DNA of 64,000 nucleotides from Pseudomonadota bacterium (lineage in GTDB: Bacteria; Pseudomonadota; Gammaproteobacteria; Steroidobacterales; Steroidobacteraceae). The position numbers and the translations under genes were made by a program. Under the pieces are notes generated by a model, which searched no databases, had not been told where the DNA came from, and saw only the letters and a list, made by a program, of their open reading frames with translations. Location of the stretch: assembly GCA_021822385.1 (NCBI GenBank), contig JAKARC010000002.1, forward strand, positions 100,352-164,351, written 5' to 3'. Shown piece by piece: positions 1 to 64,000 of this stretch. Every line of letters begins with the position of its first letter. The stretch's first letter is position 1.

Positions 1-263
1 GGCAGCTGTCGGACAAAGGGCCTCGTGAGGGGTGCGCGAAGGTATACGATTCCGCCTCCAATGCATGCGAGGCCGAAGGCGCCGACTACCCATAAAAAGT
101 CACCCGTTAGCACTATCCCTGCTACGAACGTGCCCGCGCCGAACACTCTGTTCGCCGCAATGAATTAGGGAGACGAGATTAACCCAAGGGCCGTCATTTC
201 CGGTAAGTGCGTCAAGCCAGCCAAGAGGCACGAGACGCCAAGATGTAGCGTTGCTCCGTTCAT
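1..263 (-). pseudogene. interrupted small membrane protein, runs off window start
   Basis: Reading the minus strand from the ATG at 263, a hydrophobic open frame runs 32 codons, meets an in-frame TAA at 165-167, and continues in the same frame to the window edge. The second part includes FGAGTFVAGIVL and VVGAFGLACIGGGIVYL, which look like two membrane helices. One frame with membrane-like composition on both sides of a single stop suggests a nonsense-mutated or translationally split small membrane protein. It lies on the integrase side of the tRNA-Lys boundary, so it belongs to the putative integrated element. Family unknown; low confidence that it is a gene at all. Confidence 0.25.
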
Positions 264-400
264 CGCCGACACACTGAATGGAACTGGCATGCGCCCCAGC
301 TTGAACAAGCTGGTCCGCTATTCGATACTGGAATGAGAGTATTGCTCATGTTCCGCCGAATCCTCTACTCGTTGATCCTCATGGCCAGCCTGCCAGTGGT

Positions 401-826
401 ATGGATCAACTATCAGACTTACTTGCACGATGTGGCGCTCGGGATGGCCATGAGATCTGCGGGCCTTCTTCAACTTCATATCTCCCTTTATGCCTTGCGA
501 TCCCGTTAACTGCCCTAAGAACTCTGCCGCAATTACGTCGCCGCGGCAAGAACGATGGCGTCGCCGCAGCTGCGTCATACAGGAGCGAAATTCATCGAAT
601 TCAGGCACTCTGGGGCGGCGCGTTTGCGGCACGCCCTATATCGGCGAGCCTGCTATCGTTGCTGCTCATCTCCATCCCATTCGGTCTCGTCTTGTTGGCA
701 GCCGGCGGTTGGCGCTCGCTTGGTCCTCATGACTGGGTTATGGCTGGGATAGTGGAATTGCCGCCTGCGTTTGTGGTTGCGCTTGGGCTCATCAGTATTA
801 GATCAAATCGCAGGGCAGCCAGGTAA
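401..826 (+). CDS. hypothetical membrane protein, possibly frameshifted
   Basis: A 141-residue frame whose C-terminal half has two hydrophobic stretches (SLLSLLLISIPFGLVLLAAGG and AFVVALGLISI) and a basic tail. An overlapping ORF in another frame starts at 349 (MFRRILYSLILMASLPVVW) and stops near 510; it also looks like a signal or membrane segment. The pair could be one membrane gene broken by a frameshift. I do not recognise the family. It sits in the element next to the integrase, and 827-982 after it holds nothing I can identify. Confidence 0.3.
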   Translation: MDQLSDLLARCGARDGHEICGPSSTSYLPLCLAIPLTALRTLPQLRRRGKNDGVAAAASYRSEIHRIQALWGGAFAARPISASLLSLLLISIPFGLVLLAAGGWRSLGPHDWVMAGIVELPPAFVVALGLISIRSNRRAAR

Positions 827-982
827 TACCGGGCAGAGTGTCACCTGCCGCCGTTCCAACCATGAGCGTACATTGTTTCGGCGAACACGTTCGGCGCTTC
901 TCGGTCACTTCGGCTCGAAAGTGCCCGCAACTCGATACGGTGTACGTCTGGTCAGCGGTCCGGCGGAACACGCCGAGGGAGC

Positions 983-2101
983 TCACAGCCCCTTCGCGGC
1001 CACCATCCTTTCGATCACCTTGGCTTTGTGATCGACGACGAGATGGGAATAGCGCTTGACCATGGCGAGCGTCTTGTGTCCAAGGACGTCCGCAATCTCC
1101 AGGAGCGAGGCGCCCTGTGCGGCGAGCATGGACGCCGTGGTATGGCGCAGGTCTTGGAAGTGAAAGTCGCTGATCCCAGCCGCCTCGAGTGCGGCGTACC
1201 AATGTGCATCGAAGTGCTCGTAAGGCCCCGGAAGTCCTGACGGTTGCGCGAATACCCATTCGCTGCGCGCCGAGTTTTGCAGCTTGAGCTCCCGCAGCGC
1301 TTCGAGCGCTTTGCCGGCGAGCGGGAGCGTGCGCTGCTCGTCGTTCTTGGTCTCACGGACGAGCGCCCTGCCGTTCTTCAGATCGACATCCGACCATTTG
1401 AGGCGGATCAGCTCGCCCTTCCTCGCGCCGGTCGTGATCGCGAGGAGAACGAGGGTGTGGAGCGGTGTCCACTCGGATTTCCCGCAGGCATCGAGCAGCG
1501 CCGCCCGTTCCTCGTCGGTCAGGAACCGGGTACGCCCGCGCGGCTCCTTCTTGCGGCTGATATCGCTCACCGGGTTGCGCTCGAGGAGCCGGCGCTCCTT
1601 CACCGCGAACGAAAGCGTATGCGAGAGGCAGGCGATATAGCGGTTCACGGTGCCGCCACTGCGCTTGTGAGCCTTAGGGACGATCACCTCGCCCGTCTTT
1701 TTGTCCTTGCGAGGTTTGCCCCGCGAGAAGGTCTCAGCCGCGAGCCGGTCGCGGGCCTGGGAGATGCGATCGGCCGTGATCTCGGCGAGTGCCAGGCCAG
1801 CGAACTGCTCGGCCCACCATTTGAGTTGTCGCGTGCGAGTCGCCCTCTCCTTCTCGTCGAATTCCGCGAGCACCGTCTCGGTGTAATCCTTCGCGAGCGC
1901 ATCGAAGCTCGTGCGTCGCGCCGCCGCATGCGGGAAGTGTCGGCCTTCGCGTATCGCGGTCTCGATCGAGGCCGCCCAGGCTTGCGCCTCCTTGCGATTG
2001 GGGAACGTCTCGGACTGTGCCGGGCGCCCCTTTACTCGCACCTGCGCACGGTAGGAGACCGACTTTGTGATCGGGCTGACGATGCGTTGGATCGAAGCCA
2101 T
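983..2101 (-). CDS. tyrosine recombinase / phage-type integrase
   Basis: Site-specific tyrosine recombinase of the phage/genomic-island class that integrates DNA into tRNA 3' ends. From MASIQRIV the protein is 372 aa. An N-terminal AP2-like DNA-binding part (about 1-60) is followed by a SAM-like core-binding region and a C-terminal catalytic domain. The catalytic set is visible: Arg in TTGARKGELIRLKW, Lys in ETKND, HFQDLRHT (H-x-x-R), LGHKT and the nucleophile Tyr in VKRYSHL. The ORF can be extended upstream to 2209, but those residues do not look coding. The start lies about 130 bp from the 3' end of tRNA-Lys and the gene points away from it, the usual layout for an island integrase. Confidence 0.92.
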   Translation of the reverse strand: MASIQRIVSPITKSVSYRAQVRVKGRPAQSETFPNRKEAQAWAASIETAIREGRHFPHAAARRTSFDALAKDYTETVLAEFDEKERATRTRQLKWWAEQFAGLALAEITADRISQARDRLAAETFSRGKPRKDKKTGEVIVPKAHKRSGGTVNRYIACLSHTLSFAVKERRLLERNPVSDISRKKEPRGRTRFLTDEERAALLDACGKSEWTPLHTLVLLAITTGARKGELIRLKWSDVDLKNGRALVRETKNDEQRTLPLAGKALEALRELKLQNSARSEWVFAQPSGLPGPYEHFDAHWYAALEAAGISDFHFQDLRHTTASMLAAQGASLLEIADVLGHKTLAMVKRYSHLVVDHKAKVIERMVAAKGL

Positions 2102-2229
2102 GCGTGCCTCGGTACACCGGTGTGCAGCGATGAGCAGGTTAACTGCACTGACTGTGCACGAATTGGCGGGGACAGTGAAGCTCGCGATGGCTTGTAGCGA
2201 GTAATTCACTGATTTATAAGTATTTTAAT

Positions 2230-2302
2230 TGGGGCGTGAGGGAATCGAACCCTCGACCAGCGGATTAAAAGTCCGATGCTCTACCGACTGAGCTAACGCC
2301 CC
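2230..2302 (-). tRNA. tRNA-Lys (anticodon UUU)
   Basis: Read on the minus strand it folds as a standard cloverleaf: acceptor GGGGCGU/ACGCCCC, D stem GCUC/GAGC, anticodon stem UCGGA/UCCGC with loop CUUUUAA (anticodon UUU, Lys), T stem GAGGG/CCCUC with UUCGAUU loop, and discriminator A. CCA is not encoded; the 3' flank is AT-rich (ATTAAAATA). The 3' end faces the integrase, so it is the probable attachment site. Confidence 0.96.
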
Positions 2303-2368
2303 GAAGACCACCCGGCGGCAGTTTCCGAGAGGCACCGCAGGGGCGGGAATAATACCCGGATATGCCCC

Positions 2369-3073
2369 TCACCGGTAGCGCGTAGGGTCGCCAACGCCCG
2401 CGGCGGAAAATCCAGCGCGGCGCAGGCGGCACGCATCACAGTTGCCGCAGGCGCGCCCTTCGGCATCCGCCTGATAGCAGGACACGGTGATGCTGTAATC
2501 GACGCCACGGGCAATTCCCTCACGAATGATGCGCTCTTTGCTCCAGGCAATCAGCGGCGCGTGAATGCGGCACTGTCTGCCCTCAACTCCAGCCTTGGTC
2601 GCCAGATTCGCCAGATGCGCAAATGCCGCAATGAACTCCGGACGGCAATCGGGATATCCGGAATAGTCGACCGCAGTGACGCCGACGAAAATGTCGATCG
2701 CCCCGAGCACCTCAGCCCATGCCAGGGCGAGCGCAAGCAGCAGGGTGTTACGCGCGGGAACATAAGTAACCGGGATCCCCGTCGTGGGCGCCTCCGGCAC
2801 GGCAATCGATGCGTCGGTCAACGCCGAGCCGCCGATTCCCGCGAGGTCCACGTGCATCACACGGTGCTCGCGGACTCCAGCGGCACTAGCCACACGCGCC
2901 GCCGCGGTCAGTTCCGCCGCATGGCGCTGCCCATAGGCGACCGAAAGCGCATGGCACGCGAACCCCTGGTGTCGCGCAATGGCGAGCGTTGTGGACGAGT
3001 CGAGCCCGCCGGAAAGAAGAACCACCGCCTTCGGCGCATGCAAGTCCGTCGCCACTCGATCCGCCATCATCAT
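2369..3073 (-). CDS. queC: 7-cyano-7-deazaguanine synthase QueC
   Basis: ATP-dependent amidoligase that converts 7-carboxy-7-deazaguanine to preQ0 in queuosine biosynthesis (cytosol). About 234 aa. The PP-loop SGGLDSS sits near residue 21, and the zinc-binding cysteines are at the C-terminus (SCYQ... then CGNCDAC). The start is taken at MMMADR because it overlaps the queE stop (runs of ATGATGATG); the longer ORF upstream only reads through queE. It forms an overlapping pair with queE, which makes its substrate. Confidence 0.95.
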
Positions 3074-3723
3074 TTGCCCGGTGTATTGCCCCAGAGAATC
3101 TTGTGCAGCTGGATCTGCATCCGCACCGGCAGGCGATCGGCCAAGATCCACTCGGCCAAATCACGCGCCTCGAGTTGCGCATAGCTCGGCGAGAACAGGA
3201 TTCCACAGTGCGCCTGCAGGGCCAGCTCACGTACCTTGGCTGCGCTCCATTCGTAATCGTTGCGGTCGCAGATCACGAACTTCACCTGATCCTTGGCGTC
3301 GAGCCGCGTCAGTTCCTCGTAGCGATTCCTTTTCTCCTCCCCGGAACCCGGCGTCTTCACATCAACCACGCGCACTACGCGTGCATCGACAGACTTCAGG
3401 CTCATCGCACCGCTCGTCTCGAGCGAAACCCGAAAACCGCCATTGCACAACCGGCGAAGCAGGTCGAGACATCCCTGTTGTGCCAGAGGTTCACCACCGG
3501 TGACGCACACGTAGCGCGAGCCGATTTCGGTCACGCGCGCAAGCACCGCGTCAATCTCCCACCATTCGCCGCCGTTAAACGCGTATGCAGTATCGCAGTA
3601 CTGACAGCGTAATGGACAGCCGGTCAGCCGGATGAAGCTCGTCGGGATGCCGACCGTATCCGCCTCTCCCTGCAGAGAGTAGAAGATTTCAGTGATTTTC
3701 AGCCGCGTGCTTGGCCCGCTCAT
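3070..3723 (-). CDS. queE: 7-carboxy-7-deazaguanine synthase QueE
   Basis: Radical-SAM enzyme that ring-contracts 6-carboxytetrahydropterin to 7-carboxy-7-deazaguanine. 217 aa, the usual length. The cluster motif CPLRCQYC (C-x3-C-x2-C) is near residue 36, the SAM-contacting TGGEPL follows, and the N-terminus [11 protein letters not shown] is characteristic of the family. It is the last part of the tol-pal-cpoB-queE-queC run and overlaps queC by a few bases. Confidence 0.95.
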
Positions 3724-3744
3724 GCACCAGTGCTTCGCCGCCGA

Positions 3745-4488
3745 TTAATCCGACGCTGGTTTGGCCAGTGCGCTCGCAGCGCGCCGCGCCGCGTTCGAAT
3801 CCGGATATCGCTTGATGACTTGCGCGAGTGTCCGACGCCCCTCGGCTGTCTTGCCCTGTGCGATCAGCGTGTTGCCGAGATCGAACATCGCCTCGGGCGC
3901 CTTCAGCGAGTGCGGAGAGTTCTTCAGCACGCTACGGAAGGCCTGCTCGGCCGCCGAGTAATTGTCGTTCACGAATTGGGCTTCACCCAGCCAGTACTGC
4001 GCATCCGGCTCGAGCGGGCTGTTTGGGTACTTCGTCACGAACTGCTGAAAGTCCTTGGCCGCATGTGTGTAGTGGCCGGCCTTGAGCGCATTGAAGGCCA
4101 GTCCGTACAGTTTCTCCTCAGCGGCACTCACCCCCGGCAGCGCCGCACTGCCCTCGGGTGGCGGCGCGCTGGCTGCGCGACTGCGTGCAAGCGCCTGCAG
4201 GCGCTTATCCAGGCTCGCATACAGATCGTGCTGCTGGCGCGTCAGCCGCCGATTTTCCTGCTCGAGCTGATCGATCTTGCCGCGCAGATCGCGCACCTCA
4301 GCGCGCAGCTCACTTTGCTGCTGAGCAAGATGCACGAGGCTCCCGTTGGTCACGAAGTGATCGAGCCTCGAGACGCGCGTCTGCAGGTTCTGCACGGCTA
4401 TTTGAGTCCGGGTGGGACCGGTGGCACAGCCGGCAAGCAGCGCCGCGGTCAGCGCTGCCACCGTGCCAAGCAGGGGAAGGGTACGCAT
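3745..4488 (-). CDS. cpoB: Tol-Pal accessory protein CpoB (YbgF)
   Basis: Periplasmic TPR protein that coordinates Tol-Pal-driven outer-membrane constriction with septal peptidoglycan synthesis. 247 aa. The N-terminal leader ends LLAGC, so the copy here may be a lipoprotein rather than a freely secreted form. A coiled coil with RGKIDQLEQENRRL precedes the C-terminal TPR repeats (LAFNALKAGHYTHAAKDF, YWLGEAQFVNDNYSAAEQAF, LGNTLIAQGKTAEG). It directly follows pal, as in most gammaproteobacteria. Confidence 0.93.
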   Translation of the reverse strand: MRTLPLLGTVAALTAALLAGCATGPTRTQIAVQNLQTRVSRLDHFVTNGSLVHLAQQQSELRAEVRDLRGKIDQLEQENRRLTRQQHDLYASLDKRLQALARSRAASAPPPEGSAALPGVSAAEEKLYGLAFNALKAGHYTHAAKDFQQFVTKYPNSPLEPDAQYWLGEAQFVNDNYSAAEQAFRSVLKNSPHSLKAPEAMFDLGNTLIAQGKTAEGRRTLAQVIKRYPDSNAARRAASALAKPASD

Positions 4489-4508
4489 GAATCTGCCTTA
4501 AGATAGGG

Positions 4509-5096
4509 TCATTGTGCCGATTGCGGCGTTTGGCCCGGCTCACCCGGTCCGGGGTTCGTCGGGGTCAAATAGACGATGTGTACGCGCCGGTTCTCCGCCC
4601 ATGCAACCGGATTGTTAGCCGGATTAATGGGATCTTCAAGGCCGTAGCTCACCACGGTGATCTGACTTGGCGAGACCCCCTGCAGCAGCAGGGCCTCGCG
4701 CACGGCCTCGGCGCGGCGCATGCCAAGACCGATATTGTACTCCGCCGAACCTCGGTCATCCGTGTACCCCTCGAGGCGTACACGCGCATTCGGGTGTGAC
4801 ACAAGATAGGCGGCGTGGGCGGCAATCACTTTCATGCCATGTGCGCTGATCTGCGAACTGTTGAATGCAAAGTGAATAAGCCGGTCCGCCAAAAGCCCCG
4901 CCCTGGGACCCGGCACGGATTGCTGACTGCCGAGTGAACTGGCGTTGGCATTCGCCCCTGACCCAGCACCTTGGGCTGCGGCTCCGGCACCCGGCGCCGT
5001 TGCCAATTCCGAGGACGCCGACTTGACCGGATGGCTTGCGCAACCGGCAAATACCAGGGTACTCACCACCATCAACATCATCAGAATGCGACGCAT
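4509..5096 (-). CDS. pal: peptidoglycan-associated lipoprotein Pal
   Basis: Outer-membrane lipoprotein that binds peptidoglycan and is mobilised by TolB. 195 aa, with lipobox VFAGC. A Gly/Ala/Ser-rich linker is followed by an OmpA-like domain: HFAFNSSQISAHG, then LEGYTDDRGSAEYNIGLGMR and RAEAVREAL. The C-terminus (PTNPGPGEPGQTPQSAQ) extends beyond the OmpA fold and is low-complexity. Its place between tolB and cpoB is canonical. Confidence 0.95.
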   Translation of the reverse strand: MRRILMMLMVVSTLVFAGCASHPVKSASSELATAPGAGAAAQGAGSGANANASSLGSQQSVPGPRAGLLADRLIHFAFNSSQISAHGMKVIAAHAAYLVSHPNARVRLEGYTDDRGSAEYNIGLGMRRAEAVREALLLQGVSPSQITVVSYGLEDPINPANNPVAWAENRRVHIVYLTPTNPGPGEPGQTPQSAQ

Positions 5097-5173
5097 AAGA
5101 CACCTATCTCCGTAAACGCCGATTTACCGGCGTCAGTTTATTGCCTCTCACGCGAACCGCCCGGTCCGTGTGC

Positions 5174-6505
5174 TCAATGATCTTTGCGCGGGAACGGTCC
5201 CCACGTTGGACTACTCACTTCTCCGTGCGTTGGTTTGAGCGTCATGCCCGCCAAACCATCAACCGACACCATGGCTAGAATGCTTCCGCCCTTGGGTCCC
5301 AACAGACCCTTCGAATATATGATCGTCGCTCCATTCGGCGCGAAGCTTGGCGAGCTGTCGAGCGGCCCGCGGGTCAGCACGCGAAAGGTCCCGGTCTTGA
5401 GATTCTGTACAGCAATGCAAAACCGCCCATCGATAGCAGTCACCATGGCGAGCAGCTTGCCGTTCGGGGAGATGCGCGGATCGGCATTATAACCGTCGGT
5501 ATAGGTGATGCGCACCGGAATGCTACCCGGTGTGATGCCGACCCGATAGATCTGCGGCGAACCGTCCCGGTCCGAGGTGAAGTAGACGGACCGGCCGTTC
5601 GGCGCCCACTCCGCGCTGGTATTGATCGCCGGCGCATCGGTGATGCGGGTGAAGTGGTGGGTGTGTAGATTGAGAACATAAATCTGCGGATAAGAATTCC
5701 CGCTCAGCGTCAGCGCGAGCTTCTGGCCATTCGGCGCCCAGGCCGGCGCACCGTTCTCCCCCGGACGAGCCGAGACCCGGTAGCGCTGGCCCGTCCGCAC
5801 ACGCTGCACGTACACGGCCGAAAGATGGTCCTCGAAAGATACATAAGCCAGCCATTTCCCGTTCGGCGACCAGACCGGCGACATGATGGGCAGAGGGGAT
5901 TGCAGTATCAGATGCTGATTGTAGCCGTCGGCGTCTGCAACGACCAACTGGAACTCGTGATGGGCCCCCGTGCCGATTTGTGCCACGTAGGCAATGTGCG
6001 TATCGAAGGCACCGCGGATACCAGTGATCGCCTGAAAAATGGCGTCACTCACCCGATGGGCCGCGTTGAGCAGGGCCTGCGGCGTGCCCGTAAAGCGCTC
6101 GCGAGCCACGCTCTGGCGCGTCAGCGCGTTCAGCAGATTGAAATCGACCGCGAGTCGGCCGCGCGAGCGCCGCACCACACGTCCAACCACGAGGTAATCA
6201 ATTCCGGTCGCTTTCCATGCCCCAAACCGAACCTGAGCCGCATGGTGCGGCGTTCCCGGCATGCGATCGCGTGCCAGCGTCGTGAAGCGGCCACAACCGG
6301 CAAGGTCGTGAGCAACGACCGCTGCCACATCGATCGGATCCTGCTCGGATTCGGCGAACGGCACGACCGCGATCGGCACGGGATGATTGACCCCCGTGGT
6401 GATTCTGATCGTGACTTGTGCCAGTGCCGGGGTCGCGGCAGCGGCGAACAATAAGGCTGCTAGCGCGCTGCTGCGCAGACCTGCATGTGGGATTGTGCGT
6501 TTCAT
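5174..6505 (-). CDS. tolB: Tol-Pal translocation protein TolB
   Basis: Periplasmic beta-propeller that links TolA with Pal. 443 aa. The signal peptide ends near ATPALA, then an N-terminal alpha/beta domain (VAVVPFAE) precedes the propeller with repeated WSPNGKWLAYVSF, WAPNGQKLALTLS, WAPNGRSVYFTSDRDG and ISPNGKLLAMVT blades. Gene order tolA-tolB-pal is standard. The ORF ends about 77 bp before pal. Confidence 0.95.
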   Translation of the reverse strand: MKRTIPHAGLRSSALAALLFAAAATPALAQVTIRITTGVNHPVPIAVVPFAESEQDPIDVAAVVAHDLAGCGRFTTLARDRMPGTPHHAAQVRFGAWKATGIDYLVVGRVVRRSRGRLAVDFNLLNALTRQSVARERFTGTPQALLNAAHRVSDAIFQAITGIRGAFDTHIAYVAQIGTGAHHEFQLVVADADGYNQHLILQSPLPIMSPVWSPNGKWLAYVSFEDHLSAVYVQRVRTGQRYRVSARPGENGAPAWAPNGQKLALTLSGNSYPQIYVLNLHTHHFTRITDAPAINTSAEWAPNGRSVYFTSDRDGSPQIYRVGITPGSIPVRITYTDGYNADPRISPNGKLLAMVTAIDGRFCIAVQNLKTGTFRVLTRGPLDSSPSFAPNGATIIYSKGLLGPKGGSILAMVSVDGLAGMTLKPTHGEVSSPTWGPFPRKDH

Positions 6506-6523
6506 CCGTCGGTGCTCTCCGGC

Positions 6524-7429
6524 TCATTGGGGGGCAAAAATGAAATCCAGCTCCTGGTTGTACAGCGCCGGATCGGGCGGCGGCGGCAACGGTGAGGCTC
6601 GGTAGACCGCCGCTTCGATCGATTCACGCACGGCTTCATCGCCATTGCACCGCCCGACACTCGCGCTCGCCACAGCTCCACCCTGCACCAGCGTCACATG
6701 CACGGTGCAGTTGATATTCTGCCGGGCGCTCGGGGGCCTGATCCAGGCCGTTTCGACGCGCTGCGTGACTTCATTGATCCAACCGGCAACCGCGGCACGC
6801 ATCTTGGCGCTGCTTTGAGCGCTTTGTGCCAGAGCCTGGCGCAGCTGCGCGATACGGGCAGCCCGGGCGGCGGCGGCACGTTCGGCCGCGAGTTTCCTCT
6901 GCAGGGCGAGCTGTCGCTGCTCGGCGAGCTTCTCGGCACGCTCCCGAGCCCGCTGCAGTCGTGCGAGCCTGGCGGCTCGGGCACGCGCTCTGGCCTCAGC
7001 CTGAGCCTTTGCAAATGCCGCAGCTCGGGCAGCGGCCTGCTGCTGTCGCCGCAGGCGACGCCGCTCGGCGGCGGCGGCCGCGACCCGCCTCGCTTCCGCT
7101 TCAGCTGCTTTTGCGCGCAGCGCCAACGCCTGTGCGGAAGTCGGCGCGGGCGGACCCTGCGGCGGGGCGACCTGCGGCGGTGTCGGCACCGGACGTTGCG
7201 GCGGCGCTTGCGGCCGCGGAACCGCCTGGTGTGCGGCGCCCATTCCATTCAGTGCCCGTGCGTCGACAACGGTGGCGTCGACCGCGACCGACTTCGTGAC
7301 TGGACGATACTCGTAACGCCACCAGGCGTAGGCGAACGCTCCGATGATCAAACCGTGCAAGAGCACGGACATTGCGATAGACACCCAGCGATCGCGGTCA
7401 GGATGCGGCATTTCAGAGCGTTGCTTCAA
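6524..7429 (-). CDS. tolA: cell-envelope integrity protein TolA
   Basis: Inner-membrane energy-transducing rod that spans the periplasm between TolQR and TolB/Pal. 301 aa: one N-terminal helix (VSIAMSVLLHGLIIGAFAYA), a Pro-rich linker, a long Ala/Arg/Glu helical domain rich in AEAEARR/ERAEKLAEQ blocks, and a C-terminal domain with the TolA/TonB_C sequence RPPSARQNINCTVHVTLVQGG. It overlaps the tolR stop by 4 bases. The repetitive middle explains long shadow ORFs on the other strand. Confidence 0.93.
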   Translation of the reverse strand: MKQRSEMPHPDRDRWVSIAMSVLLHGLIIGAFAYAWWRYEYRPVTKSVAVDATVVDARALNGMGAAHQAVPRPQAPPQRPVPTPPQVAPPQGPPAPTSAQALALRAKAAEAEARRVAAAAAERRRLRRQQQAAARAAAFAKAQAEARARARAARLARLQRARERAEKLAEQRQLALQRKLAAERAAAARAARIAQLRQALAQSAQSSAKMRAAVAGWINEVTQRVETAWIRPPSARQNINCTVHVTLVQGGAVASASVGRCNGDEAVRESIEAAVYRASPLPPPPDPALYNQELDFIFAPQ

Positions 7430-7863
7430 CTTCCGGACCGTGCGCCCTTCGGCTGACTGATGAAATCCATCTTGTGCACGCCGGCATCCTGGAGAATCAC
7501 CATGGCTCGCATCACGGTGCCATACGGCACCGCGGTATCCGCCTTGATCATCACCGCGCGATTCGGATCAGCCGCAAGCGCTGCGGTGATATGCGCGTGA
7601 ATGGTCTGCGCGCCCACCGGACCCTCAGTGCTCCCGCCAACCGTCAGGTACATCTCCCCCTGGCGATTGACCGAAAGAACGACCGGCGTCACCTTACCCG
7701 TCGGCAGTGACCGGGCGGATACGTGCGGCAGATCGACTTTGACTCCTTGCGTGAGCAGAGGCGTGGTAATCATGAAAATGATGAGCAGCACCAGCATCAC
7801 ATCGATATACGGCACGACATTGATTTCTCCCATCAATCTTCGCCCGCGAGAGATCTGTGCCAT
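7426..7863 (-). CDS. tolR: Tol-Pal proton-channel component TolR
   Basis: ExbD/TolR family inner-membrane protein that works with TolQ to harvest the proton-motive force. 145 aa: a short cytoplasmic N-terminus, one helix containing the essential Asp (NVVPYIDVMLVLLIIFMIT), then a periplasmic domain (LPHVSARSLP ... MIKADTAVPYGTVMRAMVILQDAGV). It lies between tolQ and tolA, starting 9 bp after the tolQ stop. Confidence 0.95.
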   Translation of the reverse strand: MAQISRGRRLMGEINVVPYIDVMLVLLIIFMITTPLLTQGVKVDLPHVSARSLPTGKVTPVVLSVNRQGEMYLTVGGSTEGPVGAQTIHAHITAALAADPNRAVMIKADTAVPYGTVMRAMVILQDAGVHKMDFISQPKGARSGS

Positions 7864-7872
7864 TGGGCTCTC

Positions 7873-8616
7873 CTAGCGCGCCCTGCCACCCGTGGGAGCC
7901 GTGGGGGGTACAGATGCGGCGGCCACCGTGGGCGCAGCGGCGGCACCACGGGTCGCATGCCGCTGGAGAATGGTCGAGAACTCCTCCATGAAGGCATCGA
8001 AGCGCACTTCGAGCCGCCCGACCTGATCGGCAAAGCGATTGAACGCGACGACCGCAGGGATCGCGGCGAACAGTCCAAATGCGGTCGTCACCAGCGCCTC
8101 GGAGATTCCCGGCGCCACCGATGCCAGGGTCGCCTGGCGCACGTCGCCAAGCGCCGAGAAGGCACTCATGATGCCGATGACCGTCCCGAACAGACCCACA
8201 TAGGGACTCGTCGAGCCGACCGTGGCGAGCGTCGCAAGACTGAACTCGAGCCGATCGATCTCCTTCAATTGCGCGACGCGCATGGCGCGCCGGGCACCCT
8301 CCAGCATCACCTCCGCCGAGCCTGCGCCTTGCTGACGCTGGCGAGCGAACTCCCGAAAACCCATCTCGAAGATGCTCGCCATGCCGGTCGCGCCGCCGCG
8401 CGTTTCGACCGCCCGGTACAGCTGCGCCAGATCCCCGCCCGACCAGAAGTTGTTCTCGAACTGATCAGCCTCACGCCGAGCCCGAGCCAGCAGCAGTCGT
8501 TTGCGGAAAATGATTGCCCAAGACGTGAGCGAGGCGAGAAGTAGCAGACCGATGATGATCTGCACGAGGAAGCTCGCTTGCACGACGAGCTGAATCAACG
8601 ACAAGTGTCCACTCAT
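7873..8616 (-). CDS. tolQ: Tol-Pal proton-channel component TolQ
   Basis: ExbB/MotA-family inner-membrane protein with three helices. The start is set at MSGHLSLIQ (8616) because its ATG overlaps the ybgC TGA (ATGA); the longer frame upstream is within ybgC. 247 aa. Helices are at about 12-38 (VVQASFLVQIIIGLLLLASL), near 130 (GSTSPYVGLFGTVIGIM, the conserved channel helix) and near 170 (ALVTTAFGLFAAIPAVVAFNRF). First of the tol genes in this operon. Confidence 0.94.
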   Translation of the reverse strand: MSGHLSLIQLVVQASFLVQIIIGLLLLASLTSWAIIFRKRLLLARARREADQFENNFWSGGDLAQLYRAVETRGGATGMASIFEMGFREFARQRQQGAGSAEVMLEGARRAMRVAQLKEIDRLEFSLATLATVGSTSPYVGLFGTVIGIMSAFSALGDVRQATLASVAPGISEALVTTAFGLFAAIPAVVAFNRFADQVGRLEVRFDAFMEEFSTILQRHATRGAAAAPTVAAASVPPTAPTGGRAR

Positions 8617-9041
8617 GATGAGAAAGCCCGTTCCATAGGAAAGGTCAAGGCCCGGCACAGCGGCTGAGGAAGCTTCCGCGGACGCAGTGTACGCGCATCC
8701 ACGCACGCAACCCTGACCTCAGCAGTCAGCAGAGGTACCGGTTCGACGCCCCGCAGGATCCGCTGTGCAAAGCGCATGCATACGGCCCCGTCCGCCTGCG
8801 CTGCACTGGTGACGAGAAGCTCATCATCCAGCCGCGCCGGTCGACGATAATCCACTGATAAATTCACGACCATAAACAATACACCGGGTTCCCGCGCCAT
8901 CTGTTGCTGAGAGAACCCGAGCGAACGCAGCCATTCGGTACGGGAACGTTCCAAAAAGCGCAGATAATTCGCATAATAGACGATTCCGCCGCCATCTGTA
9001 TCCTCCCAGTACACCCGGACGGGCCAGCCGAACTCACTCAT
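8613..9041 (-). CDS. ybgC: acyl-CoA thioesterase YbgC (hotdog fold)
   Basis: Tol-Pal-associated short-chain acyl-CoA thioesterase. 142 aa single hotdog domain. The active-site segment [29 protein letters not shown] has the catalytic Asp in the D-T-D-x-G-G-I-V-Y-x-x-Y/N pattern. It overlaps ruvB and tolQ by 4 bases each, so it is translationally coupled in the ruv-ybgC-tol operon, as in E. coli relatives. Confidence 0.93.
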
Positions 9042-10078
9042 GCACCGTCCTCGAACAACGACAGCGCCCCGCCCGGCCGCTCCGGCGGTGCCCGGCCGAA
9101 GTGCTCATACGTAGCTCGCGTGGCAACACGGCCGCGAGCCGTACGCACCAGAAACCCCTGCTGAATCAAGAACGGCTCGATCACATCCTCCAGCGTCCCG
9201 CGCTCTTCCCCGACCGCTGCCGCGATGCTGTCGATACCGACCGGACCGCCATCGAATTTTTCGATGATGGTCTCCAGGAGCTTGCGGTCGAGCGTATCGA
9301 AGCCCTGCCGATCCACCTCGAGCAGATCGAGCGCAGCCTCGGCAACCGCCTCCACGATGCGCCCGTCCGCCTTAACCTGCGCGTAATCACGCACGCGGCG
9401 CAGCAATCGATTCGCGATGCGTGGCGTTCCCCGGGCCCTCTGCGCGATGCGGTGGGCGCCGGCGGTATCGATCGGCACCTCGAGGATATCGGCCGAGCGC
9501 CGCACGATGTGCTCCAGATCCTCGATGCCATAGAATTCCAGGCGCTGCACGATCCCGAAGCGATCGCGCAGTGGGGAGGTCAGCAGCCCCGCACGTGTCG
9601 TTGCACCCACCAGGGTGAACGGCGGTAAGTTCAGCTTGATCGAGCGCGCCGCCGGTCCTTCGCCAATCATGATGTCGAGCTGGCAGTCCTCCATGGCAGG
9701 GTACAGCACCTCCTCGACCACCGGCGAGAGTCGGTGAATCTCATCGACGAACAATACGTCACGCGGCTGCAGATTGGTGAGCAACGCCGCCAGGTCGCCC
9801 GGACGTTCGAGCACCGGTCCGGAACTCTGGCGCAAGTTCACACCGAGTTCGGCGGCAATGATGTGCGCCAGGGTCGTTTTGCCGAGGCCCGGGGGACCAA
9901 ATACCAGAACATGATCGAGCGCCTCGGCCCGCTGGCGGGCGGCGCCGATGAAAATCTCAAGCTGCGCACGCGCCTTCGGTTGGCCCACGTACTCGGCTAG
10001 GCGTCGTGGACGAATCGCCCGATCGAGCACCTCGTCCTCACCGCTCGCCGCTGGATTCAATGTCCGCTCGAGATCCAT
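9038..10078 (-). CDS. ruvB: Holliday junction branch-migration helicase RuvB
   Basis: AAA+ motor that drives branch migration with RuvA. 346 aa. Walker A is [12 protein letters not shown], Walker [10 protein letters not shown], sensor 1 [10 protein letters not shown], and the C-terminal winged-helix segment [16 protein letters not shown] is the family signature. Starts 5 bp after the ruvA stop. Confidence 0.97.
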
Positions 10079-10083
10079 GCTCT

Positions 10084-10671
10084 TCAGTCCCGTGCGGCAC
10101 CTTGCAGCGCGCGCCGGATCAGCTCCTCGGTCGAGTGCTCTCCGCGACCGACCGCCTTCAGCAGCCGCGTCGCTTCGAGCGGCTTGTAGCCGAGGGTGAC
10201 AAGCGCGTCAAACGCTTCGCGCTCGGGACCCTCGCCGGGGGCGCTCGCATGCAATTGCTCACCACCATCGGCGCCAATACGGTCACGCATCTCGACCACA
10301 AGACGTTCGGCGATCCGACGGCCGATACCCGGCACGCGCGTGAGCGACTGCACATCCTCGTGGCGTACACAGCGTGCGAAGGCCTCGACGCTGACGCCCG
10401 AGAGCAGCGCCAATGCAATCTTCGGTCCCACGCCCGACACTTTGATCAGGCTGCGAAATAGCTGCCGCTCCTCCTCGGTGCGAAATCCGTACAGCACGTG
10501 CGCATCTTCGCGCACGTACAAGTGCGTCAGCAGGCGCACCTGCGCGCCGATTTCCGGCAGATGGAAGTAAGTCGACATTGGCGCTTCAATTTCGTACCCG
10601 AGACCACCCGCCTCGATCGTCACGCGGGGCGGTACCTTGAACAGAACGTGTCCGTGAATCGAGCCAATCAT
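10084..10671 (-). CDS. ruvA: Holliday junction DNA-binding protein RuvA
   Basis: Junction-binding subunit of the RuvAB complex. 195 aa from [10 protein letters not shown], a typical family start; a longer open frame upstream only overlaps ruvC in another frame. Domain I (OB-fold) holds [15 protein letters not shown], two helix-hairpin-helix motifs follow ([18 protein letters not shown] and [19 protein letters not shown]), and domain III ends with [18 protein letters not shown]. Confidence 0.96.
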
Positions 10672-10675
10672 ACGG

Positions 10676-11278
10676 TCAACCGCCCCCGATGGATCCTGCG
10701 CCGCATGCAGCCGCAAGCCGTGCGAGCTGGCGCGAGTGAGCATGGCAGAGCGCCACCGCGAGCGCATCGGCGGCGTCGGCCGCGAGTCGCCCTTCGAGCC
10801 CGAGCATGGCGCGCACCATATGGGCCACCTGCGGCTTCTGGGCCGCACCCGAGCCGACCAAGGCGAGCTTGACGGCGCGCGGAGCATACTCGAATACTGC
10901 CAGCCCGTGGGGTACGGCGCACAAGGCCGCGCCGCGCGCCTGCCCCAGCTTCAACGCGCTGTCAACATTGCGATTGACGAAGACCCGCTCGATGGCCACC
11001 TCGCCGGGCCGGTGCAGCGCAATCAGCTCGTTCAGCCGTTCAAAAATCCAGCGCAACCGGCCGGCACCCGTACCGCCCGGCGGCACGGCAACGCAGCCAT
11101 GCGCCAAGTGCATCCAGCGACCGTTCTGCCACTCGATCACACCGTATCCGGTCGTACGCGAACCGGGATCGAGACCCAGAACGCGCAGCCCTTCCGGGAC
11201 CGCAGGCACCGCAATGCCACCCGCCACCGGTGCGTCCGGGTCAAAGGTTCGCCAGGAAAGCGTCCGATATCTCGGCAT
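10676..11278 (-). CDS. ruvC: crossover junction endodeoxyribonuclease RuvC
   Basis: Holliday junction resolvase. The core starts at LRVLGLDPGSRTTGYGV, whose Asp is the first catalytic acidic residue; Glu in VAIERVFVNRN and the DAADALAVALCHAH segment complete the active site. The ATG at 11278 gives 200 aa and a 38-bp overlap with yebC. GTG codons at 11227 or 11209 would give a more usual N-terminus, and the latter has a GGGTGG sequence just upstream. True start unresolved. Confidence 0.94.
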   Translation of the reverse strand: MPRYRTLSWRTFDPDAPVAGGIAVPAVPEGLRVLGLDPGSRTTGYGVIEWQNGRWMHLAHGCVAVPPGGTGAGRLRWIFERLNELIALHRPGEVAIERVFVNRNVDSALKLGQARGAALCAVPHGLAVFEYAPRAVKLALVGSGAAQKPQVAHMVRAMLGLEGRLAADAADALAVALCHAHSRQLARLAAACGAGSIGGG

Positions 11279-11762
11279 TCGAATACACGTTGCGCACGCC
11301 CTCGAGCCTCGCGAGCGCCGCGAGCAGCGCTCTCATCCGCTCGGCGGCCACGCCAGTGAGCGGCCGGGTGAGCGCAGCACGCAGGATCACATCCGCCTGC
11401 TGCGCCGTCAAACCATTGTCGGCAAGCCTCGATTGCACCGAGGTCAATTCTCGTGGATCGGTCAGCACCACCCAGCTGCGATCGGTCTCGCCAAGCACCT
11501 CCTCGGCACCGGCCGCGAACGCCGCGCACTTCAGCTGTTCCTGTTCGACACCCGCTCCGAAGCGCAGGCGTCCCACACGGTCAAACAAATATTCCACCGA
11601 TCCGGCCGCGCCAAGGTACCCGCCATGATGACGAAACATTTCCCGCACCCGCGCGCGCAGGCTCCCCGCATCGTCGACGACGCACTCGATCAGCACCGCG
11701 GCTCCGCCTGGCCCATAGCCCTCGATTCGCAACGGTGAGGCACTGGACGAATTCACGATCAT
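11241..11762 (-). CDS. yebC: N-terminally truncated YebC/PmpR-family protein
   Basis: YebC/TACO1 family members are about 240-250 aa and bind ribosomes or DNA. This one is 173 aa from MIVNSSSAS. It matches only domains II-III: RIEGYGPGGAAVLIECVVDD, FRHHGGYLGAAGSVEYLFDR, AGAEEV and the C-terminal VRNVYSNAEISDAF. The N-terminal domain with the GHSKWANIKHRK signature (about 75 residues) is absent, and the upstream frame, which stays open to 11933, bears no resemblance to it. The gene still sits at its canonical place before ruvC. The lost end abuts the divergent relA gene. Confidence 0.85.
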   Translation of the reverse strand: MIVNSSSASPLRIEGYGPGGAAVLIECVVDDAGSLRARVREMFRHHGGYLGAAGSVEYLFDRVGRLRFGAGVEQEQLKCAAFAAGAEEVLGETDRSWVVLTDPRELTSVQSRLADNGLTAQQADVILRAALTRPLTGVAAERMRALLAALARLEGVRNVYSNAEISDAFLANL

Positions 11763-11835
11763 GGGGAAATATACAGCTCGGTCCCGGGCTCGCACAACCG
11801 CTGCAACCGCTCGCTTCGGTTCGGGCGCGGGCGGA

Positions 11836-14001
11836 ATGATCGCTATGATCGACACAGCGGTCCGTACACACCGAGTCCTCGTGGAAACGACGCAGCACTG
11901 CCCCACCCCTCTGCTCGAATCGATCGGCACCACGCGCCAGGCACTCGAAGGATGTGGTGGTCTTGATCACTCGGCGCTCGCAGAGGCGCTCGAAGCAGCC
12001 GAAATCGTCGGCACGCTCACTGAGGATGCCACCCTGGCCCGCGCCGTCCTCATCAAGATCTCGCGCGCACTCACGCATCTGCCGCCCGAGACGCTGCGAA
12101 ATCTGGTCGGGCGCGAGGCGGCTGACACGGCTGCTGCGCTCGCAAAACTTGGCGAAATAGGGCTGCCGTCGCACTGGTCGCCGTCGCAGGGTCTCGATAC
12201 GAGACAAGCCGAAACGCTGCGCAAAATGCTGCTCGCGGTCGTGAGCGACCCCCGGCTGATCGTCGCGCGCCTCGCCGAGCAGCTGGTCGCCCTGCGCCAC
12301 GCCCGCGATGACGACGCTGACGCGCGCGCCCGGCTCGCGCTCGAGACGCGTGCGGTGTTCGCTCCGCTCGCCAACCGTCTGGGCGTCTGGCAGCTCAAAT
12401 GGGAACTCGAGGACCTTGCCTTGCGTTACCTCGAGCCGGAGGTCTACCGGCGCATCGCCACGGCTCTGAGCGAACGACGCGCCGACCGCGAGCAGTACAT
12501 CGAGGCCCTATGCGCCGCGCTGCGTGCGGCGCTGCGCGCCGCCGGCATCGACGCGCAGGTTTACGGCCGTCCGAAACACATTTACAGTATCTACCGCAAA
12601 ATGCAGCGTAAGCATCTTGCCTTCGAGCAGCTGTTCGATGTCCGCGCGGTGCGGGTCATCGTCGGCTCGATCCCGGAATGCTACGCCGCGCTCGGTGTCG
12701 TCCACGCCCGTTGGCCGTACATACCCGGGGAATTCGACGACTACATTGCCACGCCCAAGGGCAACGCGTATCGATCAATCCACACGGCCGTGATCGGTCC
12801 GCAGGACAAGAGCGTCGAGGTTCAGATCCGCACCCGGGAAATGCACGAGCATGCCGAACTCGGTGTAGCAGCGCACTGGACTTACAAGGAAGGCAGCGCT
12901 GCCGATGTGCAGTACCAGCGCAAGATCGAAGCCGTCCGCCGGATGCTCGTCCCGGGCGCCCTCGAGCGCGGCGGCGCCGAAGGTGAGTTTCTCGAACAAG
13001 TCGGCACCGAACTGTTCCGCGACCGAGTATACGTATTGACGCCCAAGGGTGAGGTGGTCGACCTGCCCCATGGCGCGACACCACTCGATTACGCGTACAG
13101 CGTACACACCTCTCTCGGCCATCGCTGCCGCGGCGCAAAAGTCAACGGTCGGATCGTGCCGCTGACTCATGTGCTCGCCAATGGCGAGGTGGTGGAAATC
13201 ATCGCTGCCAAACAGAATGGACCCAGCCGCGACTGGCTGGCGCCCGAACTCGGCTACCTGGCATCGGCGCGCAACCGGGCCAAGGTACGCGCCTGGTTCC
13301 GCAAGCTCGACGCCGCCGACAACCGCAACGCCGGACGTGTCATTGCGGAACGGGAATTGACCCGCCTCGGCGTCAATGCCGAGCAGTTGCCCGAACTGCT
13401 CGCGGCAGTCAATGCCCGCGACACCGATCAGTTCCATCAGCTGCTCGGCGAGGGCGAGATCACCGTGCCCCAGCTGAACCGTGCGGTCGGCCGATTGCGC
13501 GACCGGCACGAGGCACAGGCACCGACGGTCGCACGCACCCACACCGCAGGCGACTCCCCGGTGGATATCGAAGGGGTCGGAGATCTGCCAGTCACCCTGG
13601 CCCGCTGTTGTGCGCCACTGCGTCCGCAGCCGATCGTCGGTTACATCACCATGGGTCGCGGCGTCACCATCCATCGGCGTGGGTGTGCAAATTTCGAGCG
13701 CATGCGCGCGATCCACGCGGAGCGGGTACTGCAAGTCGAGTGGAGCCTGCAGGCCGCACCCGGTTTGCCGGTAAAAATCACCATTCACGCCTATGATCGA
13801 CGGGGTCTGGTACGGGATCTCACCGATGTGCTCGCGTTCGAACGCCTGAGCATCCAAGCGATGAGCACCACCACCAATCGCGATGCCGGGACGGCACAGA
13901 TCCTGTTCGAATTGATGATCGCGGACGATGCGCAGCTGCAGCGACTGCTGCTGCGGCTGCGCATTGTGCCGAACGTGACTTCCGTCAGACGGGAACGCTG
14001 A
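11836..14001 (+). CDS. relA: RelA-type (p)ppGpp synthetase
   Basis: Ribosome-associated alarmone synthetase of the stringent response. 721 aa from MIAMIDTAV; the ATG at 11845 has a better spaced GGCGGAA and is an alternative. The N-terminal pseudo-hydrolase lacks the HD motif of SpoT. The synthetase domain has YGRPKHIYSIYRKM and GEFDDYIATPKGNAYRSIH; EFDD fits the ExDD pattern of monofunctional RelA. TGS (VYVLTPKGEVVDLP), a zinc-finger-like segment (ARCCAPLRPQP) and a C-terminal ACT domain follow. Divergent from yebC, convergent with lpd. Confidence 0.95.
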   Translation: MIAMIDTAVRTHRVLVETTQHCPTPLLESIGTTRQALEGCGGLDHSALAEALEAAEIVGTLTEDATLARAVLIKISRALTHLPPETLRNLVGREAADTAAALAKLGEIGLPSHWSPSQGLDTRQAETLRKMLLAVVSDPRLIVARLAEQLVALRHARDDDADARARLALETRAVFAPLANRLGVWQLKWELEDLALRYLEPEVYRRIATALSERRADREQYIEALCAALRAALRAAGIDAQVYGRPKHIYSIYRKMQRKHLAFEQLFDVRAVRVIVGSIPECYAALGVVHARWPYIPGEFDDYIATPKGNAYRSIHTAVIGPQDKSVEVQIRTREMHEHAELGVAAHWTYKEGSAADVQYQRKIEAVRRMLVPGALERGGAEGEFLEQVGTELFRDRVYVLTPKGEVVDLPHGATPLDYAYSVHTSLGHRCRGAKVNGRIVPLTHVLANGEVVEIIAAKQNGPSRDWLAPELGYLASARNRAKVRAWFRKLDAADNRNAGRVIAERELTRLGVNAEQLPELLAAVNARDTDQFHQLLGEGEITVPQLNRAVGRLRDRHEAQAPTVARTHTAGDSPVDIEGVGDLPVTLARCCAPLRPQPIVGYITMGRGVTIHRRGCANFERMRAIHAERVLQVEWSLQAAPGLPVKITIHAYDRRGLVRDLTDVLAFERLSIQAMSTTTNRDAGTAQILFELMIADDAQLQRLLLRLRIVPNVTSVRRER

Positions 14002-14008
14002 CGGACCG

Positions 14009-15436
14009 TCAGCGATTCAGCGCGTCAATGGCGCGCTTATCGGCGGCAAGCGCCGCCTCGTGCAGGGCTTCGGCAAGCGTCGGATGGGCATGGATCGTGC
14101 GTTGCAGATCCTCACTGCTCGCGGCGTACTCCATCGCCAGCACCGCCTCGGCGATGAGCTCCCCGGCCATCGGCCCGATGATGTGCACCCCGAGGATCTC
14201 ATCGTCGTCTTGGGCGGCAACGATCTTGGCGAAACCGAGTGCCTGTTCCATTGCCCGGGCGCGTCCATTGGCGGGAAAGGGAAACACTCCAAGCTTGTAC
14301 GCACGGCCGCTCGCCTTGACCTGCTGCTCGGTCTGCCCCACCCATGCGATCTCCGGAGCGGTATAGATTACCGCCGGGATCACCTTGTAGTTCACTTCGC
14401 CGTAGCGACCGGCAATCATGTCCGCGACCATCACCCCTTCCTCCTTGCCCTTGTGCGCGAGCATCGGACCGCGCACGCAGTCGCCAACCGCCCAAACGCC
14501 CTCGACGCCGGTGCGGCAGTGCTCATCCACCTTGATGAATCCACGCGCGTCGATTTCCACACCGGTACCCTCGCCGAGCAGCTCACCAGTGTACGGACGC
14601 CGCCCTGCCGCGACAATCAACCGATCGACCGTGAGCGTGTGCGCGCCCGTCGCATCCTCGTAACTGACTTCGACGGCATCGCCGAGAATCTTCGCGGCGC
14701 GCACCTGCGTGCCGAGGCGGATGTCGATCCCCTGCTTCTTGAACTGGCGGGCCGCCTCCTTGGCGACCTGCTGGTCGGCCATCGGCAAAAGCTCCGGCAG
14801 CGCCTCGAGTACGGTCACTTCACTGCCAAGACGCCGCCATACGCTGCCGAGCTCCAGGCCGATGACTCCGGCACCAATCACCCCAAGACGCCGCGGTGCC
14901 GCCTGAAGCTCGAGCGCACCCCACGAGTCGATGATGTACGGATCTTTGAAGGGCGCGGACTTCAACTCAGTCGGCACCGATCCCGAGGCCAGCACGACAT
15001 GCTTGGCCGTCAATTCGCGCTGCGAGCCGTCCGCGCCCGTGTAGGCGACGCGCCGACCGCTCAGGAGCTTGCCATGACCGTGCAGTCCGGTCACGCCGGC
15101 CGCCTTGAACAGCGCAGTGATGCCCTGGGTGCTCGCCTTGACGATGCCTGCCTTGCGCCGCTGCATTTGCGCAACATCAAGGCTCACGCCGGTCAGCTTT
15201 ATACCGTGCACCGCGAACTCCTCGCGGGCCCGGTGATAAAGCTCGCTCGATTCAAGGAGCGCCTTGGATGGGATACACCCGGCATTCAGGCAGGTCCCGC
15301 CGAACGCATAGTTGCCGTCACGGTTGCGCCACTCATCGATGCATGCCACTGTGAGTTTGTTCTGGCCGGCACGGATCGCGGCCGGATAGCCCGCCGGACC
15401 GCCACCGATCACGATCACATCGAATGTGTCGCTCAT
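14009..15436 (-). CDS. lpdA: dihydrolipoamide dehydrogenase (E3)
   Basis: Flavoprotein disulfide reductase that reoxidises lipoyl groups of the 2-oxoglutarate dehydrogenase E2. 475 aa from MSDTFDVIVIGGGPAGY. The redox-active disulfide motif is GGTCLNAGCIPSKALL, the NAD-binding segment LGVIGAGVIGLELGSVW, and the catalytic His is near the C-terminus in HAHPTLAEALHEA. It is third in sucA-sucB-lpd, 2 bp after sucB, and is assigned to that complex rather than to the sulfur-oxidation lipoyl system. Confidence 0.95.
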   Translation of the reverse strand: MSDTFDVIVIGGGPAGYPAAIRAGQNKLTVACIDEWRNRDGNYAFGGTCLNAGCIPSKALLESSELYHRAREEFAVHGIKLTGVSLDVAQMQRRKAGIVKASTQGITALFKAAGVTGLHGHGKLLSGRRVAYTGADGSQRELTAKHVVLASGSVPTELKSAPFKDPYIIDSWGALELQAAPRRLGVIGAGVIGLELGSVWRRLGSEVTVLEALPELLPMADQQVAKEAARQFKKQGIDIRLGTQVRAAKILGDAVEVSYEDATGAHTLTVDRLIVAAGRRPYTGELLGEGTGVEIDARGFIKVDEHCRTGVEGVWAVGDCVRGPMLAHKGKEEGVMVADMIAGRYGEVNYKVIPAVIYTAPEIAWVGQTEQQVKASGRAYKLGVFPFPANGRARAMEQALGFAKIVAAQDDDEILGVHIIGPMAGELIAEAVLAMEYAASSEDLQRTIHAHPTLAEALHEAALAADKRAIDALNR

Positions 15437-15438
15437 GT

Positions 15439-16668
15439 TCAGATTCCCAACAGCATGCGGCCCGGATCTTCCAGGCATTCCTTGACGGCCACCAGGAACT
15501 GCACGGCATCGCGGCCATCGATCAGCCGATGATCGTAGGTGATCGCGATGTACATCATCGGGCGGATGAGGATCTGCCCCTCGATCACCATCGGACGCTC
15601 CTGGATCTTGTGCATGCCGAGAATGGCGCTTTGGGGTGCATTGACAATAGGTGTGGACATCAGCGAGCCGAATACCCCGCCATTGGTAATGGTGAAGGTG
15701 CCGCCGGTAAGATCCTCGATGGCGAGCGTGCCTGCGCGCGCCTTCTTGGCATACTCGGCGATTTCCTTCTCAATGGCCGCGAAACCCTTGCTGTCGGCGT
15801 CGCGCACGATCGGCACGACCAGACCCCGATCCGTCGAGACTGCCACGCCGATGTCGTAGTACTCGTGATAAACGATCTCATTGCCGTCGATCGCTGCATT
15901 GACCACCGGGAAGCGCTTCAACGCCTCGATGCACGCCTTGACGAAAAACGACATGAAGCCGAGTTTCACGTCATGGGTCTTCTCGAAGCGCTCCTTGTGA
16001 TGGGCACGCAGTTGGTTCACGGCCGTCAGATCGACTTCGTTGAAGGACGTGAGCAACGCTTGCGTCGACTGCGCCTCGACCATGCGCTGGGCGATGCGCT
16101 GACGCAGCCGCGTCATCGCCACCCGGTGCTCAGCACGCGCGCCGGCAGGCTGCGGTGTCTTGACCGACACGGCGGGCTGCTCTGCCGCCGATTGCTTGCC
16201 GAGGAACCCCACCACATCCGACTTGGTGAGACGGCCGTCGCGTCCACTTGCCGGTATCGTGCCGGGATCCAGTCTGTTCTCCTGCACCAGCCGTCGCACC
16301 GACGGACTGAGCTTTTCCTTATCCGTGTCCTTATCCGTGGTGTCTTTCTCACTGTGCGGCGCGGCCGCGACCGCCGGCGCATGGGACTTGGCTGCTGCCG
16401 AGGGCGCGGTTGCAGCGGCGGGTGTTTGCGCACCCTCATCGACCCGGGCCAGTAGCTGTCCTGCACTCACCACTGTGCCTGCCGGTACGGTCACCTCCCG
16501 CAGTACGCCATCGGCAGGCGCTGGCACTTCGAGAACGACTTTGTCCGTCTCCAGGTCGGCCAAGTTCTCATCGCGGTGCACGCTATCCCCAGGCTGCTTG
16601 TGCCAGGCGACGAGCGTTGCGTCCGTGATCGATTCCGGAAGCTGCGGGACCTTGATTTCTATGGTCAT
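15439..16668 (-). CDS. sucB: 2-oxoglutarate dehydrogenase E2, dihydrolipoyl succinyltransferase
   Basis: E2 core of the 2-oxoglutarate dehydrogenase complex. 409 aa. The lipoyl domain at the N-terminus carries the lipoylated Lys in [19 protein letters not shown] (about residue 43), then an Ala/Pro/Lys/Asp-rich linker, a peripheral subunit-binding domain ([20 protein letters not shown]) and the catalytic domain ending in [15 protein letters not shown] with the active-site His. It is the protein in this window, besides LbpA, that requires lipoate. Confidence 0.96.
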
Positions 16669-16671
16669 TAT

Positions 16672-19557
16672 TTATGAACTCTTTCTGATCGGCGTCGCCG
16701 CCTTGCGGGCGCGCGTACGCGCATCCGAGGTCAATCGCGACGTCTTGCGCGCTGACTTCTCTGTCGTCGTGGAATGCAGCGCCGCATCAACCAACGTGCC
16801 CTGTTCACGCGCATGCGCCGGGCCGATGCCGGTGGCGGGCGCAGCGGCCGGAGCCCGTCCCGCATATAGGAGCTCGATGCCCGCCTTGAGCGGCTCGGTC
16901 AAGCGATGGCGGATCTGATACCAGGCACCCTGATTCTGCGGCTCCTCCTGACACCACACCACCTCGCGCAGATTCGGATAACGCACTAGCGCCGCCCGAT
17001 ACTCCTCGCTTGGGAATGGGTAGAGCTGCTCGATGCGCACCAGCGCCACATCGCGGATGCCGGACTTGCGCCGCGCCTTGAGCAGATCGAAATACACCTT
17101 GCCGCTACAAAAGACCGCGCGGTGAACGCCGTCGACGGGTAGATCGTCGATTTCGTCGATCACACGCGCGAACGCCCCGCTCGCCAAGTCCTCGAGAGCC
17201 GAAACCGACAGGTCGTGGCGCAACAGACTCTTTGGCGTCATCACGATGAGTGGCTTGCGGAAGGTCTGCAGCATCTGCCGGCGCAGCATGTGAAACATCT
17301 GCGCCGGAGTCGACGGCACACACACCTGCATGTTGAACTCCGCGCACAGCTGCAGGAAGCGCTCCAGACGCGCCGAGGAGTGCTCCGGTCCCTGCCCCTC
17401 GTAGCCGTGTGGCAGGAACAGCACCAGTCCGCAGTAGCGTTCCCATTTGGCCTCACCGGAGCTGATGAACTGATCGATGATCACCTGCGCGCCGTTGGCG
17501 AAATCGCCGAATTGCGCCTCCCAGATCGTCAAGCACCCCGGCTCGGTGGTCGAATAGCCGTACTCGAAGCCGAGCACCGCCTCCTCCGACAGGACCGAAT
17601 CGATGATCTGCACCCGCGGCTGACGCTCGAGAAGATGCTGCAGCGGAATGTATTGAGTCGGACTACCCTGGTCGTGCAGGACGGCGTGCCGATGGAAGAA
17701 CGTGCCCCGTCCGCTGTCCTGGCCGCACAAGCGCAGCGAATAGCCGTCCTCGACCAAAGAGGCGTAGGCGAGCAGCTCCGCGCAACCCCAATCGAGCGGC
17801 ATCTCGCCGGCGTGCATCTGCCGCCGGTGGGTCATGATCTGCGCGACGCGCGGATGCAGCGTGAAGCCTTCGGGCAGATCGGTCAGGCGCTCACCGAGGA
17901 ACTGCAGGCGCTTCGCTTCGACCCCCGTGCCCACCCGTTCGGTCCAGTCCGACTGAGCATAGCGCGTCCAGTCGACCGTGAATTGATTGCCGATCATCCC
18001 CAGCGCCGCACGCGCCAGGGGTTTGCCCTGATCGAGACCATCGCGATATTGGGTCACCAGGGACTCGGGCTCAGATTCGTCGATGACTCCCTCGCTGATC
18101 AGCCGGTCCGCATACAGCTTACGCGTCGTTGGATGTTCACGAATGGCCTGATACATCTGCGGCTGAGTGGCCGCCGGCTCGTCCGCCTCGTTGTGCCCCA
18201 GACGCCGATAACAGACCAGATCGATGACGACGTCCTTGTGATAGCGCTCGCGGTAATCGAGCGCCAGGCGCGTCACGAATACCGCCGCTTCCGGATCATC
18301 CCCATTGACATGAAAAATGGGCGCTTCCAGCATCTTGGCGACGTCACTGCAATAGTGCGTTGAGCGCGCATCGCGTGGATCGGAAGTGGTGAATCCCACT
18401 TGATTATTGATGACGATGTGCAGCGTGCCACCGGTGTAAAAACCGCGCGCCTGCGACAACTGCAGCGTCTCCATCACGACACCCTGGCCCGCGAAGGCCG
18501 CATCGCCATGGATCAGAACCGGCAACACGCGTTCGCCGAGCGCGTCGTTGCGTCTTTCCTGGCGCGCCCGTACCGACCCCTCGACCACCGGATTGACCAC
18601 CTCGAGGTGCGACGGGTTGAACGCAAGCACGGTATGCACATTGCCCGTAGGAGTGCGCAGATCCGCCGAGAAGCCCTTGTGATACTTCACATCCCCTGAG
18701 CCCTTCAAGTGGCTGAGGTCGTAATTGCCCTCGAACTCCGAAAACAGCAGTGACGGCGGCTTGCCAAGCAAATTGACCAGCACATTCAGGCGGCCGCGAT
18801 GCGCCATGCCGATCACCACCTCCTCCACACCTGCCCCGCCGCAGTGTTGGACGAGATCATCGAGCATGGGAATCAGCGTCTCACCACCTTCAAGCGAGAA
18901 GCGCTTTTGACCGACATACTTGGTGTGCAGATAGCGCTCATGCCCTTCGGCGGCGGTCAGCTGCCAGAGGATGCCGCGCTTCTCCTCGGCCGTGAAGCGA
19001 TGCTGCAGGCGTCCGGCTTGAAACCGATCTTGCAGCCACAACCGCTCGGTCGCTTCGGAAATGTGGGCAAATTCCGCCCCCACCGTGCCGCCGTAGATAA
19101 TCTCGAGTTCGCGCAGAATCTCGCGCAGCGGCATGCGTTTGGCCACCGCCTCGATACGGCTACCCGTGTAGAACTCGGTATCGAGATCCGCCGCGGACAG
19201 CTTGAAATATTCAAGCTCGAGCACATGGGGTCGGGGTCGTTGCACCAGACCCAGAGGATCGAGATGGGCGACGAGGTGCCCGCGGTTGATCCAGATCTGA
19301 ATCAGGCGTGAGACTGCGGCCTGCCGCGCATCGGTGCTGCGCCCGCCGGGTGGCGCAAGCGAGCGCCCCTGCCGGGCCCGTGCCGCCAAGCGCGCCTCTA
19401 TGGCTGAGCGCGGCTGCTCCGCGCCCGCGGTCCCGGGCAGTGCATCAAAGTATTGCCGCCAGCGGGCATCACAGCTCGCCGGGTCGCGTAGATACTGCTC
19501 ATAGAGAGTATCGAGAAAATCGGCGTTGCCGCCGAAAAGAGGTGTAGGTTCAAGCAT
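16672..19557 (-). CDS. sucA: 2-oxoglutarate dehydrogenase E1 with basic C-terminal tail
   Basis: Thiamine-diphosphate-dependent decarboxylase subunit. 961 aa. The N-terminus YEQYLRDPASCDARWRQYF is typical; the ThDP site is HGDAAFAGQGVVMETLQLS and IVINNQVGFTT. The family normally ends soon after LLYAGR-x-x-x-A-x-P-A-x-G. Here about 30 further Lys/Arg/Thr/Ser-rich residues follow (TTTEKSARKTSRL...), a non-canonical tail. First gene of sucA-sucB-lpd; sucB begins 3 bp after its stop. Confidence 0.96.
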   Translation of the reverse strand: MLEPTPLFGGNADFLDTLYEQYLRDPASCDARWRQYFDALPGTAGAEQPRSAIEARLAARARQGRSLAPPGGRSTDARQAAVSRLIQIWINRGHLVAHLDPLGLVQRPRPHVLELEYFKLSAADLDTEFYTGSRIEAVAKRMPLREILRELEIIYGGTVGAEFAHISEATERLWLQDRFQAGRLQHRFTAEEKRGILWQLTAAEGHERYLHTKYVGQKRFSLEGGETLIPMLDDLVQHCGGAGVEEVVIGMAHRGRLNVLVNLLGKPPSLLFSEFEGNYDLSHLKGSGDVKYHKGFSADLRTPTGNVHTVLAFNPSHLEVVNPVVEGSVRARQERRNDALGERVLPVLIHGDAAFAGQGVVMETLQLSQARGFYTGGTLHIVINNQVGFTTSDPRDARSTHYCSDVAKMLEAPIFHVNGDDPEAAVFVTRLALDYRERYHKDVVIDLVCYRRLGHNEADEPAATQPQMYQAIREHPTTRKLYADRLISEGVIDESEPESLVTQYRDGLDQGKPLARAALGMIGNQFTVDWTRYAQSDWTERVGTGVEAKRLQFLGERLTDLPEGFTLHPRVAQIMTHRRQMHAGEMPLDWGCAELLAYASLVEDGYSLRLCGQDSGRGTFFHRHAVLHDQGSPTQYIPLQHLLERQPRVQIIDSVLSEEAVLGFEYGYSTTEPGCLTIWEAQFGDFANGAQVIIDQFISSGEAKWERYCGLVLFLPHGYEGQGPEHSSARLERFLQLCAEFNMQVCVPSTPAQMFHMLRRQMLQTFRKPLIVMTPKSLLRHDLSVSALEDLASGAFARVIDEIDDLPVDGVHRAVFCSGKVYFDLLKARRKSGIRDVALVRIEQLYPFPSEEYRAALVRYPNLREVVWCQEEPQNQGAWYQIRHRLTEPLKAGIELLYAGRAPAAAPATGIGPAHAREQGTLVDAALHSTTTEKSARKTSRLTSDARTRARKAATPIRKSS

Positions 19558-19685
19558 GCTGGCAGCGACTATCGCAATTCAGTAGTGTAACGGAAAGGGT
19601 ATGCGCGCGGAATATGCTTCCCCGCAGCGGCATCGAATCCACACGTGCATGTGCCAGCTACAGACACACGCCGCCTGCTCGCGTC

Positions 19686-20168
19686 TCAAAGCATGCCGAG
19701 CAACGCAAGCTCATAAAAAATGAGTCCGATGTAGGCCAGCAGCACGCCATAAAGTATGAGCCGCACGGGGATCCAGCCGAAGACCCGCAAGCGTGCGAGC
19801 AGCGTCAGGCAGACGATGCCCCCGCCGGTCAGCGCGATCTTCACGAGAACGAAGATCGCAGGCGATCCGCGCACGAGCGAGACCAGCATTGGGTTGACTT
19901 CCCGGGCGCCGCGATTGAGCAACATCAGGGTGAGCAGCGCATCGGCGCAGGAGAGCGCCATGATCGCCACGGCAACCGCAAGCCACCAGGGATGATGCCA
20001 GTCGACCGAGCCGAGGCGATTTTCCCCCGCGCGCCGCGGACCGTGGCGGCGCGGCCGTACACTCCCTTGCCAGAGGGCCCGGAAAATTCTGCGGCGTCGA
20101 TCCGACTCGCTGCGGCGTTCGAGCTCCGGCTGCGAGCCCACCGCGCGACGTGAGATCGGTTTGGACAC
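19686..20168 (-). CDS. DUF5658-like membrane protein
   Basis: 160-aa protein, GTG start. A charged cytoplasmic N-terminus (ERRSESDRRRR) is followed by three predicted helices: WLAVAVAIMALSCADALLTLMLL, a middle helix around FVLVKIALTGGGIVCLTLL, and ILYGVLLAYIGLIFYELALL. The arrangement of an early helix with SCADALLT followed by GAREVNPM resembles the DUF5658 family of small membrane proteins, function unknown. It stands alone between sucA and tRNA-Arg. Confidence 0.7.
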   Translation of the reverse strand: MSKPISRRAVGSQPELERRSESDRRRRIFRALWQGSVRPRRHGPRRAGENRLGSVDWHHPWWLAVAVAIMALSCADALLTLMLLNRGAREVNPMLVSLVRGSPAIFVLVKIALTGGGIVCLTLLARLRVFGWIPVRLILYGVLLAYIGLIFYELALLGML

Positions 20169-20490
20169 TTCTCGGCATTACTTTGCGCTGTGCTCGGACG
20201 ATTGTAGGGTCGAGTCCCGCAGGCGCCGCCCGCAAGGGCCTGAACTGTGACCGCCATCGCAGCCCCGCAGACGCGCGCAGCACTGCACGCCCCTCGCCCG
20301 AGTCCGGCAGGCGGCTTGCCCGCAGTATAGTCCGGCCGCTCCCGCAGACGCGGACCGCCCCCCATAGGAGAGAAGGCCGGCGCCCCTGTTCGAGAGAGGC
20401 ATAGCGAAGTGCGGCACGCGATCGGCTGCCCCGAGTCGCCGACGCAGGCCTGTGCGGAGGCGTGAGGCCGCCTCTGGGCCGGAAAACTTG
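20169..20490. other. intergenic, no gene seen
   Basis: High-GC spacer between the DUF5658-like gene and tRNA-Arg. Open frames here lack family resemblance and recognisable ribosome sites. I see no hairpin with a T-tract. Confidence 0.5.
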
Positions 20491-20567
20491 TGGCGCCCCG
20501 GACAGGAGTTGAACCTGTGACCTCACCCTTAGGAGGGGTGCGCTCTATCCAACTGAGCTACCGGGGC
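20491..20567 (-). tRNA. tRNA-Arg (anticodon CCU)
   Basis: Minus-strand cloverleaf: acceptor GCCCCGG/CCGGGGC, D stem GCUC/GAGC, anticodon stem CACCC/GGGUG with loop CUCCUAA (anticodon CCU), T stem ACAGG/CCUGU, discriminator G and an encoded CCA at 20491-20493. It thus differs from the tRNA-Lys of this window, which lacks encoded CCA. Confidence 0.96.
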
Positions 20568-20652
20568 GCCGTCGGCACAAGTGTACCGGATCGCCCGCGG
20601 ACAACGCTCGCCGGAGTGGCGGCGCCGCGCGCACGCGCCGCACACCGACCTC

Positions 20653-21897
20653 TCAGGGGCCCGGTGTGGCACATCGAAGCTGGGCGCTGATGTCTTTGGA
20701 GAACTCGCCCGTCACCAACAGCCGGTGTTCCACATCATCCATGATCTCGACGCGATTACGCCCGGCCGATTTCGCCCGATACAGCGCCTCATCGGCAAGC
20801 TGCAAGGCACCATGGCAATTGCGCGATGCGCTCGGCTGCAGCACTGCGACCCCAATACTCACCGTGAGCACGGGCCCGCAGCGCGAATTGTCGTGCTCAA
20901 GCGCGAGCGCCTGCACGGCGCAGCGCATTGCCTCGGCAATCGCCGCCGCTTGCGTACGATCGACCTCGACGAGGATCACCCCGAATTCCTCGCCTCCGTA
21001 GCGGGCCAGCAAATCGATCGCCCGAGGCATGCAGCCCTGCACCGCCCGGGCGACACTGCGCAAAGCCGCATCACCGGCCTGGTGCCCATAACGATCGTTG
21101 TAAGCCTTGAAATCGTCAACGTCGAGCATGAGGATCGCGAGCGGTCGCGCAGCGCTCTTCGCCTCACGCCACAGACGGGTCAACGCCTGATCGAACACCA
21201 GCCGGTTGCTCGTCCATGTCAACGCGTCCTGGCGGGCGAGTTCACTGAGGAGGTGACGCTCGAGGAACTCGAGCCGGGCGTGCCGCTCAATCAAGCGCAC
21301 CGCGACTGCACACCCAGCCAGTGTCATCAGCAGCAGGACAGTGCCACTCACCAGCACGCCCTGCGGCAGATGCAGCGTGAGCGCCGTGCCGAAGGCGCTG
21401 ACGAACGCTGCAACTGCACACAGCAAGCCGGCCCGAAAGGGCAGTCCAAGCAGTACCAGCGGGCCCATCATCAGCAATGGCAGCAGCATCATGACCGCCG
21501 GTGCCCCGCCGGCGGTCAGCCTGACCGCCGTGTACGCCACGATCACGCCGCGCAGTGGCACGAGCCAATAGGCGAGCCGCAGGTACAAGCGCTCGTACAG
21601 GCTGCTGAAGGCGACGCCGACGAGCGGCAGGCTGCACAATCCAATTATCGCGAGCATCAGCGCGCGCACCGGATCTATGAAAAATGCGCCCGTCGCCGCG
21701 AGCTGCGCACAGCGCAGCAGGAGCAGCAGCAGCACCAGCAGGCAGGCGAAACGCACGACGGGTCGCTGCATCTGCAAGCCGTCGCGCACGAATTCCCGCT
21801 CGAGTTCCCGGGGAAAGCGGACCGGCGCGGGACTTTTGCGCAGCTGCGCTGCGTATTTGGAATCCGGTAGCGCCTCGAGATCGAGCTGCAGTGTCAT
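20653..21897 (-). CDS. membrane-bound diguanylate cyclase (GGDEF domain)
   Basis: Makes cyclic di-GMP. About 414 aa from MTLQLDLEAL. The N-terminal half has several hydrophobic helices (FACLLVLLLLLLRCAQLAA, ALMLAIIGLCSLPLVGVAF, VMMLLPLLMMGPLVLLGLP, VSGTVLLLMTLAGCAVAV), probably six. The C-terminal GGDEF domain has the catalytic GGEEF in ARYGGEEFGVIL and an inhibitory RxxD site at the correct spacing (RAIDLLARYGGEEF), so it should be active and product-inhibited. No EAL domain and no receiver domain. Adjacent to tRNA-Arg with no operon partners. Confidence 0.92.
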   Translation of the reverse strand: MTLQLDLEALPDSKYAAQLRKSPAPVRFPRELEREFVRDGLQMQRPVVRFACLLVLLLLLLRCAQLAATGAFFIDPVRALMLAIIGLCSLPLVGVAFSSLYERLYLRLAYWLVPLRGVIVAYTAVRLTAGGAPAVMMLLPLLMMGPLVLLGLPFRAGLLCAVAAFVSAFGTALTLHLPQGVLVSGTVLLLMTLAGCAVAVRLIERHARLEFLERHLLSELARQDALTWTSNRLVFDQALTRLWREAKSAARPLAILMLDVDDFKAYNDRYGHQAGDAALRSVARAVQGCMPRAIDLLARYGGEEFGVILVEVDRTQAAAIAEAMRCAVQALALEHDNSRCGPVLTVSIGVAVLQPSASRNCHGALQLADEALYRAKSAGRNRVEIMDDVEHRLLVTGEFSKDISAQLRCATPGP

Positions 21898-22501
21898 GCG
21901 GGTTGGACCTTGGCAAAGCACGCCGAGGATAAACGCACGCCGCGCGATGCGATGTGATCAAGCTCAGGGTCTCGGCGGAGAGCCATTACGGCCGGCATGC
22001 AGTACCTTCAGTACAATCAGCCCACCCTCGACATTGGCCACGGCGGCGCGGCGCTGTGCCCCGGCACTCGCCCTTGTCCAGGCCGACGGCCCGAGTCCGG
22101 GATCGTCGCGCGACGCGCCATCGTGCGGGGTGGCGCATGGATCCCTGCGGCGCGCGCACGTTCACCTTGTACTCACGAGTGCTATAGTATTTCTTGTCAT
22201 GATGAGGCTGGCGCTCGACCCCTAGGTGGTGGACGTGCTGATGCCCGATCTGGTGGGGCGTGATCTCAGACCGTCGGCCTTTCTACTGCACCCATTGTAT
22301 CTTGTGGCGAAACCGCCCTGCGCCGCTCGCTGTGGGCATGCAGGCCATCACCGGCGCGGCGATCCACCCGCAGCGAGCGTCCAGGATGCAATCCGCCCGC
22401 GCGCCAAGGCCCCGGTGAATACTCGTCATGCACGTGGCCGCCTCCTCAAGCGCAGCAATGCCCGGCAGCGTGAGATTCGGGCGCAAGTGAACCGTGCCCG
22501 C
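21898..22501. other. 604-bp intergenic region, mostly unexplained
   Basis: Between the diguanylate cyclase and the rlpA-like gene. Open frames here do not look coding. A promoter-like pair at 22161-22188 is listed separately; if real, the rlpA-like message would carry a leader of about 300 nt. Confidence 0.4.
22161..22188 (+). promoter_or_regulatory. possible sigma-70 promoter upstream of rlpA-like gene
   Basis: TTCACC (4/6 match to -35) and TATAGT (5/6 match to -10) with a 16-bp spacer, in a locally AT-richer patch of an otherwise GC-rich spacer. Weak evidence by eye only. Confidence 0.3.
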
Positions 22502-23149
22502 ATGCCCCTGCGCTGGATTGCACTCGCTGCAGTGCTCGGCGCGCTGTCCGGTTGTGCGTCCGCCCCGCCGGTACGGGCGCCACACAACGGCTACTGCGTC
22601 GCCGATCATGGCTGCTATCGGGTTCTTGCTAGTGCGACCGGTTACAGAGCCACTGGGGTTGCCTCCTGGTACGGCACCGGGGATGCCGGACAGCCGACCG
22701 CGAGCGGTATGCCGTTCGACCCGAACGCCATGCGCATCGCCAACAAGGTACTGCCCTTTGGCACCTGGGTGCGGATACGCAATCTGCGCAACGGACGCGA
22801 GGCCGTCGCCATGGTCGACGATCGCGGACCGTTCTACGGCGGTCGCATCATCGACGCAACCCCCGCCGTGGCCCGTCAGCTGGGCTATTTCCTGGATGGA
22901 ACCGCTCCCGTTCAGGTTGTGGCGATTCCGCCCGCCGAGCTCACCGCGGCGCAACGCGAGGCAGCGCGCGCAGATGAGCGTCATGCAATTCAATACGCAC
23001 GAGAGCATCCCCACGAACTGCTTGCCGAAGCCGGTCACTTCGCCTTGCGCGGTGTCATCGACATCACTTCGACCGGATTCCACCTGGCGGTGGGTGTCGT
23101 ATGGGATACGCTTGAGGTCGGTTACGACATCCTGCGGCACATCTTCTGA
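22502..23149 (+). CDS. RlpA-like double-psi beta-barrel lipoprotein with altered active site
   Basis: 215 aa from MPLRWIALAA; lipobox LSGC at about residue 18. The DPBB domain has VASWYGTGDAGQPTASG, MVDDRGPFYGGRIIDATPAVARQLG, diagnostic of RlpA. No C-terminal SPOR domain; the tail instead ends in a hydrophobic DITSTGFHLAVGVVWDTLEVGYDIL segment. Pseudomonas RlpA cleaves naked glycan strands using Glu120, Asp123 and His131; here the aligned positions are Met70, Asp73 and Asn81 (GMPFD...RIANKVLP instead of GEPYD...TAAHKTLP). Lytic activity is therefore doubtful. Confidence 0.85.
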   Translation: MPLRWIALAAVLGALSGCASAPPVRAPHNGYCVADHGCYRVLASATGYRATGVASWYGTGDAGQPTASGMPFDPNAMRIANKVLPFGTWVRIRNLRNGREAVAMVDDRGPFYGGRIIDATPAVARQLGYFLDGTAPVQVVAIPPAELTAAQREAARADERHAIQYAREHPHELLAEAGHFALRGVIDITSTGFHLAVGVVWDTLEVGYDILRHIF

Positions 23150-23206
23150 AACGCCCGATGCCCTCGGCCGCTATGGACCCCGCGGTTTCGGGCGAGACGC
23201 GGCCGC

Positions 23207-23620
23207 CTAGGGTTCAATCTGGCCGCGTATCGCGCCCGCCGGATGCTTGTGCGTGTGCACGTTCAGATACAGATCCCCGGCCAGATACTCCCGGTACTGC
23301 GCAGGGGTCAGTCTCGATCCCGCAGGGACATACCAAGTGTGATCGGCCCCCCGTTTCAACCAGATGACAATTGGTCCGTTGGTGCCCCGGGCCCCCTGGT
23401 GAATGTGCACCATGAACGGCCTGATCCCGTGCACGACCACATCACCGGATACCCGTCGCTGCCGCGTCACGGTGATGGTCGCATGACCGCGCCCCGAAGT
23501 CTGCACAGCAGGAACCTCCTGGGCGCCCGAGAGCACGATCTGCGAGGTATGCGCACTCGCCAGACCGATTCCAGCCGCCAACACCAGAAGGGCTGCGGCA
23601 CGCTTGAGATATGCATGCAT
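23207..23620 (-). CDS. CHRD-domain secreted protein
   Basis: 137 aa from MHAYLKRAAALLVLAAG, with a signal peptide likely cleaved after GLASAH. The rest matches the CHRD (chordin) domain: LSGAQEVPAVQTSGRGHATITV, then FMVHIHQGARGTNGPIVIWL and LYLNVHTHKHPAGAIRGQI. CHRD proteins are exported and of unknown role in bacteria. The gene converges with rlpA-like across a 57-bp gap and is not in an obvious operon. Confidence 0.85.
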   Translation of the reverse strand: MHAYLKRAAALLVLAAGIGLASAHTSQIVLSGAQEVPAVQTSGRGHATITVTRQRRVSGDVVVHGIRPFMVHIHQGARGTNGPIVIWLKRGADHTWYVPAGSRLTPAQYREYLAGDLYLNVHTHKHPAGAIRGQIEP

Positions 23621-23772
23621 AAAAACCACCACACCGGAATCAGTACGCACGGGCCACCGTACCACGCTCGCCCGACTCCCGCCAGGGCCGACAGCTTCCA
23701 GCTCAGGTCGCGCTGAAGCCAATGGCAGCCATCCGGGCATGCGGACCGGCCGGCCGCATCCGCGCCGACGCC

Positions 23773-24858
23773 CTACCTCGACACACCGCAGCGCGCCAGC
23801 ACTTCGCGCAGATCCCGTATGGGCGGGAAAACCTCGTTGTTCCAATCCGACCCTTGCGCATCATGCGCACGTTGCTCGTATTCGACAATTTCCTTGTCCT
23901 CGAGAAAGATCCTCTCGGTAAACCAGGTGACGAACGGCCAGACCACATGGATCAACCCCGGGATTGGCGGCTTTTTCACCGACAGAAATCCAAAGGTGCG
24001 ATTGGTGCGTTGCTCGGCGTCGATGGGCGTGTAGCACAGCCACACGTCAAGAACCGGATCCTGCGACTCCTCGATGTTGCGTCCAACCCAGACCTTCAGG
24101 CTCTGCGAAGGATAGTCGGTGCGGATGCGCATATGATCGCGAAAATCCTTACGCGCGTCGCCGCGTGAGCGCATCATGTCGACGATGACCCGCTCGCCCA
24201 TGCTCGACTTGCCCTCGGTCCTGCTGAACGTGTATTCAACCTGTGCCCAGTTCTCACCATGCTGACGCCCGAGACAGCTCGCGCGGATTGAGCCCATCTG
24301 CTTGCGATGCAGGAACTGATGATTCATGTCGAAGAGATTCTCGTGCATGAACGTATAGTGACAATTCACCTCACGATTCAGCCTGCGGGTCTTGTATTGT
24401 CTGTGCCCCGCTGCACCGAGAGCACTCGGTAGCCGGGCTTCGGCGAGCGCCGGGTTGCCCGGAAACACCAGGATCAGGCCGTCGATCTCGCGCACCGGAT
24501 AGCTGCGCACACCGTTCGGCCGGCGCTCCTTGCCAAGGTACGGCACGTCCACGCACTTGCCGATCCTATCGTAGGCCCAGCCGTGGTAATGGCATTTCAG
24601 CTGATCGCCGCACACAACTCCGAGGTGCAACGGCACCTGACGATGGGCGCACCGGTCCTCTAGCGCGTACACTTGCCCGCTCTGCCCGCGATACAACGCG
24701 ATCGGCTCGCCGGCGAAGTGGCGTCCGATGATCTTCCCTCGGCCGACCTCGTCCGACCACGCCAGCGGATACCAGTAATCGGGATTCGCCGCTGAACGGC
24801 GTAGATCCGCGGCTCCTGCCCGACCTGTGGAAGACAACGTCGCCTGTTCGTCCGACAT
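23773..24858 (-). CDS. Rieske non-heme iron oxygenase, alpha-subunit type
   Basis: 361 aa from MSDEQATLSS. The Rieske [2Fe-2S] motif is CAHRQVPLHLGVVC...CHYHGW (C-x-H...C-x-x-H), and the mononuclear iron site is ENLFDMNHQFLHR. Downstream regions resemble ring-hydroxylating or sterol/terpenoid-type oxygenases, but I cannot name a substrate. No reductase or ferredoxin partner is adjacent. Nearby oxygen-using enzymes (diiron protein, flavin monooxygenase) suggest a shared secondary-metabolic or modification role. The ORF can be extended to 25026, but without a family match. Confidence 0.88.
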   Translation of the reverse strand: MSDEQATLSSTGRAGAADLRRSAANPDYWYPLAWSDEVGRGKIIGRHFAGEPIALYRGQSGQVYALEDRCAHRQVPLHLGVVCGDQLKCHYHGWAYDRIGKCVDVPYLGKERRPNGVRSYPVREIDGLILVFPGNPALAEARLPSALGAAGHRQYKTRRLNREVNCHYTFMHENLFDMNHQFLHRKQMGSIRASCLGRQHGENWAQVEYTFSRTEGKSSMGERVIVDMMRSRGDARKDFRDHMRIRTDYPSQSLKVWVGRNIEESQDPVLDVWLCYTPIDAEQRTNRTFGFLSVKKPPIPGLIHVVWPFVTWFTERIFLEDKEIVEYEQRAHDAQGSDWNNEVFPPIRDLREVLARCGVSR

Positions 24859-25196
24859 CTGCCGCCCCTTTGCTGTGATGTTATCAAATGTGGCAGTGTA
24901 CCCCTTTGATGTGACTGCCGCGAGGCATGAGTCGAACGCGCACCGATTCGACTGGATCGAACGCCTGCTACCGGGACTTCGAGCCAGTGCCCGGCCGACG
25001 GCAGCTGCCGGGTTGACACTCGTCAACGCCTCAAGGCACGCTTATGCATTGCATACCCGCATACCCGCGATCACAGCGGGGCGCTCAGGTATCCCTCGAC
25101 CCGCGCGTGCATCGATGACCAGTCGCAGAATCGCGACGCGCGCGGCGGCTGGACCTACGCGCGACAGCCGGGCGAGGCACGAAGAATCTCAGCGTC
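24859..25196. other. intergenic upstream of the Rieske gene
   Basis: No gene recognised. It contains a dyad ATCAAA (24883-24888) with its reverse complement TTTGAT (24905-24910), 16 bases apart and about 25-50 bp upstream of the Rieske start. A regulator could bind there, but nothing identifies which. Confidence 0.35.
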
Positions 25197-25430
25197 TCAG
25201 CAGGTTGCGAGCTCAATGTGCTCGATGACAAACTCATCACTCGATACGCCGCGCTGGCGCGTGCGAAATGCCGCATATAAAGAGATCGCATCGGCTCCGG
25301 CACGGCGAACTTCGGCGGGCACCTTGGGCACCCGCTTGCGAGTGGCGAAGCGCGATTGAACGATGCCCGTGTCCTCCAGGGTGATCTGCACCGTATCGCC
25401 GCTATCGATGCTATCGACTGTCCCGACCAT
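25197..25430 (-). CDS. small conserved-looking hypothetical protein
   Basis: 77 aa, MVGTVDSIDSGDTVQITLED at the start. The early segment alternates Val/Thr/Ile in a beta-strand-like manner (GTVDSIDSGDTVQITL), possibly a small beta-barrel, and the end is EFVIEHIELATC. Codon use is consistent with a real gene. It precedes the Rieske gene on the same strand by about 340 bp. No family recognised. Confidence 0.5.
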   Translation of the reverse strand: MVGTVDSIDSGDTVQITLEDTGIVQSRFATRKRVPKVPAEVRRAGADAISLYAAFRTRQRGVSSDEFVIEHIELATC

Positions 25431-25667
25431 CTGTCTCGCTCTCCTGCGGTTTGATCCGTCGCAACGCGACCCGCGTGCACACGGCTCGATCTCTACGCAC
25501 GGAGATTAGCGACCGGATACACGCCCTCTTGAAGCGGAATTGCAGAAATCTGCATTGCTGCGGCGCTGCGGCAAGGGTTTGCCGCAGCGCCGGCGGCAAT
25601 GTCGTGCCGCGCACTACAGACGGGGCGGCGGCACGGTGCCGGGACAGGCGGCGTGCACCACGGCACC

Positions 25668-26528
25668 TCAGTGGGTTGGGCACAAACCACTCCTGATGGG
25701 CCAGCCTGAGCGCCGCAGAAACGTCACGGTGGGACGCAACAACTGGGCGACCTGCGCACGCCGTCGGGGGTTACCGAGCGCACGAACACGCCACAGCTGC
25801 GCCGGCCGCATTCCGGCCCGCGCGTACGTCGCCGCGGACGGGAAATACACATATCGCGCGTACAGCTCAATCGTCGCCGATAGCCACGGAGCAAGCAGCC
25901 GTCGCCGCCAGGATGGGCACCGACTCGCACTCAGCTCGCATTGCTCCCGGCCGTAGGCCAGGTGTATCGCTTCGTCGCGCATGTGAATGCACGCGATCCG
26001 ATAGACGACGCTGCTCAGGGTGACCTCCTCCACAGCGCGTCGCAGCCGACGGTTCAGCTGGTCGGGAATTTCCTCGCCTGCGACCGCCATCGCCCAGAAC
26101 AGCGCCGCCTCGCTCGGCACCAGACGACCGAGCGCCTCTGCAAGGCGTGCGCGCACGCTGCGTCCAGCATGAAACCCGTAACCGCTGCGGTGGAGCAACT
26201 CGACGAACATCAGGCTGTGCCCGGCCTCCTCGCGCAACTCGTGCAACAATCGGGCGCGACGCACCACATCCTCGCTGCGCTGCGCCAGGCGCGCCAAGCG
26301 CGCCATGAACTGTGACTCGAGCCAAAGACCCGCTTCGAGCAGGTGCGCGTACTCAAGATGCGAGAGCACTTGCCGTTGGCGCAGCGGCAACGCCTCGAAT
26401 TCCGCCACACCGGCAAGCGACAACAGACTCGGCGGCATCCACCAGCACTCGCGGTCGACCCCCGCCCAATCGATACCGCTCAGCGGATCCTGGTACCGAA
26501 TCTGCGGTAATTCCGCTAGGCTCGACAT
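25668..26528 (-). CDS. AurF-like diiron oxygenase
   Basis: 286 aa from MSSLAELPQI. An all-helical ferritin-like protein with the carboxylate/histidine pattern of p-aminobenzoate N-oxygenase AurF: Glu65 (AHLLEAGLWLE), REEAGH (Glu101...His104), AVAGEEIPD, and MRDEAIH (Glu186...His189). AurF-type enzymes oxidise aryl amines or related substrates at a diiron centre. The start is only 23 bp from the divergent luciferase-like gene. Substrate unknown. Confidence 0.8.
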   Translation of the reverse strand: MSSLAELPQIRYQDPLSGIDWAGVDRECWWMPPSLLSLAGVAEFEALPLRQRQVLSHLEYAHLLEAGLWLESQFMARLARLAQRSEDVVRRARLLHELREEAGHSLMFVELLHRSGYGFHAGRSVRARLAEALGRLVPSEAALFWAMAVAGEEIPDQLNRRLRRAVEEVTLSSVVYRIACIHMRDEAIHLAYGREQCELSASRCPSWRRRLLAPWLSATIELYARYVYFPSAATYARAGMRPAQLWRVRALGNPRRRAQVAQLLRPTVTFLRRSGWPIRSGLCPTH

Positions 26529-26551
26529 GTCGACCTCACGGGAGATGTTCT

Positions 26552-27610
26552 GTGCTGCTCGATCTCTTTTACGAGCTGTCCATGCCTCCCGCGCTGCACC
26601 GTACGGAAGCGCAGGCCTATGCGGATGCACTCGATGAGATCGAGCTCGCCGACCGGCTGGGGTTTCACGGGGTATGGCTGGTTGAGCATCACTTGATGCA
26701 GGGCTATTCGCACCTGTCGAAACCCGACCTGGTACTCGCGGCACTGGCGCGGCGGACCGAGCGCCTGCGGCTCGGCCTGGGCGTCATTCCCCTGCCCTAT
26801 CATCACCCCGTGCACGTCGCCGAACGCATCGGCACACTCGATGTGCTCTCCCGCGGACGGCTCGAGGTCGGCATAGGCCGTGGATTCTCGCCAGACGAAT
26901 ATGCCGCGTTCGGTGTCGAGCCGGCTCAGAGCCGCAGCCTCGTCGAGGAGTCGCTCGCCATCGTGCGGGCAGCGGCCGCAGGCGGACCTATCATTCATCA
27001 CGGCAGGCACTTCAGCCTCGATGGCGTGACCGTCCAGCCGCGTCCGGTGCAACACCCATATCCACCATTGTGGACAGCTGCCGTCAGCCCCGAGACGTTT
27101 GAATGGGCCGCGCGAGAAGGCCTGGGCGTGCTCGCGGGCCCATTCAAGCCATGGCCGATGGTCCACGCCGACCTGCAGCGCTACCGACGTGCCTGGCTGT
27201 CGACCGCACCCCCGCGCATCGGCATGACCGTCGGAGTGCTGTGTCTGCGGGACGGAAAACGCGCTCGCGCGCTCGCGGGACCGGCCTTCCGCTGGTCTTA
27301 TACCCAGTTGCTGCGCGTGACAGCGCCCGTACTCGAGCGACTCGTGCCGAGCTACGAGCACTTTCACCGCCTGAGGCGATACCGGCGGCTGATTGCGGCC
27401 GGCGCCCGATTGCGCGCGCTTGAAGCTCTGGGCCTGGCGGTGGTCGGTACCCCGGACCATTGCCTCGAACGGATTCGCCAGTTCCGCGCTGGCGGTGTCT
27501 CGCATCTGTTGTGCTTCATCGGTGCCGGCGCTCTGCCGAGCGCGGTGGTGCGCGAGTCGCTCGAATGCCTCGCGAGCGCAGTCCTGCCACGCATCGCCAC
27601 GGAGGACTGA
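26552..27610 (+). CDS. luciferase-like (LLM class) flavin-dependent monooxygenase
   Basis: 352 aa with GTG start (MLLDLFYELSMPPALHR), preceded by GGGAGA at good spacing. Bacterial-luciferase TIM-barrel family: LADRLGFHGVWLVEHHL, LRLGLGVIPLPYHHPVHVAERIGTLDVLSRGRLEVGIGRG. It uses reduced FMN and O2; the substrate cannot be read from sequence, and the family includes alkanal, alkanesulfonate and organosulfur monooxygenases. Divergent from the diiron gene and convergent with lipT (11-bp gap). Confidence 0.85.
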   Translation: MLLDLFYELSMPPALHRTEAQAYADALDEIELADRLGFHGVWLVEHHLMQGYSHLSKPDLVLAALARRTERLRLGLGVIPLPYHHPVHVAERIGTLDVLSRGRLEVGIGRGFSPDEYAAFGVEPAQSRSLVEESLAIVRAAAAGGPIIHHGRHFSLDGVTVQPRPVQHPYPPLWTAAVSPETFEWAAREGLGVLAGPFKPWPMVHADLQRYRRAWLSTAPPRIGMTVGVLCLRDGKRARALAGPAFRWSYTQLLRVTAPVLERLVPSYEHFHRLRRYRRLIAAGARLRALEALGLAVVGTPDHCLERIRQFRAGGVSHLLCFIGAGALPSAVVRESLECLASAVLPRIATED

Positions 27611-27621
27611 CCAGCATCGCA

Positions 27622-28782
27622 TCATGCGGCCATTTCCCGCCCGCATCGCCCCTGCCCGTCACCAATCGGCGCCTCCGACCAGTATCCGGGCGATGCGATC
27701 CAACCTCGCCATAGATCCTCGGCCGCGACGCGGCCGCGAGCATGAGCGTCAAGCAGCGCCCGCCGGCGCCTTAACGCACGCCCATACGCGCCATCATAGA
27801 GGTCGGACAACTCGCTCTCGTAGTCATCCACCGCATCCGCGCGGCCGGCGAGCCAATGCGCGGCTGCCCCCCCGGCGAGCGCCCCGGAGCGCACGGCGGC
27901 TTCTATGCCGGCGCCCGTCACCGGATTGGTCAAGCCTGCTGCATCGCCGGCGAGTAACACCATGACGCTGCGCAAACGACCAATGCACCGCAGGCGACCA
28001 CCCGCGGGAATCAACCCCCCCGTCAACGCCAAGCTCGCCGCCGCGGATACGCGGCCCTGAGCCGCGAGCTGCGCCTGCAGCTCATGCACCGATACCTTCA
28101 GCCGGTGCCGGTGGGCGAAATCAAGGCCCACGCCGACATGCGCGCACCGGCCTATCGGAAACAGCCAACCATAGCCGCCCGGATACGCCGCTCGCAGGAA
28201 GATGTCGGTCGCGTGGTATGGCGCGGGCAACGGCAGAGTGATCTGGCGCGCCGCCACCAGCTCGCGATTCACCGTGCCTATCGCACTTCCAACGACCGAT
28301 CTCGGACCATCGGCACCGATCAGGACACGCGCTTCGATCCGCTCCCCGTTCGAAAGACACACGCTCCCGTCCGCACCGACCCTCGATACGGAAACTCCGA
28401 GCCGGATGTGCGCGCCTTGCGCTACCGCCCGCGCCACCAATGTGCGATCGAATTCGGGCCGACAAATCATCCGGCCGTAGAACTGCGCGTTTGTACGCGG
28501 CGCTTGCTGCTCCACCGCACTGATCATGCAACGAATCGGCTGCGCCGTAAGTCCGTCCCAGCCGACACCGTCGACGCTGAAAGCCGCGGACACCAACTCC
28601 GCGCACTGCAGCGGCTCGCCGACGCTGCGCCTGCGATCAACGGCAATCACCCTACAGCCGCCGGCGGCGGCCGCGGCCGCCGCGCTCGCCCCCGCCGGCC
28701 CGAGCCCGACCACCAGAACCAGCGGCCGCGCTTGGCCGCTTATGGACCGCGGCTCGACGGCGGCATTCTGCGGCAAGGACAC
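27622..28782 (-). CDS. lipT: LipT-like FAD-dependent oxidoreductase (geranylgeranyl-reductase family)
   Basis: 386 aa, GTG start, weak ribosome site. The FAD-binding N-terminus VLVVGLGPAGASAAAAAAAGG, the middle motif VLIGADGPRSVVG and the second FAD motif VMVLLAGDAAGLTNPVTGAGIEAAVRSG place it in the GGR/UbiH-like superfamily. Such a flavoprotein, named LipT, accompanies sLpl-LipS1-LipS2 lipoate-assembly genes in sHdr sulfur oxidisers, where it is proposed to supply electrons to the LipS proteins. It is last in the shdr-lbpA run, 17 bp after the regulator. Confidence 0.8.
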   Translation of the reverse strand: MSLPQNAAVEPRSISGQARPLVLVVGLGPAGASAAAAAAAGGCRVIAVDRRRSVGEPLQCAELVSAAFSVDGVGWDGLTAQPIRCMISAVEQQAPRTNAQFYGRMICRPEFDRTLVARAVAQGAHIRLGVSVSRVGADGSVCLSNGERIEARVLIGADGPRSVVGSAIGTVNRELVAARQITLPLPAPYHATDIFLRAAYPGGYGWLFPIGRCAHVGVGLDFAHRHRLKVSVHELQAQLAAQGRVSAAASLALTGGLIPAGGRLRCIGRLRSVMVLLAGDAAGLTNPVTGAGIEAAVRSGALAGGAAAHWLAGRADAVDDYESELSDLYDGAYGRALRRRRALLDAHARGRVAAEDLWRGWIASPGYWSEAPIGDGQGRCGREMAA

Positions 28783-28799
28783 GGGTACACCAGTGCGTC

Positions 28800-29159
28800 T
28801 CAGCGACGCTTCGGACAGAACTGTTGATGCAACGTGCGCATCAGGGCAGCCACTTCCTTGCTAGCGAGCACATAATAGACAGACTGCCCGCGCCGATGGG
28901 CCTCGACAACATGATGCTCGCGCAACAGCGCCAGATGTTGCGACACCGCCGACTGGCTGATACCAACGTCGGCCTGCAGTTCATTGACGGACTTTGCGCC
29001 CTCTGCCAGCAAGCATACGAGCATCAACCGCACCTTGTTCGCGATGACCTTGAGCACCTCACTCGCCCGGTCAACACTGCCCTGAAGCTCGGACAGCTCG
29101 CCGGGCCGCAAACTGACGGCGAGCTTCTGCACTACCGCCGTCTGGTCGCGCCCGCTCAT
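28800..29159 (-). CDS. shdrR: ArsR-family persulfide-responsive repressor, sHdrR-like
   Basis: 119 aa from MSGRDQTAV; ATG overlaps the lbpA stop (ATGA). Winged helix: VLKVIANKVRLMLVCLL, the recognition helix SQSAVSQHLALLREHHVV, and the wing RRGQSVYYVL. Cys49 (LMLVC) and Cys115 (HQQFC) are 66 residues apart, the same spacing as the sulfane-sulfur-sensing cysteine pair of SqrR (Cys41/Cys107). This argues that it senses reactive sulfur and derepresses the cluster. It is unusual in being inside the operon, between lbpA and lipT. Confidence 0.85.
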   Translation of the reverse strand: MSGRDQTAVVQKLAVSLRPGELSELQGSVDRASEVLKVIANKVRLMLVCLLAEGAKSVNELQADVGISQSAVSQHLALLREHHVVEAHRRGQSVYYVLASKEVAALMRTLHQQFCPKRR

Positions 29160-29599
29160 CCGGCACAACCGGCAAAGCCATCGGCGGTCATCTTGGCTTC
29201 ATACGGCGCCGCGATGGCCGTCCCCGGCACAAGCGCAGGCCGGACCGCCGCCCACTCCTGCGGCTGGATGACCAGCAGCCAGCCCTTTTCATACGGATCC
29301 TCATTGGCGATCGCCGGACTCGCCACCATGGCCTCGTTGACGGCCACAACTGAGCCACCACAGGCGAGTTTCGCCGGCCCCACCCACTTGCCCGACTCGA
29401 CCGTCGCGCACGACTTGCCGGCTTTTATTTCCTTGCCGACTGCCTTTGGCGTAAAGGCCACCAGCCGGCCCGCCATGGCCGTCGCCACCGCGGTCATGCC
29501 GACTTTGACGGTGCCGTCGTCGAGCTCCTGATACCAGATATGATTCTGCACGTCATACAACAGGTTGTCCGGAAGATTGCACCCACGTACCTTGGCCAT
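29156..29599 (-). CDS. lbpA: lipoate-binding protein LbpA (GcvH-like) of sulfur oxidation
   Basis: 147 aa, GcvH-like lipoyl carrier. The lipoylated Lys is predicted at 71 in ATVESGKWVGP. Unlike glycine-cleavage GcvH, there are no gcvP/gcvT genes here and the gene is embedded with hdr-like genes. This is the hallmark of LbpA, which works with the sHdr complex in oxidising sulfane sulfur to sulfite. Extra Cys residues (Cys7, Cys64, Cys79, and Cys145 in GFAGCAG) are worth noting. A C-terminal extension after WLLVIQPQEW resembles that of other LbpA proteins. Confidence 0.93.
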   Translation of the reverse strand: MAKVRGCNLPDNLLYDVQNHIWYQELDDGTVKVGMTAVATAMAGRLVAFTPKAVGKEIKAGKSCATVESGKWVGPAKLACGGSVVAVNEAMVASPAIANEDPYEKGWLLVIQPQEWAAVRPALVPGTAIAAPYEAKMTADGFAGCAG

Positions 29600-29608
29600 A
29601 TCGAGTCC

Positions 29609-30049
29609 TCATCGCGAGAAATCAGCCCCGGCGGAATCAGCCGTGGTGCGCAGCGGGCGCGATGCGCAGCAGAACTCACCGAGCCCTCGCTCCTGCAGCT
29701 TGCCAGCGACGAACAGGCACAGGTGATTCGCCAGTCGCGCCATCATCCCAGCCCAAACGTCCGCGGCGGCATCATCCGGCTGCAATACTAGCAGATTGTA
29801 GTGATAGACCAATTCGCGGCAGCTCTCGCGACAGGCATTGAAGCTCGGCTCGTCGCGCGCGCCCTGGCGATGCAACGCGAGCAACCGGAATCCCTCGCGC
29901 CGCTCCCCGGTCGGATCCTCGCCTCGGGCCCGCACCCAATGCTCAATGACCTCTTCGGCGAGAGCAAGCAGAGCGGCCGCATCGGCAGCTCGCGGACCGT
30001 GCGCGAGCAGTGCGGCGAGGCACTGTTCGATCTGCGTCAGCGTTCTCAT
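29609..30049 (-). CDS. unknown helical protein between hdrB2 and lbpA
   Basis: 146 aa; its ATG overlaps the hdrB2 stop (4 bp) and it ends 9 bp before lbpA, so it is a genuine operon member. It is predicted helical with cysteine-bearing segments FNACRESCRELVYHYNLLVL, HLCLFVAG and GEFCCASRP, 6 Cys in total. The cysteine content could suit a metal centre or sulfur relay. Family not recognised. In the sHdr clusters I remember, lbpA directly follows hdrB2, so this is an addition or a less conserved member. Confidence 0.8.
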   Translation of the reverse strand: MRTLTQIEQCLAALLAHGPRAADAAALLALAEEVIEHWVRARGEDPTGERREGFRLLALHRQGARDEPSFNACRESCRELVYHYNLLVLQPDDAAADVWAGMMARLANHLCLFVAGKLQERGLGEFCCASRPLRTTADSAGADFSR

Positions 30050-30984
30050 GTCACCCCCTTGGCGGCCAGGAGCTCGGCGGAATCCGAAACATTCTCAGCC
30101 ATACCCACCTGTCGGGGCGACAGCCCCAAGGCGAGCCCGAGTAGCTGCGTGAAATAAATGATCTTCACGCGGGTGCTTTTGCCAAACTTCTTCTCCGCGC
30201 GCACCTGATGCATCTCGAGTCCCGAGTGGCAGGTGGGACACTCCGTCGCAATCACCTCCGCGCCGGCCGCCTCGGCCGCCTGCAGGATATTGAGCACCAG
30301 ACGTGTCGAGATATCGCTGTCAGATAGCGTGTGGGCACCGCCACAACATGCGGTCTTCAGCGGAAACTCGACGTTCTGTGCACCCGCGGCCGCGAGCAGA
30401 TCGTCCATGAAATGCGGCTTTGCGGTCGATTCGCTGCCCGGACCACGGTCCTTCTCCGGAAAGATGTGGCGGGGTCGTGTATACATGCAGCCATAATAAT
30501 TTGCGACCTTGAGTCCCTTCAGACCCCCGCGCACCCTGCGCCGCAACTCCTGCTCGCCAATTGCGCCCTTGATCCATTCCAGCGCATGAATGGTCTCGAC
30601 CTGGCCGGCCCGATAACTGGGGTCTCCCGCCTTGCGCGCCAGGCGTTCGACCACCGCGGCGCTATCGGTGTCATTGCCGAGGTCATACTCGGCTTTCTTG
30701 AGGTTGTGGTAGCAACCGTTGCACGGCGCCATGACCACATCCATATTCATCCGTTGAGCGGTGATCGCCAGGATGCGCGCCGACAGATAGGTCTGCACCT
30801 TCGGATCGATGTTTTTGGCCTCCATGGCGCCACAGCAGTTCCAGTTCGGCACCTCGACCAGATCCAGGCCGAGGGCTTTGCCGAGCTGACGCGTCGAGCG
30901 GTTATAGGCATGACCAGTCCCCTCGAGTGCGCAGCCCGGATAATAAGCAACACGGCGATACTTGTCTGTTTTCGCATCAGCCAT
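30046..30984 (-). CDS. hdrB2: heterodisulfide-reductase-like subunit sHdrB2
   Basis: 312 aa HdrB-type protein with two cysteine-rich CCG domains that in HdrB hold non-cubane [4Fe-4S] clusters: PNWNCCGA with upstream YYPGCALEG and CNGCY, then NYYGCMYTRP, KTACCGGAHT and CPTCHSG. Subunit of the cytoplasmic sulfur-oxidising sHdr complex. Immediately downstream of hdrC2. Confidence 0.93.
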   Translation of the reverse strand: MADAKTDKYRRVAYYPGCALEGTGHAYNRSTRQLGKALGLDLVEVPNWNCCGAMEAKNIDPKVQTYLSARILAITAQRMNMDVVMAPCNGCYHNLKKAEYDLGNDTDSAAVVERLARKAGDPSYRAGQVETIHALEWIKGAIGEQELRRRVRGGLKGLKVANYYGCMYTRPRHIFPEKDRGPGSESTAKPHFMDDLLAAAGAQNVEFPLKTACCGGAHTLSDSDISTRLVLNILQAAEAAGAEVIATECPTCHSGLEMHQVRAEKKFGKSTRVKIIYFTQLLGLALGLSPRQVGMAENVSDSAELLAAKGVT

Positions 30985-30995
30985 AACAGCACTCC

Positions 30996-31775
30996 CTAAT
31001 CGCCGGCAGTGCCGGACGCATCATGACGCGCCGCCGCAATGAGTGCGGACAACCCAAGCGCGCGACGCTGCTGCGCGCGCTGCTCCTGCACGTATTCCGT
31101 CAACGCCTCACGCGCGGCACCCCAACCCCGGGTCCGCGGCGCGCGCACGCTCGACAGCCCAAGGCGCCCGAGCAAACCAAGCGGCAGATGCCGCAGCATC
31201 CGTCTGAGCATTTCCACCAGCCAGTCCTGCCGCAGTGACTGGCCGGTGCGGGCGAAGAATCCCTTGATGAGCCGCCCCTCCTCGATCCGCCCGCGCGCGA
31301 TCACCTGCGCGGCGAACGTTTCATCGAAGATCATGGCCGGAGACTTCGGCGTGTGCCCCTTCAACTCAAGCCAATGACTGAGGGCCTTCATCACGCCCTC
31401 CGGAAACACGTCCCGAGGACAGGCATAGGTGCACTTGTTGCAAGACACACATTGCCAAATGATGTCCTTGTCACGCAACAGCTCGGATTCCATCCCCATC
31501 CGCACCAGATAGATCCAGAACCGGGGGTTGAAATCCGGATTGACGGCATTGACCGTGCACGCGTTGGTGCAGGATCCACACTGCCAGCAGCGATGGATGT
31601 ACTCTCCGCCGGGCAGCGCGGCAATCTCCTCCTGCAGCCGCTCATTGTAGTCGGTCACCACCCGTGTCTGGATGAAGGTGCTCCAATGTCCAGAAACATC
31701 GACCCCGTCGACGACGAGCTTCTCGTGCGTGCGCAGGTCTTCGGGGCGTATCAGCGATTGCTCATGTATGGGCAT
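30996..31775 (-). CDS. hdrC2: heterodisulfide-reductase-like iron-sulfur subunit sHdrC2
   Basis: 259 aa. Two four-cysteine cluster motifs, CWQCGSCTNACTVNAVNP and CVSCNKCTYACPRDVFPEG, typical of HdrC. The remainder is helical (GLLGRLGLSSVR). It follows the hyp gene by 10 bp and precedes hdrB2 by 11 bp, matching the C2-B2 order of sHdr clusters. Predicted to carry electrons between HdrA flavin and HdrB2. Confidence 0.93.
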   Translation of the reverse strand: MPIHEQSLIRPEDLRTHEKLVVDGVDVSGHWSTFIQTRVVTDYNERLQEEIAALPGGEYIHRCWQCGSCTNACTVNAVNPDFNPRFWIYLVRMGMESELLRDKDIIWQCVSCNKCTYACPRDVFPEGVMKALSHWLELKGHTPKSPAMIFDETFAAQVIARGRIEEGRLIKGFFARTGQSLRQDWLVEMLRRMLRHLPLGLLGRLGLSSVRAPRTRGWGAAREALTEYVQEQRAQQRRALGLSALIAAARHDASGTAGD

Positions 31776-31785
31776 GTTGGCTCAC

Positions 31786-32628
31786 TCAGGCTCCGGCCGT
31801 TTCACCCTCGATGCTGTGCGCACGCGCTGGCCGAGCGTCCCCGGGAATACCATCGAGACCGAGCAGCCTGCGTGTGTACTGCGACGGATCGTCTTCGGTA
31901 CTGAAGTCGACGCGCAGATAGCTGCCGCCCTGGGTGCATATATATTCGGCGTAGACCTGGGCGCACAGGAGGTCCACGTACTCGCTGACATCTCGGAATA
32001 CGCCATTGCCCGCGAGGAACCCACCCAACTCCTCGCGCAGCGTCAAGAACGTTGCATAGCTGTCGGGCACGTCGATCCGTGTGCCATCCTCGCCATCGAA
32101 CCAGATCTCACGCAATACGCCGGTATTCGCGGCCGCATCCCAGACCCAGCGGGTCATCAACGGGAAGCGCTCCGCCGCGAGCTGATGCAGTACTTCGGCC
32201 GCCAGATCGCGCACCCAGCGCGGGCGGCCCGCGGGGTTGCAGCACTCACCGAAAGCGGCCATACGCGTCTCGACGGCACTCGTGTCACGCAATGCCTCCA
32301 TCAGACGCACCAGATCGTCGCGGAGTGCATCGAAAGTCGGCCGCGCGAGCCACGGACCGATGCGCCGCCGCACGGTCGGCAGGAACGGCACCAGGATGCG
32401 AAACTCATGTGGCTCAAGCCGTGCGACGGCCGCGCCGTCCGCACCCAGCACTTCGCGAAACACGCTGCGTTTCAATGCGAGCGCCCGCACATATTGCTCA
32501 ACGCCTCCGCTTGCCTCGCACTGTGCGACCAGCCGCCCGAGGCTGGCATTCAGTCTCGGCCCGCTGAGCTCGAGGCGTATCGGATGCATCTGTGCGGGCA
32601 CGGCGGCCGTTTTGGTTTTGGGACTCAT
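31786..32628 (-). CDS. sHdr-cluster conserved hypothetical protein (Hyp)
   Basis: 280 aa soluble protein located between hdrA and hdrC2, exactly where shdr loci carry the gene simply called hyp, a conserved member of the cluster with no known function. Features: MSPKTKTAAVPAQMHPIRL at the start, an acidic central part (REIWFDGEDGTRIDVPDSY), and a tyrosine-rich segment (DLLCAQVYAEYICTQGGSY). No cofactor motif is visible. Tight spacing (8 bp from hdrA) supports a role with the complex. Confidence 0.85.
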   Translation of the reverse strand: MSPKTKTAAVPAQMHPIRLELSGPRLNASLGRLVAQCEASGGVEQYVRALALKRSVFREVLGADGAAVARLEPHEFRILVPFLPTVRRRIGPWLARPTFDALRDDLVRLMEALRDTSAVETRMAAFGECCNPAGRPRWVRDLAAEVLHQLAAERFPLMTRWVWDAAANTGVLREIWFDGEDGTRIDVPDSYATFLTLREELGGFLAGNGVFRDVSEYVDLLCAQVYAEYICTQGGSYLRVDFSTEDDPSQYTRRLLGLDGIPGDARPARAHSIEGETAGA

Positions 32629-32636
32629 GCCTCCCC

Positions 32637-33683
32637 TCAGGCGCTCGCCTGCGTCGGCAGCGTCAACGCCAGGGCGCGCACGGCCGCCGCGTGACCTTGC
32701 GCAATCGAGTCGTCGATCGTCTCCGGACCACAGGCCGCGCCGGCCACGAAAACCCCCGCGCGCGAGGTCTCCGCGGTGTTGCCATACGAGTTGCCGCGCG
32801 CAAGATATCCGTGGGTCTCGAGAGCGACGCCAAAGATCTGCGCAATGGCGCCGTTATCAACGTTCGGATCCATGCCGATGGCGTGCACCACCAGGTCGAA
32901 TGGAATGGTGATCGGCCGCTTCACCAGGGTGTCTTCACCCTTCACAATGAGCTTCTGCCCGTCGGAGGTGACCTCGGCAATTCGCGCCTTGATGTACTTG
33001 ACCTTAAATTCCTCCTGGCTGCGCCAGTAGTACTGCGTCTCATAGAGACCGAAGGTCCTGATGTCCATGTAGTAGATGTACACGTGACAGCCCGGCAGTT
33101 CCTGGCGGATCTCCATGGCAATGTTTGCCGAGACCGTACAACAGACTTTCGAGCACCACGGCCGCCCAATCTGTCGGTCGCGCGAACCAACGCACAGCAG
33201 GATCGCAACGCGTTCCGGCTTACGGCCGTCGGAGGGACAGCGCACGCCCCGGCCCGATGCGATCATCTGCTCAACCTGAGTCGTTGTCACGACGTCCGCA
33301 AAGGTCCCGAAGCCCCATTCGGGTTTATTCAGCGAGTCGAAATGGGTGAATCCCGTGCACAGAATTGCTGCGGCCACCTCGATGCGCCTGCCATCGGACA
33401 ACTCTGCCGTGAAATTGCCGGGCGCGCCGGTAAAAGTCTTAACCGTGGTGCCAAGATGAATGCTGGCCCGCCGTTCCTGCTGCACCCGAGCGACCATCCC
33501 CCCAATGGCGTCCTTGGCCCACTCCCCGGAGGGTACCAATCGGGCATAGCCGGAGAGGATCGGTGCCCCACCAAGTCGCGAATTCTTTTCAACCAGTACC
33601 GCCGGTTGACCAACTTGCGTCAGCGCCCGCGCTGCGGCGAGACCCGCCGGCCCTCCGCCGACAATCAGGATTGGTCGGCTCAT
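32637..33683 (-). CDS. hdrA: heterodisulfide-reductase-like flavoprotein sHdrA
   Basis: 348 aa, shorter than archaeal HdrA (about 650), as expected of sHdrA. FAD-binding SRPILIVGGGPAGLAAARAL and VEKNSRLGGAPI, then CVGSRDRQIGRPWCSKVCC with conserved cysteines, and AGVFVAGAACGPETIDDSIAQGHAAAV at the end. It overlaps hdrB1 by 4 bp. Proposed flavin/FeS electron hub of the cytoplasmic sHdr complex that oxidises protein- or LbpA-bound sulfane sulfur. Confidence 0.94.
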   Translation of the reverse strand: MSRPILIVGGGPAGLAAARALTQVGQPAVLVEKNSRLGGAPILSGYARLVPSGEWAKDAIGGMVARVQQERRASIHLGTTVKTFTGAPGNFTAELSDGRRIEVAAAILCTGFTHFDSLNKPEWGFGTFADVVTTTQVEQMIASGRGVRCPSDGRKPERVAILLCVGSRDRQIGRPWCSKVCCTVSANIAMEIRQELPGCHVYIYYMDIRTFGLYETQYYWRSQEEFKVKYIKARIAEVTSDGQKLIVKGEDTLVKRPITIPFDLVVHAIGMDPNVDNGAIAQIFGVALETHGYLARGNSYGNTAETSRAGVFVAGAACGPETIDDSIAQGHAAAVRALALTLPTQASA

Positions 33684-35050
33684 TCAGCGTGCCCCGCTGC
33701 CGGCACCGAAGGCTTGAAGCCGGGACCGGAGGTGATTTTTCGCCGCGGATCATACAGCGTCTCGCTCCGACCGGCCGCGACCTGCTGCAGATAGGTCTCG
33801 AACTCGGCCTTGCGTGCCGGCCAATCGATGCCGAGCTTCTCCATCAGCGTCTCTGTTGGCGAGGCGTGCCAATGCGATTGCACGATCTTATAGGGATGCG
33901 CACCGCAGACGAGCGCAGCGAACTGGCAATCGGCCAAAACCGGCAGGCTAACCGGCCGGCCATCCGCCTTGCTGATCCATTGATTCTTGTCAAGTGTGGT
34001 GATGCAACCGGTGTCGTGGCCGATCATCACATCAGCGTGCGCCTGCTCCACCGCGACGCGAATCTTGCGATCAATGGCAAACGAGCGCGTGAACTCGCGC
34101 TCGGAAATGATGTGCCGGAAGCCGAAGCCACAGCAGTCGTACCAGGTCTCGTAATCAATGACCTGCGTGCCGAGTGTCTGCATGATGCCGGTCGAAACGG
34201 CGACGCGGTTGCCATCCAGCACCTTGTCATCGTAGATGACATCCTCGGGCACCATCTTGTACACATGACAGGCCGGATGCACGGTCACTCGGATCTGGCT
34301 GCAATCGATGGTCTGCAGCTTCTTGACCTCTTCGCGCACAACATGCAGCCACTCGGCATAGTGCACGATTTCCTCCGGTATCAGCAGCTTCCCGTCGACC
34401 AGCCGGCCAAGCTTGCCGAGAATCTGCCGCATTCGCTCGCGCAATTTCCCCGATTGCAACAAGTAGCCGCGCACTTCTTTGTAATTGCCGAAAGAAGTGC
34501 CGCAGTGCACCAGGGGATAATAATAGCCGGCCGGCAGGCCCTGCGCTTGGGCGGCCACGTATGCCTGGTGAAAATTGCGCAGGAACACCGCAGCGAGGCT
34601 CTCGATGTTACCGATGCCCGAGCCATGATAGTTCCACGCGGTACACGAGGTCTGGTCGGTCTCATCCAGATACTCCGTGCCCAGGCGATTCATGAGCCAC
34701 AGGAGCGAGGCCGGATAGCCAGGAATATTGCCGCACTGGCCGCAGGATTTATGGTGCCATAGCCGCAGCGTTGGAATCTTCTTTTCCCACCCGTACAGGG
34801 TGCGAACCAGCACCGGCTTGTGCTCCTCGGTGACACGGTGCACCACGATCTCCCCGTCCTTCTCGAGCTGCCACATGGCATCGCGGACATCGGCCACCCG
34901 GTCCTTGCCGGTGAGCATGGAGCGCCGGTTGATGACCTGCTCCACCCAGGCCGTGGCCACCTGCGCATCCTTGCCGGCAAGCCGACTGCTCCGCCACTCG
35001 GGACCATGACCGGTGAAACGCTCGCCCGGAATATGCTCATCTGCTGTCAT
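33680..35050 (-). CDS. hdrB1: heterodisulfide-reductase-like subunit sHdrB1
   Basis: 456 aa. HdrB-like with cysteine motifs HHKSCGQCGNIPGYP, HPACHVYK, YDCCGFGFRH, GHDTGCITTLD and DCQFAALVCGAHP. It is larger than hdrB2 because of an N-terminal region (HIPGERFTGHGPEW onward) found in sHdrB1. Located between hdrC1 and hdrA. With HdrC1 it forms one of the two HdrBC-like modules. Confidence 0.93.
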   Translation of the reverse strand: MTADEHIPGERFTGHGPEWRSSRLAGKDAQVATAWVEQVINRRSMLTGKDRVADVRDAMWQLEKDGEIVVHRVTEEHKPVLVRTLYGWEKKIPTLRLWHHKSCGQCGNIPGYPASLLWLMNRLGTEYLDETDQTSCTAWNYHGSGIGNIESLAAVFLRNFHQAYVAAQAQGLPAGYYYPLVHCGTSFGNYKEVRGYLLQSGKLRERMRQILGKLGRLVDGKLLIPEEIVHYAEWLHVVREEVKKLQTIDCSQIRVTVHPACHVYKMVPEDVIYDDKVLDGNRVAVSTGIMQTLGTQVIDYETWYDCCGFGFRHIISEREFTRSFAIDRKIRVAVEQAHADVMIGHDTGCITTLDKNQWISKADGRPVSLPVLADCQFAALVCGAHPYKIVQSHWHASPTETLMEKLGIDWPARKAEFETYLQQVAAGRSETLYDPRRKITSGPGFKPSVPAAGHAE

Positions 35051-35113
35051 GACTGCCGCCTCCGCTACCGTTGCTCGAGAGAATCAGCTGCTCGGGATAC
35101 CACCGCGGGTTAC

Positions 35114-35869
35114 TTACGCCTCCGCCTGCTCTGCCTGCTCCTCCTGCCACTCAGAATACTCATCACGCTTATCCTCCATGATGTCCCGGATCACGTCGAA
35201 AAGATTGGGATCGATCGTCTCCAGACTATCGATCACACCGGTTTCCTCCCAGATCGTATACAACTCGACCGAGGTCTTAAGATTAACCTCCCAGGCGGTC
35301 TTGGTGGTGTGCAGAGTCGGCACCGGGATCGCTTTGCGCAGCACCTCAAGCGGCGCGTCGACCTTGGAGATATTCGGTCCCCAGTCCGGAAACGCATCCC
35401 GACTGATCATGTCCGGCGAAAGCTGGTTGCCGGTCGAGATGAGCTTCAACATGACACGACTGAACGGGCGCAACACGTTCTTGGCCGACTCCATGCCATG
35501 CTTGATCGCCACCTCCCGCATCAGCATCACCAGCCCGCCCGGCGAGTTTCCAAACGGGCAGCGCGCTGCGCAGGTGTAGCACTGCGCGCACGCCCAGATC
35601 TTCTCCTGCATCGCATCGTAGATGCCTTCGAGATTTTCCGTCCACAACAGCTGCACGATCTCGCGCGGACTGTAGTCGTAGTAATGCGCCGACGGACAGG
35701 TCGCAGTGCAGATGCCGCAATTGAGGCAACCGTTGAGTTGGTGATCGAATCTGAGGTCGGACTGAATGTCCTGGAATATCGCCTCGAGTTTGGTTCGGTC
35801 GAGCGGCGCATCTGCGGACACCGGATCGCCGATGTGCTCCTGAACTCTGCTCGTGTGCTCGTGCGTCAC
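35114..35869 (-). CDS. hdrC1: heterodisulfide-reductase-like iron-sulfur subunit sHdrC1
   Basis: 251 aa, GTG start. Two [4Fe-4S] motifs: CLNCGICTATCPSAHYYDYSP and CAQCYTCAARCPFGNSPGG. The C-terminus is strongly acidic (EDKRDEYSEWQEEQAEQAEA). It begins about 20 bp after the dsrE stop and is followed by hdrB1 after 63 bp. Confidence 0.93.
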   Translation of the reverse strand: MTHEHTSRVQEHIGDPVSADAPLDRTKLEAIFQDIQSDLRFDHQLNGCLNCGICTATCPSAHYYDYSPREIVQLLWTENLEGIYDAMQEKIWACAQCYTCAARCPFGNSPGGLVMLMREVAIKHGMESAKNVLRPFSRVMLKLISTGNQLSPDMISRDAFPDWGPNISKVDAPLEVLRKAIPVPTLHTTKTAWEVNLKTSVELYTIWEETGVIDSLETIDPNLFDVIRDIMEDKRDEYSEWQEEQAEQAEA

Positions 35870-35889
35870 GTCACCGCTCCACGGATTGA

Positions 35890-36267
35890 TCAGTAGCTGA
35901 GCACTCGATAGTCATCGTCCATGACACGCTCGATCAGGTACGCGCCACCGATGATGCCACTGCACTCGGGAATCAGATCCTCCTGCGTCATGCCGAACAG
36001 ATCGAGGTTCGGCGAACAGCACCAGAACTTCACCCCCGCCTCGTGCGCGTCCTTGATGAAATCCAATACCGATTTCGGCGAACCGTTCTTCACGAACAAC
36101 TGCTCGGCGACGCCCTTGCGCAGGAGTCTCCCGGCGGTTGCAGTGCACACGACCTCGACTTCAAAATCCATCGCCGCCGCCACGGTTGCCTGGAATATCG
36201 GCGCGCCCAGCTCCTCCCCATTGCGTGGATCGGTGTTGGCCATCACGATGATCAGCTTAGATGCCAT
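35890..36267 (-). CDS. DsrE-family sulfur carrier at head of shdr operon (DsrE3C-like)
   Basis: 125 aa DsrE/F fold: KLIIVMANTDPRNGEELGAPIFQATVAAAMDFEVEV. Candidate sulfur-carrying cysteines are the adjacent pair Cys83-Cys84 (KFWCCSPNL) and Cys102 (IPECSG). DsrE3C-type proteins pass sulfane sulfur with TusA to the sHdr complex. First gene of the shdr operon, downstream of an 85-bp AT-rich spacer that is the likely promoter. Confidence 0.88.
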   Translation of the reverse strand: MASKLIIVMANTDPRNGEELGAPIFQATVAAAMDFEVEVVCTATAGRLLRKGVAEQLFVKNGSPKSVLDFIKDAHEAGVKFWCCSPNLDLFGMTQEDLIPECSGIIGGAYLIERVMDDDYRVLSY

Positions 36268-36352
36268 TTCCGCCCGCCTCGCGCCCGACGCTGCGTCGTC
36301 GACCCCAGCGCCATTGCGCCTAATAAGTTATTAATAATCACTAATAGTTTAT
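36268..36352 (-). promoter_or_regulatory. AT-rich promoter/operator candidate for the dsrE-shdr operon
   Basis: The only sizeable gap in 14 kb of minus-strand genes. In a GC-rich genome, 36320-36355 is strikingly AT-rich. It contains a perfect palindrome TTATTAATAA (36328-36337) flanked by CTAATAAG (36320-36327) and CTAATAG (36341-36347). Read on the minus strand, 36333-36346 (TATTAGTGATTATT) matches 11 of 14 bases of a half-site of the inverted repeat at 41677-41710. A shared operator for the sHdrR-like repressor is plausible. Confidence 0.5.
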
Positions 36353-37105
36353 TTAGCCGTTGGCGTCAAGCTTTACCGACTGCTCGTTGACATCAGCCAC
36401 CGCCATCAGCCGCAGTGCCTGGGTCAGGCCCGCCATCACCGCCGCGAGCGCCGCCTCGATCTCGGTCTGCACGGCCCTGAGCTCATGCAGAGCCGCGGCG
36501 GTGTCGGCCGGCGTCTCGGCGAACTCCATGATCAGATCCTCGATGATGGCCGACTTGATGCCCGGGTGACCGGCAAAGCCAAAGGCGCGCTCACCGAGCT
36601 GAAACAGCGCCCAGCGCAGTCGTTCGTCGCGCGCGAGCACCTGCGCCGCTTCCGGTAACGCCACTGCATCACGTCCGTAGCGCACCACCGGATAACGGTC
36701 CGGCAACCACCCACCCAGGGCATGCGCCACAATGCGCCGAGCCACGCCGACTTCGAAGGTGAGCGCGCCGGCACGGGCACTACCGCCGGCCGCAAGCGCC
36801 AGCACCTGGGCGCCAAGTCCGAATCCGAGCACAGGAACCCCGTCGGCAAGCGCAGCCTTAACCAGTGCCATCTCAGGTTCGAGCGAAGGCAGGCAGGTCG
36901 CGCCCGGCACGACGCCCCACGGACCGCCCCCGAGCAACACCAACCCGTCGACGATCTCGGCCGGACGGGGCAGCCGTCCGCCCGCGGTGAAGGGACGGAA
37001 GTATCGAAACCGTATGCCGCGCCCCTGCAGATGCTCTTCGATGTAACCGAGATACTCCGCTGCGGTGTGCTGAATGACAGCGAGGTTCTTCGCGGCTGTG
37101 GACAT
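36353..37105 (-). CDS. class-I glutamine-amidotransferase-like protein lacking the nucleophile
   Basis: 250 aa. The fold is recognisable by IVDGLVLLGGGPWGV, PVLGFGLGAQVLALAAGG and FGFAGHPGIKSAIIEDL. The catalytic elbow normally reads G-I-C-x-G-H-Q; here it is GFGLGAQ, so the nucleophilic Cys is Gly96 and the following His is Ala. The His-Pro-Glu triad segment is HPGI. It therefore cannot be a standard glutaminase and may bind a ligand or act structurally. It lies 7 bp after sLpl. GATase-like genes occur near lipS genes in related loci as far as I recall. Confidence 0.8.
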   Translation of the reverse strand: MSTAAKNLAVIQHTAAEYLGYIEEHLQGRGIRFRYFRPFTAGGRLPRPAEIVDGLVLLGGGPWGVVPGATCLPSLEPEMALVKAALADGVPVLGFGLGAQVLALAAGGSARAGALTFEVGVARRIVAHALGGWLPDRYPVVRYGRDAVALPEAAQVLARDERLRWALFQLGERAFGFAGHPGIKSAIIEDLIMEFAETPADTAAALHELRAVQTEIEAALAAVMAGLTQALRLMAVADVNEQSVKLDANG

Positions 37106-37112
37106 GATGCTG

Positions 37113-38192
37113 TCAGGCCGCCGGTGCCGCCAGGGCCGCCTCGATCGAGCGGCGAAAATCCGCGGCAGTTACCGACAACATACTCGCCGGATACTCGCGA
37201 AAAAACCCCTCGATCGTCACACTGGCGGCCTCGGCATCCACACCGCGCAGACGGCTCTCCAAATCAAATACCAGCCGTGGCGGAGCAACAAAAAAATCCC
37301 CGCTGATCAGCACCTGACCAATCCGCCGGCCACCGGGTCCCTCACGCCGCACGTGCGTGGTGATCGTCCCGCCGGGTCCCGTGGCCGTTCCGGTTGCGAT
37401 GTATCCATCGCTCGGCGGACCGTCGATCTCGGTGACGAACTGCTCCTGTCCAATCTGTGCGTCATGCAGCTGCCGCCCACGCTCGAGCAGAACCCGCTGC
37501 TCGGCGGCGCCCGCGGAAACAAAGGTCAAGCCCAGTTGCTGCTGAAATCCCCACAGCAATGCCTGCTCAACTTGCCCCATGCTCGGTGTCTGCGCTCCCA
37601 TCAGCTCACGCAGACTCACCACGCGCTGCGCGGGCGAGTCGAGTCCGTGCCGGAGCATCTTGGCCCGTGGCACGCGCAACGCACCCAGCATGGCTGTGCT
37701 GTCGAGGCCGATAAGCACCGTGCCCTGATAGAGCAGCGTATCGCCGTCGAAAAACCCTCCCGTTCCGCCGATTTTACGGCCTCCGACCTCCAGATCGTTG
37801 CGTGGGCGAAACCGCACCTCGACCCCAAGACGGCTGAGGCCCGCCGCCGCCGCCTCGCACACCGAGCGGGCCACCTCCGCAAGGGCGCCGCTGCCAAGGG
37901 CACCGCGCTGAAACACGAGCGCCCAGCCGAGCTGCTGCGGATCGAGATAGATGGCGCCGCCGCCAGTGATGCGCCGCCCCACTTCGACACCGTTGCGCCG
38001 GCAGAACTCCAGATCGATCTCAGCGCTCAGCGACTGATGGCGGCCAACCAGCGCACTCGGTTGAAACTGGATGAAGCGCAACGCGTCGCCCAGCTGGCCG
38101 GCTTGGTGCAGCTCGAGCATCGCCTGGTCGAGGGCGATGTTGAATCGTCCCCGCCTCACACCGGTAGCGAAAACGTGCACTGGCCCGCTCAC
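37113..38192 (-). CDS. slpl: sLpl lipoate-protein ligase of the sulfur-oxidation system
   Basis: 359 aa from a GTG start that overlaps the preceding stop (GTGA) and has GGAGGA just upstream. LplA-type catalytic domain: RRITGGGAIYLDPQQLGWAL (73-92) and the essential Lys140 in GGRKIGGTGGFF, then a C-terminal accessory domain (residues about 255-359), so it is of the full-length sLpl(AB) type. It attaches lipoate or an octanoyl precursor to LbpA. Operon with LipS-type radical-SAM genes. Confidence 0.9.
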   Translation of the reverse strand: MSGPVHVFATGVRRGRFNIALDQAMLELHQAGQLGDALRFIQFQPSALVGRHQSLSAEIDLEFCRRNGVEVGRRITGGGAIYLDPQQLGWALVFQRGALGSGALAEVARSVCEAAAAGLSRLGVEVRFRPRNDLEVGGRKIGGTGGFFDGDTLLYQGTVLIGLDSTAMLGALRVPRAKMLRHGLDSPAQRVVSLRELMGAQTPSMGQVEQALLWGFQQQLGLTFVSAGAAEQRVLLERGRQLHDAQIGQEQFVTEIDGPPSDGYIATGTATGPGGTITTHVRREGPGGRRIGQVLISGDFFVAPPRLVFDLESRLRGVDAEAASVTIEGFFREYPASMLSVTAADFRRSIEAALAAPAA

Positions 38193-39448
38193 GCGTCCTC
38201 CTGCACCACCGGTACGGCAAGCTGTCGCCGGATGCGGCGTACATCCGCGCGGTTCGGCGCGAATGGAAAACTTGCGATATCGCTCGGCGGCGAATCTCCG
38301 TATGGCCGATCGCACGCCGAAATGTCATCCCGAAACTTGCCGGGACAACCGGAGGTGCGAAAGGCCACACCCGCATCGATAACCCGATCAAGCTCCGCTC
38401 TGGGCAGGCCGAAGTCAACGACCCGGCCCTGCGCATCGAAGCGCATCTGCTCATACCTTACCCCGGCGTAGTCGATCAGGTAGCGCGCGAGTTGCACGCG
38501 CCGCCACTGGTCGCGCGGCGTGGCCGGCAGGTGATCCATGAGCGAGCCTTGCTCGGGAAAGAAACAGAACAGGTGACTGTGCCCGCCGAGATCAACCAGC
38601 TGTTGTACCAGGCGCAATGCCTCGTACTCCGTCTCGCCCATCCCAATAATGACGTGCGCGCCGAACTTCTGCGGCCCGAACACATCACGGGCTGCAAGGA
38701 GGATTTCCCAGTATTTGCTCCACTTGTGCGGCGACTGCACGCCTTTGCCGCGGGTACGATCGAAGATCGCCGGAGTTGCCGCATCGAGCGCCACCGTGAA
38801 TATGTCGGCACCCAGATCTCTCAGTCGAATCACATCCTGCCGACTCATGGTGGTGGGGTTAGAGAGAATCGAGACCGGGATGGAGAGCGGATCGATGCGC
38901 CGCGTCCATGCACTTAAGACTGACACCGTATCGGCATCCGAGCGCGGGTGAGTAATCATCGAAATGCACATGCGGTGAAAAGGGCTCGCTGTCCCCGCGC
39001 GTGCCACAATCTCGACGATCTGTTCCACCGGCACTGCCGGCCAGTCGACGCGAATGAAATTCCGATCGGCGTAGTCACGCTCGGCCTCGCGGTGACGCGC
39101 GAGGCCGCAATAGGCGCAGTTGGCGCGGCAACCCTCCGGGTAGGTCAGCAGCAGGTTCAGACATCGTGTGCACCCGCACCGGTGCATGCGCCCTGGCATC
39201 AGCCCAAGTGTCATTGCCGCCGCCGTGGAAATCTGCACGTACTCCGGCGAGCGCATGTGCGGTGCCAACATGTTGTTGTTCGGGAGGTAGACTCCCCGCG
39301 GCGCAACGTCGGCCGACTTGACAGGCGCGCCATTGCGCCGTTGTGGCGGAGTGGGCGCCGGCGCTCGCGGCTGCATTGCCGCAAACGCATTGAATTCACC
39401 GGCCGCCCCGATGCGCGGCTCTTGCGCCTTGGTCGAACGGCAACTCAT
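38189..39448 (-). CDS. LipS-type radical-SAM protein, second of pair
   Basis: 419 aa from MSCRSTKAQ; ATG overlaps the previous stop (ATGA). The radical-SAM motif is EGCRANCAYCG (Cys107, 111, 114), with an upstream cysteine group CGCTRC (Cys91, 93, 96) and a late GCPGKF...ISAC, likely auxiliary-cluster ligands. Biotin-synthase-like downstream segments (GAHVIIGMGETEYEAL, LFCFFPEQGSLM). Together with the preceding gene it fits the LipS1/LipS2 pair that inserts two sulfurs into octanoyl groups. I cannot say which is LipS1. The ORF can be extended upstream, but that part is the other gene in another frame. Confidence 0.85.
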   Translation of the reverse strand: MSCRSTKAQEPRIGAAGEFNAFAAMQPRAPAPTPPQRRNGAPVKSADVAPRGVYLPNNNMLAPHMRSPEYVQISTAAAMTLGLMPGRMHRCGCTRCLNLLLTYPEGCRANCAYCGLARHREAERDYADRNFIRVDWPAVPVEQIVEIVARAGTASPFHRMCISMITHPRSDADTVSVLSAWTRRIDPLSIPVSILSNPTTMSRQDVIRLRDLGADIFTVALDAATPAIFDRTRGKGVQSPHKWSKYWEILLAARDVFGPQKFGAHVIIGMGETEYEALRLVQQLVDLGGHSHLFCFFPEQGSLMDHLPATPRDQWRRVQLARYLIDYAGVRYEQMRFDAQGRVVDFGLPRAELDRVIDAGVAFRTSGCPGKFRDDISACDRPYGDSPPSDIASFPFAPNRADVRRIRRQLAVPVVQEDA

Positions 39449-40509
39449 GCTGAAGCCTCCGCCTGTGCCCCAGTCGCCCGCGCGCAGGCACGGCCGGCCG
39501 ATGGCGCACGGCCGGGCAACTGCAGCGAACAACACGCGTGCTGCTGCTCGCTGCGGCGACCGATTGCCGCCGCGACCGCAACCGCGCCATCGGCCGGGAA
39601 TGCGATGCCGTCGAGACCGGCCAGCACTGCATAGGTGTCCGTGATGCGCTTGTGCATTCCGGGCGGTCGGGCGCAACCGAGCAGCACGCGCCGCTGCGGC
39701 AAGCGAGCACGCGCCTCGGCAAACAGCCTCCCGACCGTGCCGGGATCGGGAACAGCGAAGGTTCCCGGCGCCGCGTAGTGTGGCATCACGACCACGAGCA
39801 CCAAGGCATCGATCGGATAGCGGCTCACGATCTGTAACGCGGCGGACTCCCCGCGCACCATACCGTAGTGCAATCCGATGACGATATGCGGCGTCACCTG
39901 CATCGTGGTCGCGCACAAGGCCGCGAGCGTCGCTTCGAAATCCGCCACCGGCCGTTCGAGGTGGTACACCTCGCGAATGGTCTCCTGCGCACCAATCACG
40001 TCCATCATCGCGGTATCGACGCCCGCGGCCTCCATCGCGCGCGCGCCGCTGCGGTCCGTGAGCGCCGTGTGGATCGCGATGCGCAGGTACGGATGTTCAC
40101 GCTTCAGCCGCTCGATCACCGGATAGAACCGCTCGTAGTGAATCTCATTGCGCCGGTTGGAGCCGCCCGAGAGCAGAAACCCCCGCAGTCCCGCGCACGC
40201 GATCAGCTCGCGTACCTTACTTTCGAGCATCTGCGGCGAAGTTGCCGGCAGCATCGGCTCGAGAATTTTTGCCCGACAGTGGTCGCAGTTAAGAGCACAG
40301 GCGCCGGCAGTGACCGAGAATGCCGGGAAGCTGTTCCTTGTGCACCCGCAGAGCTCGCTGCTGGCATACGCCTTGAAGGTCGGGGTCGAGAAGCGTACCG
40401 ATCGTGCCACCGCCACCGCGCCGTCGCGCTCCAGTTCGGCCACGAGGCCCGCATCGAAGGCAGCGCCCTCGAGATCCTCAATTGCCTGCAATTTCTCCAA
40501 CCAGCTCAT
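39445..40509 (-). CDS. LipS-type radical-SAM protein, first of pair
   Basis: 354 aa from MSWLEKLQAI, preceded by GGGGGTG; an in-frame ATG at 40524 is the alternative. Radical-SAM motif CALNCDHC (Cys71, 75, 78) and two earlier cysteines in ELCGCTR (Cys54, 56) that could bind an auxiliary cluster. TIM-barrel segments: LRGFLLSGGSNRRNEIHYERF, IAIHTALTDR. Ala/Arg-rich C-terminus. Translationally coupled to both the HDAC-like gene and the second LipS-type gene. Lipoyl-synthase role inferred from context and the sLpl/LipT neighbours. Confidence 0.85.
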   Translation of the reverse strand: MSWLEKLQAIEDLEGAAFDAGLVAELERDGAVAVARSVRFSTPTFKAYASSELCGCTRNSFPAFSVTAGACALNCDHCRAKILEPMLPATSPQMLESKVRELIACAGLRGFLLSGGSNRRNEIHYERFYPVIERLKREHPYLRIAIHTALTDRSGARAMEAAGVDTAMMDVIGAQETIREVYHLERPVADFEATLAALCATTMQVTPHIVIGLHYGMVRGESAALQIVSRYPIDALVLVVVMPHYAAPGTFAVPDPGTVGRLFAEARARLPQRRVLLGCARPPGMHKRITDTYAVLAGLDGIAFPADGAVAVAAAIGRRSEQQHACCSLQLPGRAPSAGRACARATGAQAEASA

Positions 40510-40514
40510 GCTCT

Positions 40515-41639
40515 TCACCCCCATGCTGTAACCGCTGCAGGCGGTCCCAGGAGCGCGGTCACGGCGGCGCGCACCGGTCCCTCGTGCGGCGGATCGGCGA
40601 GCGTGCACAACCACCGCGGATCAACCGCCTCATCGTCGATGAGCTCGCTCGACAGACCTGCCAGAATACGCCGCGCCGCAGACGGCAGGCGGTCGGGAAT
40701 CTTCCGGCCGCTCAGTCGTCCCCACAACCCCGTCCAGCACCGCGCCACCGTCCAGGGATTGTAGCCACCGCCGCCGAGCACAACGGCGGCCGGCGCCGTC
40801 CGCACCAGCGCCTCGACCGCCCGCCACAGCGCCGCGTTGCTCAACGCAAGACCGCACAGCGGATCACCGGCCAACCCATCGACACCACAGGTAATAACCA
40901 CGGCCTGCGGCCGCAGGGCGCGCGCATACGGCAACAGTGCGGCGCGCAGCAGGAACCGCAGCTCCGTGTCGTTGAAACCCCGGGGCACGGGGAAATTCCT
41001 CGAGCGGCCGCCGCCAAAATCATCCACAGCGCCGGTGAACGGCCAGCGTTTTGCCTCGTGAATCGACAGGGTGTGGATGCGCGGATCGTCACGCACCGCA
41101 TCCTGCACACCGTCGCAGTGATGGGCATCAAGATCAACATACAGGATACGCTTCAGGCCGCGCTCAGCGAAACCACGCAGCGCGAACACCGGGTCATTGA
41201 AGTAACAGAAGCCACTGGCACGGCCCGGACGACCGTGGTGAGTGCCGCCGGCCGGATGAAACACGACATGCCCCTCAAGCGCCAGCTCGACCGCACGCAC
41301 CGAGCCCCCGACGGTCGCCGCAGCGCGGGCAAACACTCCGGGAAACACCGGATTCTCTCTCGTTCCTATCCCAAAGCGCTCGCGTATGTCGATCGTGGCG
41401 AAACCTGCCGCATCCGCCGCTTGCAGAGCAGCGATGTACTCCGTGCTGTGGAAACGGCCAAGTTCCAGTTCCGTGGCCGCGGGACTGTCGCGCATTTGCC
41501 TGTCATCGAGCCAGCCCAGGGCTGCGCACAGCGCAAGCACCGTTCTAAGCCGCGGAATAGACAAAGGATGTCCGGCACCGAAACCCGGCGCACTCGCCGC
41601 TGTTCCAACGATCAACAGCGCTTGCTCGCTTGCTCGCAT
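40515..41639 (-). CDS. class-I HDAC/AcuC-like zinc deacylase
   Basis: 374 aa arginase/deacetylase-fold enzyme. The active site is intact: His134-His135 in GGTHHGRPGRASGFCYFND, zinc ligands Asp171 and His173 in DLDAHHCDGV, the third Asp in GVDGLAGDPLCG, and the catalytic Tyr in LGGGGYNPWT. AcuC deacetylates acetyl-CoA synthetase in Bacillus, but no acs gene is present. It is the first gene of the lipoate-assembly operon and overlaps the LipS-type gene, which suggests a lysine-deacylase role on a lipoyl or acyl-protein in this pathway. Substrate unproven. Confidence 0.88.
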   Translation of the reverse strand: MRASEQALLIVGTAASAPGFGAGHPLSIPRLRTVLALCAALGWLDDRQMRDSPAATELELGRFHSTEYIAALQAADAAGFATIDIRERFGIGTRENPVFPGVFARAAATVGGSVRAVELALEGHVVFHPAGGTHHGRPGRASGFCYFNDPVFALRGFAERGLKRILYVDLDAHHCDGVQDAVRDDPRIHTLSIHEAKRWPFTGAVDDFGGGRSRNFPVPRGFNDTELRFLLRAALLPYARALRPQAVVITCGVDGLAGDPLCGLALSNAALWRAVEALVRTAPAAVVLGGGGYNPWTVARCWTGLWGRLSGRKIPDRLPSAARRILAGLSSELIDDEAVDPRWLCTLADPPHEGPVRAAVTALLGPPAAVTAWG

Positions 41640-41676
41640 GCGCCAAGCCCGCCCCGCTCGTTCATTTTTTTCAGGC

Positions 41677-41710
41677 TATCAGTGATTGCTTATTTTAGCA
41701 ATGTCTGATA
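41677..41710. promoter_or_regulatory. 34-bp inverted repeat between divergent sulfur operons
   Basis: TATCAGTGATTGCT (41677-41690), a TATTTT spacer, then AGCAATGTCTGATA (41697-41710). The arms match at 12 of 14 positions as reverse complements. It lies in the 119-bp divergent region between the HDAC/lip operon and dsrE2-tusA, about 40-50 bp from each start, and is AT-rich against a GC-rich background. Probable operator controlling both directions; the sHdrR-like protein is the obvious candidate. Confidence 0.65.
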
Positions 41711-41758
41711 ACTTGTGGGTAAATACAACGCGCAAACCTTGGGGGTCGAAACAAACCT

Positions 41759-42274
41759 ATGAGCGCGCCAACCGACAGTGGCACTGCGTATGCAGCTGCC
41801 AAGCGCATGTCCATCATCGTCACCAAGGGGTCGCTCGACTGGGCGTATCCACCGTTCATCCTGGCCACAACCGCGGCAGCGATGGGCGTCGATGTCACGA
41901 TGTTCTTCACCTTCTATGGACTGCCGCTGCTGCTGAAGAATCTCGATCTGAACATCTCCCCGCTCGGCAATGCCGCGATGAAGATGCCCCTTGCCGGTAT
42001 GCACATGACCATGCCGAACATCGCGTGCATGATTCCGGGGGTCGATGCGGCCGCTTCGCGCCTGATGAAAAACCTGATCAAAAAAAAGGGTGTCGCATCC
42101 ATTACCGAGCTGCGCGCACTCGCGGTTGAGGCAGGCGTACGCATGATTGCCTGTCAGATGACACTCGATCTGTTCGAATACAAGCTCGAGGACATGATCG
42201 AGGGGCCAGAGCTTGGCGGCGCGGCCACCTACATCGAGGTCGCGACGCAGGCGCAAATCAATCTGTTCATTTGA
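41759..42274 (+). CDS. dsrE2: DsrE2-family protein
   Basis: 171 aa. DsrE2-like sequence: MSIIVTKGSLDWAYPPFILATTAAAMGVDVTMFFTFYGLPLL, then GMHMTMPNIACMIPG (Cys90) and AGVRMIACQMTLDLFEY (Cys132), the latter the family's conserved cysteine. DsrE2 proteins occur with tusA (often plus a rhodanese) in sulfur oxidisers and take part in trafficking sulfane sulfur. Divergent from the lip operon, followed by tusA after 28 bp. Confidence 0.9.
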   Translation: MSAPTDSGTAYAAAKRMSIIVTKGSLDWAYPPFILATTAAAMGVDVTMFFTFYGLPLLLKNLDLNISPLGNAAMKMPLAGMHMTMPNIACMIPGVDAAASRLMKNLIKKKGVASITELRALAVEAGVRMIACQMTLDLFEYKLEDMIEGPELGGAATYIEVATQAQINLFI

Positions 42275-42302
42275 ACCGTGTAACGCTCCCGGTGATCCTA
42301 CC

Positions 42303-42530
42303 ATGGTAGATCAGACTCTCGACGCCAAAGGCCTCAATTGTCCGCTGCCAATTCTGCGCGCCAAGAAGGCGCTGCAGACCATTCCCGTTGGCGGCACTCT
42401 CGAGGTCCTCGCGACCGACCCCGGCTCGGTCAAGGATTTCCAGGCCTTCTGCAACACCACGGGCACGGAGCTCGTCGAGTCCGGGCAGCAAGGCACCACC
42501 TATCGGTTTGTCCTACGGCGCAAGCATTGA
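42303..42530 (+). CDS. tusA: sulfur-carrier protein TusA (copy 1)
   Basis: 75 aa, MVDQTLDAKGLNCPLPILRAKKAL. The Cys-Pro-x-Pro motif (Cys13) binds sulfane sulfur. TusA is the central cytoplasmic carrier delivering sulfur towards sHdr or Dsr systems. Directly downstream of dsrE2 and 64 bp before the FadL-like gene. Confidence 0.95.
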   Translation: MVDQTLDAKGLNCPLPILRAKKALQTIPVGGTLEVLATDPGSVKDFQAFCNTTGTELVESGQQGTTYRFVLRRKH

Positions 42531-42594
42531 CTCTGCCATGACGTAGTCCGAGAAGACGCCCGCACAAGCGTCCACGCAAACGGGGGTAGGCATC

Positions 42595-43956
42595 ATGAAA
42601 CACCAAGTGTTCTTGGCGAGCATGCTTGGATTGTCATTGCTGGCGGCAGTGGCGCACGCAACCAACGGCTACTTTACCGACGGCGTCGGTGTGAAGAGTA
42701 TGGGGCTTGCCGGCGCCGGCAGTGCCGATCCGAGCGAGACGATGATCATGGCCACCAATCCGGCCGGGCTTGCCTTTGTGCCGGATGATCTGGAGGTAGG
42801 TCTCGAGCTGTTCAGCCCGGATCGAAGCTACAGCACCTCCGCGAGTCAGGCCGATGGTGAGGGGGGTGCCTTCACGATCGGCCCGAACAGTCTGGTCAGC
42901 GCCGACCGACTCTTTCCAATTCCCTACATCGCGATCAGACGACGGATCGACGCGCAGAACAGCCTGGGTGTCGCCTTCTATGGTCGCGGCGGCATGGCCA
43001 CCAGCTGGTCGGGCGGCACGGCAACCTTCGCCGCTGGTCCAGGTGCGCCGGTGCGCACATTGAGCGGAACTTTCGGGGCGGGCGATGCCGGCGTGAATCT
43101 CATGCAGGCATTTCTCAACGTCGGATTCGCACACCTCAGTGCGGACCGGCACTTTGCTGTGGGCGTGTCCCTGATCTTTGCGGCACAGCGATTCACCGCA
43201 AACGGCCTTGGTGCCTTCGCCGGCTATACCGAGGCGTTCGCTGCAAGTGGCGGTACCGTCATGCCACGGGCGCTCTCGAACACCGGTGCCGATATGGCCT
43301 ATGGGGGTGGTGCCTCGGTCGGCATCGAGTGGCGACCGCTGCCGCGCTGGGCTGTCGCTGCGGCCTATACCTCCAAGATGTACATGTCACGGTTCACCCG
43401 CTACAGCGATCTGTTCGCCGGGCACGGTGCCTTCGACATCCCGGCGAACGCCACGTTTGGATTGACTTTCAAACCCCGGCCGTCGCTCGCATTGGATTTC
43501 GACACGCAGAGAATCTGGTACGGCTCGATCGCCGCGATTGCCGATCCAGTCCAGAACATCTTCGGTTGTCCGACCGCCGGGGCCGGCGGCACGGACCTCG
43601 CCGATTGTCTCGGCGGGGCCACCGGTGCCGGATTCGGCTGGCAGAACATGACTATCTACAAGTTCGGCGTCAACTGGCGCGTCGATCCCACCTGGACCGT
43701 GCGCTTCGGCGCAAGCCACGGCGCGCAACCGATTCCATCGTCACAGATGACCTTCAACATCCTCGCCCCCGGGGTCATTGAAGATCACTTCGCCCTCGGC
43801 TTCACGCACCATGGCGCGCGCGGGGATTTCAGTGCCGCCTTCACCTATGCGCCCACGCAGACGATCAGCGGTCCGAACACGTTTGATCCGACGCAGACCA
43901 TCAGGCTGAGCATGCATCAGTTCATCGTCGATTTCGGCTACGCGTGGAAGACTTGA
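42595..43956 (+). CDS. FadL/OmpP1-family outer-membrane channel
   Basis: 453 aa. The signal peptide is cleaved near AHA|TNGYF; the mature N-terminus TNGYFTDGVGVKSMGLAGAGSADPSETMIMATNPAGLAFV is the FadL/TodX family signature (hatch/NPAG motif), followed by an amphipathic beta-barrel ending in a Phe/Tyr-rich strand (FIVDFGYAWKT). FadL-type channels pass hydrophobic molecules. The position after dsrE2-tusA makes uptake of hydrophobic sulfur species or fatty acids possible; substrate unknown. Confidence 0.9.
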   Translation: MKHQVFLASMLGLSLLAAVAHATNGYFTDGVGVKSMGLAGAGSADPSETMIMATNPAGLAFVPDDLEVGLELFSPDRSYSTSASQADGEGGAFTIGPNSLVSADRLFPIPYIAIRRRIDAQNSLGVAFYGRGGMATSWSGGTATFAAGPGAPVRTLSGTFGAGDAGVNLMQAFLNVGFAHLSADRHFAVGVSLIFAAQRFTANGLGAFAGYTEAFAASGGTVMPRALSNTGADMAYGGGASVGIEWRPLPRWAVAAAYTSKMYMSRFTRYSDLFAGHGAFDIPANATFGLTFKPRPSLALDFDTQRIWYGSIAAIADPVQNIFGCPTAGAGGTDLADCLGGATGAGFGWQNMTIYKFGVNWRVDPTWTVRFGASHGAQPIPSSQMTFNILAPGVIEDHFALGFTHHGARGDFSAAFTYAPTQTISGPNTFDPTQTIRLSMHQFIVDFGYAWKT

Positions 43957-43965
43957 TGAGGTCAT

Positions 43966-44433
43966 GTGCAACCGCTGCCGCATGTCTATAGTGCCACCGC
44001 CTCAGGCTCGCAAACCGGCGAGGTAAGCCTGGATGCTCCCGGGCTCGCGCGGCTGACGAGTGCGCCGGCACCTCAGTTCGGCGGCCCCGGCACTCTGTGG
44101 TCACCGGAGGCTCTGCTTACGGCCGCCCTCGCCGACTGTTTCATCCTGACTTTTCGCGCCGTGAGCGCCGCGGCGTTGTTCGGCTGGCTTCGTCTCGATT
44201 GCCGCGTCGAGGGCCTCCTCGATCGCCTCGGGCGGCAGACGCGGTTCATCAACTTCACCCTGCACGCAACACTGACGATCGCACCTGGCGCCGACCGGAC
44301 CAAGGCGCGGCGCCTGCTCGAACAGGCCGAACGCGCCTGCCTTCTCATCAATTCCCTCAACAGCACGCATACACTCGCTGCCCGCGTCCTCGTTGCCGGC
44401 GCCGACGGTGACCGCACTGGCCGCAACCCCTGA
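43966..44433 (+). CDS. OsmC-family protein
   Basis: 155 aa, GTG start with GAGG upstream. OsmC/Ohr fold: LWSPEALLTAALADCFILTFRAVS carries the first reactive Cys and LLEQAERACLLINSL the second, giving the two-cysteine thiol peroxidase arrangement. OsmC-like proteins near sulfur genes may reduce organic or sulfur-derived hydroperoxides or persulfides; that is inference. It begins 9 bp after the fadL-like gene, likely the same operon. Confidence 0.85.
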   Translation: MQPLPHVYSATASGSQTGEVSLDAPGLARLTSAPAPQFGGPGTLWSPEALLTAALADCFILTFRAVSAAALFGWLRLDCRVEGLLDRLGRQTRFINFTLHATLTIAPGADRTKARRLLEQAERACLLINSLNSTHTLAARVLVAGADGDRTGRNP

Positions 44434-44509
44434 CCCCGCCGCCGGCACGCAGCGGGCTCTGATCGACCTGGCCGCGCACAGTGCCGCGGGCGCTACTGAG
44501 CCGCCCCGC

Positions 44510-45916
44510 TCACATGTCTTCCTCCCGGCCTCCCTCGACTCCCAACAATCCAAGCCGGCGCAACCGCCGCACATGGCGGTACAGCGTGCGCTCGCTGATC
44601 CCCAGGTGGCGTGCGGCTTGCGCGCGATAGCCATTGCAGCTGTCCAGGGCTGCCCGTACCGCCGCGGCGCTGAGCGGGCCGCGGCGCCCACCCGCAGCAT
44701 CCGTCCGCACCGTCATGGTTCGATCCGCACCGACGACGCGCTCGCGGCTGCGGGTATCGACACGCACATGCTGGGGCCCGATGATGCCGTCACCGGCCAG
44801 AATCGTCGCTCGTTCGATCACATTGCGCAGCTCACGCACGTTGCCCGGATAATCGTGCTCGAGCAGCGCCTCGATCACCTCGGCAGACAGCGGCAGATGC
44901 CTCTCGCCATCGGCGCTGCGTGCGAGGAAATGTTCGGCAAGTGCCGCAATGTCGTCCTTGTGCGCGCGCAGCGCCGGGACCTCAACGGGGAACGCGCTCA
45001 AGCGGTAGTACAGATCGGCGCGGAAACGGCCACGGCGCACCATGGCAGCAATATCCTGGTTCGTCGCCGCGATCACCCGCACATCAACCGCGGAGTAGCT
45101 CGTTCCGCCGAGGCGTCTGATACTGCCAGTCTCAAGCACGCGCAACAGCTTGCTCTGTAGCGGCAGCGGCAGATCACCAATTTCGTCAATGAACAATGTT
45201 CCGCCGCTTGCCACCTCGAACAGCCCCTTCTTCGCTGTGCTCGCACCCGTGAAGGCACCGCGTTCGTGACCGAACAGCTCGTTCTCGATCAATTGCTCTC
45301 CCAGCGTCCCGCAATCGACCACCACGAACGGCCCCTCGTGTTGCGCTGAGAAGTGGTGCAGATAGCGCGCCGCCTGTTCCTTACCGACACCGCTTTCTCC
45401 GAGCAGCAGCACGGTGGTGCGCGTCGGAGCAACGCGCTGCAGCACACTGATCAGACGCAGCAGCAGCCGGGATCGTCCCACCAGCAGCATGCCGTTGCCG
45501 GCGCCCCGCGGTTCGCCGAGCGGATGGATATGCTCGCCAATGTAGTGCACCTCGCCGGATGGCGCGACGATCGGCACACAATGCAACTGCACGCGCTGCT
45601 CATGGCCCGAACAGTCGTAATGCACGTGCATGACATCCAACGGATGTCCGCTCTTTACAATCTCCTCGAGCGGACAATGCTCACCGTTGCGGCTGCACGG
45701 AACCGACGAATGATGCGATATCTCATGACAGAGCCGGCCGATGACTTCGCTTGCATCACGCGCGTATTGCCGGCAGTACGCCCGGTTGGCCGCGACAATC
45801 CGGTAGTTGCGGTCGATGACGACGAACGGCTCCGGAAGGATATCCGCAAGCTGTTCGCAGGAGGGCTTCTCGGGCGGCGGTGCGACCATCATGGGCTTCT
45901 TCGTCTGCCAAGTCAT
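44510..45916 (-). CDS. sigma-54-dependent activator with Cys-rich PAS domain
   Basis: 468 aa. An N-terminal PAS ([20 protein letters not shown]) contains a cysteine cluster [20 protein letters not shown], possibly a redox or metal sensor. The AAA+ domain has Walker [11 protein letters not shown], the sigma-54 contact loop [19 protein letters not shown], and [13 protein letters not shown]. The C-terminal Fis-type HTH is [21 protein letters not shown]. It diverges from the dsrE-tusA-SQR-like operon, whose upstream region holds a sigma-54 promoter, so that operon is the probable target. Confidence 0.93.
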
Positions 45917-45934
45917 GGCGTGTCATGACATGAC
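45912..45934. promoter_or_regulatory. possible activator/autoregulatory site (GTCATG palindromes)
   Basis: GTCATG and its reverse complement CATGAC 6 bp apart (45912-45917 and 45924-45929), overlapping the start codon of the sigma-54 activator. The 9-mer TGTCATGAC (45921-45929) recurs at 46191-46199 just before the dsrE start. Possible upstream activator sites or autorepression sites; evidence is repetition only. Confidence 0.35.
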
Positions 45935-46126
45935 CGGGTGAGTTTTAGGCCCGCACACCCCGAATGTCAATGACCTTCGCTAAACCCGCAACTGATGCTC
46001 GGCGGCTCTGCCGCGGCCTGGAGAGGCGTTGTTGCAAGGCTTGCGGCACTTCAGAAGACGCTGCGGGACCCTGTTCACCGGATCGATCCGCTGAACACAT
46101 CGCCTCGTCGCGACCGCCATCGGTGC

Positions 46127-46142
46127 TGGCACGGTTCTTGTA
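46127..46142 (+). promoter_or_regulatory. sigma-54 (-24/-12) promoter of the dsrE-tusA-SQR-like operon
   Basis: TGGCACG at 46127-46133 and TTGTA at 46138-46142, the sigma-54 pattern TGGCACG-N4-TTGC(A/T) with one mismatch (T for C at the -12 element) and exact spacing between the GG and the -12 dinucleotide. It is 70 bp upstream of the dsrE start and divergent from a sigma-54 enhancer-binding protein. Confidence 0.75.
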
Positions 46143-46211
46143 GGAACATCGCACGAGACCGTCCGGCTACGCCAGGCGGCGAGGCGTGACTGTCATGACG
46201 AGGTGGGACCA

Positions 46212-46601
46212 ATGTCAGAGCGACTCAGCATCGTGTGTGTCTCGGGCGCGCTGGAAAAGATGCAGATGGCGGCGAACATTGCGGCCACAGCCGCCGCCTG
46301 TGGCACCGAGGTGTACGTATTCCTCTCGATGAACGCGCTGATCTACTTCATCAAGGGGCGCAGCGAGCAGGCACCCGCCGAGGGCGAACTCGGCCGGCTG
46401 ATGAGCCACAAGAACGTACCGCCGTTCAAGCGCCTGTTTGAGCAGGCCAAGGAGCTCGGCGGCGCGAAACTGCACGCCTGTTCCATGGCCATGGACGTGC
46501 TTGGAGCCGACGACGAGGCCCTGGATGCAGCGATCGACGGCCGACTTGGGCTGACCAGTTTTCTCAGTAGCGCCGCTGGCGGCCAGCTGGTGGTCTTCTG
46601 A
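46212..46601 (+). CDS. DsrE-family protein (DsrE3-like)
   Basis: 129 aa from MSERLSIVC, with AGGTGGG upstream. DsrE-type fold: AANIAATAAACGTEVYVFLSMNAL, and conserved Cys90 in GGAKLHACSMAMDVLG. Such proteins act with TusA as sulfur relay. First gene of a four-gene operon under the sigma-54 promoter. Confidence 0.9.
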   Translation: MSERLSIVCVSGALEKMQMAANIAATAAACGTEVYVFLSMNALIYFIKGRSEQAPAEGELGRLMSHKNVPPFKRLFEQAKELGGAKLHACSMAMDVLGADDEALDAAIDGRLGLTSFLSSAAGGQLVVF

Positions 46602-46709
46602 CGTGGCGCGCGCCGGCGCTGCCGTTCCGTTGGCACGCCATGAGCGCATGGCGGACGCACACAATGTGTCCAGGCGCTCGAAATTTCAGCAGCCGGGAGC
46701 ACAGGTGCA

Positions 46710-46946
46710 ATGACCGATGAGAACATCAAGGTGATCGATGCGCGCGGCAGTTTCTGTCCCGGACCGCTGATGGAGCTGATCGCGTATATCCGCGATGCTA
46801 ACGTCGGCGACGTCCTGGAGCTGCTCTCATCCGATAAAGGGTCTGCGGCGGACGTGCCGGAATGGGTGCGCAAGGTCGGTCACCAGATGGTCGCAAGCGA
46901 AGAACGGGACGGCATATGGCACATCCGCGTGCGCAAGACGAAATGA
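46710..46946 (+). CDS. TusA-family sulfur carrier (copy 2)
   Basis: 78 aa, MTDENIKVIDARGSFCPGP. The Cys-Pro-x-Pro motif is CPGP (Cys16) rather than CPLP, marking a divergent TusA subgroup associated with DsrE and FAD oxidoreductases. C-terminus with the usual WHIRVRK strand. It follows the dsrE gene by 108 bp and precedes the SQR-like gene. Confidence 0.9.
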   Translation: MTDENIKVIDARGSFCPGPLMELIAYIRDANVGDVLELLSSDKGSAADVPEWVRKVGHQMVASEERDGIWHIRVRKTK

Positions 46947-47014
46947 CCGTGCATGCATCGGTCCGGCCGAGACAACTGACTCATCATCGTTAGTGGAACG
47001 ACAGACGGGGGCGC

Positions 47015-48151
47015 ATGATGAATATCCTGATCGTCGGCGGCGGCATGGGCGGCACCATCCTCGCGAACAATCTCGCGCGACGGCTGCACACCGAACTGCA
47101 CGAGCACAAGGCGCGGATCACCGTGCTGTCTGCCTCGGAACGGCACATGTATCAGCCCGGCCTCCTGTACGTCGCCCTCGGCCGCATGCTGCCAAACGAG
47201 CTGTATCGGGACGAGCGCGGCCTGCTCGAACCACAGATTGAATTTCATGTCGACCCGGTCGAGGAATTTGCGCTCGATCACCACCAGGTCCGCACGCACA
47301 GCGGACGGGTGTACGCGTACGACATTCTGGTGATTGCGACCGGTTCGCGCATCTTCCCCGAGGGCGTCCCCGGATTGAAGGAAAACGCCGAATTCTTCTA
47401 CACCGAAGAGTCGGCGCTGCACATGTATCAGCGTCTGCGGCAATTCACGGGCGGTCGTGTGGTGATTGCCGTTGGCGTACCGCACAAATGCCCCATGGCG
47501 CCGCTTGAAATCACCTTCATGCTGCACGACTACTTCAAGGACCGCGGTCTCCTCGAGAAGACCCGCATCCACTACACCTATCCGATCGGGCGCACCCACA
47601 GCCTCGAGAACGTGGCCAAGTGGGCCACCCCGGAATTCGATCGCCTCGGCATCAGCTACGAGACCCTGTTCAACATCAAGGATGTCGACGGTCGCGCCAA
47701 GGTGGTACGCAGCGAGGAAGGAACCGAGGCGCCATACGATCTGCTGATTGCAATTCCCGCCCACAAGGGCATGGAGGTCATCGAAAACAACAATCTCGGC
47801 AAAAACGGCTGGATTCCGACCGACCGTCTGCGCCTGAACATGGACCAGCGCGACAATGTCTTCGTGCTCGGCGATACCACCAATCTTCCCATCAGCAAAG
47901 CCGGTTCAACCGCGCATTTCGAGGCGGATACATTGGCGGAAAACCTCGCCGCCATGGTCAAGATCGGCACCCCGGTGCGCGATTACGACGGCAAGGTGTT
48001 TTGTTTCATCGAAGCCGGCAAGGATCGAGCCACCTACGCCATGTTCAACTACCAAAATCCGCCCAACCCCAGACCCCCGACGCGCGCGGTCCATTGGTTC
48101 AAGACCGCCTACAACAAACTTTACTGGGCATCCGCCCGCGGCTTGCTTTGA
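47015..48151 (+). CDS. sulfide:quinone-reductase-like FAD oxidoreductase
   Basis: 378 aa. NILIVGGGMGGTILANNLARRL (FAD-binding) and DILVIATGSRIFPEGVPGL, FVLGDTTNLPISKAGSTAHFEA. Two cysteines sit at SQR-like positions: Cys159 in GVPHKCPMAPLE and Cys330 in GKVFCFIEAGKD; the third SQR cysteine near position 128 is missing. The last 30 residues (TRAVHWFKTAYNKLYWASARGLL) resemble a membrane-docking tail. Likely oxidises sulfide or a persulfide on TusA/DsrE and reduces quinone, but true SQR activity is not certain. Confidence 0.85.
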   Translation: MMNILIVGGGMGGTILANNLARRLHTELHEHKARITVLSASERHMYQPGLLYVALGRMLPNELYRDERGLLEPQIEFHVDPVEEFALDHHQVRTHSGRVYAYDILVIATGSRIFPEGVPGLKENAEFFYTEESALHMYQRLRQFTGGRVVIAVGVPHKCPMAPLEITFMLHDYFKDRGLLEKTRIHYTYPIGRTHSLENVAKWATPEFDRLGISYETLFNIKDVDGRAKVVRSEEGTEAPYDLLIAIPAHKGMEVIENNNLGKNGWIPTDRLRLNMDQRDNVFVLGDTTNLPISKAGSTAHFEADTLAENLAAMVKIGTPVRDYDGKVFCFIEAGKDRATYAMFNYQNPPNPRPPTRAVHWFKTAYNKLYWASARGLL

Positions 48152-48160
48152 GGGGTCGCC

Positions 48161-48724
48161 ATGAGCGAGACACAGACGAACGGGGCCACCGACGTGGCCG
48201 CTGAACTGGCAAGCCTCGCCGCAAGCGCAGGCGATGCGCTCACCGACGACATGGTCGCTCGCCTCGCCGGCAATATTGGGGAAGCGCTTGCGCTTGCCGA
48301 CCGGATAAATCGCAGCCCGATCGCCGATGCCGTCGCCGTCATCAGTCAGCTTGCCGACAACGGTGATCTCGAGCGCCTCGCCCACGTGGCCCGCCTGCTC
48401 GGTGCCGCCGAGGATGCGCTCACCGACGAGATGGTTGCACGCCTCGCGGGTGTGCTGAGCGATGCGCTATCGCTGCTCGAGCAGCTTACGCGCAACGATG
48501 CGTTGGGGCGGATCCTCGCGTTCCTACTGCAGCCGGAAGTACAGACCGTCCTTATCCGATTCGGCGAAGCGCTGCTCGCGGCAAGCAATGATTACCGGCA
48601 GCTCCCGCCCGCGAAGGGCGGAATCAGCGGCTGGTGGCGTCTGCTGGGTGAGCGCAACAATCAGCAGGCCATGCAGTTCTTCGGATTATTTGGCAAACAT
48701 CTGCAGGGCGGCGGCACCAGTTAA
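48161..48724 (+). CDS. DUF1641-family helical protein
   Basis: 187 aa. An internal duplication: DALTDDMVARLAG (about 25-37) and DALTDEMVARLAG (about 85-97), each followed by a similar helix (EALALADRI / DALSLLEQL). DUF1641 proteins accompany SQR-like and formate-dehydrogenase-like oxidoreductases; role unknown, perhaps as a scaffold. Its start is 9 bp after the SQR-like stop. Confidence 0.85.
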   Translation: MSETQTNGATDVAAELASLAASAGDALTDDMVARLAGNIGEALALADRINRSPIADAVAVISQLADNGDLERLAHVARLLGAAEDALTDEMVARLAGVLSDALSLLEQLTRNDALGRILAFLLQPEVQTVLIRFGEALLAASNDYRQLPPAKGGISGWWRLLGERNNQQAMQFFGLFGKHLQGGGTS

Positions 48725-48761
48725 GGACGATCGCCCCTGTCGCCGCGCGAGGACCGCCTCC

Positions 48762-49655
48762 TCAGGCCGTCCGGAGCGGATCGGGCCGGCTGGTCAGATG
48801 TGTAATGAGCGCCCGCTGCGCCAGCGTGGCATGCCGGTCACGGTGACTGAGCAACGCGTATTCACGCTGTGGCAGATCGATCCGCAGCTCAGTGAGCCTG
48901 CCGGCATCGATGGCGGCTGCGACCACGTGACGGGATATGACGGTGGCGCCGACGCCGGCCTCCACGGCCGCGCGCACCGCCTCGTTTCCGGGCAGCTCGA
49001 GAAAGATATTAAGATCCTCGAGCGTCAACCCTTCGCGCGCCGCCAGATCCTCGAGCGCGCGCCGCGTACCCGACCCCGGCTCGCGGATTACCCAGTTGAG
49101 CGTGCGCAGATCTACCCGCGTCGCGGTTGCGGTGATCTGCCCGGTGGCGACCACCAGCACCATCTGATCGTGATCGAGGCGGGTGCGTATGACCGCCGGA
49201 TGCTGCGTCGGCCCTTCCACCAGTCCGATCGTCACCTCGCCGTCGGCGACCGCGCTCTCGACCTCATGCGTGTTGCGGATCGTCACGTTGAGACGCACGC
49301 TCGGATTGGCCCGGTGAAATGTCGCCAGCCGGCGCGGCAGCCAGTACGTGGCGATCGTCTGGCTCGCCGCGAGCGCTATCGGGCCGGCCGGGGTACCGGC
49401 CAGGTCGTGCAGCACCGACTGCGCTCGAGATGCCCGCTCCAGCACGGCCCGCGCCTCGCGCAGGAAAATCCGCCCCGGCTCGCTCAACTGAATGCCACGA
49501 CCGACGCGGTCGAAGAGCTTGATCTGATACAGGTCCTCGAGCGCAGCAATCGCGGCTGACGCGGCCGACTGGCTGATGTGAAGCGCCGCGGCCGCGCGCG
49601 TCACATGCCCGCGCTCGGCAACTTCGACGAATACCCGCAGTTGATCCAGCGTCAT
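48762..49655 (-). CDS. LysR-family transcriptional regulator
   Basis: 297 aa. N-terminal HTH (TLDQLRVFVEVAERGHVTRAAAALHISQSAASAAIAALE) and a periplasmic-binding-like effector domain (LNVTIRNTHEVESAVADGEVTIGLVEG). The fold resembles CysB/CbbR-type LTTRs. Divergent from aprM-aprB-aprA-sat, so APS-pathway genes are the probable target. Effector unknown. Confidence 0.92.
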   Translation of the reverse strand: MTLDQLRVFVEVAERGHVTRAAAALHISQSAASAAIAALEDLYQIKLFDRVGRGIQLSEPGRIFLREARAVLERASRAQSVLHDLAGTPAGPIALAASQTIATYWLPRRLATFHRANPSVRLNVTIRNTHEVESAVADGEVTIGLVEGPTQHPAVIRTRLDHDQMVLVVATGQITATATRVDLRTLNWVIREPGSGTRRALEDLAAREGLTLEDLNIFLELPGNEAVRAAVEAGVGATVISRHVVAAAIDAGRLTELRIDLPQREYALLSHRDRHATLAQRALITHLTSRPDPLRTA

Positions 49656-49666
49656 AAATCATCATT

Positions 49667-49683
49667 TTATCATATTAGAATAA
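49667..49683. promoter_or_regulatory. LysR-type box between lysR and aprM
   Basis: Imperfect dyad TTAT-cATATTAGA-ATAA (TTATnnTAnTAnnATAA) 12 bp upstream of the LysR start, of the T-N11-A type that LysR regulators bind, inside the AT-rich 157-bp divergent spacer. The overlapping minus-strand ATTGCTTATTCTA (49676-49688) matches 12 of 13 bases of 41685-41697 upstream of dsrE2. Confidence 0.5.
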
Positions 49684-49812
49684 GCAATTTAATTGATTGA
49701 AGCGATGATTGCGCGCCGCAGCGCACCGGACTACAGTCGGGTGCGGGTTGGGGAACCCGCGCCACTTGCGCAACAGAAGAACCCGACTGCCGAGGCACTG
49801 CGGAGATAGCCT

Positions 49813-50601
49813 GTGTTCACGCTCAACCCGTTTGCCCATCTTCCCGCCGCGATACCGCCCATCGCGATGAGGAGTTACGTGATTGCCATGGTCGTGCTCG
49901 TTGTCGGCGGCACGCTGATCGATCTTATGCATAAGCGGAGTGCACAATATTTCTTCAGGCAACGGCGCGCCGCTCGTTCGGCTGCAACCCGCCGCGTCCC
50001 CGGGGTCGAAGCGGCCGGGCTTGCGCTGCAGACCCTGGTGGTCACGGGCATGGCGGCCGGTGAGTTCTGCAATCCCTGGCGGCGGTTGGCGCATCTGCTG
50101 AGCATGTACGGCTTTCTGCTCTATGTCCTCAGCACCGCCATTCTGGTGTTTGCATATCCGCCGGCCGCCGCGCCCGCCCCGCCGATCCTCCCCGCGCTGT
50201 GGTATCTCGGGGCCGCGCTCATCTGCCTGGGTGGTTATTGGTTCTGGTTGTTCCTGCGCGTGGACGTGGCTGCAGAGGGCCGCTCGCGCTGGCGTGTGGT
50301 GCGAGCGGACCTTTTCATCCTGACACTGCTCGCAAGCGCCACGTTCGCGCTGATCTGGGCCGGTACGCAGGCGGTGCACGACGGCATCGCCGCCAACGTG
50401 TTCTTCGCTCTTTACCTGCTTGCGACGACGATCCTGTTCGGCTCGGTGCCTTGGTCCAAGTTCGCGCACATGTTCTACAAACCGGCCGCCGCATTCGAGC
50501 GGCGCATCGAGCAGGCAAACGGCTATCGGCGCAACCTGCCCGCGCCGGCCGCACGGCCCGCAACACTCGGCAGCGCCCGGCGTCAGCCGCGCAACTACTA
50601 G
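49813..50601 (+). CDS. aprM: AprM membrane protein of APS reductase
   Basis: 262 aa, GTG start. Hydrophobic protein with about five to six helices (AMRSYVIAMVVLVVGGTLIDL, LLSMYGFLLYVLSTAILVFAY, LWYLGAALICLGGYWFWLFL, FILTLLASATFALIW, NVFFALYLLATTILFGSV). It resembles the AprM anchor found before aprBA in sulfur oxidisers that lack Qmo genes and is proposed to link AprAB to quinone. First of aprM-aprB-aprA-sat. Confidence 0.85.
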   Translation: MFTLNPFAHLPAAIPPIAMRSYVIAMVVLVVGGTLIDLMHKRSAQYFFRQRRAARSAATRRVPGVEAAGLALQTLVVTGMAAGEFCNPWRRLAHLLSMYGFLLYVLSTAILVFAYPPAAAPAPPILPALWYLGAALICLGGYWFWLFLRVDVAAEGRSRWRVVRADLFILTLLASATFALIWAGTQAVHDGIAANVFFALYLLATTILFGSVPWSKFAHMFYKPAAAFERRIEQANGYRRNLPAPAARPATLGSARRQPRNY

Positions 50602-50613
50602 GGAGCGTTTCGC

Positions 50614-51078
50614 ATGCCTACGTTTGTGTACATGACGAACTGCGACGGATGCGGATACTGCGTGGATATCTGCCCGTCGGACATCATGCACATCGATCCG
50701 GAGTATCGGCGCGCGCTCAATATCGAGCCAAACATGTGCTGGGAGTGCTACTCGTGCGTGAAGGCGTGTCCGCAGCAGGCCATCGACTGCCGCGGCTATG
50801 CCGATTTCGCTCCGCTCGGCCACAGCGTACGGGTATTGCGCGAGGAGCAGAAGGGAACCGTCTCCTGGCGCATCAAATTTCGCGATGGCCGCGAGAAGAA
50901 CTTCGTGTCTCCCATCAGGACGACACCGTGGGGATCGATCAAAGGACCATCCGAGTACAGCCCGCCGCTCGCCGCGGCCCTCGATTCGCAGGAACTTGCC
51001 CATGAGCCCGAGGCGCTGAAGGTCGAGGTCCTGCCGGCACTGGCGCGCAGTCGATTCAAGAAGGGGTTGGCACCATGA
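50614..51078 (+). CDS. aprB: adenylylsulfate reductase beta subunit
   Basis: 154 aa. Two ferredoxin-type clusters: MTNCDGCGYCVDICPSDIMHI and NMCWECYSCVKACPQQAID, then an AprB tail (GTVSWRIKFRDGREKNF). In the oxidative direction it carries electrons from AprA as sulfite and AMP are converted to APS. Overlaps aprA by 4 bp. Confidence 0.96.
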   Translation: MPTFVYMTNCDGCGYCVDICPSDIMHIDPEYRRALNIEPNMCWECYSCVKACPQQAIDCRGYADFAPLGHSVRVLREEQKGTVSWRIKFRDGREKNFVSPIRTTPWGSIKGPSEYSPPLAAALDSQELAHEPEALKVEVLPALARSRFKKGLAP

Positions 51079-52907
51079 GCCGAAGAACCATACGCGTCGA
51101 TGCGGACATCCTCGTCATCGGCGGCGGGATGGCCGGTTGCGGCGCCACGTACGAATCCCGCTACTGGGGCCGGGACCTGAAAGTCGTGTGCGTCGAGAAG
51201 GCGAACATCGAGCGCAGCGGCGCAGTGGCGCAGGGCTTATACGCCATCAACTGTTATATGGGCATGCACTGGGACGAGAACCAGCCCGAGGATCATGTGC
51301 GCTACGCGCGCAATGACCTGATGGGTCTGGTCCGGGAGGATCTCGGCTACGACATCGCCCGGCACGTCGACGCCACCGTGCACAAATTCGAGGAATGGGG
51401 CCTACCGATCATGAAGGACCCTAAGACCGGCCGCTACCAGCGCGAAGGCAAGTGGCAGATCATGATCCACGGCGAAAGCTACAAACCGATCGTTGCCGAG
51501 GCGGCGCGCAAAGCCGCGAGCAAGATCTACAACCGCATCATGGTCACGCATCTGCTGATGGACAGCAAGCGCGCAAATCGGGTTGCCGGCGCGGTCGGCT
51601 TCAACGTCCGCACCGGTGACTTCTACGTGTTTAGGGCCAAGGCGGTGATCGTCGCCGCCGGCGGCGCATCGCATATCTTCAAGCCGCGCGCCGCCGGGGA
51701 AGGCATGGGCCGGACGTGGTATGCGCCCTGGAGCAGTGCCTCGGCCTACGCGCTGCCGATCCTGGCGGGGGCGAAGATGACCCAGATGGAGAACAGGATC
51801 GTCCTCACTCGGTTCAAGGACGGTTATGGGCCGGTGGGCGCCTACTTCCTGCATCTGAAAACCTATACGCAAAACGCCTACGGCCAGGACTACGAGGCGT
51901 TCTGGCGCGACTCGATCGAGCGCTTGGTCGGCGATTACGTCAATCATCATCCCGTGCCGACCTGCCTGCGCAACCATGCGCTGCTCGAAGAGGTCAAAGC
52001 GGGGCGCGGACCGATCCGCATGGTGACCACCGAGGCGTTCAAGGATCCGCACAAGGAAACGGTCGGCTGGGAGAACTTCCTCGGCATGACGATCGGCCAG
52101 GCAGTGGTGTGGGCCTCGCAGAACATCGACCCGAAAGAAATCAACCCTGAACTGACCACGTCCGAGCCTTATGTCATGGGATCGCATGCGACGTGTTCGG
52201 GAGCATGGGCGAGTGGACCGGAGGATTACGCCCCGGCGGAGTACCAGTGGGGCTACAACCGGATGTTGACCGTCGAGGGCCTCTTCGGTGCCGGCGACAC
52301 GATCGGCGGCACAGCCCACAAGTTCTCCTCCGGCTCCTTCACCGAAGGGCGGATTGCCGCCAAGGCGGCCGTGCGGTACCTGCGGGACATGGGCCGAGAC
52401 CCACCCGAGGTGAGCGAAGCCGAATGCGCCGAGTTGAAGCAAGCGATCTATGCACCGCTTGAGAACTATCGCCGCGGCCGCAATGAGATCGTGGCCGGCA
52501 CGGTCTCACCCAGTTACCTGCTGCCAATGCACGGGCTGCAGCGACTGGAGAAAATTATGGACGAGTATGTTGGCGGGATCAGCGCGCATTACACCACCAA
52601 CGAGCCACTGCTTACCCGCGGGCTTGAGCTGCTCGGCATGCTGCAGGAGGATCTGGCTCACCTTGGCGCCGAGGATCTGCACCAGCTGCAGCGGGCCTGG
52701 GAGCTGCAGCATCGCGTGCTCGCCTCGGAGTGTGTGACACGCCATACGCTGTTCCGCCAGGAGACGCGCTGGCCCGGTTATTACTACCGCGCCGATCATC
52801 CGCACCTGGATGACAAAGACTGGCATTGCTTCACGCTCTCGCGCTACGAGCGCAAGTCCCGCCAGTGGGAACTCGAGAAGGCACCCGTGTTCCACATCAT
52901 CGACTGA
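51075..52907 (+). CDS. aprA: adenylylsulfate reductase alpha subunit
   Basis: 610 aa FAD flavoprotein. The FAD-binding site is ADILVIGGGMAGCGATYESRYW; family-specific segments GLYAINCYMG, MEDR-like TQMENRIVLTRFKDGYGPVGAYFL, HATCSGAWASGPEDYAPAEYQWGYN and GLFGAGDTIGGTAHKFSSGSFTEGR. Oxidises sulfite plus AMP to APS in the direction expected here. Tightly coupled to aprB; sat starts 26 bp downstream. Confidence 0.96.
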   Translation: MSRRTIRVDADILVIGGGMAGCGATYESRYWGRDLKVVCVEKANIERSGAVAQGLYAINCYMGMHWDENQPEDHVRYARNDLMGLVREDLGYDIARHVDATVHKFEEWGLPIMKDPKTGRYQREGKWQIMIHGESYKPIVAEAARKAASKIYNRIMVTHLLMDSKRANRVAGAVGFNVRTGDFYVFRAKAVIVAAGGASHIFKPRAAGEGMGRTWYAPWSSASAYALPILAGAKMTQMENRIVLTRFKDGYGPVGAYFLHLKTYTQNAYGQDYEAFWRDSIERLVGDYVNHHPVPTCLRNHALLEEVKAGRGPIRMVTTEAFKDPHKETVGWENFLGMTIGQAVVWASQNIDPKEINPELTTSEPYVMGSHATCSGAWASGPEDYAPAEYQWGYNRMLTVEGLFGAGDTIGGTAHKFSSGSFTEGRIAAKAAVRYLRDMGRDPPEVSEAECAELKQAIYAPLENYRRGRNEIVAGTVSPSYLLPMHGLQRLEKIMDEYVGGISAHYTTNEPLLTRGLELLGMLQEDLAHLGAEDLHQLQRAWELQHRVLASECVTRHTLFRQETRWPGYYYRADHPHLDDKDWHCFTLSRYERKSRQWELEKAPVFHIID

Positions 52908-52933
52908 GCCGCCTCGGCACGGAAACGCTCTGT

Positions 52934-54130
52934 ATGCCACAGCTCGTACCTCCGCACGGCTCGAGTTCGCTCCAGCCCCTGCTGCTGCCTGAACCGGACC
53001 GTGCGGAGACGTTGGCGCGCGCGCAACACTTGCGCAGGATCCCGCTCGACTCACGCGCCGTGTCGGATGTCCTCATGCTCGCCATGGGTGCGTACACGCC
53101 GCTTGCGGGCTTCATGGGCCATGACGACTGGCGCAGCTCGTGCGTGGACATGCGCCTCGCGAGCGGCGTGTTTTGGCCGATTCCAATCACGTTGCCGGTC
53201 GCGGCGGATCTGAGCGAGCTGATCGCCGTAGGCGATGACGTCACGCTCGTCGACGGCCAGAGCGGGGAGATTCTGGCGCTGATGTCGGTGAGCGAAAAAT
53301 ATGCGATCGACAAATCGCTCGAGGCGAAGCATGTCTATCGCACCCAGGACACCCGCCATCCAGGCGTTGCCAAGCTGTGGCGGCAAGGCGATCTGAACCT
53401 CGCCGGACGGGTCATCGCAGTGAGCGAGGGGCAGTACCCGGCGCGCTACCCGCGGCTGTATCTGCGGCCGGCGCAATCGCGGGCGCTGTTCCTCGAGAAG
53501 GGCTGGTCACGCATCGCCGCCTTTCAGACCCGCAATCCGATGCATCGCAGTCACGAATATCTGGCGAAAATTGCCATTGCGGTCCTCGACGGTGTCTTCA
53601 TCCACCAGGTGCTCGGGGAATTGAAACCCGGGGATATTCCGGCCGAGGTACGGACCCGTGCCGTGCAGGTCATGGTCGAGAATTATTTCCGGGCCGACAC
53701 CGTCGTCGAAGCCGGCTATCCGATCGAGATGCGCTATGCCGGCCCGCGCGAAGCGCTGCTGCATGCGCTCATCCGACAGAACTTCGGCTGCTCGCATCTC
53801 ATCGTCGGACGCGATCATGCCGGTGTCGGCGATTACTATGGGCCCTTCGACGCGCAAAGGATCTTCGACGATCTGTGGGACGGTGCCCTTGCAACCGTGC
53901 CGCTGAAGCTCGATATCACTTTTTATTGTCGCAGATGCGCCGATATGGCGACGGCCCGTACTTGTCCGCATGATCCAAAGGACCACATCACTGTTTCCGG
54001 CACCCGCCTGCGCGAGATGCTCTCGAGTGGGACCGACGTTCCGCCGGAGATCAGCCGCCCGGAGGTGGCGGCGATCCTCAGAGAGTACTACGCTCGTATG
54101 CGCCCGACGCCAGGCGCTTGCGGATCATGA
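52934..54130 (+). CDS. sat: ATP sulfurylase Sat
   Basis: 398 aa from MPQLVPPHG. Dissimilatory homo-oligomeric type: QTRNPMHRSHEYL (nucleotide site), GRDHAGVGDYYGPFDAQ, and the zinc-type CRRCADMATARTCPHD; ISGT-like SGTRLREML near the end. Converts APS and pyrophosphate to sulfate and ATP, the final step of sulfite oxidation. Longer frames upstream overlap aprA in another frame. Confidence 0.95.
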   Translation: MPQLVPPHGSSSLQPLLLPEPDRAETLARAQHLRRIPLDSRAVSDVLMLAMGAYTPLAGFMGHDDWRSSCVDMRLASGVFWPIPITLPVAADLSELIAVGDDVTLVDGQSGEILALMSVSEKYAIDKSLEAKHVYRTQDTRHPGVAKLWRQGDLNLAGRVIAVSEGQYPARYPRLYLRPAQSRALFLEKGWSRIAAFQTRNPMHRSHEYLAKIAIAVLDGVFIHQVLGELKPGDIPAEVRTRAVQVMVENYFRADTVVEAGYPIEMRYAGPREALLHALIRQNFGCSHLIVGRDHAGVGDYYGPFDAQRIFDDLWDGALATVPLKLDITFYCRRCADMATARTCPHDPKDHITVSGTRLREMLSSGTDVPPEISRPEVAAILREYYARMRPTPGACGS

Positions 54131-54897
54131 TCATCGCGCAGATTTCCGACACCCACATCACCCACAGTGCACCGGATGCCGAACAACGCAGCGCGGATCT
54201 TGCGCGTACGATTGCGGATATCAACGCCCTGGCTCCCGCCGCGGATGTGATCCTGCACACCGGCGACCTTGCGCACGGTGGTCGGCCCGAGGACTACGCG
54301 CTAGCAGCCTCTTTACTGCGCCAGGCGCATGCACCGCTTTACGTTGCCCCCGGCAACCGCGATGATCGGGACAACCTGCGCCGGGCATTGTCGCCGTGGG
54401 CCTGCCGTGCCGCCGCGAGCGGCAGTCTCACCTATGCGATCGAGGACTTCCCGGTACGGCTGATCGCCGTCGACACCGTGACGGCGCAGAGCAACAAGGG
54501 CGACTTCTCCGCCGAGCAGGCCCGGGACCTGAACGAGCTGATCGACGCCGAGCGCACCAAACCCATTGCCGTGTTCATGCACCACCCGCCGTTCGTCGTC
54601 AGCGTCGGCCCCGATCCGCTCAATTTCATCACCCCCGAGGCCTTGCGACGGCTGCAAGTGACGTTGGTGCACTCCCGACGCGTGCGCGCCGTCTTCTGCG
54701 GCCATGTCCATCGCTCAACCGCCGGCCGGATCGACGGGATTGTCGCACTGGTGACCCCCTCGACGGCCACCAGCTTGCGCAAGGGCGATTATCCGGCGCG
54801 GATGCGCGCTCAGCCGGTTTATCATATACACCGCTTCGATCGGGAACAGGGGTTCTCGAGCGAGGCCAGGATCGTCGCAGCGACGGCCGGCAAATAG
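54127..54897 (+). CDS. calcineurin-like metallophosphoesterase (CpdA-like), coupled to sat
   Basis: 256 aa from MIIAQISDTHI; its ATG overlaps the sat TGA (ATGA). Metal-site motifs D-x-H (SDTH, 7-10), GDLAHGG (46-52), MHHPPF and GHVHRS are present, but the usual GNH(D/E) is GNRD (76-79), so the catalytic His is Arg. CpdA relatives hydrolyse cyclic or other nucleotides. Coupling to sat suggests a nucleotide substrate linked to the APS pathway, an inference. Confidence 0.85.
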   Translation: MIIAQISDTHITHSAPDAEQRSADLARTIADINALAPAADVILHTGDLAHGGRPEDYALAASLLRQAHAPLYVAPGNRDDRDNLRRALSPWACRAAASGSLTYAIEDFPVRLIAVDTVTAQSNKGDFSAEQARDLNELIDAERTKPIAVFMHHPPFVVSVGPDPLNFITPEALRRLQVTLVHSRRVRAVFCGHVHRSTAGRIDGIVALVTPSTATSLRKGDYPARMRAQPVYHIHRFDREQGFSSEARIVAATAGK

Positions 54898-54921
54898 ACA
54901 TGCCGTCCGAGGAGGCTTGAC

Positions 54922-55386
54922 ATGCAAATTGGAAATTTTCTCAACCGCTCACGGCAACACGTGGTGACATGCGGACCGGATGACAGCCTGGAATCCGCCG
55001 CCCATCTGCTCTTCAAGCATCGTATCGGTGCGATGCCGGTCTGCGCATCCGGCGCCGGCTCGCGCATGATCGGCATCATATCCGAACGTGATCTTGTCAG
55101 GGCCATGGCGACCGATGCGCGGCGGCTGCCGAGCATGCGGGTTCGCGACCTGATGACGACCGAGGTGGTTACCTTCCCGCCCGATGAAACAATGCAGGCG
55201 GCCCAGGCGCTGATGCGCGCCAAGGGATTCCGGCACCTGCCGATCGTTCAAGACGGTCGGTTGCTCGGCATCCTGTCGATTCGCGACACCCTGGCAAGCC
55301 GCCTCGAGGAATCGCGCGTCGAGATCGACGTGCTGCGTGACTTCGCGCTCACTGCCCGTTGTCTGCCGCTCGATCGCGGCGGCTGA
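54922..55386 (+). CDS. CBS-domain pair protein
   Basis: 154 aa: two CBS repeats (about 10-70: CGPDDSLESAAHLLFKHRIGAMPV...; about 74-130: MTTEVVTFPPDETMQAAQALM...FRHLPIVQDGRLLGILSIRD). CBS pairs bind adenine nucleotides such as AMP, ATP or SAM. It lies 24 bp after the phosphoesterase, so it could be an energy sensor of the apr-sat operon. Confidence 0.88.
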   Translation: MQIGNFLNRSRQHVVTCGPDDSLESAAHLLFKHRIGAMPVCASGAGSRMIGIISERDLVRAMATDARRLPSMRVRDLMTTEVVTFPPDETMQAAQALMRAKGFRHLPIVQDGRLLGILSIRDTLASRLEESRVEIDVLRDFALTARCLPLDRGG

Positions 55387-55683
55387 AGCTGAACGAGCCT
55401 GCATACCGAACGGCGGCTAACGCGAGGGCTGACACCGCACTCGCAGCCGCTGCGGGTGCTCCGCATGCCGGGGAACCGATTTGCCGGGGCCCCACAGCAG
55501 CCTCGTGTGCCTGCCGCGCAGCGCCTCACCCCTGCAAGGAAGCGCCACCCGCCCGGCAGTGCGCTTGAAAGCTCGGGCGATATTCGTGAGAATCACCCCC
55601 ACCGGTTGACCCCCTCAATCCGGGGTCACCCGGGTCGGCCCGCAACCCGACCGAGATGGCAGGCGAGGCAGCGCGGTCCACCC
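55387..55683. other. intergenic with hairpin, upstream of ECF sigma gene
   Basis: No gene seen. A perfect 7-bp inverted repeat, TGACCCC (55607-55613) / GGGGTCA (55622-55628) with an 8-base loop, followed by GGTCGG/CCGACC arms, lies just upstream of the sigma gene. No T-tract, so not a typical terminator; possibly an operator or leader structure. Confidence 0.35.
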
Positions 55684-56241
55684 ATGAACGATACTGTGAC
55701 CGATTCCGGCACGCTTGAGCGGCTCCTGGCGCAGGTCGCATTGCGTGATCGGAACGCTTTTGCTGAACTTTACCGGCACATCTCGCCGCGTCTGTTTGGG
55801 GTGTGCTTACGCATGCTGGGCGACCGGGGCGAAGCCGAAGAGGTACTGCAGGAAGTATTCATCGCCATCTGGAATCGAGCGGACGGCTTCAATCCGACGC
55901 TGGCCGGGGCCCGTACCTGGCTCACCACCCTGACGCGCAATCGGGCAATCGACCGGTTGCGCCAGCGCCATGCCGACAGCCGCACCGATTCCTTCGATTT
56001 CGACAGCCTGCCCGATGAGGGCCGTGGTCCGGCCGCGCACGCCGAGGCCAGCGAGGACTACCGGCGACTTGAGCATTGCCTTGGCAAGCTCGATCCGAAG
56101 CATTGCCGCTCGGTGCGTGAAGCCTTTTTCACCGGGGCAACGTATAAGGAACTGGCAGAGCGCAGCCAGGTGCCGCTCGCCACGATGAAGAGCTGGATCC
56201 GCCGCGCCTTGCTGCAACTGCGTACGTGTTTGGAAACATGA
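55684..56241 (+). CDS. ECF-family RNA polymerase sigma factor
   Basis: 185 aa. Region 2 includes AFAELYRHISPRLFGVCLRMLGDRGEAEEVLQEVFIAIW and region 4 the helix-turn-helix ATYKELAERSQVPLATMKSWIRRALLQLR. Resembles the SigK/RpoE-like groups paired with membrane anti-sigma factors. The next gene overlaps it by 4 bp. Likely drives the downstream lipid genes. Confidence 0.92.
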   Translation: MNDTVTDSGTLERLLAQVALRDRNAFAELYRHISPRLFGVCLRMLGDRGEAEEVLQEVFIAIWNRADGFNPTLAGARTWLTTLTRNRAIDRLRQRHADSRTDSFDFDSLPDEGRGPAAHAEASEDYRRLEHCLGKLDPKHCRSVREAFFTGATYKELAERSQVPLATMKSWIRRALLQLRTCLET

Positions 56242-57011
56242 CCACCCCGACCGACGAAGAGGATCGCGACCTGCGCTATGCCGAGTACGTGCTCGGCGTG
56301 CTCGACAGCGATGCACGTGGCGCACTCGAGCGCGAGATAGCAAGGAACCGCGAGGCGTCCGCCCGCACAGCCGCGTGGAGTCGGCGTCTTGCCCCGCTGG
56401 CCGATGAAATCGTGCCTGAAACACCGCCCCCCCAGTTGTGGACGCGGATCTTAAAAGCATTGGAATTCTCCGCACCGACCGCGGGTGCGGTGGGCCCCTG
56501 GCACAGCATCCGCCTGTGGCGCGCGCTCGCCCTGGGAACCGGAGCGCTACTGGCCGCGGCATGCGCCGCGCTGGTATTCGTCTTCGTCAGCCGCCCTCCC
56601 GTGCCACCGATTCCATTCATGGCCGCCACCATCACCGAAACTGATGGTCAGGTGGGCTGGACCGCGACCATGGACATCAGCAAAGCACGCATGATTGTCG
56701 TGCCAGCGGTTCCACAGGCAGTACAGCCAAACCGTACGCCGGAGCTGTGGCTGATCGCGCCCGACCGCCGACCCATTCCCGTGGGCCTCATATCCACGCA
56801 TGTCCCGATCACTCTTACCCTGAGCGCAAGCTTGGTCGAGCTGCTCGGGCCCAGCGCCCGTCTTGCCGTCACCATAGAGCCCCGGGGCGGATCACCGACA
56901 GGGCAGCCGACCGGTCCGGTTGTCGCCGCCGGGGCAATCGGGGCCGCCGGCGCCGCGCCCCCGACCGCCGTGGCAATGCGGCTTGCACGCCCGACGCGCT
57001 CGTTAGTCTGA
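56238..57011 (+). CDS. RskA-like anti-sigma factor
   Basis: 257 aa from MTTPTDEED (ATGA overlap with the sigma gene). An N-terminal anti-sigma helical domain (RYAEYVLGVLDSDARGALEREI), one membrane helix (ALGTGALLAAACAALVFVFV, near 105), and a C-terminal RskA extracytoplasmic domain (VGWTATMDISKARMIVV, PELWLIAPDRRPIPVGLI). Sequesters the ECF sigma until regulated proteolysis. Ala/Gly/Pro-rich C-terminus. Confidence 0.9.
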   Translation: MTTPTDEEDRDLRYAEYVLGVLDSDARGALEREIARNREASARTAAWSRRLAPLADEIVPETPPPQLWTRILKALEFSAPTAGAVGPWHSIRLWRALALGTGALLAAACAALVFVFVSRPPVPPIPFMAATITETDGQVGWTATMDISKARMIVVPAVPQAVQPNRTPELWLIAPDRRPIPVGLISTHVPITLTLSASLVELLGPSARLAVTIEPRGGSPTGQPTGPVVAAGAIGAAGAAPPTAVAMRLARPTRSLV

Positions 57012-57103
57012 ACCGGCGGCATGACCTACGGGCGCACCTGCGCCTGCATCCAACCGGCCGCCTGCTCCGTATAGAACACCATCGTCACAGATGGTTTTCC
57101 ACG

Positions 57104-58072
57104 ATGAGCTCGTATCCGCTGCCCGCCCCGCATCCCGACGGTTCCAATCGTCGATCACTGGCACAGACGCTGCGGCACTGGTTCGACACCCGCGACAGCG
57201 ATGCGCCGATCGATCCCGCCGCGGCCGATCGGATCGACTGGCTGCGCACCGCGCCGTTCATCGGATTGCATCTGGGGTGCCTCGCTGTGTTCTGGACGGG
57301 GGTATCGGGTACAGCGCTTGTCGTGGCCGGGGCGCTCTATGCAGTGCGCATGTTCGCGCTCACCGGTTTCTATCACCGCGGCTTCGCGCATCGGACTTTC
57401 CGTGTCTCCCGCCCCGTGCAGTTGCTGTTCGCCGTGATCGGTGCGGCCTGTGTACAGCGCGGGCCGCTGTGGTGGGCGGCCCATCATCGCAACCATCACC
57501 GCGATGCGGACACCCCGCGCGATCCGCACTCGCCGCGCATTCAGGGCTTTCTGCGCAGTCACATGGGCTGGTTTCTCACCCGCCGGGCGTTCCAGACCGA
57601 CCTGAAACGCGTACCCGATCTTGCCCGCTACCCCGAACTGCGCTGGCTCGACCGTTTTGACGTCGCCGTGCCACTGGCCCTCGCCGTGGCGCTGTGCGCG
57701 CTCGGGGCCCTGCTGCACCGGCTCGCCCCGCAGCTCGGCACCGACGGACCACAGTTGCTTGTGTGGGGCTTTTTCATCTCCACCGTAGTGCTATTTCATG
57801 CCACGGTGACCATCAATTCCCTCGCCCACCGCTGGGGCACCCGTCGCTTCGCAACCGCCGACGACAGCCGCAACAATGCACTGCTGGCACTACTCACCTT
57901 TGGCGAGGGCTGGCACAACAACCACCATCGTTTCCCCGGCACCGCCCGCCAAGGCTTCCTCTGGTGGGAGATCGATCTGACCTGGTATGGGCTGCGACTA
58001 CTGGCCGCCCTCGGGCTGATCAGCGGACTGAAAACGCTGCCGGCGAACGTGCTCGAGCCGCGGCGGGGCTAG
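57104..58072 (+). CDS. acyl-CoA/fatty-acid desaturase
   Basis: 322 aa membrane diiron desaturase. Three histidine boxes: FYHRGFAHRTF (H-x4-H), HHRNHHRDAD (HxxHH) and GEGWHNNHHRFP (HxxHH), with hydrophobic segments between. Delta-9-type acyl desaturase architecture. First of the lipid-modification genes after the ECF sigma pair; all the following genes are coupled or overlapping. Confidence 0.92.
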   Translation: MSSYPLPAPHPDGSNRRSLAQTLRHWFDTRDSDAPIDPAAADRIDWLRTAPFIGLHLGCLAVFWTGVSGTALVVAGALYAVRMFALTGFYHRGFAHRTFRVSRPVQLLFAVIGAACVQRGPLWWAAHHRNHHRDADTPRDPHSPRIQGFLRSHMGWFLTRRAFQTDLKRVPDLARYPELRWLDRFDVAVPLALAVALCALGALLHRLAPQLGTDGPQLLVWGFFISTVVLFHATVTINSLAHRWGTRRFATADDSRNNALLALLTFGEGWHNNHHRFPGTARQGFLWWEIDLTWYGLRLLAALGLISGLKTLPANVLEPRRG

Positions 58073-58076
58073 CACC

Positions 58077-59351
58077 ATGCGTATCGCGGTAATTGGCGCC
58101 GGCATCGCCGGACTGGCCTCAAGCTGGCTGCTCTCGCGCCGGCACCAGATTACGCTGTTCGAGGCGAACGATTACCTGGGCGGACACACGCACACGCACC
58201 AGATACGCCTCGCCGGGCGCGAGTACGCGGTGGACTCCGGTTTCATCGTATTCAGCCCGCGCCAATATCCGCTGTTCACCGCGATGCTCGCTCAGCTTCG
58301 GGTCGAAACGCAGCCCACCACCATGAGCTTCTCGGTGCGCAACGAGGCGAGCGGGCTGGAATACAACGCCACCCGCCTCGATACCCTCTTCTGTCAACGG
58401 CGCAATCTGGTCTCGCCCCGCTTTCTCGGCATGGTGCGCGATCTGCTGCGCTTTTATCGCGAGGCGCCGGCGCTGCTGACCTGCGCGCCACCGGGTCCCA
58501 CGCTCGCAGAGTATCTGAGCGCTGGGCGCTACGGCGACGCGTTCCGTGACGACCATCTGGTCCCCATGGCCTCGGCACTGTGGTCCTCTCCACCGGCGCA
58601 GATTCTGTCCTTTCCCGCCCGGTATCTGGTGCAGTTCATGGCAAATCACCAGATGCTCACCGTGAGTGACCGTCCGCAGTGGCGCGTGGTACGGGGAGGC
58701 TCGGCCAGCTACGTTCGCGCGCTGCGCGCGCGCTGGACTGTAGAGGAACGCCCGGCCTGCCCCGTGCGTGCCATCCACCGTGATAACGATGCCGTGGTCG
58801 TGGCACATGCCGGGGGCACCGAGCGGTTCGATCAGGTCGTACTCGCCTGCCACAGTGACCAGGCACTGGGACTGCTCACCGAGCCCTCTGCCGCGGAGCG
58901 CGCCATCCTCGGCGCCATCGGCTACCAGCCGAACGAGGCGGTGCTGCACACCGACCCTGCGCTGTTGCCCCGCCAGCGCAAGGCATGGGCGGCCTGGAAT
59001 GCATACGTGCCCAGTGACTCCGGCGCACCGTGCACGGTGAGCTACTGCATGAATTTGCTGCAGAGTCTCGATTCGGCGGAGCCGCTCATTGTGACGCTAA
59101 ACCGAACTGCGGCGATCGACCCGACGCGGATACTGCGCGTCATGCGCTACGCGCATCCCGTACACACGCATGCGGCGGTGGCCGCGCAGCGCCGACGCGA
59201 CGAGATACAAGGTGTCAACCGAACCTGGTTCGCTGGCGCATATTGGGGCTGGGGATTTCATGAAGACGGCATGCGCAGCGCGGTCGAAGTCGCCACGCGG
59301 CTCGATGCGCACTGCGCGCAACCACTCACCCTCGGCAGGGCTGCCGCATGA
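58077..59351 (+). CDS. FAD-dependent amine-oxidase-like protein
   Basis: 424 aa. RIAVIGAGIAGLASSWLLSRRHQITLFEANDYLGGHTHTH is the FAD site of the flavin amine oxidase/phytoene-desaturase-like family; also WFAGAYWGWGFHEDGMRSA near the end. Homologues sit with DUF1365 and Cfa genes and act in fatty-acid modification. Starts 4 bp after the desaturase and overlaps the DUF1365 gene. Confidence 0.9.
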   Translation: MRIAVIGAGIAGLASSWLLSRRHQITLFEANDYLGGHTHTHQIRLAGREYAVDSGFIVFSPRQYPLFTAMLAQLRVETQPTTMSFSVRNEASGLEYNATRLDTLFCQRRNLVSPRFLGMVRDLLRFYREAPALLTCAPPGPTLAEYLSAGRYGDAFRDDHLVPMASALWSSPPAQILSFPARYLVQFMANHQMLTVSDRPQWRVVRGGSASYVRALRARWTVEERPACPVRAIHRDNDAVVVAHAGGTERFDQVVLACHSDQALGLLTEPSAAERAILGAIGYQPNEAVLHTDPALLPRQRKAWAAWNAYVPSDSGAPCTVSYCMNLLQSLDSAEPLIVTLNRTAAIDPTRILRVMRYAHPVHTHAAVAAQRRRDEIQGVNRTWFAGAYWGWGFHEDGMRSAVEVATRLDAHCAQPLTLGRAAA

Positions 59352-60136
59352 GCACCGGGTGCGCACTCAACAGCGCGGTCTACGAAGGCAGGGTACGGCA
59401 CTGGCGTCTCGGGCCAAGCCGCCACGCTTTCGCCTACCGCATCGCCCAACTGTACCTCGACCTCGATGAGCTCGATCAGGCGTTCAGCGGACGCTGGCTG
59501 TGGTCGGTTAATCGGCACAACCTCGCGGAATTCCGCCGGACCGATTACCTGGGTCCGGCGTGCGTACCACTCGCCGAAGCCGCGCGCAACCTGGTAGAGC
59601 GTCGTACCGGCATGCGTCCGACCGGTGCCGTTCGTCTGCTCACACATCTGCGCTACGCCGGCTATGTCTTCAATCCCGTCAGCTTCTACTATTGCCATCA
59701 TCATGACGGGGCGCTCGCGGCAATCATCGCCGAAATCACCAACACGCCATGGAAAGAGCGTCACGCGTACGTACTGCCGATCACCGCCGCACACCGCCGC
59801 GGCGTGCTCTGGCAGTGGGACTTCGACAAGAGCTTCCACGTCTCGCCGTTCCTGCCGCTCGAGCGACAATACCAGTGGCGATTCAGCGCCCCCGCGTCGC
59901 GACTGCGGGTACACATGTCGGTGCAGCATGACGGGCAACCCGAGCTTGCGGCAAGCCTCGAACTGACACGGCAGCCACTGACCGCCGCAAGCCTCGCGCG
60001 CGTATTGTGGCGCTATCCGCTCATGAGCACACAAGTGATCGGCTCGATCTACTGGCAGGCACTGCGCCTGTGGTTGAAGCGCACCCCGATCTACGACCAT
60101 CCACAGACTTCGCATACGTCAAGAGGTACCCCATGA
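59348..60136 (+). CDS. DUF1365 protein
   Basis: 262 aa. Signature: YEGRVRHWRLGPSRHAFAYRIAQLYLDLDEL and the segment THLRYAGYVFNPVSFYYCHHHDGALAAIIAEITNTPW. DUF1365 proteins are a regular companion of Cfa and FAD oxidoreductases in ECF-regulated lipid operons; biochemical function unknown. Overlaps both neighbours by 4 bp. Confidence 0.93.
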   Translation: MSTGCALNSAVYEGRVRHWRLGPSRHAFAYRIAQLYLDLDELDQAFSGRWLWSVNRHNLAEFRRTDYLGPACVPLAEAARNLVERRTGMRPTGAVRLLTHLRYAGYVFNPVSFYYCHHHDGALAAIIAEITNTPWKERHAYVLPITAAHRRGVLWQWDFDKSFHVSPFLPLERQYQWRFSAPASRLRVHMSVQHDGQPELAASLELTRQPLTAASLARVLWRYPLMSTQVIGSIYWQALRLWLKRTPIYDHPQTSHTSRGTP

Positions 60137-61416
60137 ACACCGCCGCCGCCCTGCTGCCGCGGCCCCGGCTCGGCACGCTCGACCGAGTGTTGCGCGACCG
60201 GCTGCTCGCCAGACTCGCCGACTTGCAGTACGGCCGACTCGAATTCGAGGACGCCTGCGGCCGCGCCGTTCTCGGCACGAGCGGACCGGCCGTAACTCTA
60301 ACCGTACTCGCTCCAGCCTTTTATCGCGCCGTTGCCCTCGGCGGCAGCGTCGGCGCCGCCGAGGCGTACATGGACGGTCTGTGGCGCTGCTCGGCGGCCG
60401 ATCTCGACGAGTCGGCGGCACTCGTCGAACTCGTACGGTTGCTGGTGCGCAACCGGGCATTGCTTGATGGTCTCGAATCGGGCTGGGCCCGTCTTGCCGG
60501 GATCATCCGCACTGCATGGCACGCAACGCGCAATAACACCCGCGCTGGTAGCCGCCGCAACATCGCGGCACATTACGACTTGAGCAATGACTTCTTCGCA
60601 CTGTTTCTCTCGCCCGACATGATGTACTCCTCCGCGCTCTGGAGCGACGATGCCGATACGCTCGAGGCGGCCTCGATGCGCAAACTGGACGCGGTCTGCA
60701 CGCGCCTTCACCTCAGCCGCAACGATCACGTGCTCGAGATCGGCACCGGCTGGGGCGCCTTTGCGCTGCATGCCGCCAATCATTACGGCTGCCGCGTGAC
60801 CACCACGACTGTTTCGCGGCAACAATATGAACTCGCGCGCGCGCGGGTGCACGCCGCCGGACTGCAGGATCGCATCGAGGTGCGCTGCGACGACTACCGC
60901 GATCTGACTGGGCAATACGACAAGCTCGTCGCGATCGAGATGATCGAGGCCGTGGGGGCCGATCACCTGGAGGAATTCTTCGCCGCAATTGACCGGCTGC
61001 TGCTGCCGCACGGCGCGGCACTGCTGCAGGCGATCACCATCGAGGATCACCGCTACCGACAGGCCTTGAAGTCCGTGGATTTCATCAAGCGCCACGTCTT
61101 TCCGGGGAGCTTCATTCCCTCGGTACATGCCCTGCTCGCAGCCAAGACACGCGCGAGCGACCTGGCACTCGTCGCGTTCGAGGACTTCGGCGATTCCTAC
61201 GCGCGCACCCTCGCAGCCTGGCGCAGACGCTTCATGACCCGGCTCGGCGACGTGCGGGCCCTTGGCTTTGATGACCGATTCATCCGCTTGTGGGAATTCT
61301 ATCTTGCCTATTGTGAGGGCGGATTTCGTGAGCGTGCGCTTGGCGTTGCGCATCTGAAGTTCGTCAAGCCGCAGTGGCGCCATGGTCGCAGGGAGACCAG
61401 ACAGTGGTCGGGCTGA
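60133..61416 (+). CDS. cfa: cyclopropane-fatty-acyl-phospholipid synthase
   Basis: 427 aa from MNTAAALLP (ATGA overlap with DUF1365). SAM-binding LEIGTGWGAFALHAANHYGC and the family motifs MMYSSALW and FIKRHVFPGSFIPS, EFFAAIDRLLLPHG. Adds methylene or methyl groups from SAM across unsaturated acyl chains of phospholipids. An N-terminal Cfa extension (FYRAVALGGSVGAAEAYMDGLW) is present. Confidence 0.93.
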   Translation: MNTAAALLPRPRLGTLDRVLRDRLLARLADLQYGRLEFEDACGRAVLGTSGPAVTLTVLAPAFYRAVALGGSVGAAEAYMDGLWRCSAADLDESAALVELVRLLVRNRALLDGLESGWARLAGIIRTAWHATRNNTRAGSRRNIAAHYDLSNDFFALFLSPDMMYSSALWSDDADTLEAASMRKLDAVCTRLHLSRNDHVLEIGTGWGAFALHAANHYGCRVTTTTVSRQQYELARARVHAAGLQDRIEVRCDDYRDLTGQYDKLVAIEMIEAVGADHLEEFFAAIDRLLLPHGAALLQAITIEDHRYRQALKSVDFIKRHVFPGSFIPSVHALLAAKTRASDLALVAFEDFGDSYARTLAAWRRRFMTRLGDVRALGFDDRFIRLWEFYLAYCEGGFRERALGVAHLKFVKPQWRHGRRETRQWSG

Positions 61417-61937
61417 TAACCTTCATTGCCTACGAGATGGTATGGTTCGCCGCGGTCATCGGCGCCGGCCACGGCCGCGTCTGGCCCGCCATCGCGGCGG
61501 CCTGCGCGTTTGCCGCCTGGCGTCTGACCATCTCACGGCACCGCACCATCGACGCTCGGCTCCTCGCTGTCTCGCTGCTCCTCGGCTGCGCGCTCGAAGC
61601 CGTTTGGGTCGACAGCGGGCTGATTCGTGATGCTGCGGCATGGCCGCTCGCCATGGCTCCGGCGTGGCTGCTCGCGCTGTGGGCTGCATTCGGACTGACG
61701 ATCGTACCGCTGTTCCGCTACCTGCACGCGCGGCCCTGGCTCGCCGCTTTGCTCGGGGCAATTGGCGGACCGCTGTCATTCGCCGCGGCGGCGCGCGGCT
61801 GGCACGCCGTTGCCTTCCCAAGGCAGCCCTGGCCGACGTTGATTGCCCTCGGCGTCGGCTGGGCCATGGCGCTGCCCACACTGACGCTGCTCGCGCGCCG
61901 CTGGCTGCAGGCAGAGGCTGCACGGTGCCGCGCATGA
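61404..61937 (+). CDS. DUF2878 membrane protein
   Basis: 177 aa from a GTG that overlaps the end of cfa; a GTG at 61374 is an alternative. Hydrophobic throughout with roughly five helices (LITFIAYEMVWFAAVIGAGHG, LLAVSLLLGCALEAVWVDSG, APAWLLALWAAFGLTIVPLF). Matches DUF2878, a family of unknown function in Cfa operons. Confidence 0.85.
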   Translation: MVGLITFIAYEMVWFAAVIGAGHGRVWPAIAAACAFAAWRLTISRHRTIDARLLAVSLLLGCALEAVWVDSGLIRDAAAWPLAMAPAWLLALWAAFGLTIVPLFRYLHARPWLAALLGAIGGPLSFAAAARGWHAVAFPRQPWPTLIALGVGWAMALPTLTLLARRWLQAEAARCRA

Positions 61938-62725
61938 GCACCGCCGCCACCTTCGCTGTGCTCTGGAGCCTCGCGGCCCTGACCATGTGTTGTGGCTGGC
62001 TGTGGCAACGCCGACACCAGAATGCCGGCATCGCCGATGTGCTGTGGTCGGCGCTGCTCTGCTTCGCGGCACTGCTGTTCGCCGCAACCGGAACCGGAGC
62101 GCTCGCACCGCGTGTGCTGCTCGCCCTCCTCGGGGGCGGCTGGGCGCTGCGACTCGCGCTGCATATCGGTGCCCGCGTTCGCCGCGAAGCGGAAGACGGC
62201 CGCTATCAGTCGCTGCGCGCCCGCTGGCGAGGCGACCAGCGGCCCTGGTTCATTTTTTTCCAGATTCAAGCCCTATCGGTACCGCTGTTCGCTTTGCCGT
62301 TCGCTGCGGTCGCAAGCAACTCGCACCCAACGGCAGTCTGGCTTGCCATCGGAGCGCTCATCTGGCTCGCCGGGGTGTTCGGAGAGTCAATCGCCGACCG
62401 GCAGCTCGCCGGCTTTCGGGCTGAGCCATCGCAGCAGGGACGCACGTGCCGGCGGGGCCTGTGGCGTTATTCGCGTCACCCAAATTACTTCTTCGAATGG
62501 CTGCACTGGTTCGCTTACGTTGCCTGGGCGGTTGGCTCGCCACTTGCCGTGCTCGCTTGGCTCGGTCCCATCGTGATGTTCGTCTTTCTGCGCTATGTGA
62601 GCGGTGTGCCCTGGACCGAGCAACAGGCGTTGCGCTCGCGTGGCGAGGACTACCGTGCGTACCAGCGCAGCACCTCATGCTTCTTTCCCTGGTTTCCCCG
62701 GCGCACCCCTTCAGGAGGCGATTGA
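61934..62725 (+). CDS. DUF1295 steroid-5-alpha-reductase-like membrane protein
   Basis: 263 aa, ATGA overlap with DUF2878. Several helices and the 3-oxo-5-alpha-steroid 4-dehydrogenase/isoprenylcysteine-methyltransferase-like C-terminus GLWRYSRHPNYFFEWLHWFAY ... EDYRAYQRSTSCFFPWFP. DUF1295 enzymes reduce double bonds of lipids by analogy. Ends by overlapping the next start codon. Confidence 0.9.
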   Translation: MSTAATFAVLWSLAALTMCCGWLWQRRHQNAGIADVLWSALLCFAALLFAATGTGALAPRVLLALLGGGWALRLALHIGARVRREAEDGRYQSLRARWRGDQRPWFIFFQIQALSVPLFALPFAAVASNSHPTAVWLAIGALIWLAGVFGESIADRQLAGFRAEPSQQGRTCRRGLWRYSRHPNYFFEWLHWFAYVAWAVGSPLAVLAWLGPIVMFVFLRYVSGVPWTEQQALRSRGEDYRAYQRSTSCFFPWFPRRTPSGGD

Positions 62726-63822
62726 TGAGCACCGCATTGTCATACCCTGTCGAACTTGCCGTCGATCGGCCCGCCCCCGGACTTTTAGGACTTGCCGAGC
62801 GTGGACTGCTGCCCGATGCGCTCGTGCGCTTCGGCATCCGCCGCCTGTGCACCGATCGGCTGCGCGAGGAGCACCGCGGCGGTCTTGCCGCCGAAGCCCG
62901 GCGCTTCAACGAGCGCATCGCCGCTCTGCGCGCAAGCCCGGTCGCACTTCACACCGAGGCGGCCAATGCACAACACTACGAACTGCCACCGCCGTTCTTC
63001 ACGTTATGCCTGGGACCCCGCCTGAAATACTCCTGCTGTTATTTTCCGAACGGTGGCGAATCGCTGGCAGCTGCTGAAGATGCGATGCTCGAGCTATATG
63101 GTGAACGCGCCGAGCTCGCAGATGGCCAGAACATTCTCGAGCTCGGTTGCGGCTGGGGCTCGCTGACGCTGTGGATGGCCGAGCGCTTTCCTAATGCCCG
63201 CATCACAGCGGTATCGAACTCGAACGGACAGCGGCATCACATCGAGGCGCAATGTCAATTGCGTGGCTACACCAATGTTCGTGTGCTGACGCGCGACGTC
63301 AACTCACTCAGTCTTGAGACTGCCTCCTTTGATCGCTGCGTGTCTGTTGAAATGTTCGAACATGTGCGCAACTACGAGGTGCTCATGCAGCGCATTTCGC
63401 TTTGGCTCAGGCCCAGCGGCAAGTTGTTCACGCATCTGTTCGCGCACCGCACGCTGCTCTACCCTTTTGAAACCTCAGGAGCGGACAATTGGATGGGCCG
63501 GCATTTCTTCACCGGCGGACTGATGCCCTCCGCTGATACGCTGTTGCATTTTCAGTCCGCTCTCACCCTCGAGCAGCGCTGGCTCATTGATGGGACGCAT
63601 TATCAGCGCACCGCAAATCTATGGCTTGCACGTCAGGATGCGCATCGCGCCGAGGTCATGACGGTTCTCGGCGACGCCTACGGCGAGGCGGCCCGGCTCT
63701 GGTTCGGACGGTGGCGACTCTTCTGGATGGCCTGCGCCGAGCTGTTCGGTTACGCCGCGGGCGAGGAATGGCTGGTCGCACATTATCTCTTTGAAAAGTC
63801 AACCGCCGGAGTCCAGGCATGA
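62725..63822 (+). CDS. SAM-dependent Cfa/UfaM-like methyltransferase
   Basis: 365 aa from MSTALSYPV. SAM site ILELGCGWGSLTLWMAERFPNARITAVSNSNGQRHHIE; cysteine-containing YSCCYFPNGGESLAAAEDAML. It differs from the first Cfa of the operon (shorter, different N-terminus) and resembles the methyltransferase branch in ECF-controlled clusters that make methylated or furan-containing fatty acids. Exact product not assigned. Confidence 0.88.
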   Translation: MSTALSYPVELAVDRPAPGLLGLAERGLLPDALVRFGIRRLCTDRLREEHRGGLAAEARRFNERIAALRASPVALHTEAANAQHYELPPPFFTLCLGPRLKYSCCYFPNGGESLAAAEDAMLELYGERAELADGQNILELGCGWGSLTLWMAERFPNARITAVSNSNGQRHHIEAQCQLRGYTNVRVLTRDVNSLSLETASFDRCVSVEMFEHVRNYEVLMQRISLWLRPSGKLFTHLFAHRTLLYPFETSGADNWMGRHFFTGGLMPSADTLLHFQSALTLEQRWLIDGTHYQRTANLWLARQDAHRAEVMTVLGDAYGEAARLWFGRWRLFWMACAELFGYAAGEEWLVAHYLFEKSTAGVQA

Positions 63823-64000
63823 ACGTCCGACGCGTACTGGTCGCATTGCTCGCGGTACTCAGCCTGAGCGCCTGCCACGGCGCGGCTGCAGACAAGCCCA
63901 TCATTCCCGTCGCTCACGTCAATCTCAAGCGCTATATGGGGCGCTGGTACGTGATTGCCGCGATCCCCACCAGCATTGAGCGCAACGACTACAACCCCGT
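63819..64000 (+). CDS. lipocalin (Blc-like), 5' part only
   Basis: Starts with an ATGA overlap on the methyltransferase and runs off the window. The visible 60 residues have a signal/lipobox (VLSLSAC) and the lipocalin signature LKRYMGRWYVIAAIP (G-x-W). Bacterial lipocalins bind lipids and are stress-induced outer-membrane lipoproteins. Last visible gene of the lipid-modification operon. Confidence 0.85.
   Translation, partial: MNVRRVLVALLAVLSLSACHGAAADKPIIPVAHVNLKRYMGRWYVIAAIPTSIERNDYNP

Follow-up and report, generated by a model that had tools for sequence, protein, structure and literature searches.

An intact gene for a class I (HDAC/HDLP-type) zinc-dependent deacylase (374 aa; positions 40515–41639, minus strand) heads a set of lipoate-assembly (lip) genes in the 64,000-nucleotide stretch of DNA analyzed here (the window), and its homologues recur with the same lip genes in many other genomes. 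The explanation that we favor, tentatively and at somewhat below even likelihood, is that this enzyme is an accessory C8-acyl-lysine deacylase (acting on octanoyl, mercaptooctanoyl or lipoyl groups) of the sLpl-LipS1/S2 cassette found in sulfur oxidizers with sHdr, and that it would reset the lipoate acceptor LbpA and return free C8 acid to sLpl. We infer a C8-acyl-lysine as the substrate, LbpA as the protein, and editing or recycling, as opposed to regulation, as the direction.

The deacylase matches PF00850 (E 6.3e-68), and HDLP is its best solved relative. Directly downstream, all on the minus strand, lie lipS1 (radical SAM lipoyl synthase 1, 39445–40524; NF053742, E 7.2e-55, under the curated cut-off), with an ambiguous start (ATG 40524, GTG 40518 or ATG 40509), lipS2 (radical SAM lipoyl synthase 2, 38189–39448; NF053743, E 1.5e-53, under the curated cut-off), an sLpl(AB)-type lipoate/octanoate:protein ligase gene (37113–38180; PF21948, E 3.4e-41; LplB model NF053749, E 5.4e-10, under cut-off) and lipX, coding for a class I glutamine-amidotransferase-like protein (36353–37105; PF00117, E 2.4e-5) named after passages of PMC10332631. 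The same strand continues with a DsrE-like sulfurtransferase (35890–36267; PF13686/PF02635), sHdrC2-like (35114–35869; Fer4 families, HdrC models under cut-off) and sHdrB2-like (33680–35050; PF02754) proteins, both labels being our own reading, an sHdrA-like flavoprotein (32637–33683; PF07992, E 2.8e-18), the presumed lipoate acceptor LbpA (29156–29599; GCV_H PF01597, E 1.2e-29, at 29225–29557, i.e., C69:129576-129908) and a lipT-like FAD oxidoreductase (27622–28782; PF01494, E 8.6e-12), whose homologues in other loci separate lipS1 from lipS2. By our own labels the shdr content is of type I (shdrC1, B1, A, H, C2, B2). Divergent dsrE2 and tusA genes (41759–42530, plus strand; PF13686, E 4.9e-47, and PF01206, E 1.4e-22) adjoin the deacylase here, as they do in most lip-linked loci.

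The sequence-only reading had described a full set of zinc-deacylase catalytic residues, a gene at the head of a lipoate-assembly operon and no acetyl-CoA synthetase close by, and this description is borne out. The domain match and residue map show all eight catalytic and zinc residues kept (among them zinc ligands D171, H173 and D254 and catalytic H134/H135 and Y293), which rules out a degenerate enzyme; the lipS1-lipS2-sLpl-lipX series follows directly; and a genome search placed AcsA on another contig (C67, the window being on C69), so that acsA proximity of the AcuC kind is not found and an AcuC-AcsA pair is ruled out. The genome also carries a second HDAC homologue and LipB. Two further reading frames of the window were read by eye: a small ORF beside lbpA (28800–29168, minus strand) as an ArsR-type regulator, possibly sHdrR, and an ORF after tusA (42595–43956, plus strand) as FadL/OmpP1-like, which may be a lipY-like porin for C8 acids; the ORF at the matching position of locus L034 has a Toluene_X match. 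Past the lipT/lbpA end of the sHdr locus, on its downstream side (23773–26744, minus strand), two oxygenase genes follow, one for a Rieske/VanA-type enzyme and one for an AurF-like diiron N-oxygenase, neither with an obvious role in sulfur oxidation.

For scoring linkage to lip genes, the lip and hdr proteins of the window were run by tblastn against the loci of the best 80 of 402 relatives, taken from a scan of one genome per species and belonging, by record titles, to the gamma-, beta- and alphaproteobacteria; since only these 80 were kept, the figures hold for close relatives. In 61 of the best 80 of 402, lipS1 stands directly next to the deacylase on the same strand; it lies 0.4–4 kb downstream on the same strand in 5 more and elsewhere in the locus in 3, a different lip gene alone is present in 1, and the remainder comprise 7 deacylase loci with no lip gene and 3 contig ends. 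A search of these 10 remaining genomes for LipS2 found it elsewhere in the assembly in 6 and not at all in 4; two of the 6 belong to the contig ends, where the cassette may simply be broken in two. Linkage to the cassette is thus conserved across many genomes, and dsrE2 or tusA lies no more than 3 kb upstream of the deacylase in 54 of the 70 loci with room. Co-occurrence elsewhere, on which the sequence-only reading had staked its proposal through a neighborhood survey, was found when that survey was run (the 61 of the best 80). FadL-type genes occur in 11 of 17 clustered lip-linked loci (one representative scanned), and sLpl is the protein whose pairwise distances correlate most strongly with those of the deacylase (r 0.81 over 40 loci, a comparison without a neutral control gene). 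Of 84 loci, 65 had a geometry that allowed a check for an HDAC-LipS1 fusion, and none of these showed one. Two loci with lip genes beside the deacylase (L101 and L108) come from metagenome bins titled Bordetella parapertussis, titles that look wrong.

Genome samples extend this picture beyond close relatives. At E<=0.001 the LipS2 family model matched 122 of the 147 genomes in the order sample, none over its cut-off, as well as 11 of 14 control genomes, and because these weak matches are so broad only those with E<1e-50 were counted; this threshold and that of E<1e-60 used below were chosen after gaps in the match lists were visible. Some HDAC match occurs in 123 of the 147 order genomes, and by the strict thresholds the deacylase (E<1e-120) is present in 9 and LipS2 in 10, with both in 8 and the two adjacent in 7. 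The exceptions are instructive in their detail: G066 (same genus, 99% complete) has the cassette and no deacylase; in G066 and G114 dsrE2 sits directly beside lipS1 with no deacylase in between; in G114 and G134 the deacylase is found at a different site, beside genes read as nuo from their lengths only; G134 (97% complete) has no strong LipS2 match; and in G141 the contig with the cassette is 3.4 kb long and breaks off within lipS2. In the phylum sample (n=398), LipS2 (E<=1e-30) is found in 8 genomes, 7 of which have a deacylase at E<1e-100 that adjoins lip genes in every case (in G150 the deacylase's own contig holds lipS1 and part of lipT), and the eighth, G147, has LipS2 and no deacylase. 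Another 18 genomes of this sample have a deacylase (E 1e-114 to 1e-96) and no LipS2 match. The deacylase is hence not confined to LipS1/S2 genomes: LipS2 is missing in 18 of the 25 phylum-sample genomes with strong deacylase homologues (all 18 in a sister clade discussed below) and in the 4 genomes noted among the 80 loci.

In the class sample (n=369; LipS1 at E<=1e-40, HDLP-type deacylase at E<1e-60, the deacylase list holding 22 genomes below this threshold and nothing between 4.6e-69 and 1.6e-46), 20 genomes carry both genes, 6 LipS1 only (G574, G584, G708, G716, G795 and G836), 2 the deacylase only (G721, 97% complete, and G861, 75% complete) and 341 neither. An HDLP-type deacylase is thus present in 20 of 26 LipS1 genomes vs. 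2 of 343 others (Fisher p 1e-25, genomes treated as independent). As kinship inflates this p value, the spread over families is the sounder evidence: 14 of 17 LipS1 families include at least one deacylase carrier, and in 13 of 17 all sampled members carry it. Co-occurrence therefore holds in a sample not selected for the deacylase, and the surveys of relatives and genome samples together rule out a chance neighbor.

In most class-sample genomes that carry both genes, the sHdr-lip genes are ordered differently, forming a second architecture. In 24 of the 26 LipS1 genomes, LipS1 is at 47–58% identity and the order is lbpA-lipS1-sLpl in 24 of 24 loci, with a lipT match within a short flank in 17 of the 24. 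No deacylase was found inside the 1.5-kb flanks of lipS1 in these 24 loci, and 18 of the 24 genomes have an HDLP-type homologue elsewhere (E<1e-68, 38–45% identity). In 7 of these 18 it lies 9–19 kb from lipS1 on the same strand (approximately 3e-9 by chance under a simple model); in the other 11 it is at 31 kb (2), far off on the same contig (2) or on another contig (7). The deacylase is preceded by a CbbQ-type AAA gene and an 845-aa gene in 11 of 20 regions (one representative of each scanned), the 845-aa protein (L229:14156-16693) having no Pfam or NCBIfam match, and an aldo/keto-reductase cluster gene is present in 14 of 20 (one representative scanned). Together with a FadL-type gene, a second gene of the ligase-like kind (LplA-B_cat) separates lipS2 from the deacylase in L224, L225, L226, L229 and L230; the LplA-B_cat protein at L225:11869-12945 is distinct from sLpl.

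Phylogenetic analysis separated the deacylases accordingly. A homologue had been extracted from 205 loci, many of them overlapping; 94 of these plus the window, HDLP and HDAC8 went into a 97-row tree, and the same rows minus HDAC8, one identical row and 14 others into an 81-row tree, rooted on common-type paralogues. In the 81-row tree, lip-linked rows, unlinked exceptions and Robiginitomaculum rows form one clade (100/99), and a non-lip sister clade (97/93) and a second-architecture group (99/98) stand apart. Unlinked copies, at approximately 70% identity, nest within the lip-linked clade of the 97-row tree, which makes a move out of the cassette simpler than a move in. Three genomes (L033, L035/L117 and L037/L118) have 73%-identical deacylase copies at one shared site outside the cassette, and L115 and L119 are same-genus cassettes with no deacylase. 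HDLP, on a long branch, pairs with the second-architecture group (82) in the 97-row tree and is basal in the other; its firm membership in the lip-linked clade is unsupported, as it falls outside that clade and its placement differs between trees. The 18 sister-clade genomes belong to classes other than that of the window and are taken as Alphaproteobacteria. Ten neighbor proteins from 5 of these 18 loci (NUDIX, DUF1178, DUF192, NDUS4, a short-chain dehydrogenase, an amino-acid kinase with ACT domains, two glycosyltransferase types, an ABC permease and an alpha/beta hydrolase) look like products of housekeeping genes.

The predicted model of the window deacylase has a fold nearest to that of HDLP, then to HDAC1-3 and 8. 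A structure alignment covered the window and 31 of the 80 kept loci. In the residue map, none of the groups shows any variation in the catalytic columns. At the rim, E95 is a glutamate in all lip-linked (42/42), moved (4/4), Robiginitomaculum (8/8) and second-architecture (16/16) rows, and the same column in the 18 sister rows reads S in 10, G in 5, D in 2 and T in 1 (acidic in 2/18). The lack of the rim glutamate in the sister clade (L159-L176), which has no LipS2, hints at another substrate there. By our own reading of the alignment, E95 appears to correspond to D101 of HDAC8, an acetyllysine-binding residue according to passages of PMC5454378, which also describe the matching residues of HDAC10 as tolerating mutation without substantial effect. 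Tunnel residue W199 is a tryptophan throughout the 18 sister rows and in 41 of the 42 lip-linked rows; HDLP has F198 in its place, and relative to HDLP the window deacylase also has a two-residue deletion. The structure of HDLP of Aquifex aeolicus, reportedly the first of its family to be solved (1999), is the closest solved one (PDB 1c3p/1c3r), and the organism likewise has an Hdr-like complex and LbpA.

The chemistry of C8 deacylation is plausible by analogy with AcuC of Bacillus subtilis, placed by passages of Graf et al. 2024 (PMC11532494) in class I, cluster 2c. Like AcuC, the window deacylase is a class I zinc enzyme with XGGxHH and GGGY motifs (GGGLHH/GGGY in AcuC as published there in part, AGGTHH/GGGY as the foot-pocket motifs here); unlike AcuC, it has no AcsA nearby and is linked to lip and shdr genes. 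The same source reports in part that, among the peptides tested, AcuC cleaved the octanoyl-lysine peptide best, with low overall efficiency, and that open foot pockets accompany longer acyl chains. Its main text holds no word starting with lipo, so lipoyl-lysine was probably absent from its substrates.

Passages of PMC10332631 describe sLpl as accepting only free octanoate or lipoate and lacking octanoyltransferase activity, with sulfur inserted after it by LipS2 and then LipS1; in E. coli with a lipS1-slpl(AB)-lipT-lipS2 helper plasmid, the LbpA product stopped at the mercaptooctanoyl form. This stop implies that stalled intermediates can exist, and the modification of LbpA there without a deacylase gene implies that the enzyme is dispensable for the early steps. 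We propose that the deacylase would use zinc, and no NAD, to hydrolyze C8 acyl groups (octanoyl, lipoyl or a stalled mercaptooctanoyl) off the lysine that carries them in LbpA, or off proteins that the ligase has mis-acylated, and that dead-end intermediates would thereby be cleared and apo-LbpA and free C8 acid handed back to sLpl. The E. coli result, the 6 of 26 LipS1 genomes lacking the enzyme and the sister clade lacking LipS2 all argue for an accessory role, and C8 removal with return of the acid to sLpl fits a non-essential gene travelling with the cassette.

Other functions overlap with this one and the likelihoods that we attach to them are not mutually exclusive. An AcuC-like deacetylase reactivating an acetylated pathway enzyme (sLpl, the LbpA lysine or an Hdr subunit) would act on acetyl, a usual substrate of the family, and has a precedent in the reactivation of AcsA by AcuC reported in passages of PMC11532494; we nevertheless regard it as unlikely, given a second HDAC homologue already in the genome (and HDAC matches in most order genomes), foot-pocket motifs of a kind open to longer chains, and no acetyltransferase recognized among the scanned neighbor proteins.

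The regulatory lipoamidase, or eraser, of the sequence-only reading, which would strip lipoate from LbpA and so switch sulfur oxidation off, draws on the same genomic linkage as editing does and on lipoyl-lysine being an acyl-lysine, yet its activity is putative, the sister clade lacks LipS2, and a place at the operon head among assembly genes would have eraser and writer produced together, so that we give it a rather small probability. What stands of that claim is the recurrent sHdr-lip membership and the plausible AcuC-like chemistry; a strict eraser fits poorly with the 18 of 25 genomes without LipS2 and the 6 of 26 LipS1 genomes without the enzyme. Joined as it is to genes for making the cofactor, the deacylase is as compatible with editing or recycling as with erasing.

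A supply enzyme, providing sLpl with octanoate or lipoate cut from the octanoyl- or lipoyl-lysines of peptides or proteins other than LbpA (GcvH, E2) as part of a two-enzyme stand-in for a LipL-type relay, would suit the restriction of sLpl to free precursors, the LipB of the window's genome and the FadL-type genes of lip-linked loci; it is a slightly more doubtful proposal, since LbpA is modified in E. coli without the deacylase (though E. coli may supply octanoate) and the same 6 LipS1 genomes manage without it. Finally, a passenger with an unrelated housekeeping role, kept in the cassette by co-transfer, would explain the sister clade, the cassettes without a deacylase and a movable position (beside prfA or pheST genes in some genomes, nuo-like-length genes in others), but is very improbable against an association seen in two architectures and 14 of 17 LipS1 families and the same place and strand in 61 of the best 80 of 402 relatives.

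Returning to C8-acyl editing on LbpA, the proposed reaction has relatives of other kinds. Sirtuins require NAD, and the window deacylase is a zinc enzyme of another fold with putative activity; Enterococcus Lpa, an amidase, has a third fold. The removal of lipoyl from lysine is nonetheless common to our proposal and to these known lipoamidases (Lpa and the sirtuins CobB, SrtN and SIRT4) as presented in parts of PMC5596343. The window has the published sLpl(AB)-LipS1/S2-LipT-LipX cassette (Cao 2018, PMC6067878; Tanabe 2023, PMC10332631) together with LbpA, and differs in the deacylase, an accessory member unlisted in the main texts of both papers. The word deacetylase is absent from the main texts of PMC10332631, PMC6067878, PMC12423496 and PMC11582611, and among the matches listed for the open-access PMC literature we found no paper tying a deacetylase to sHdr or lipoate, nor one linking histone deacetylase with lipoate, heterodisulfide reductase or sulfur oxidation, although figures or supplements may still show or name the gene. 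Within these open main texts and listed matches, the earlier statement that no HDAC role had been described in the sHdr-lipoate pathway agrees with what we found.

Overall, a widespread gene of the lipoate module, absent from the open-access sHdr/lipoate main texts searched, points to acyl removal or recycling on LbpA, a step that the literature passages on sHdr and lipoate do not treat. A wider reading, in which zinc-dependent lipoamidases or de-octanoylases form a dedicated family for editing or erasing the lipoyl cofactor that serves sulfur oxidation, a family that includes HDLP and gives it a physiological role, seems to us fairly doubtful, if worth keeping in view. Bacterial class I deacylases are less well understood than eukaryotic ones, as passages of PMC11532494 point out, and the association described here offers a concrete candidate substrate for them, possibly for HDLP too. 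It may also account for the source of free C8 acid for sLpl, or for the rescue of stalled mercaptooctanoyl-LbpA.
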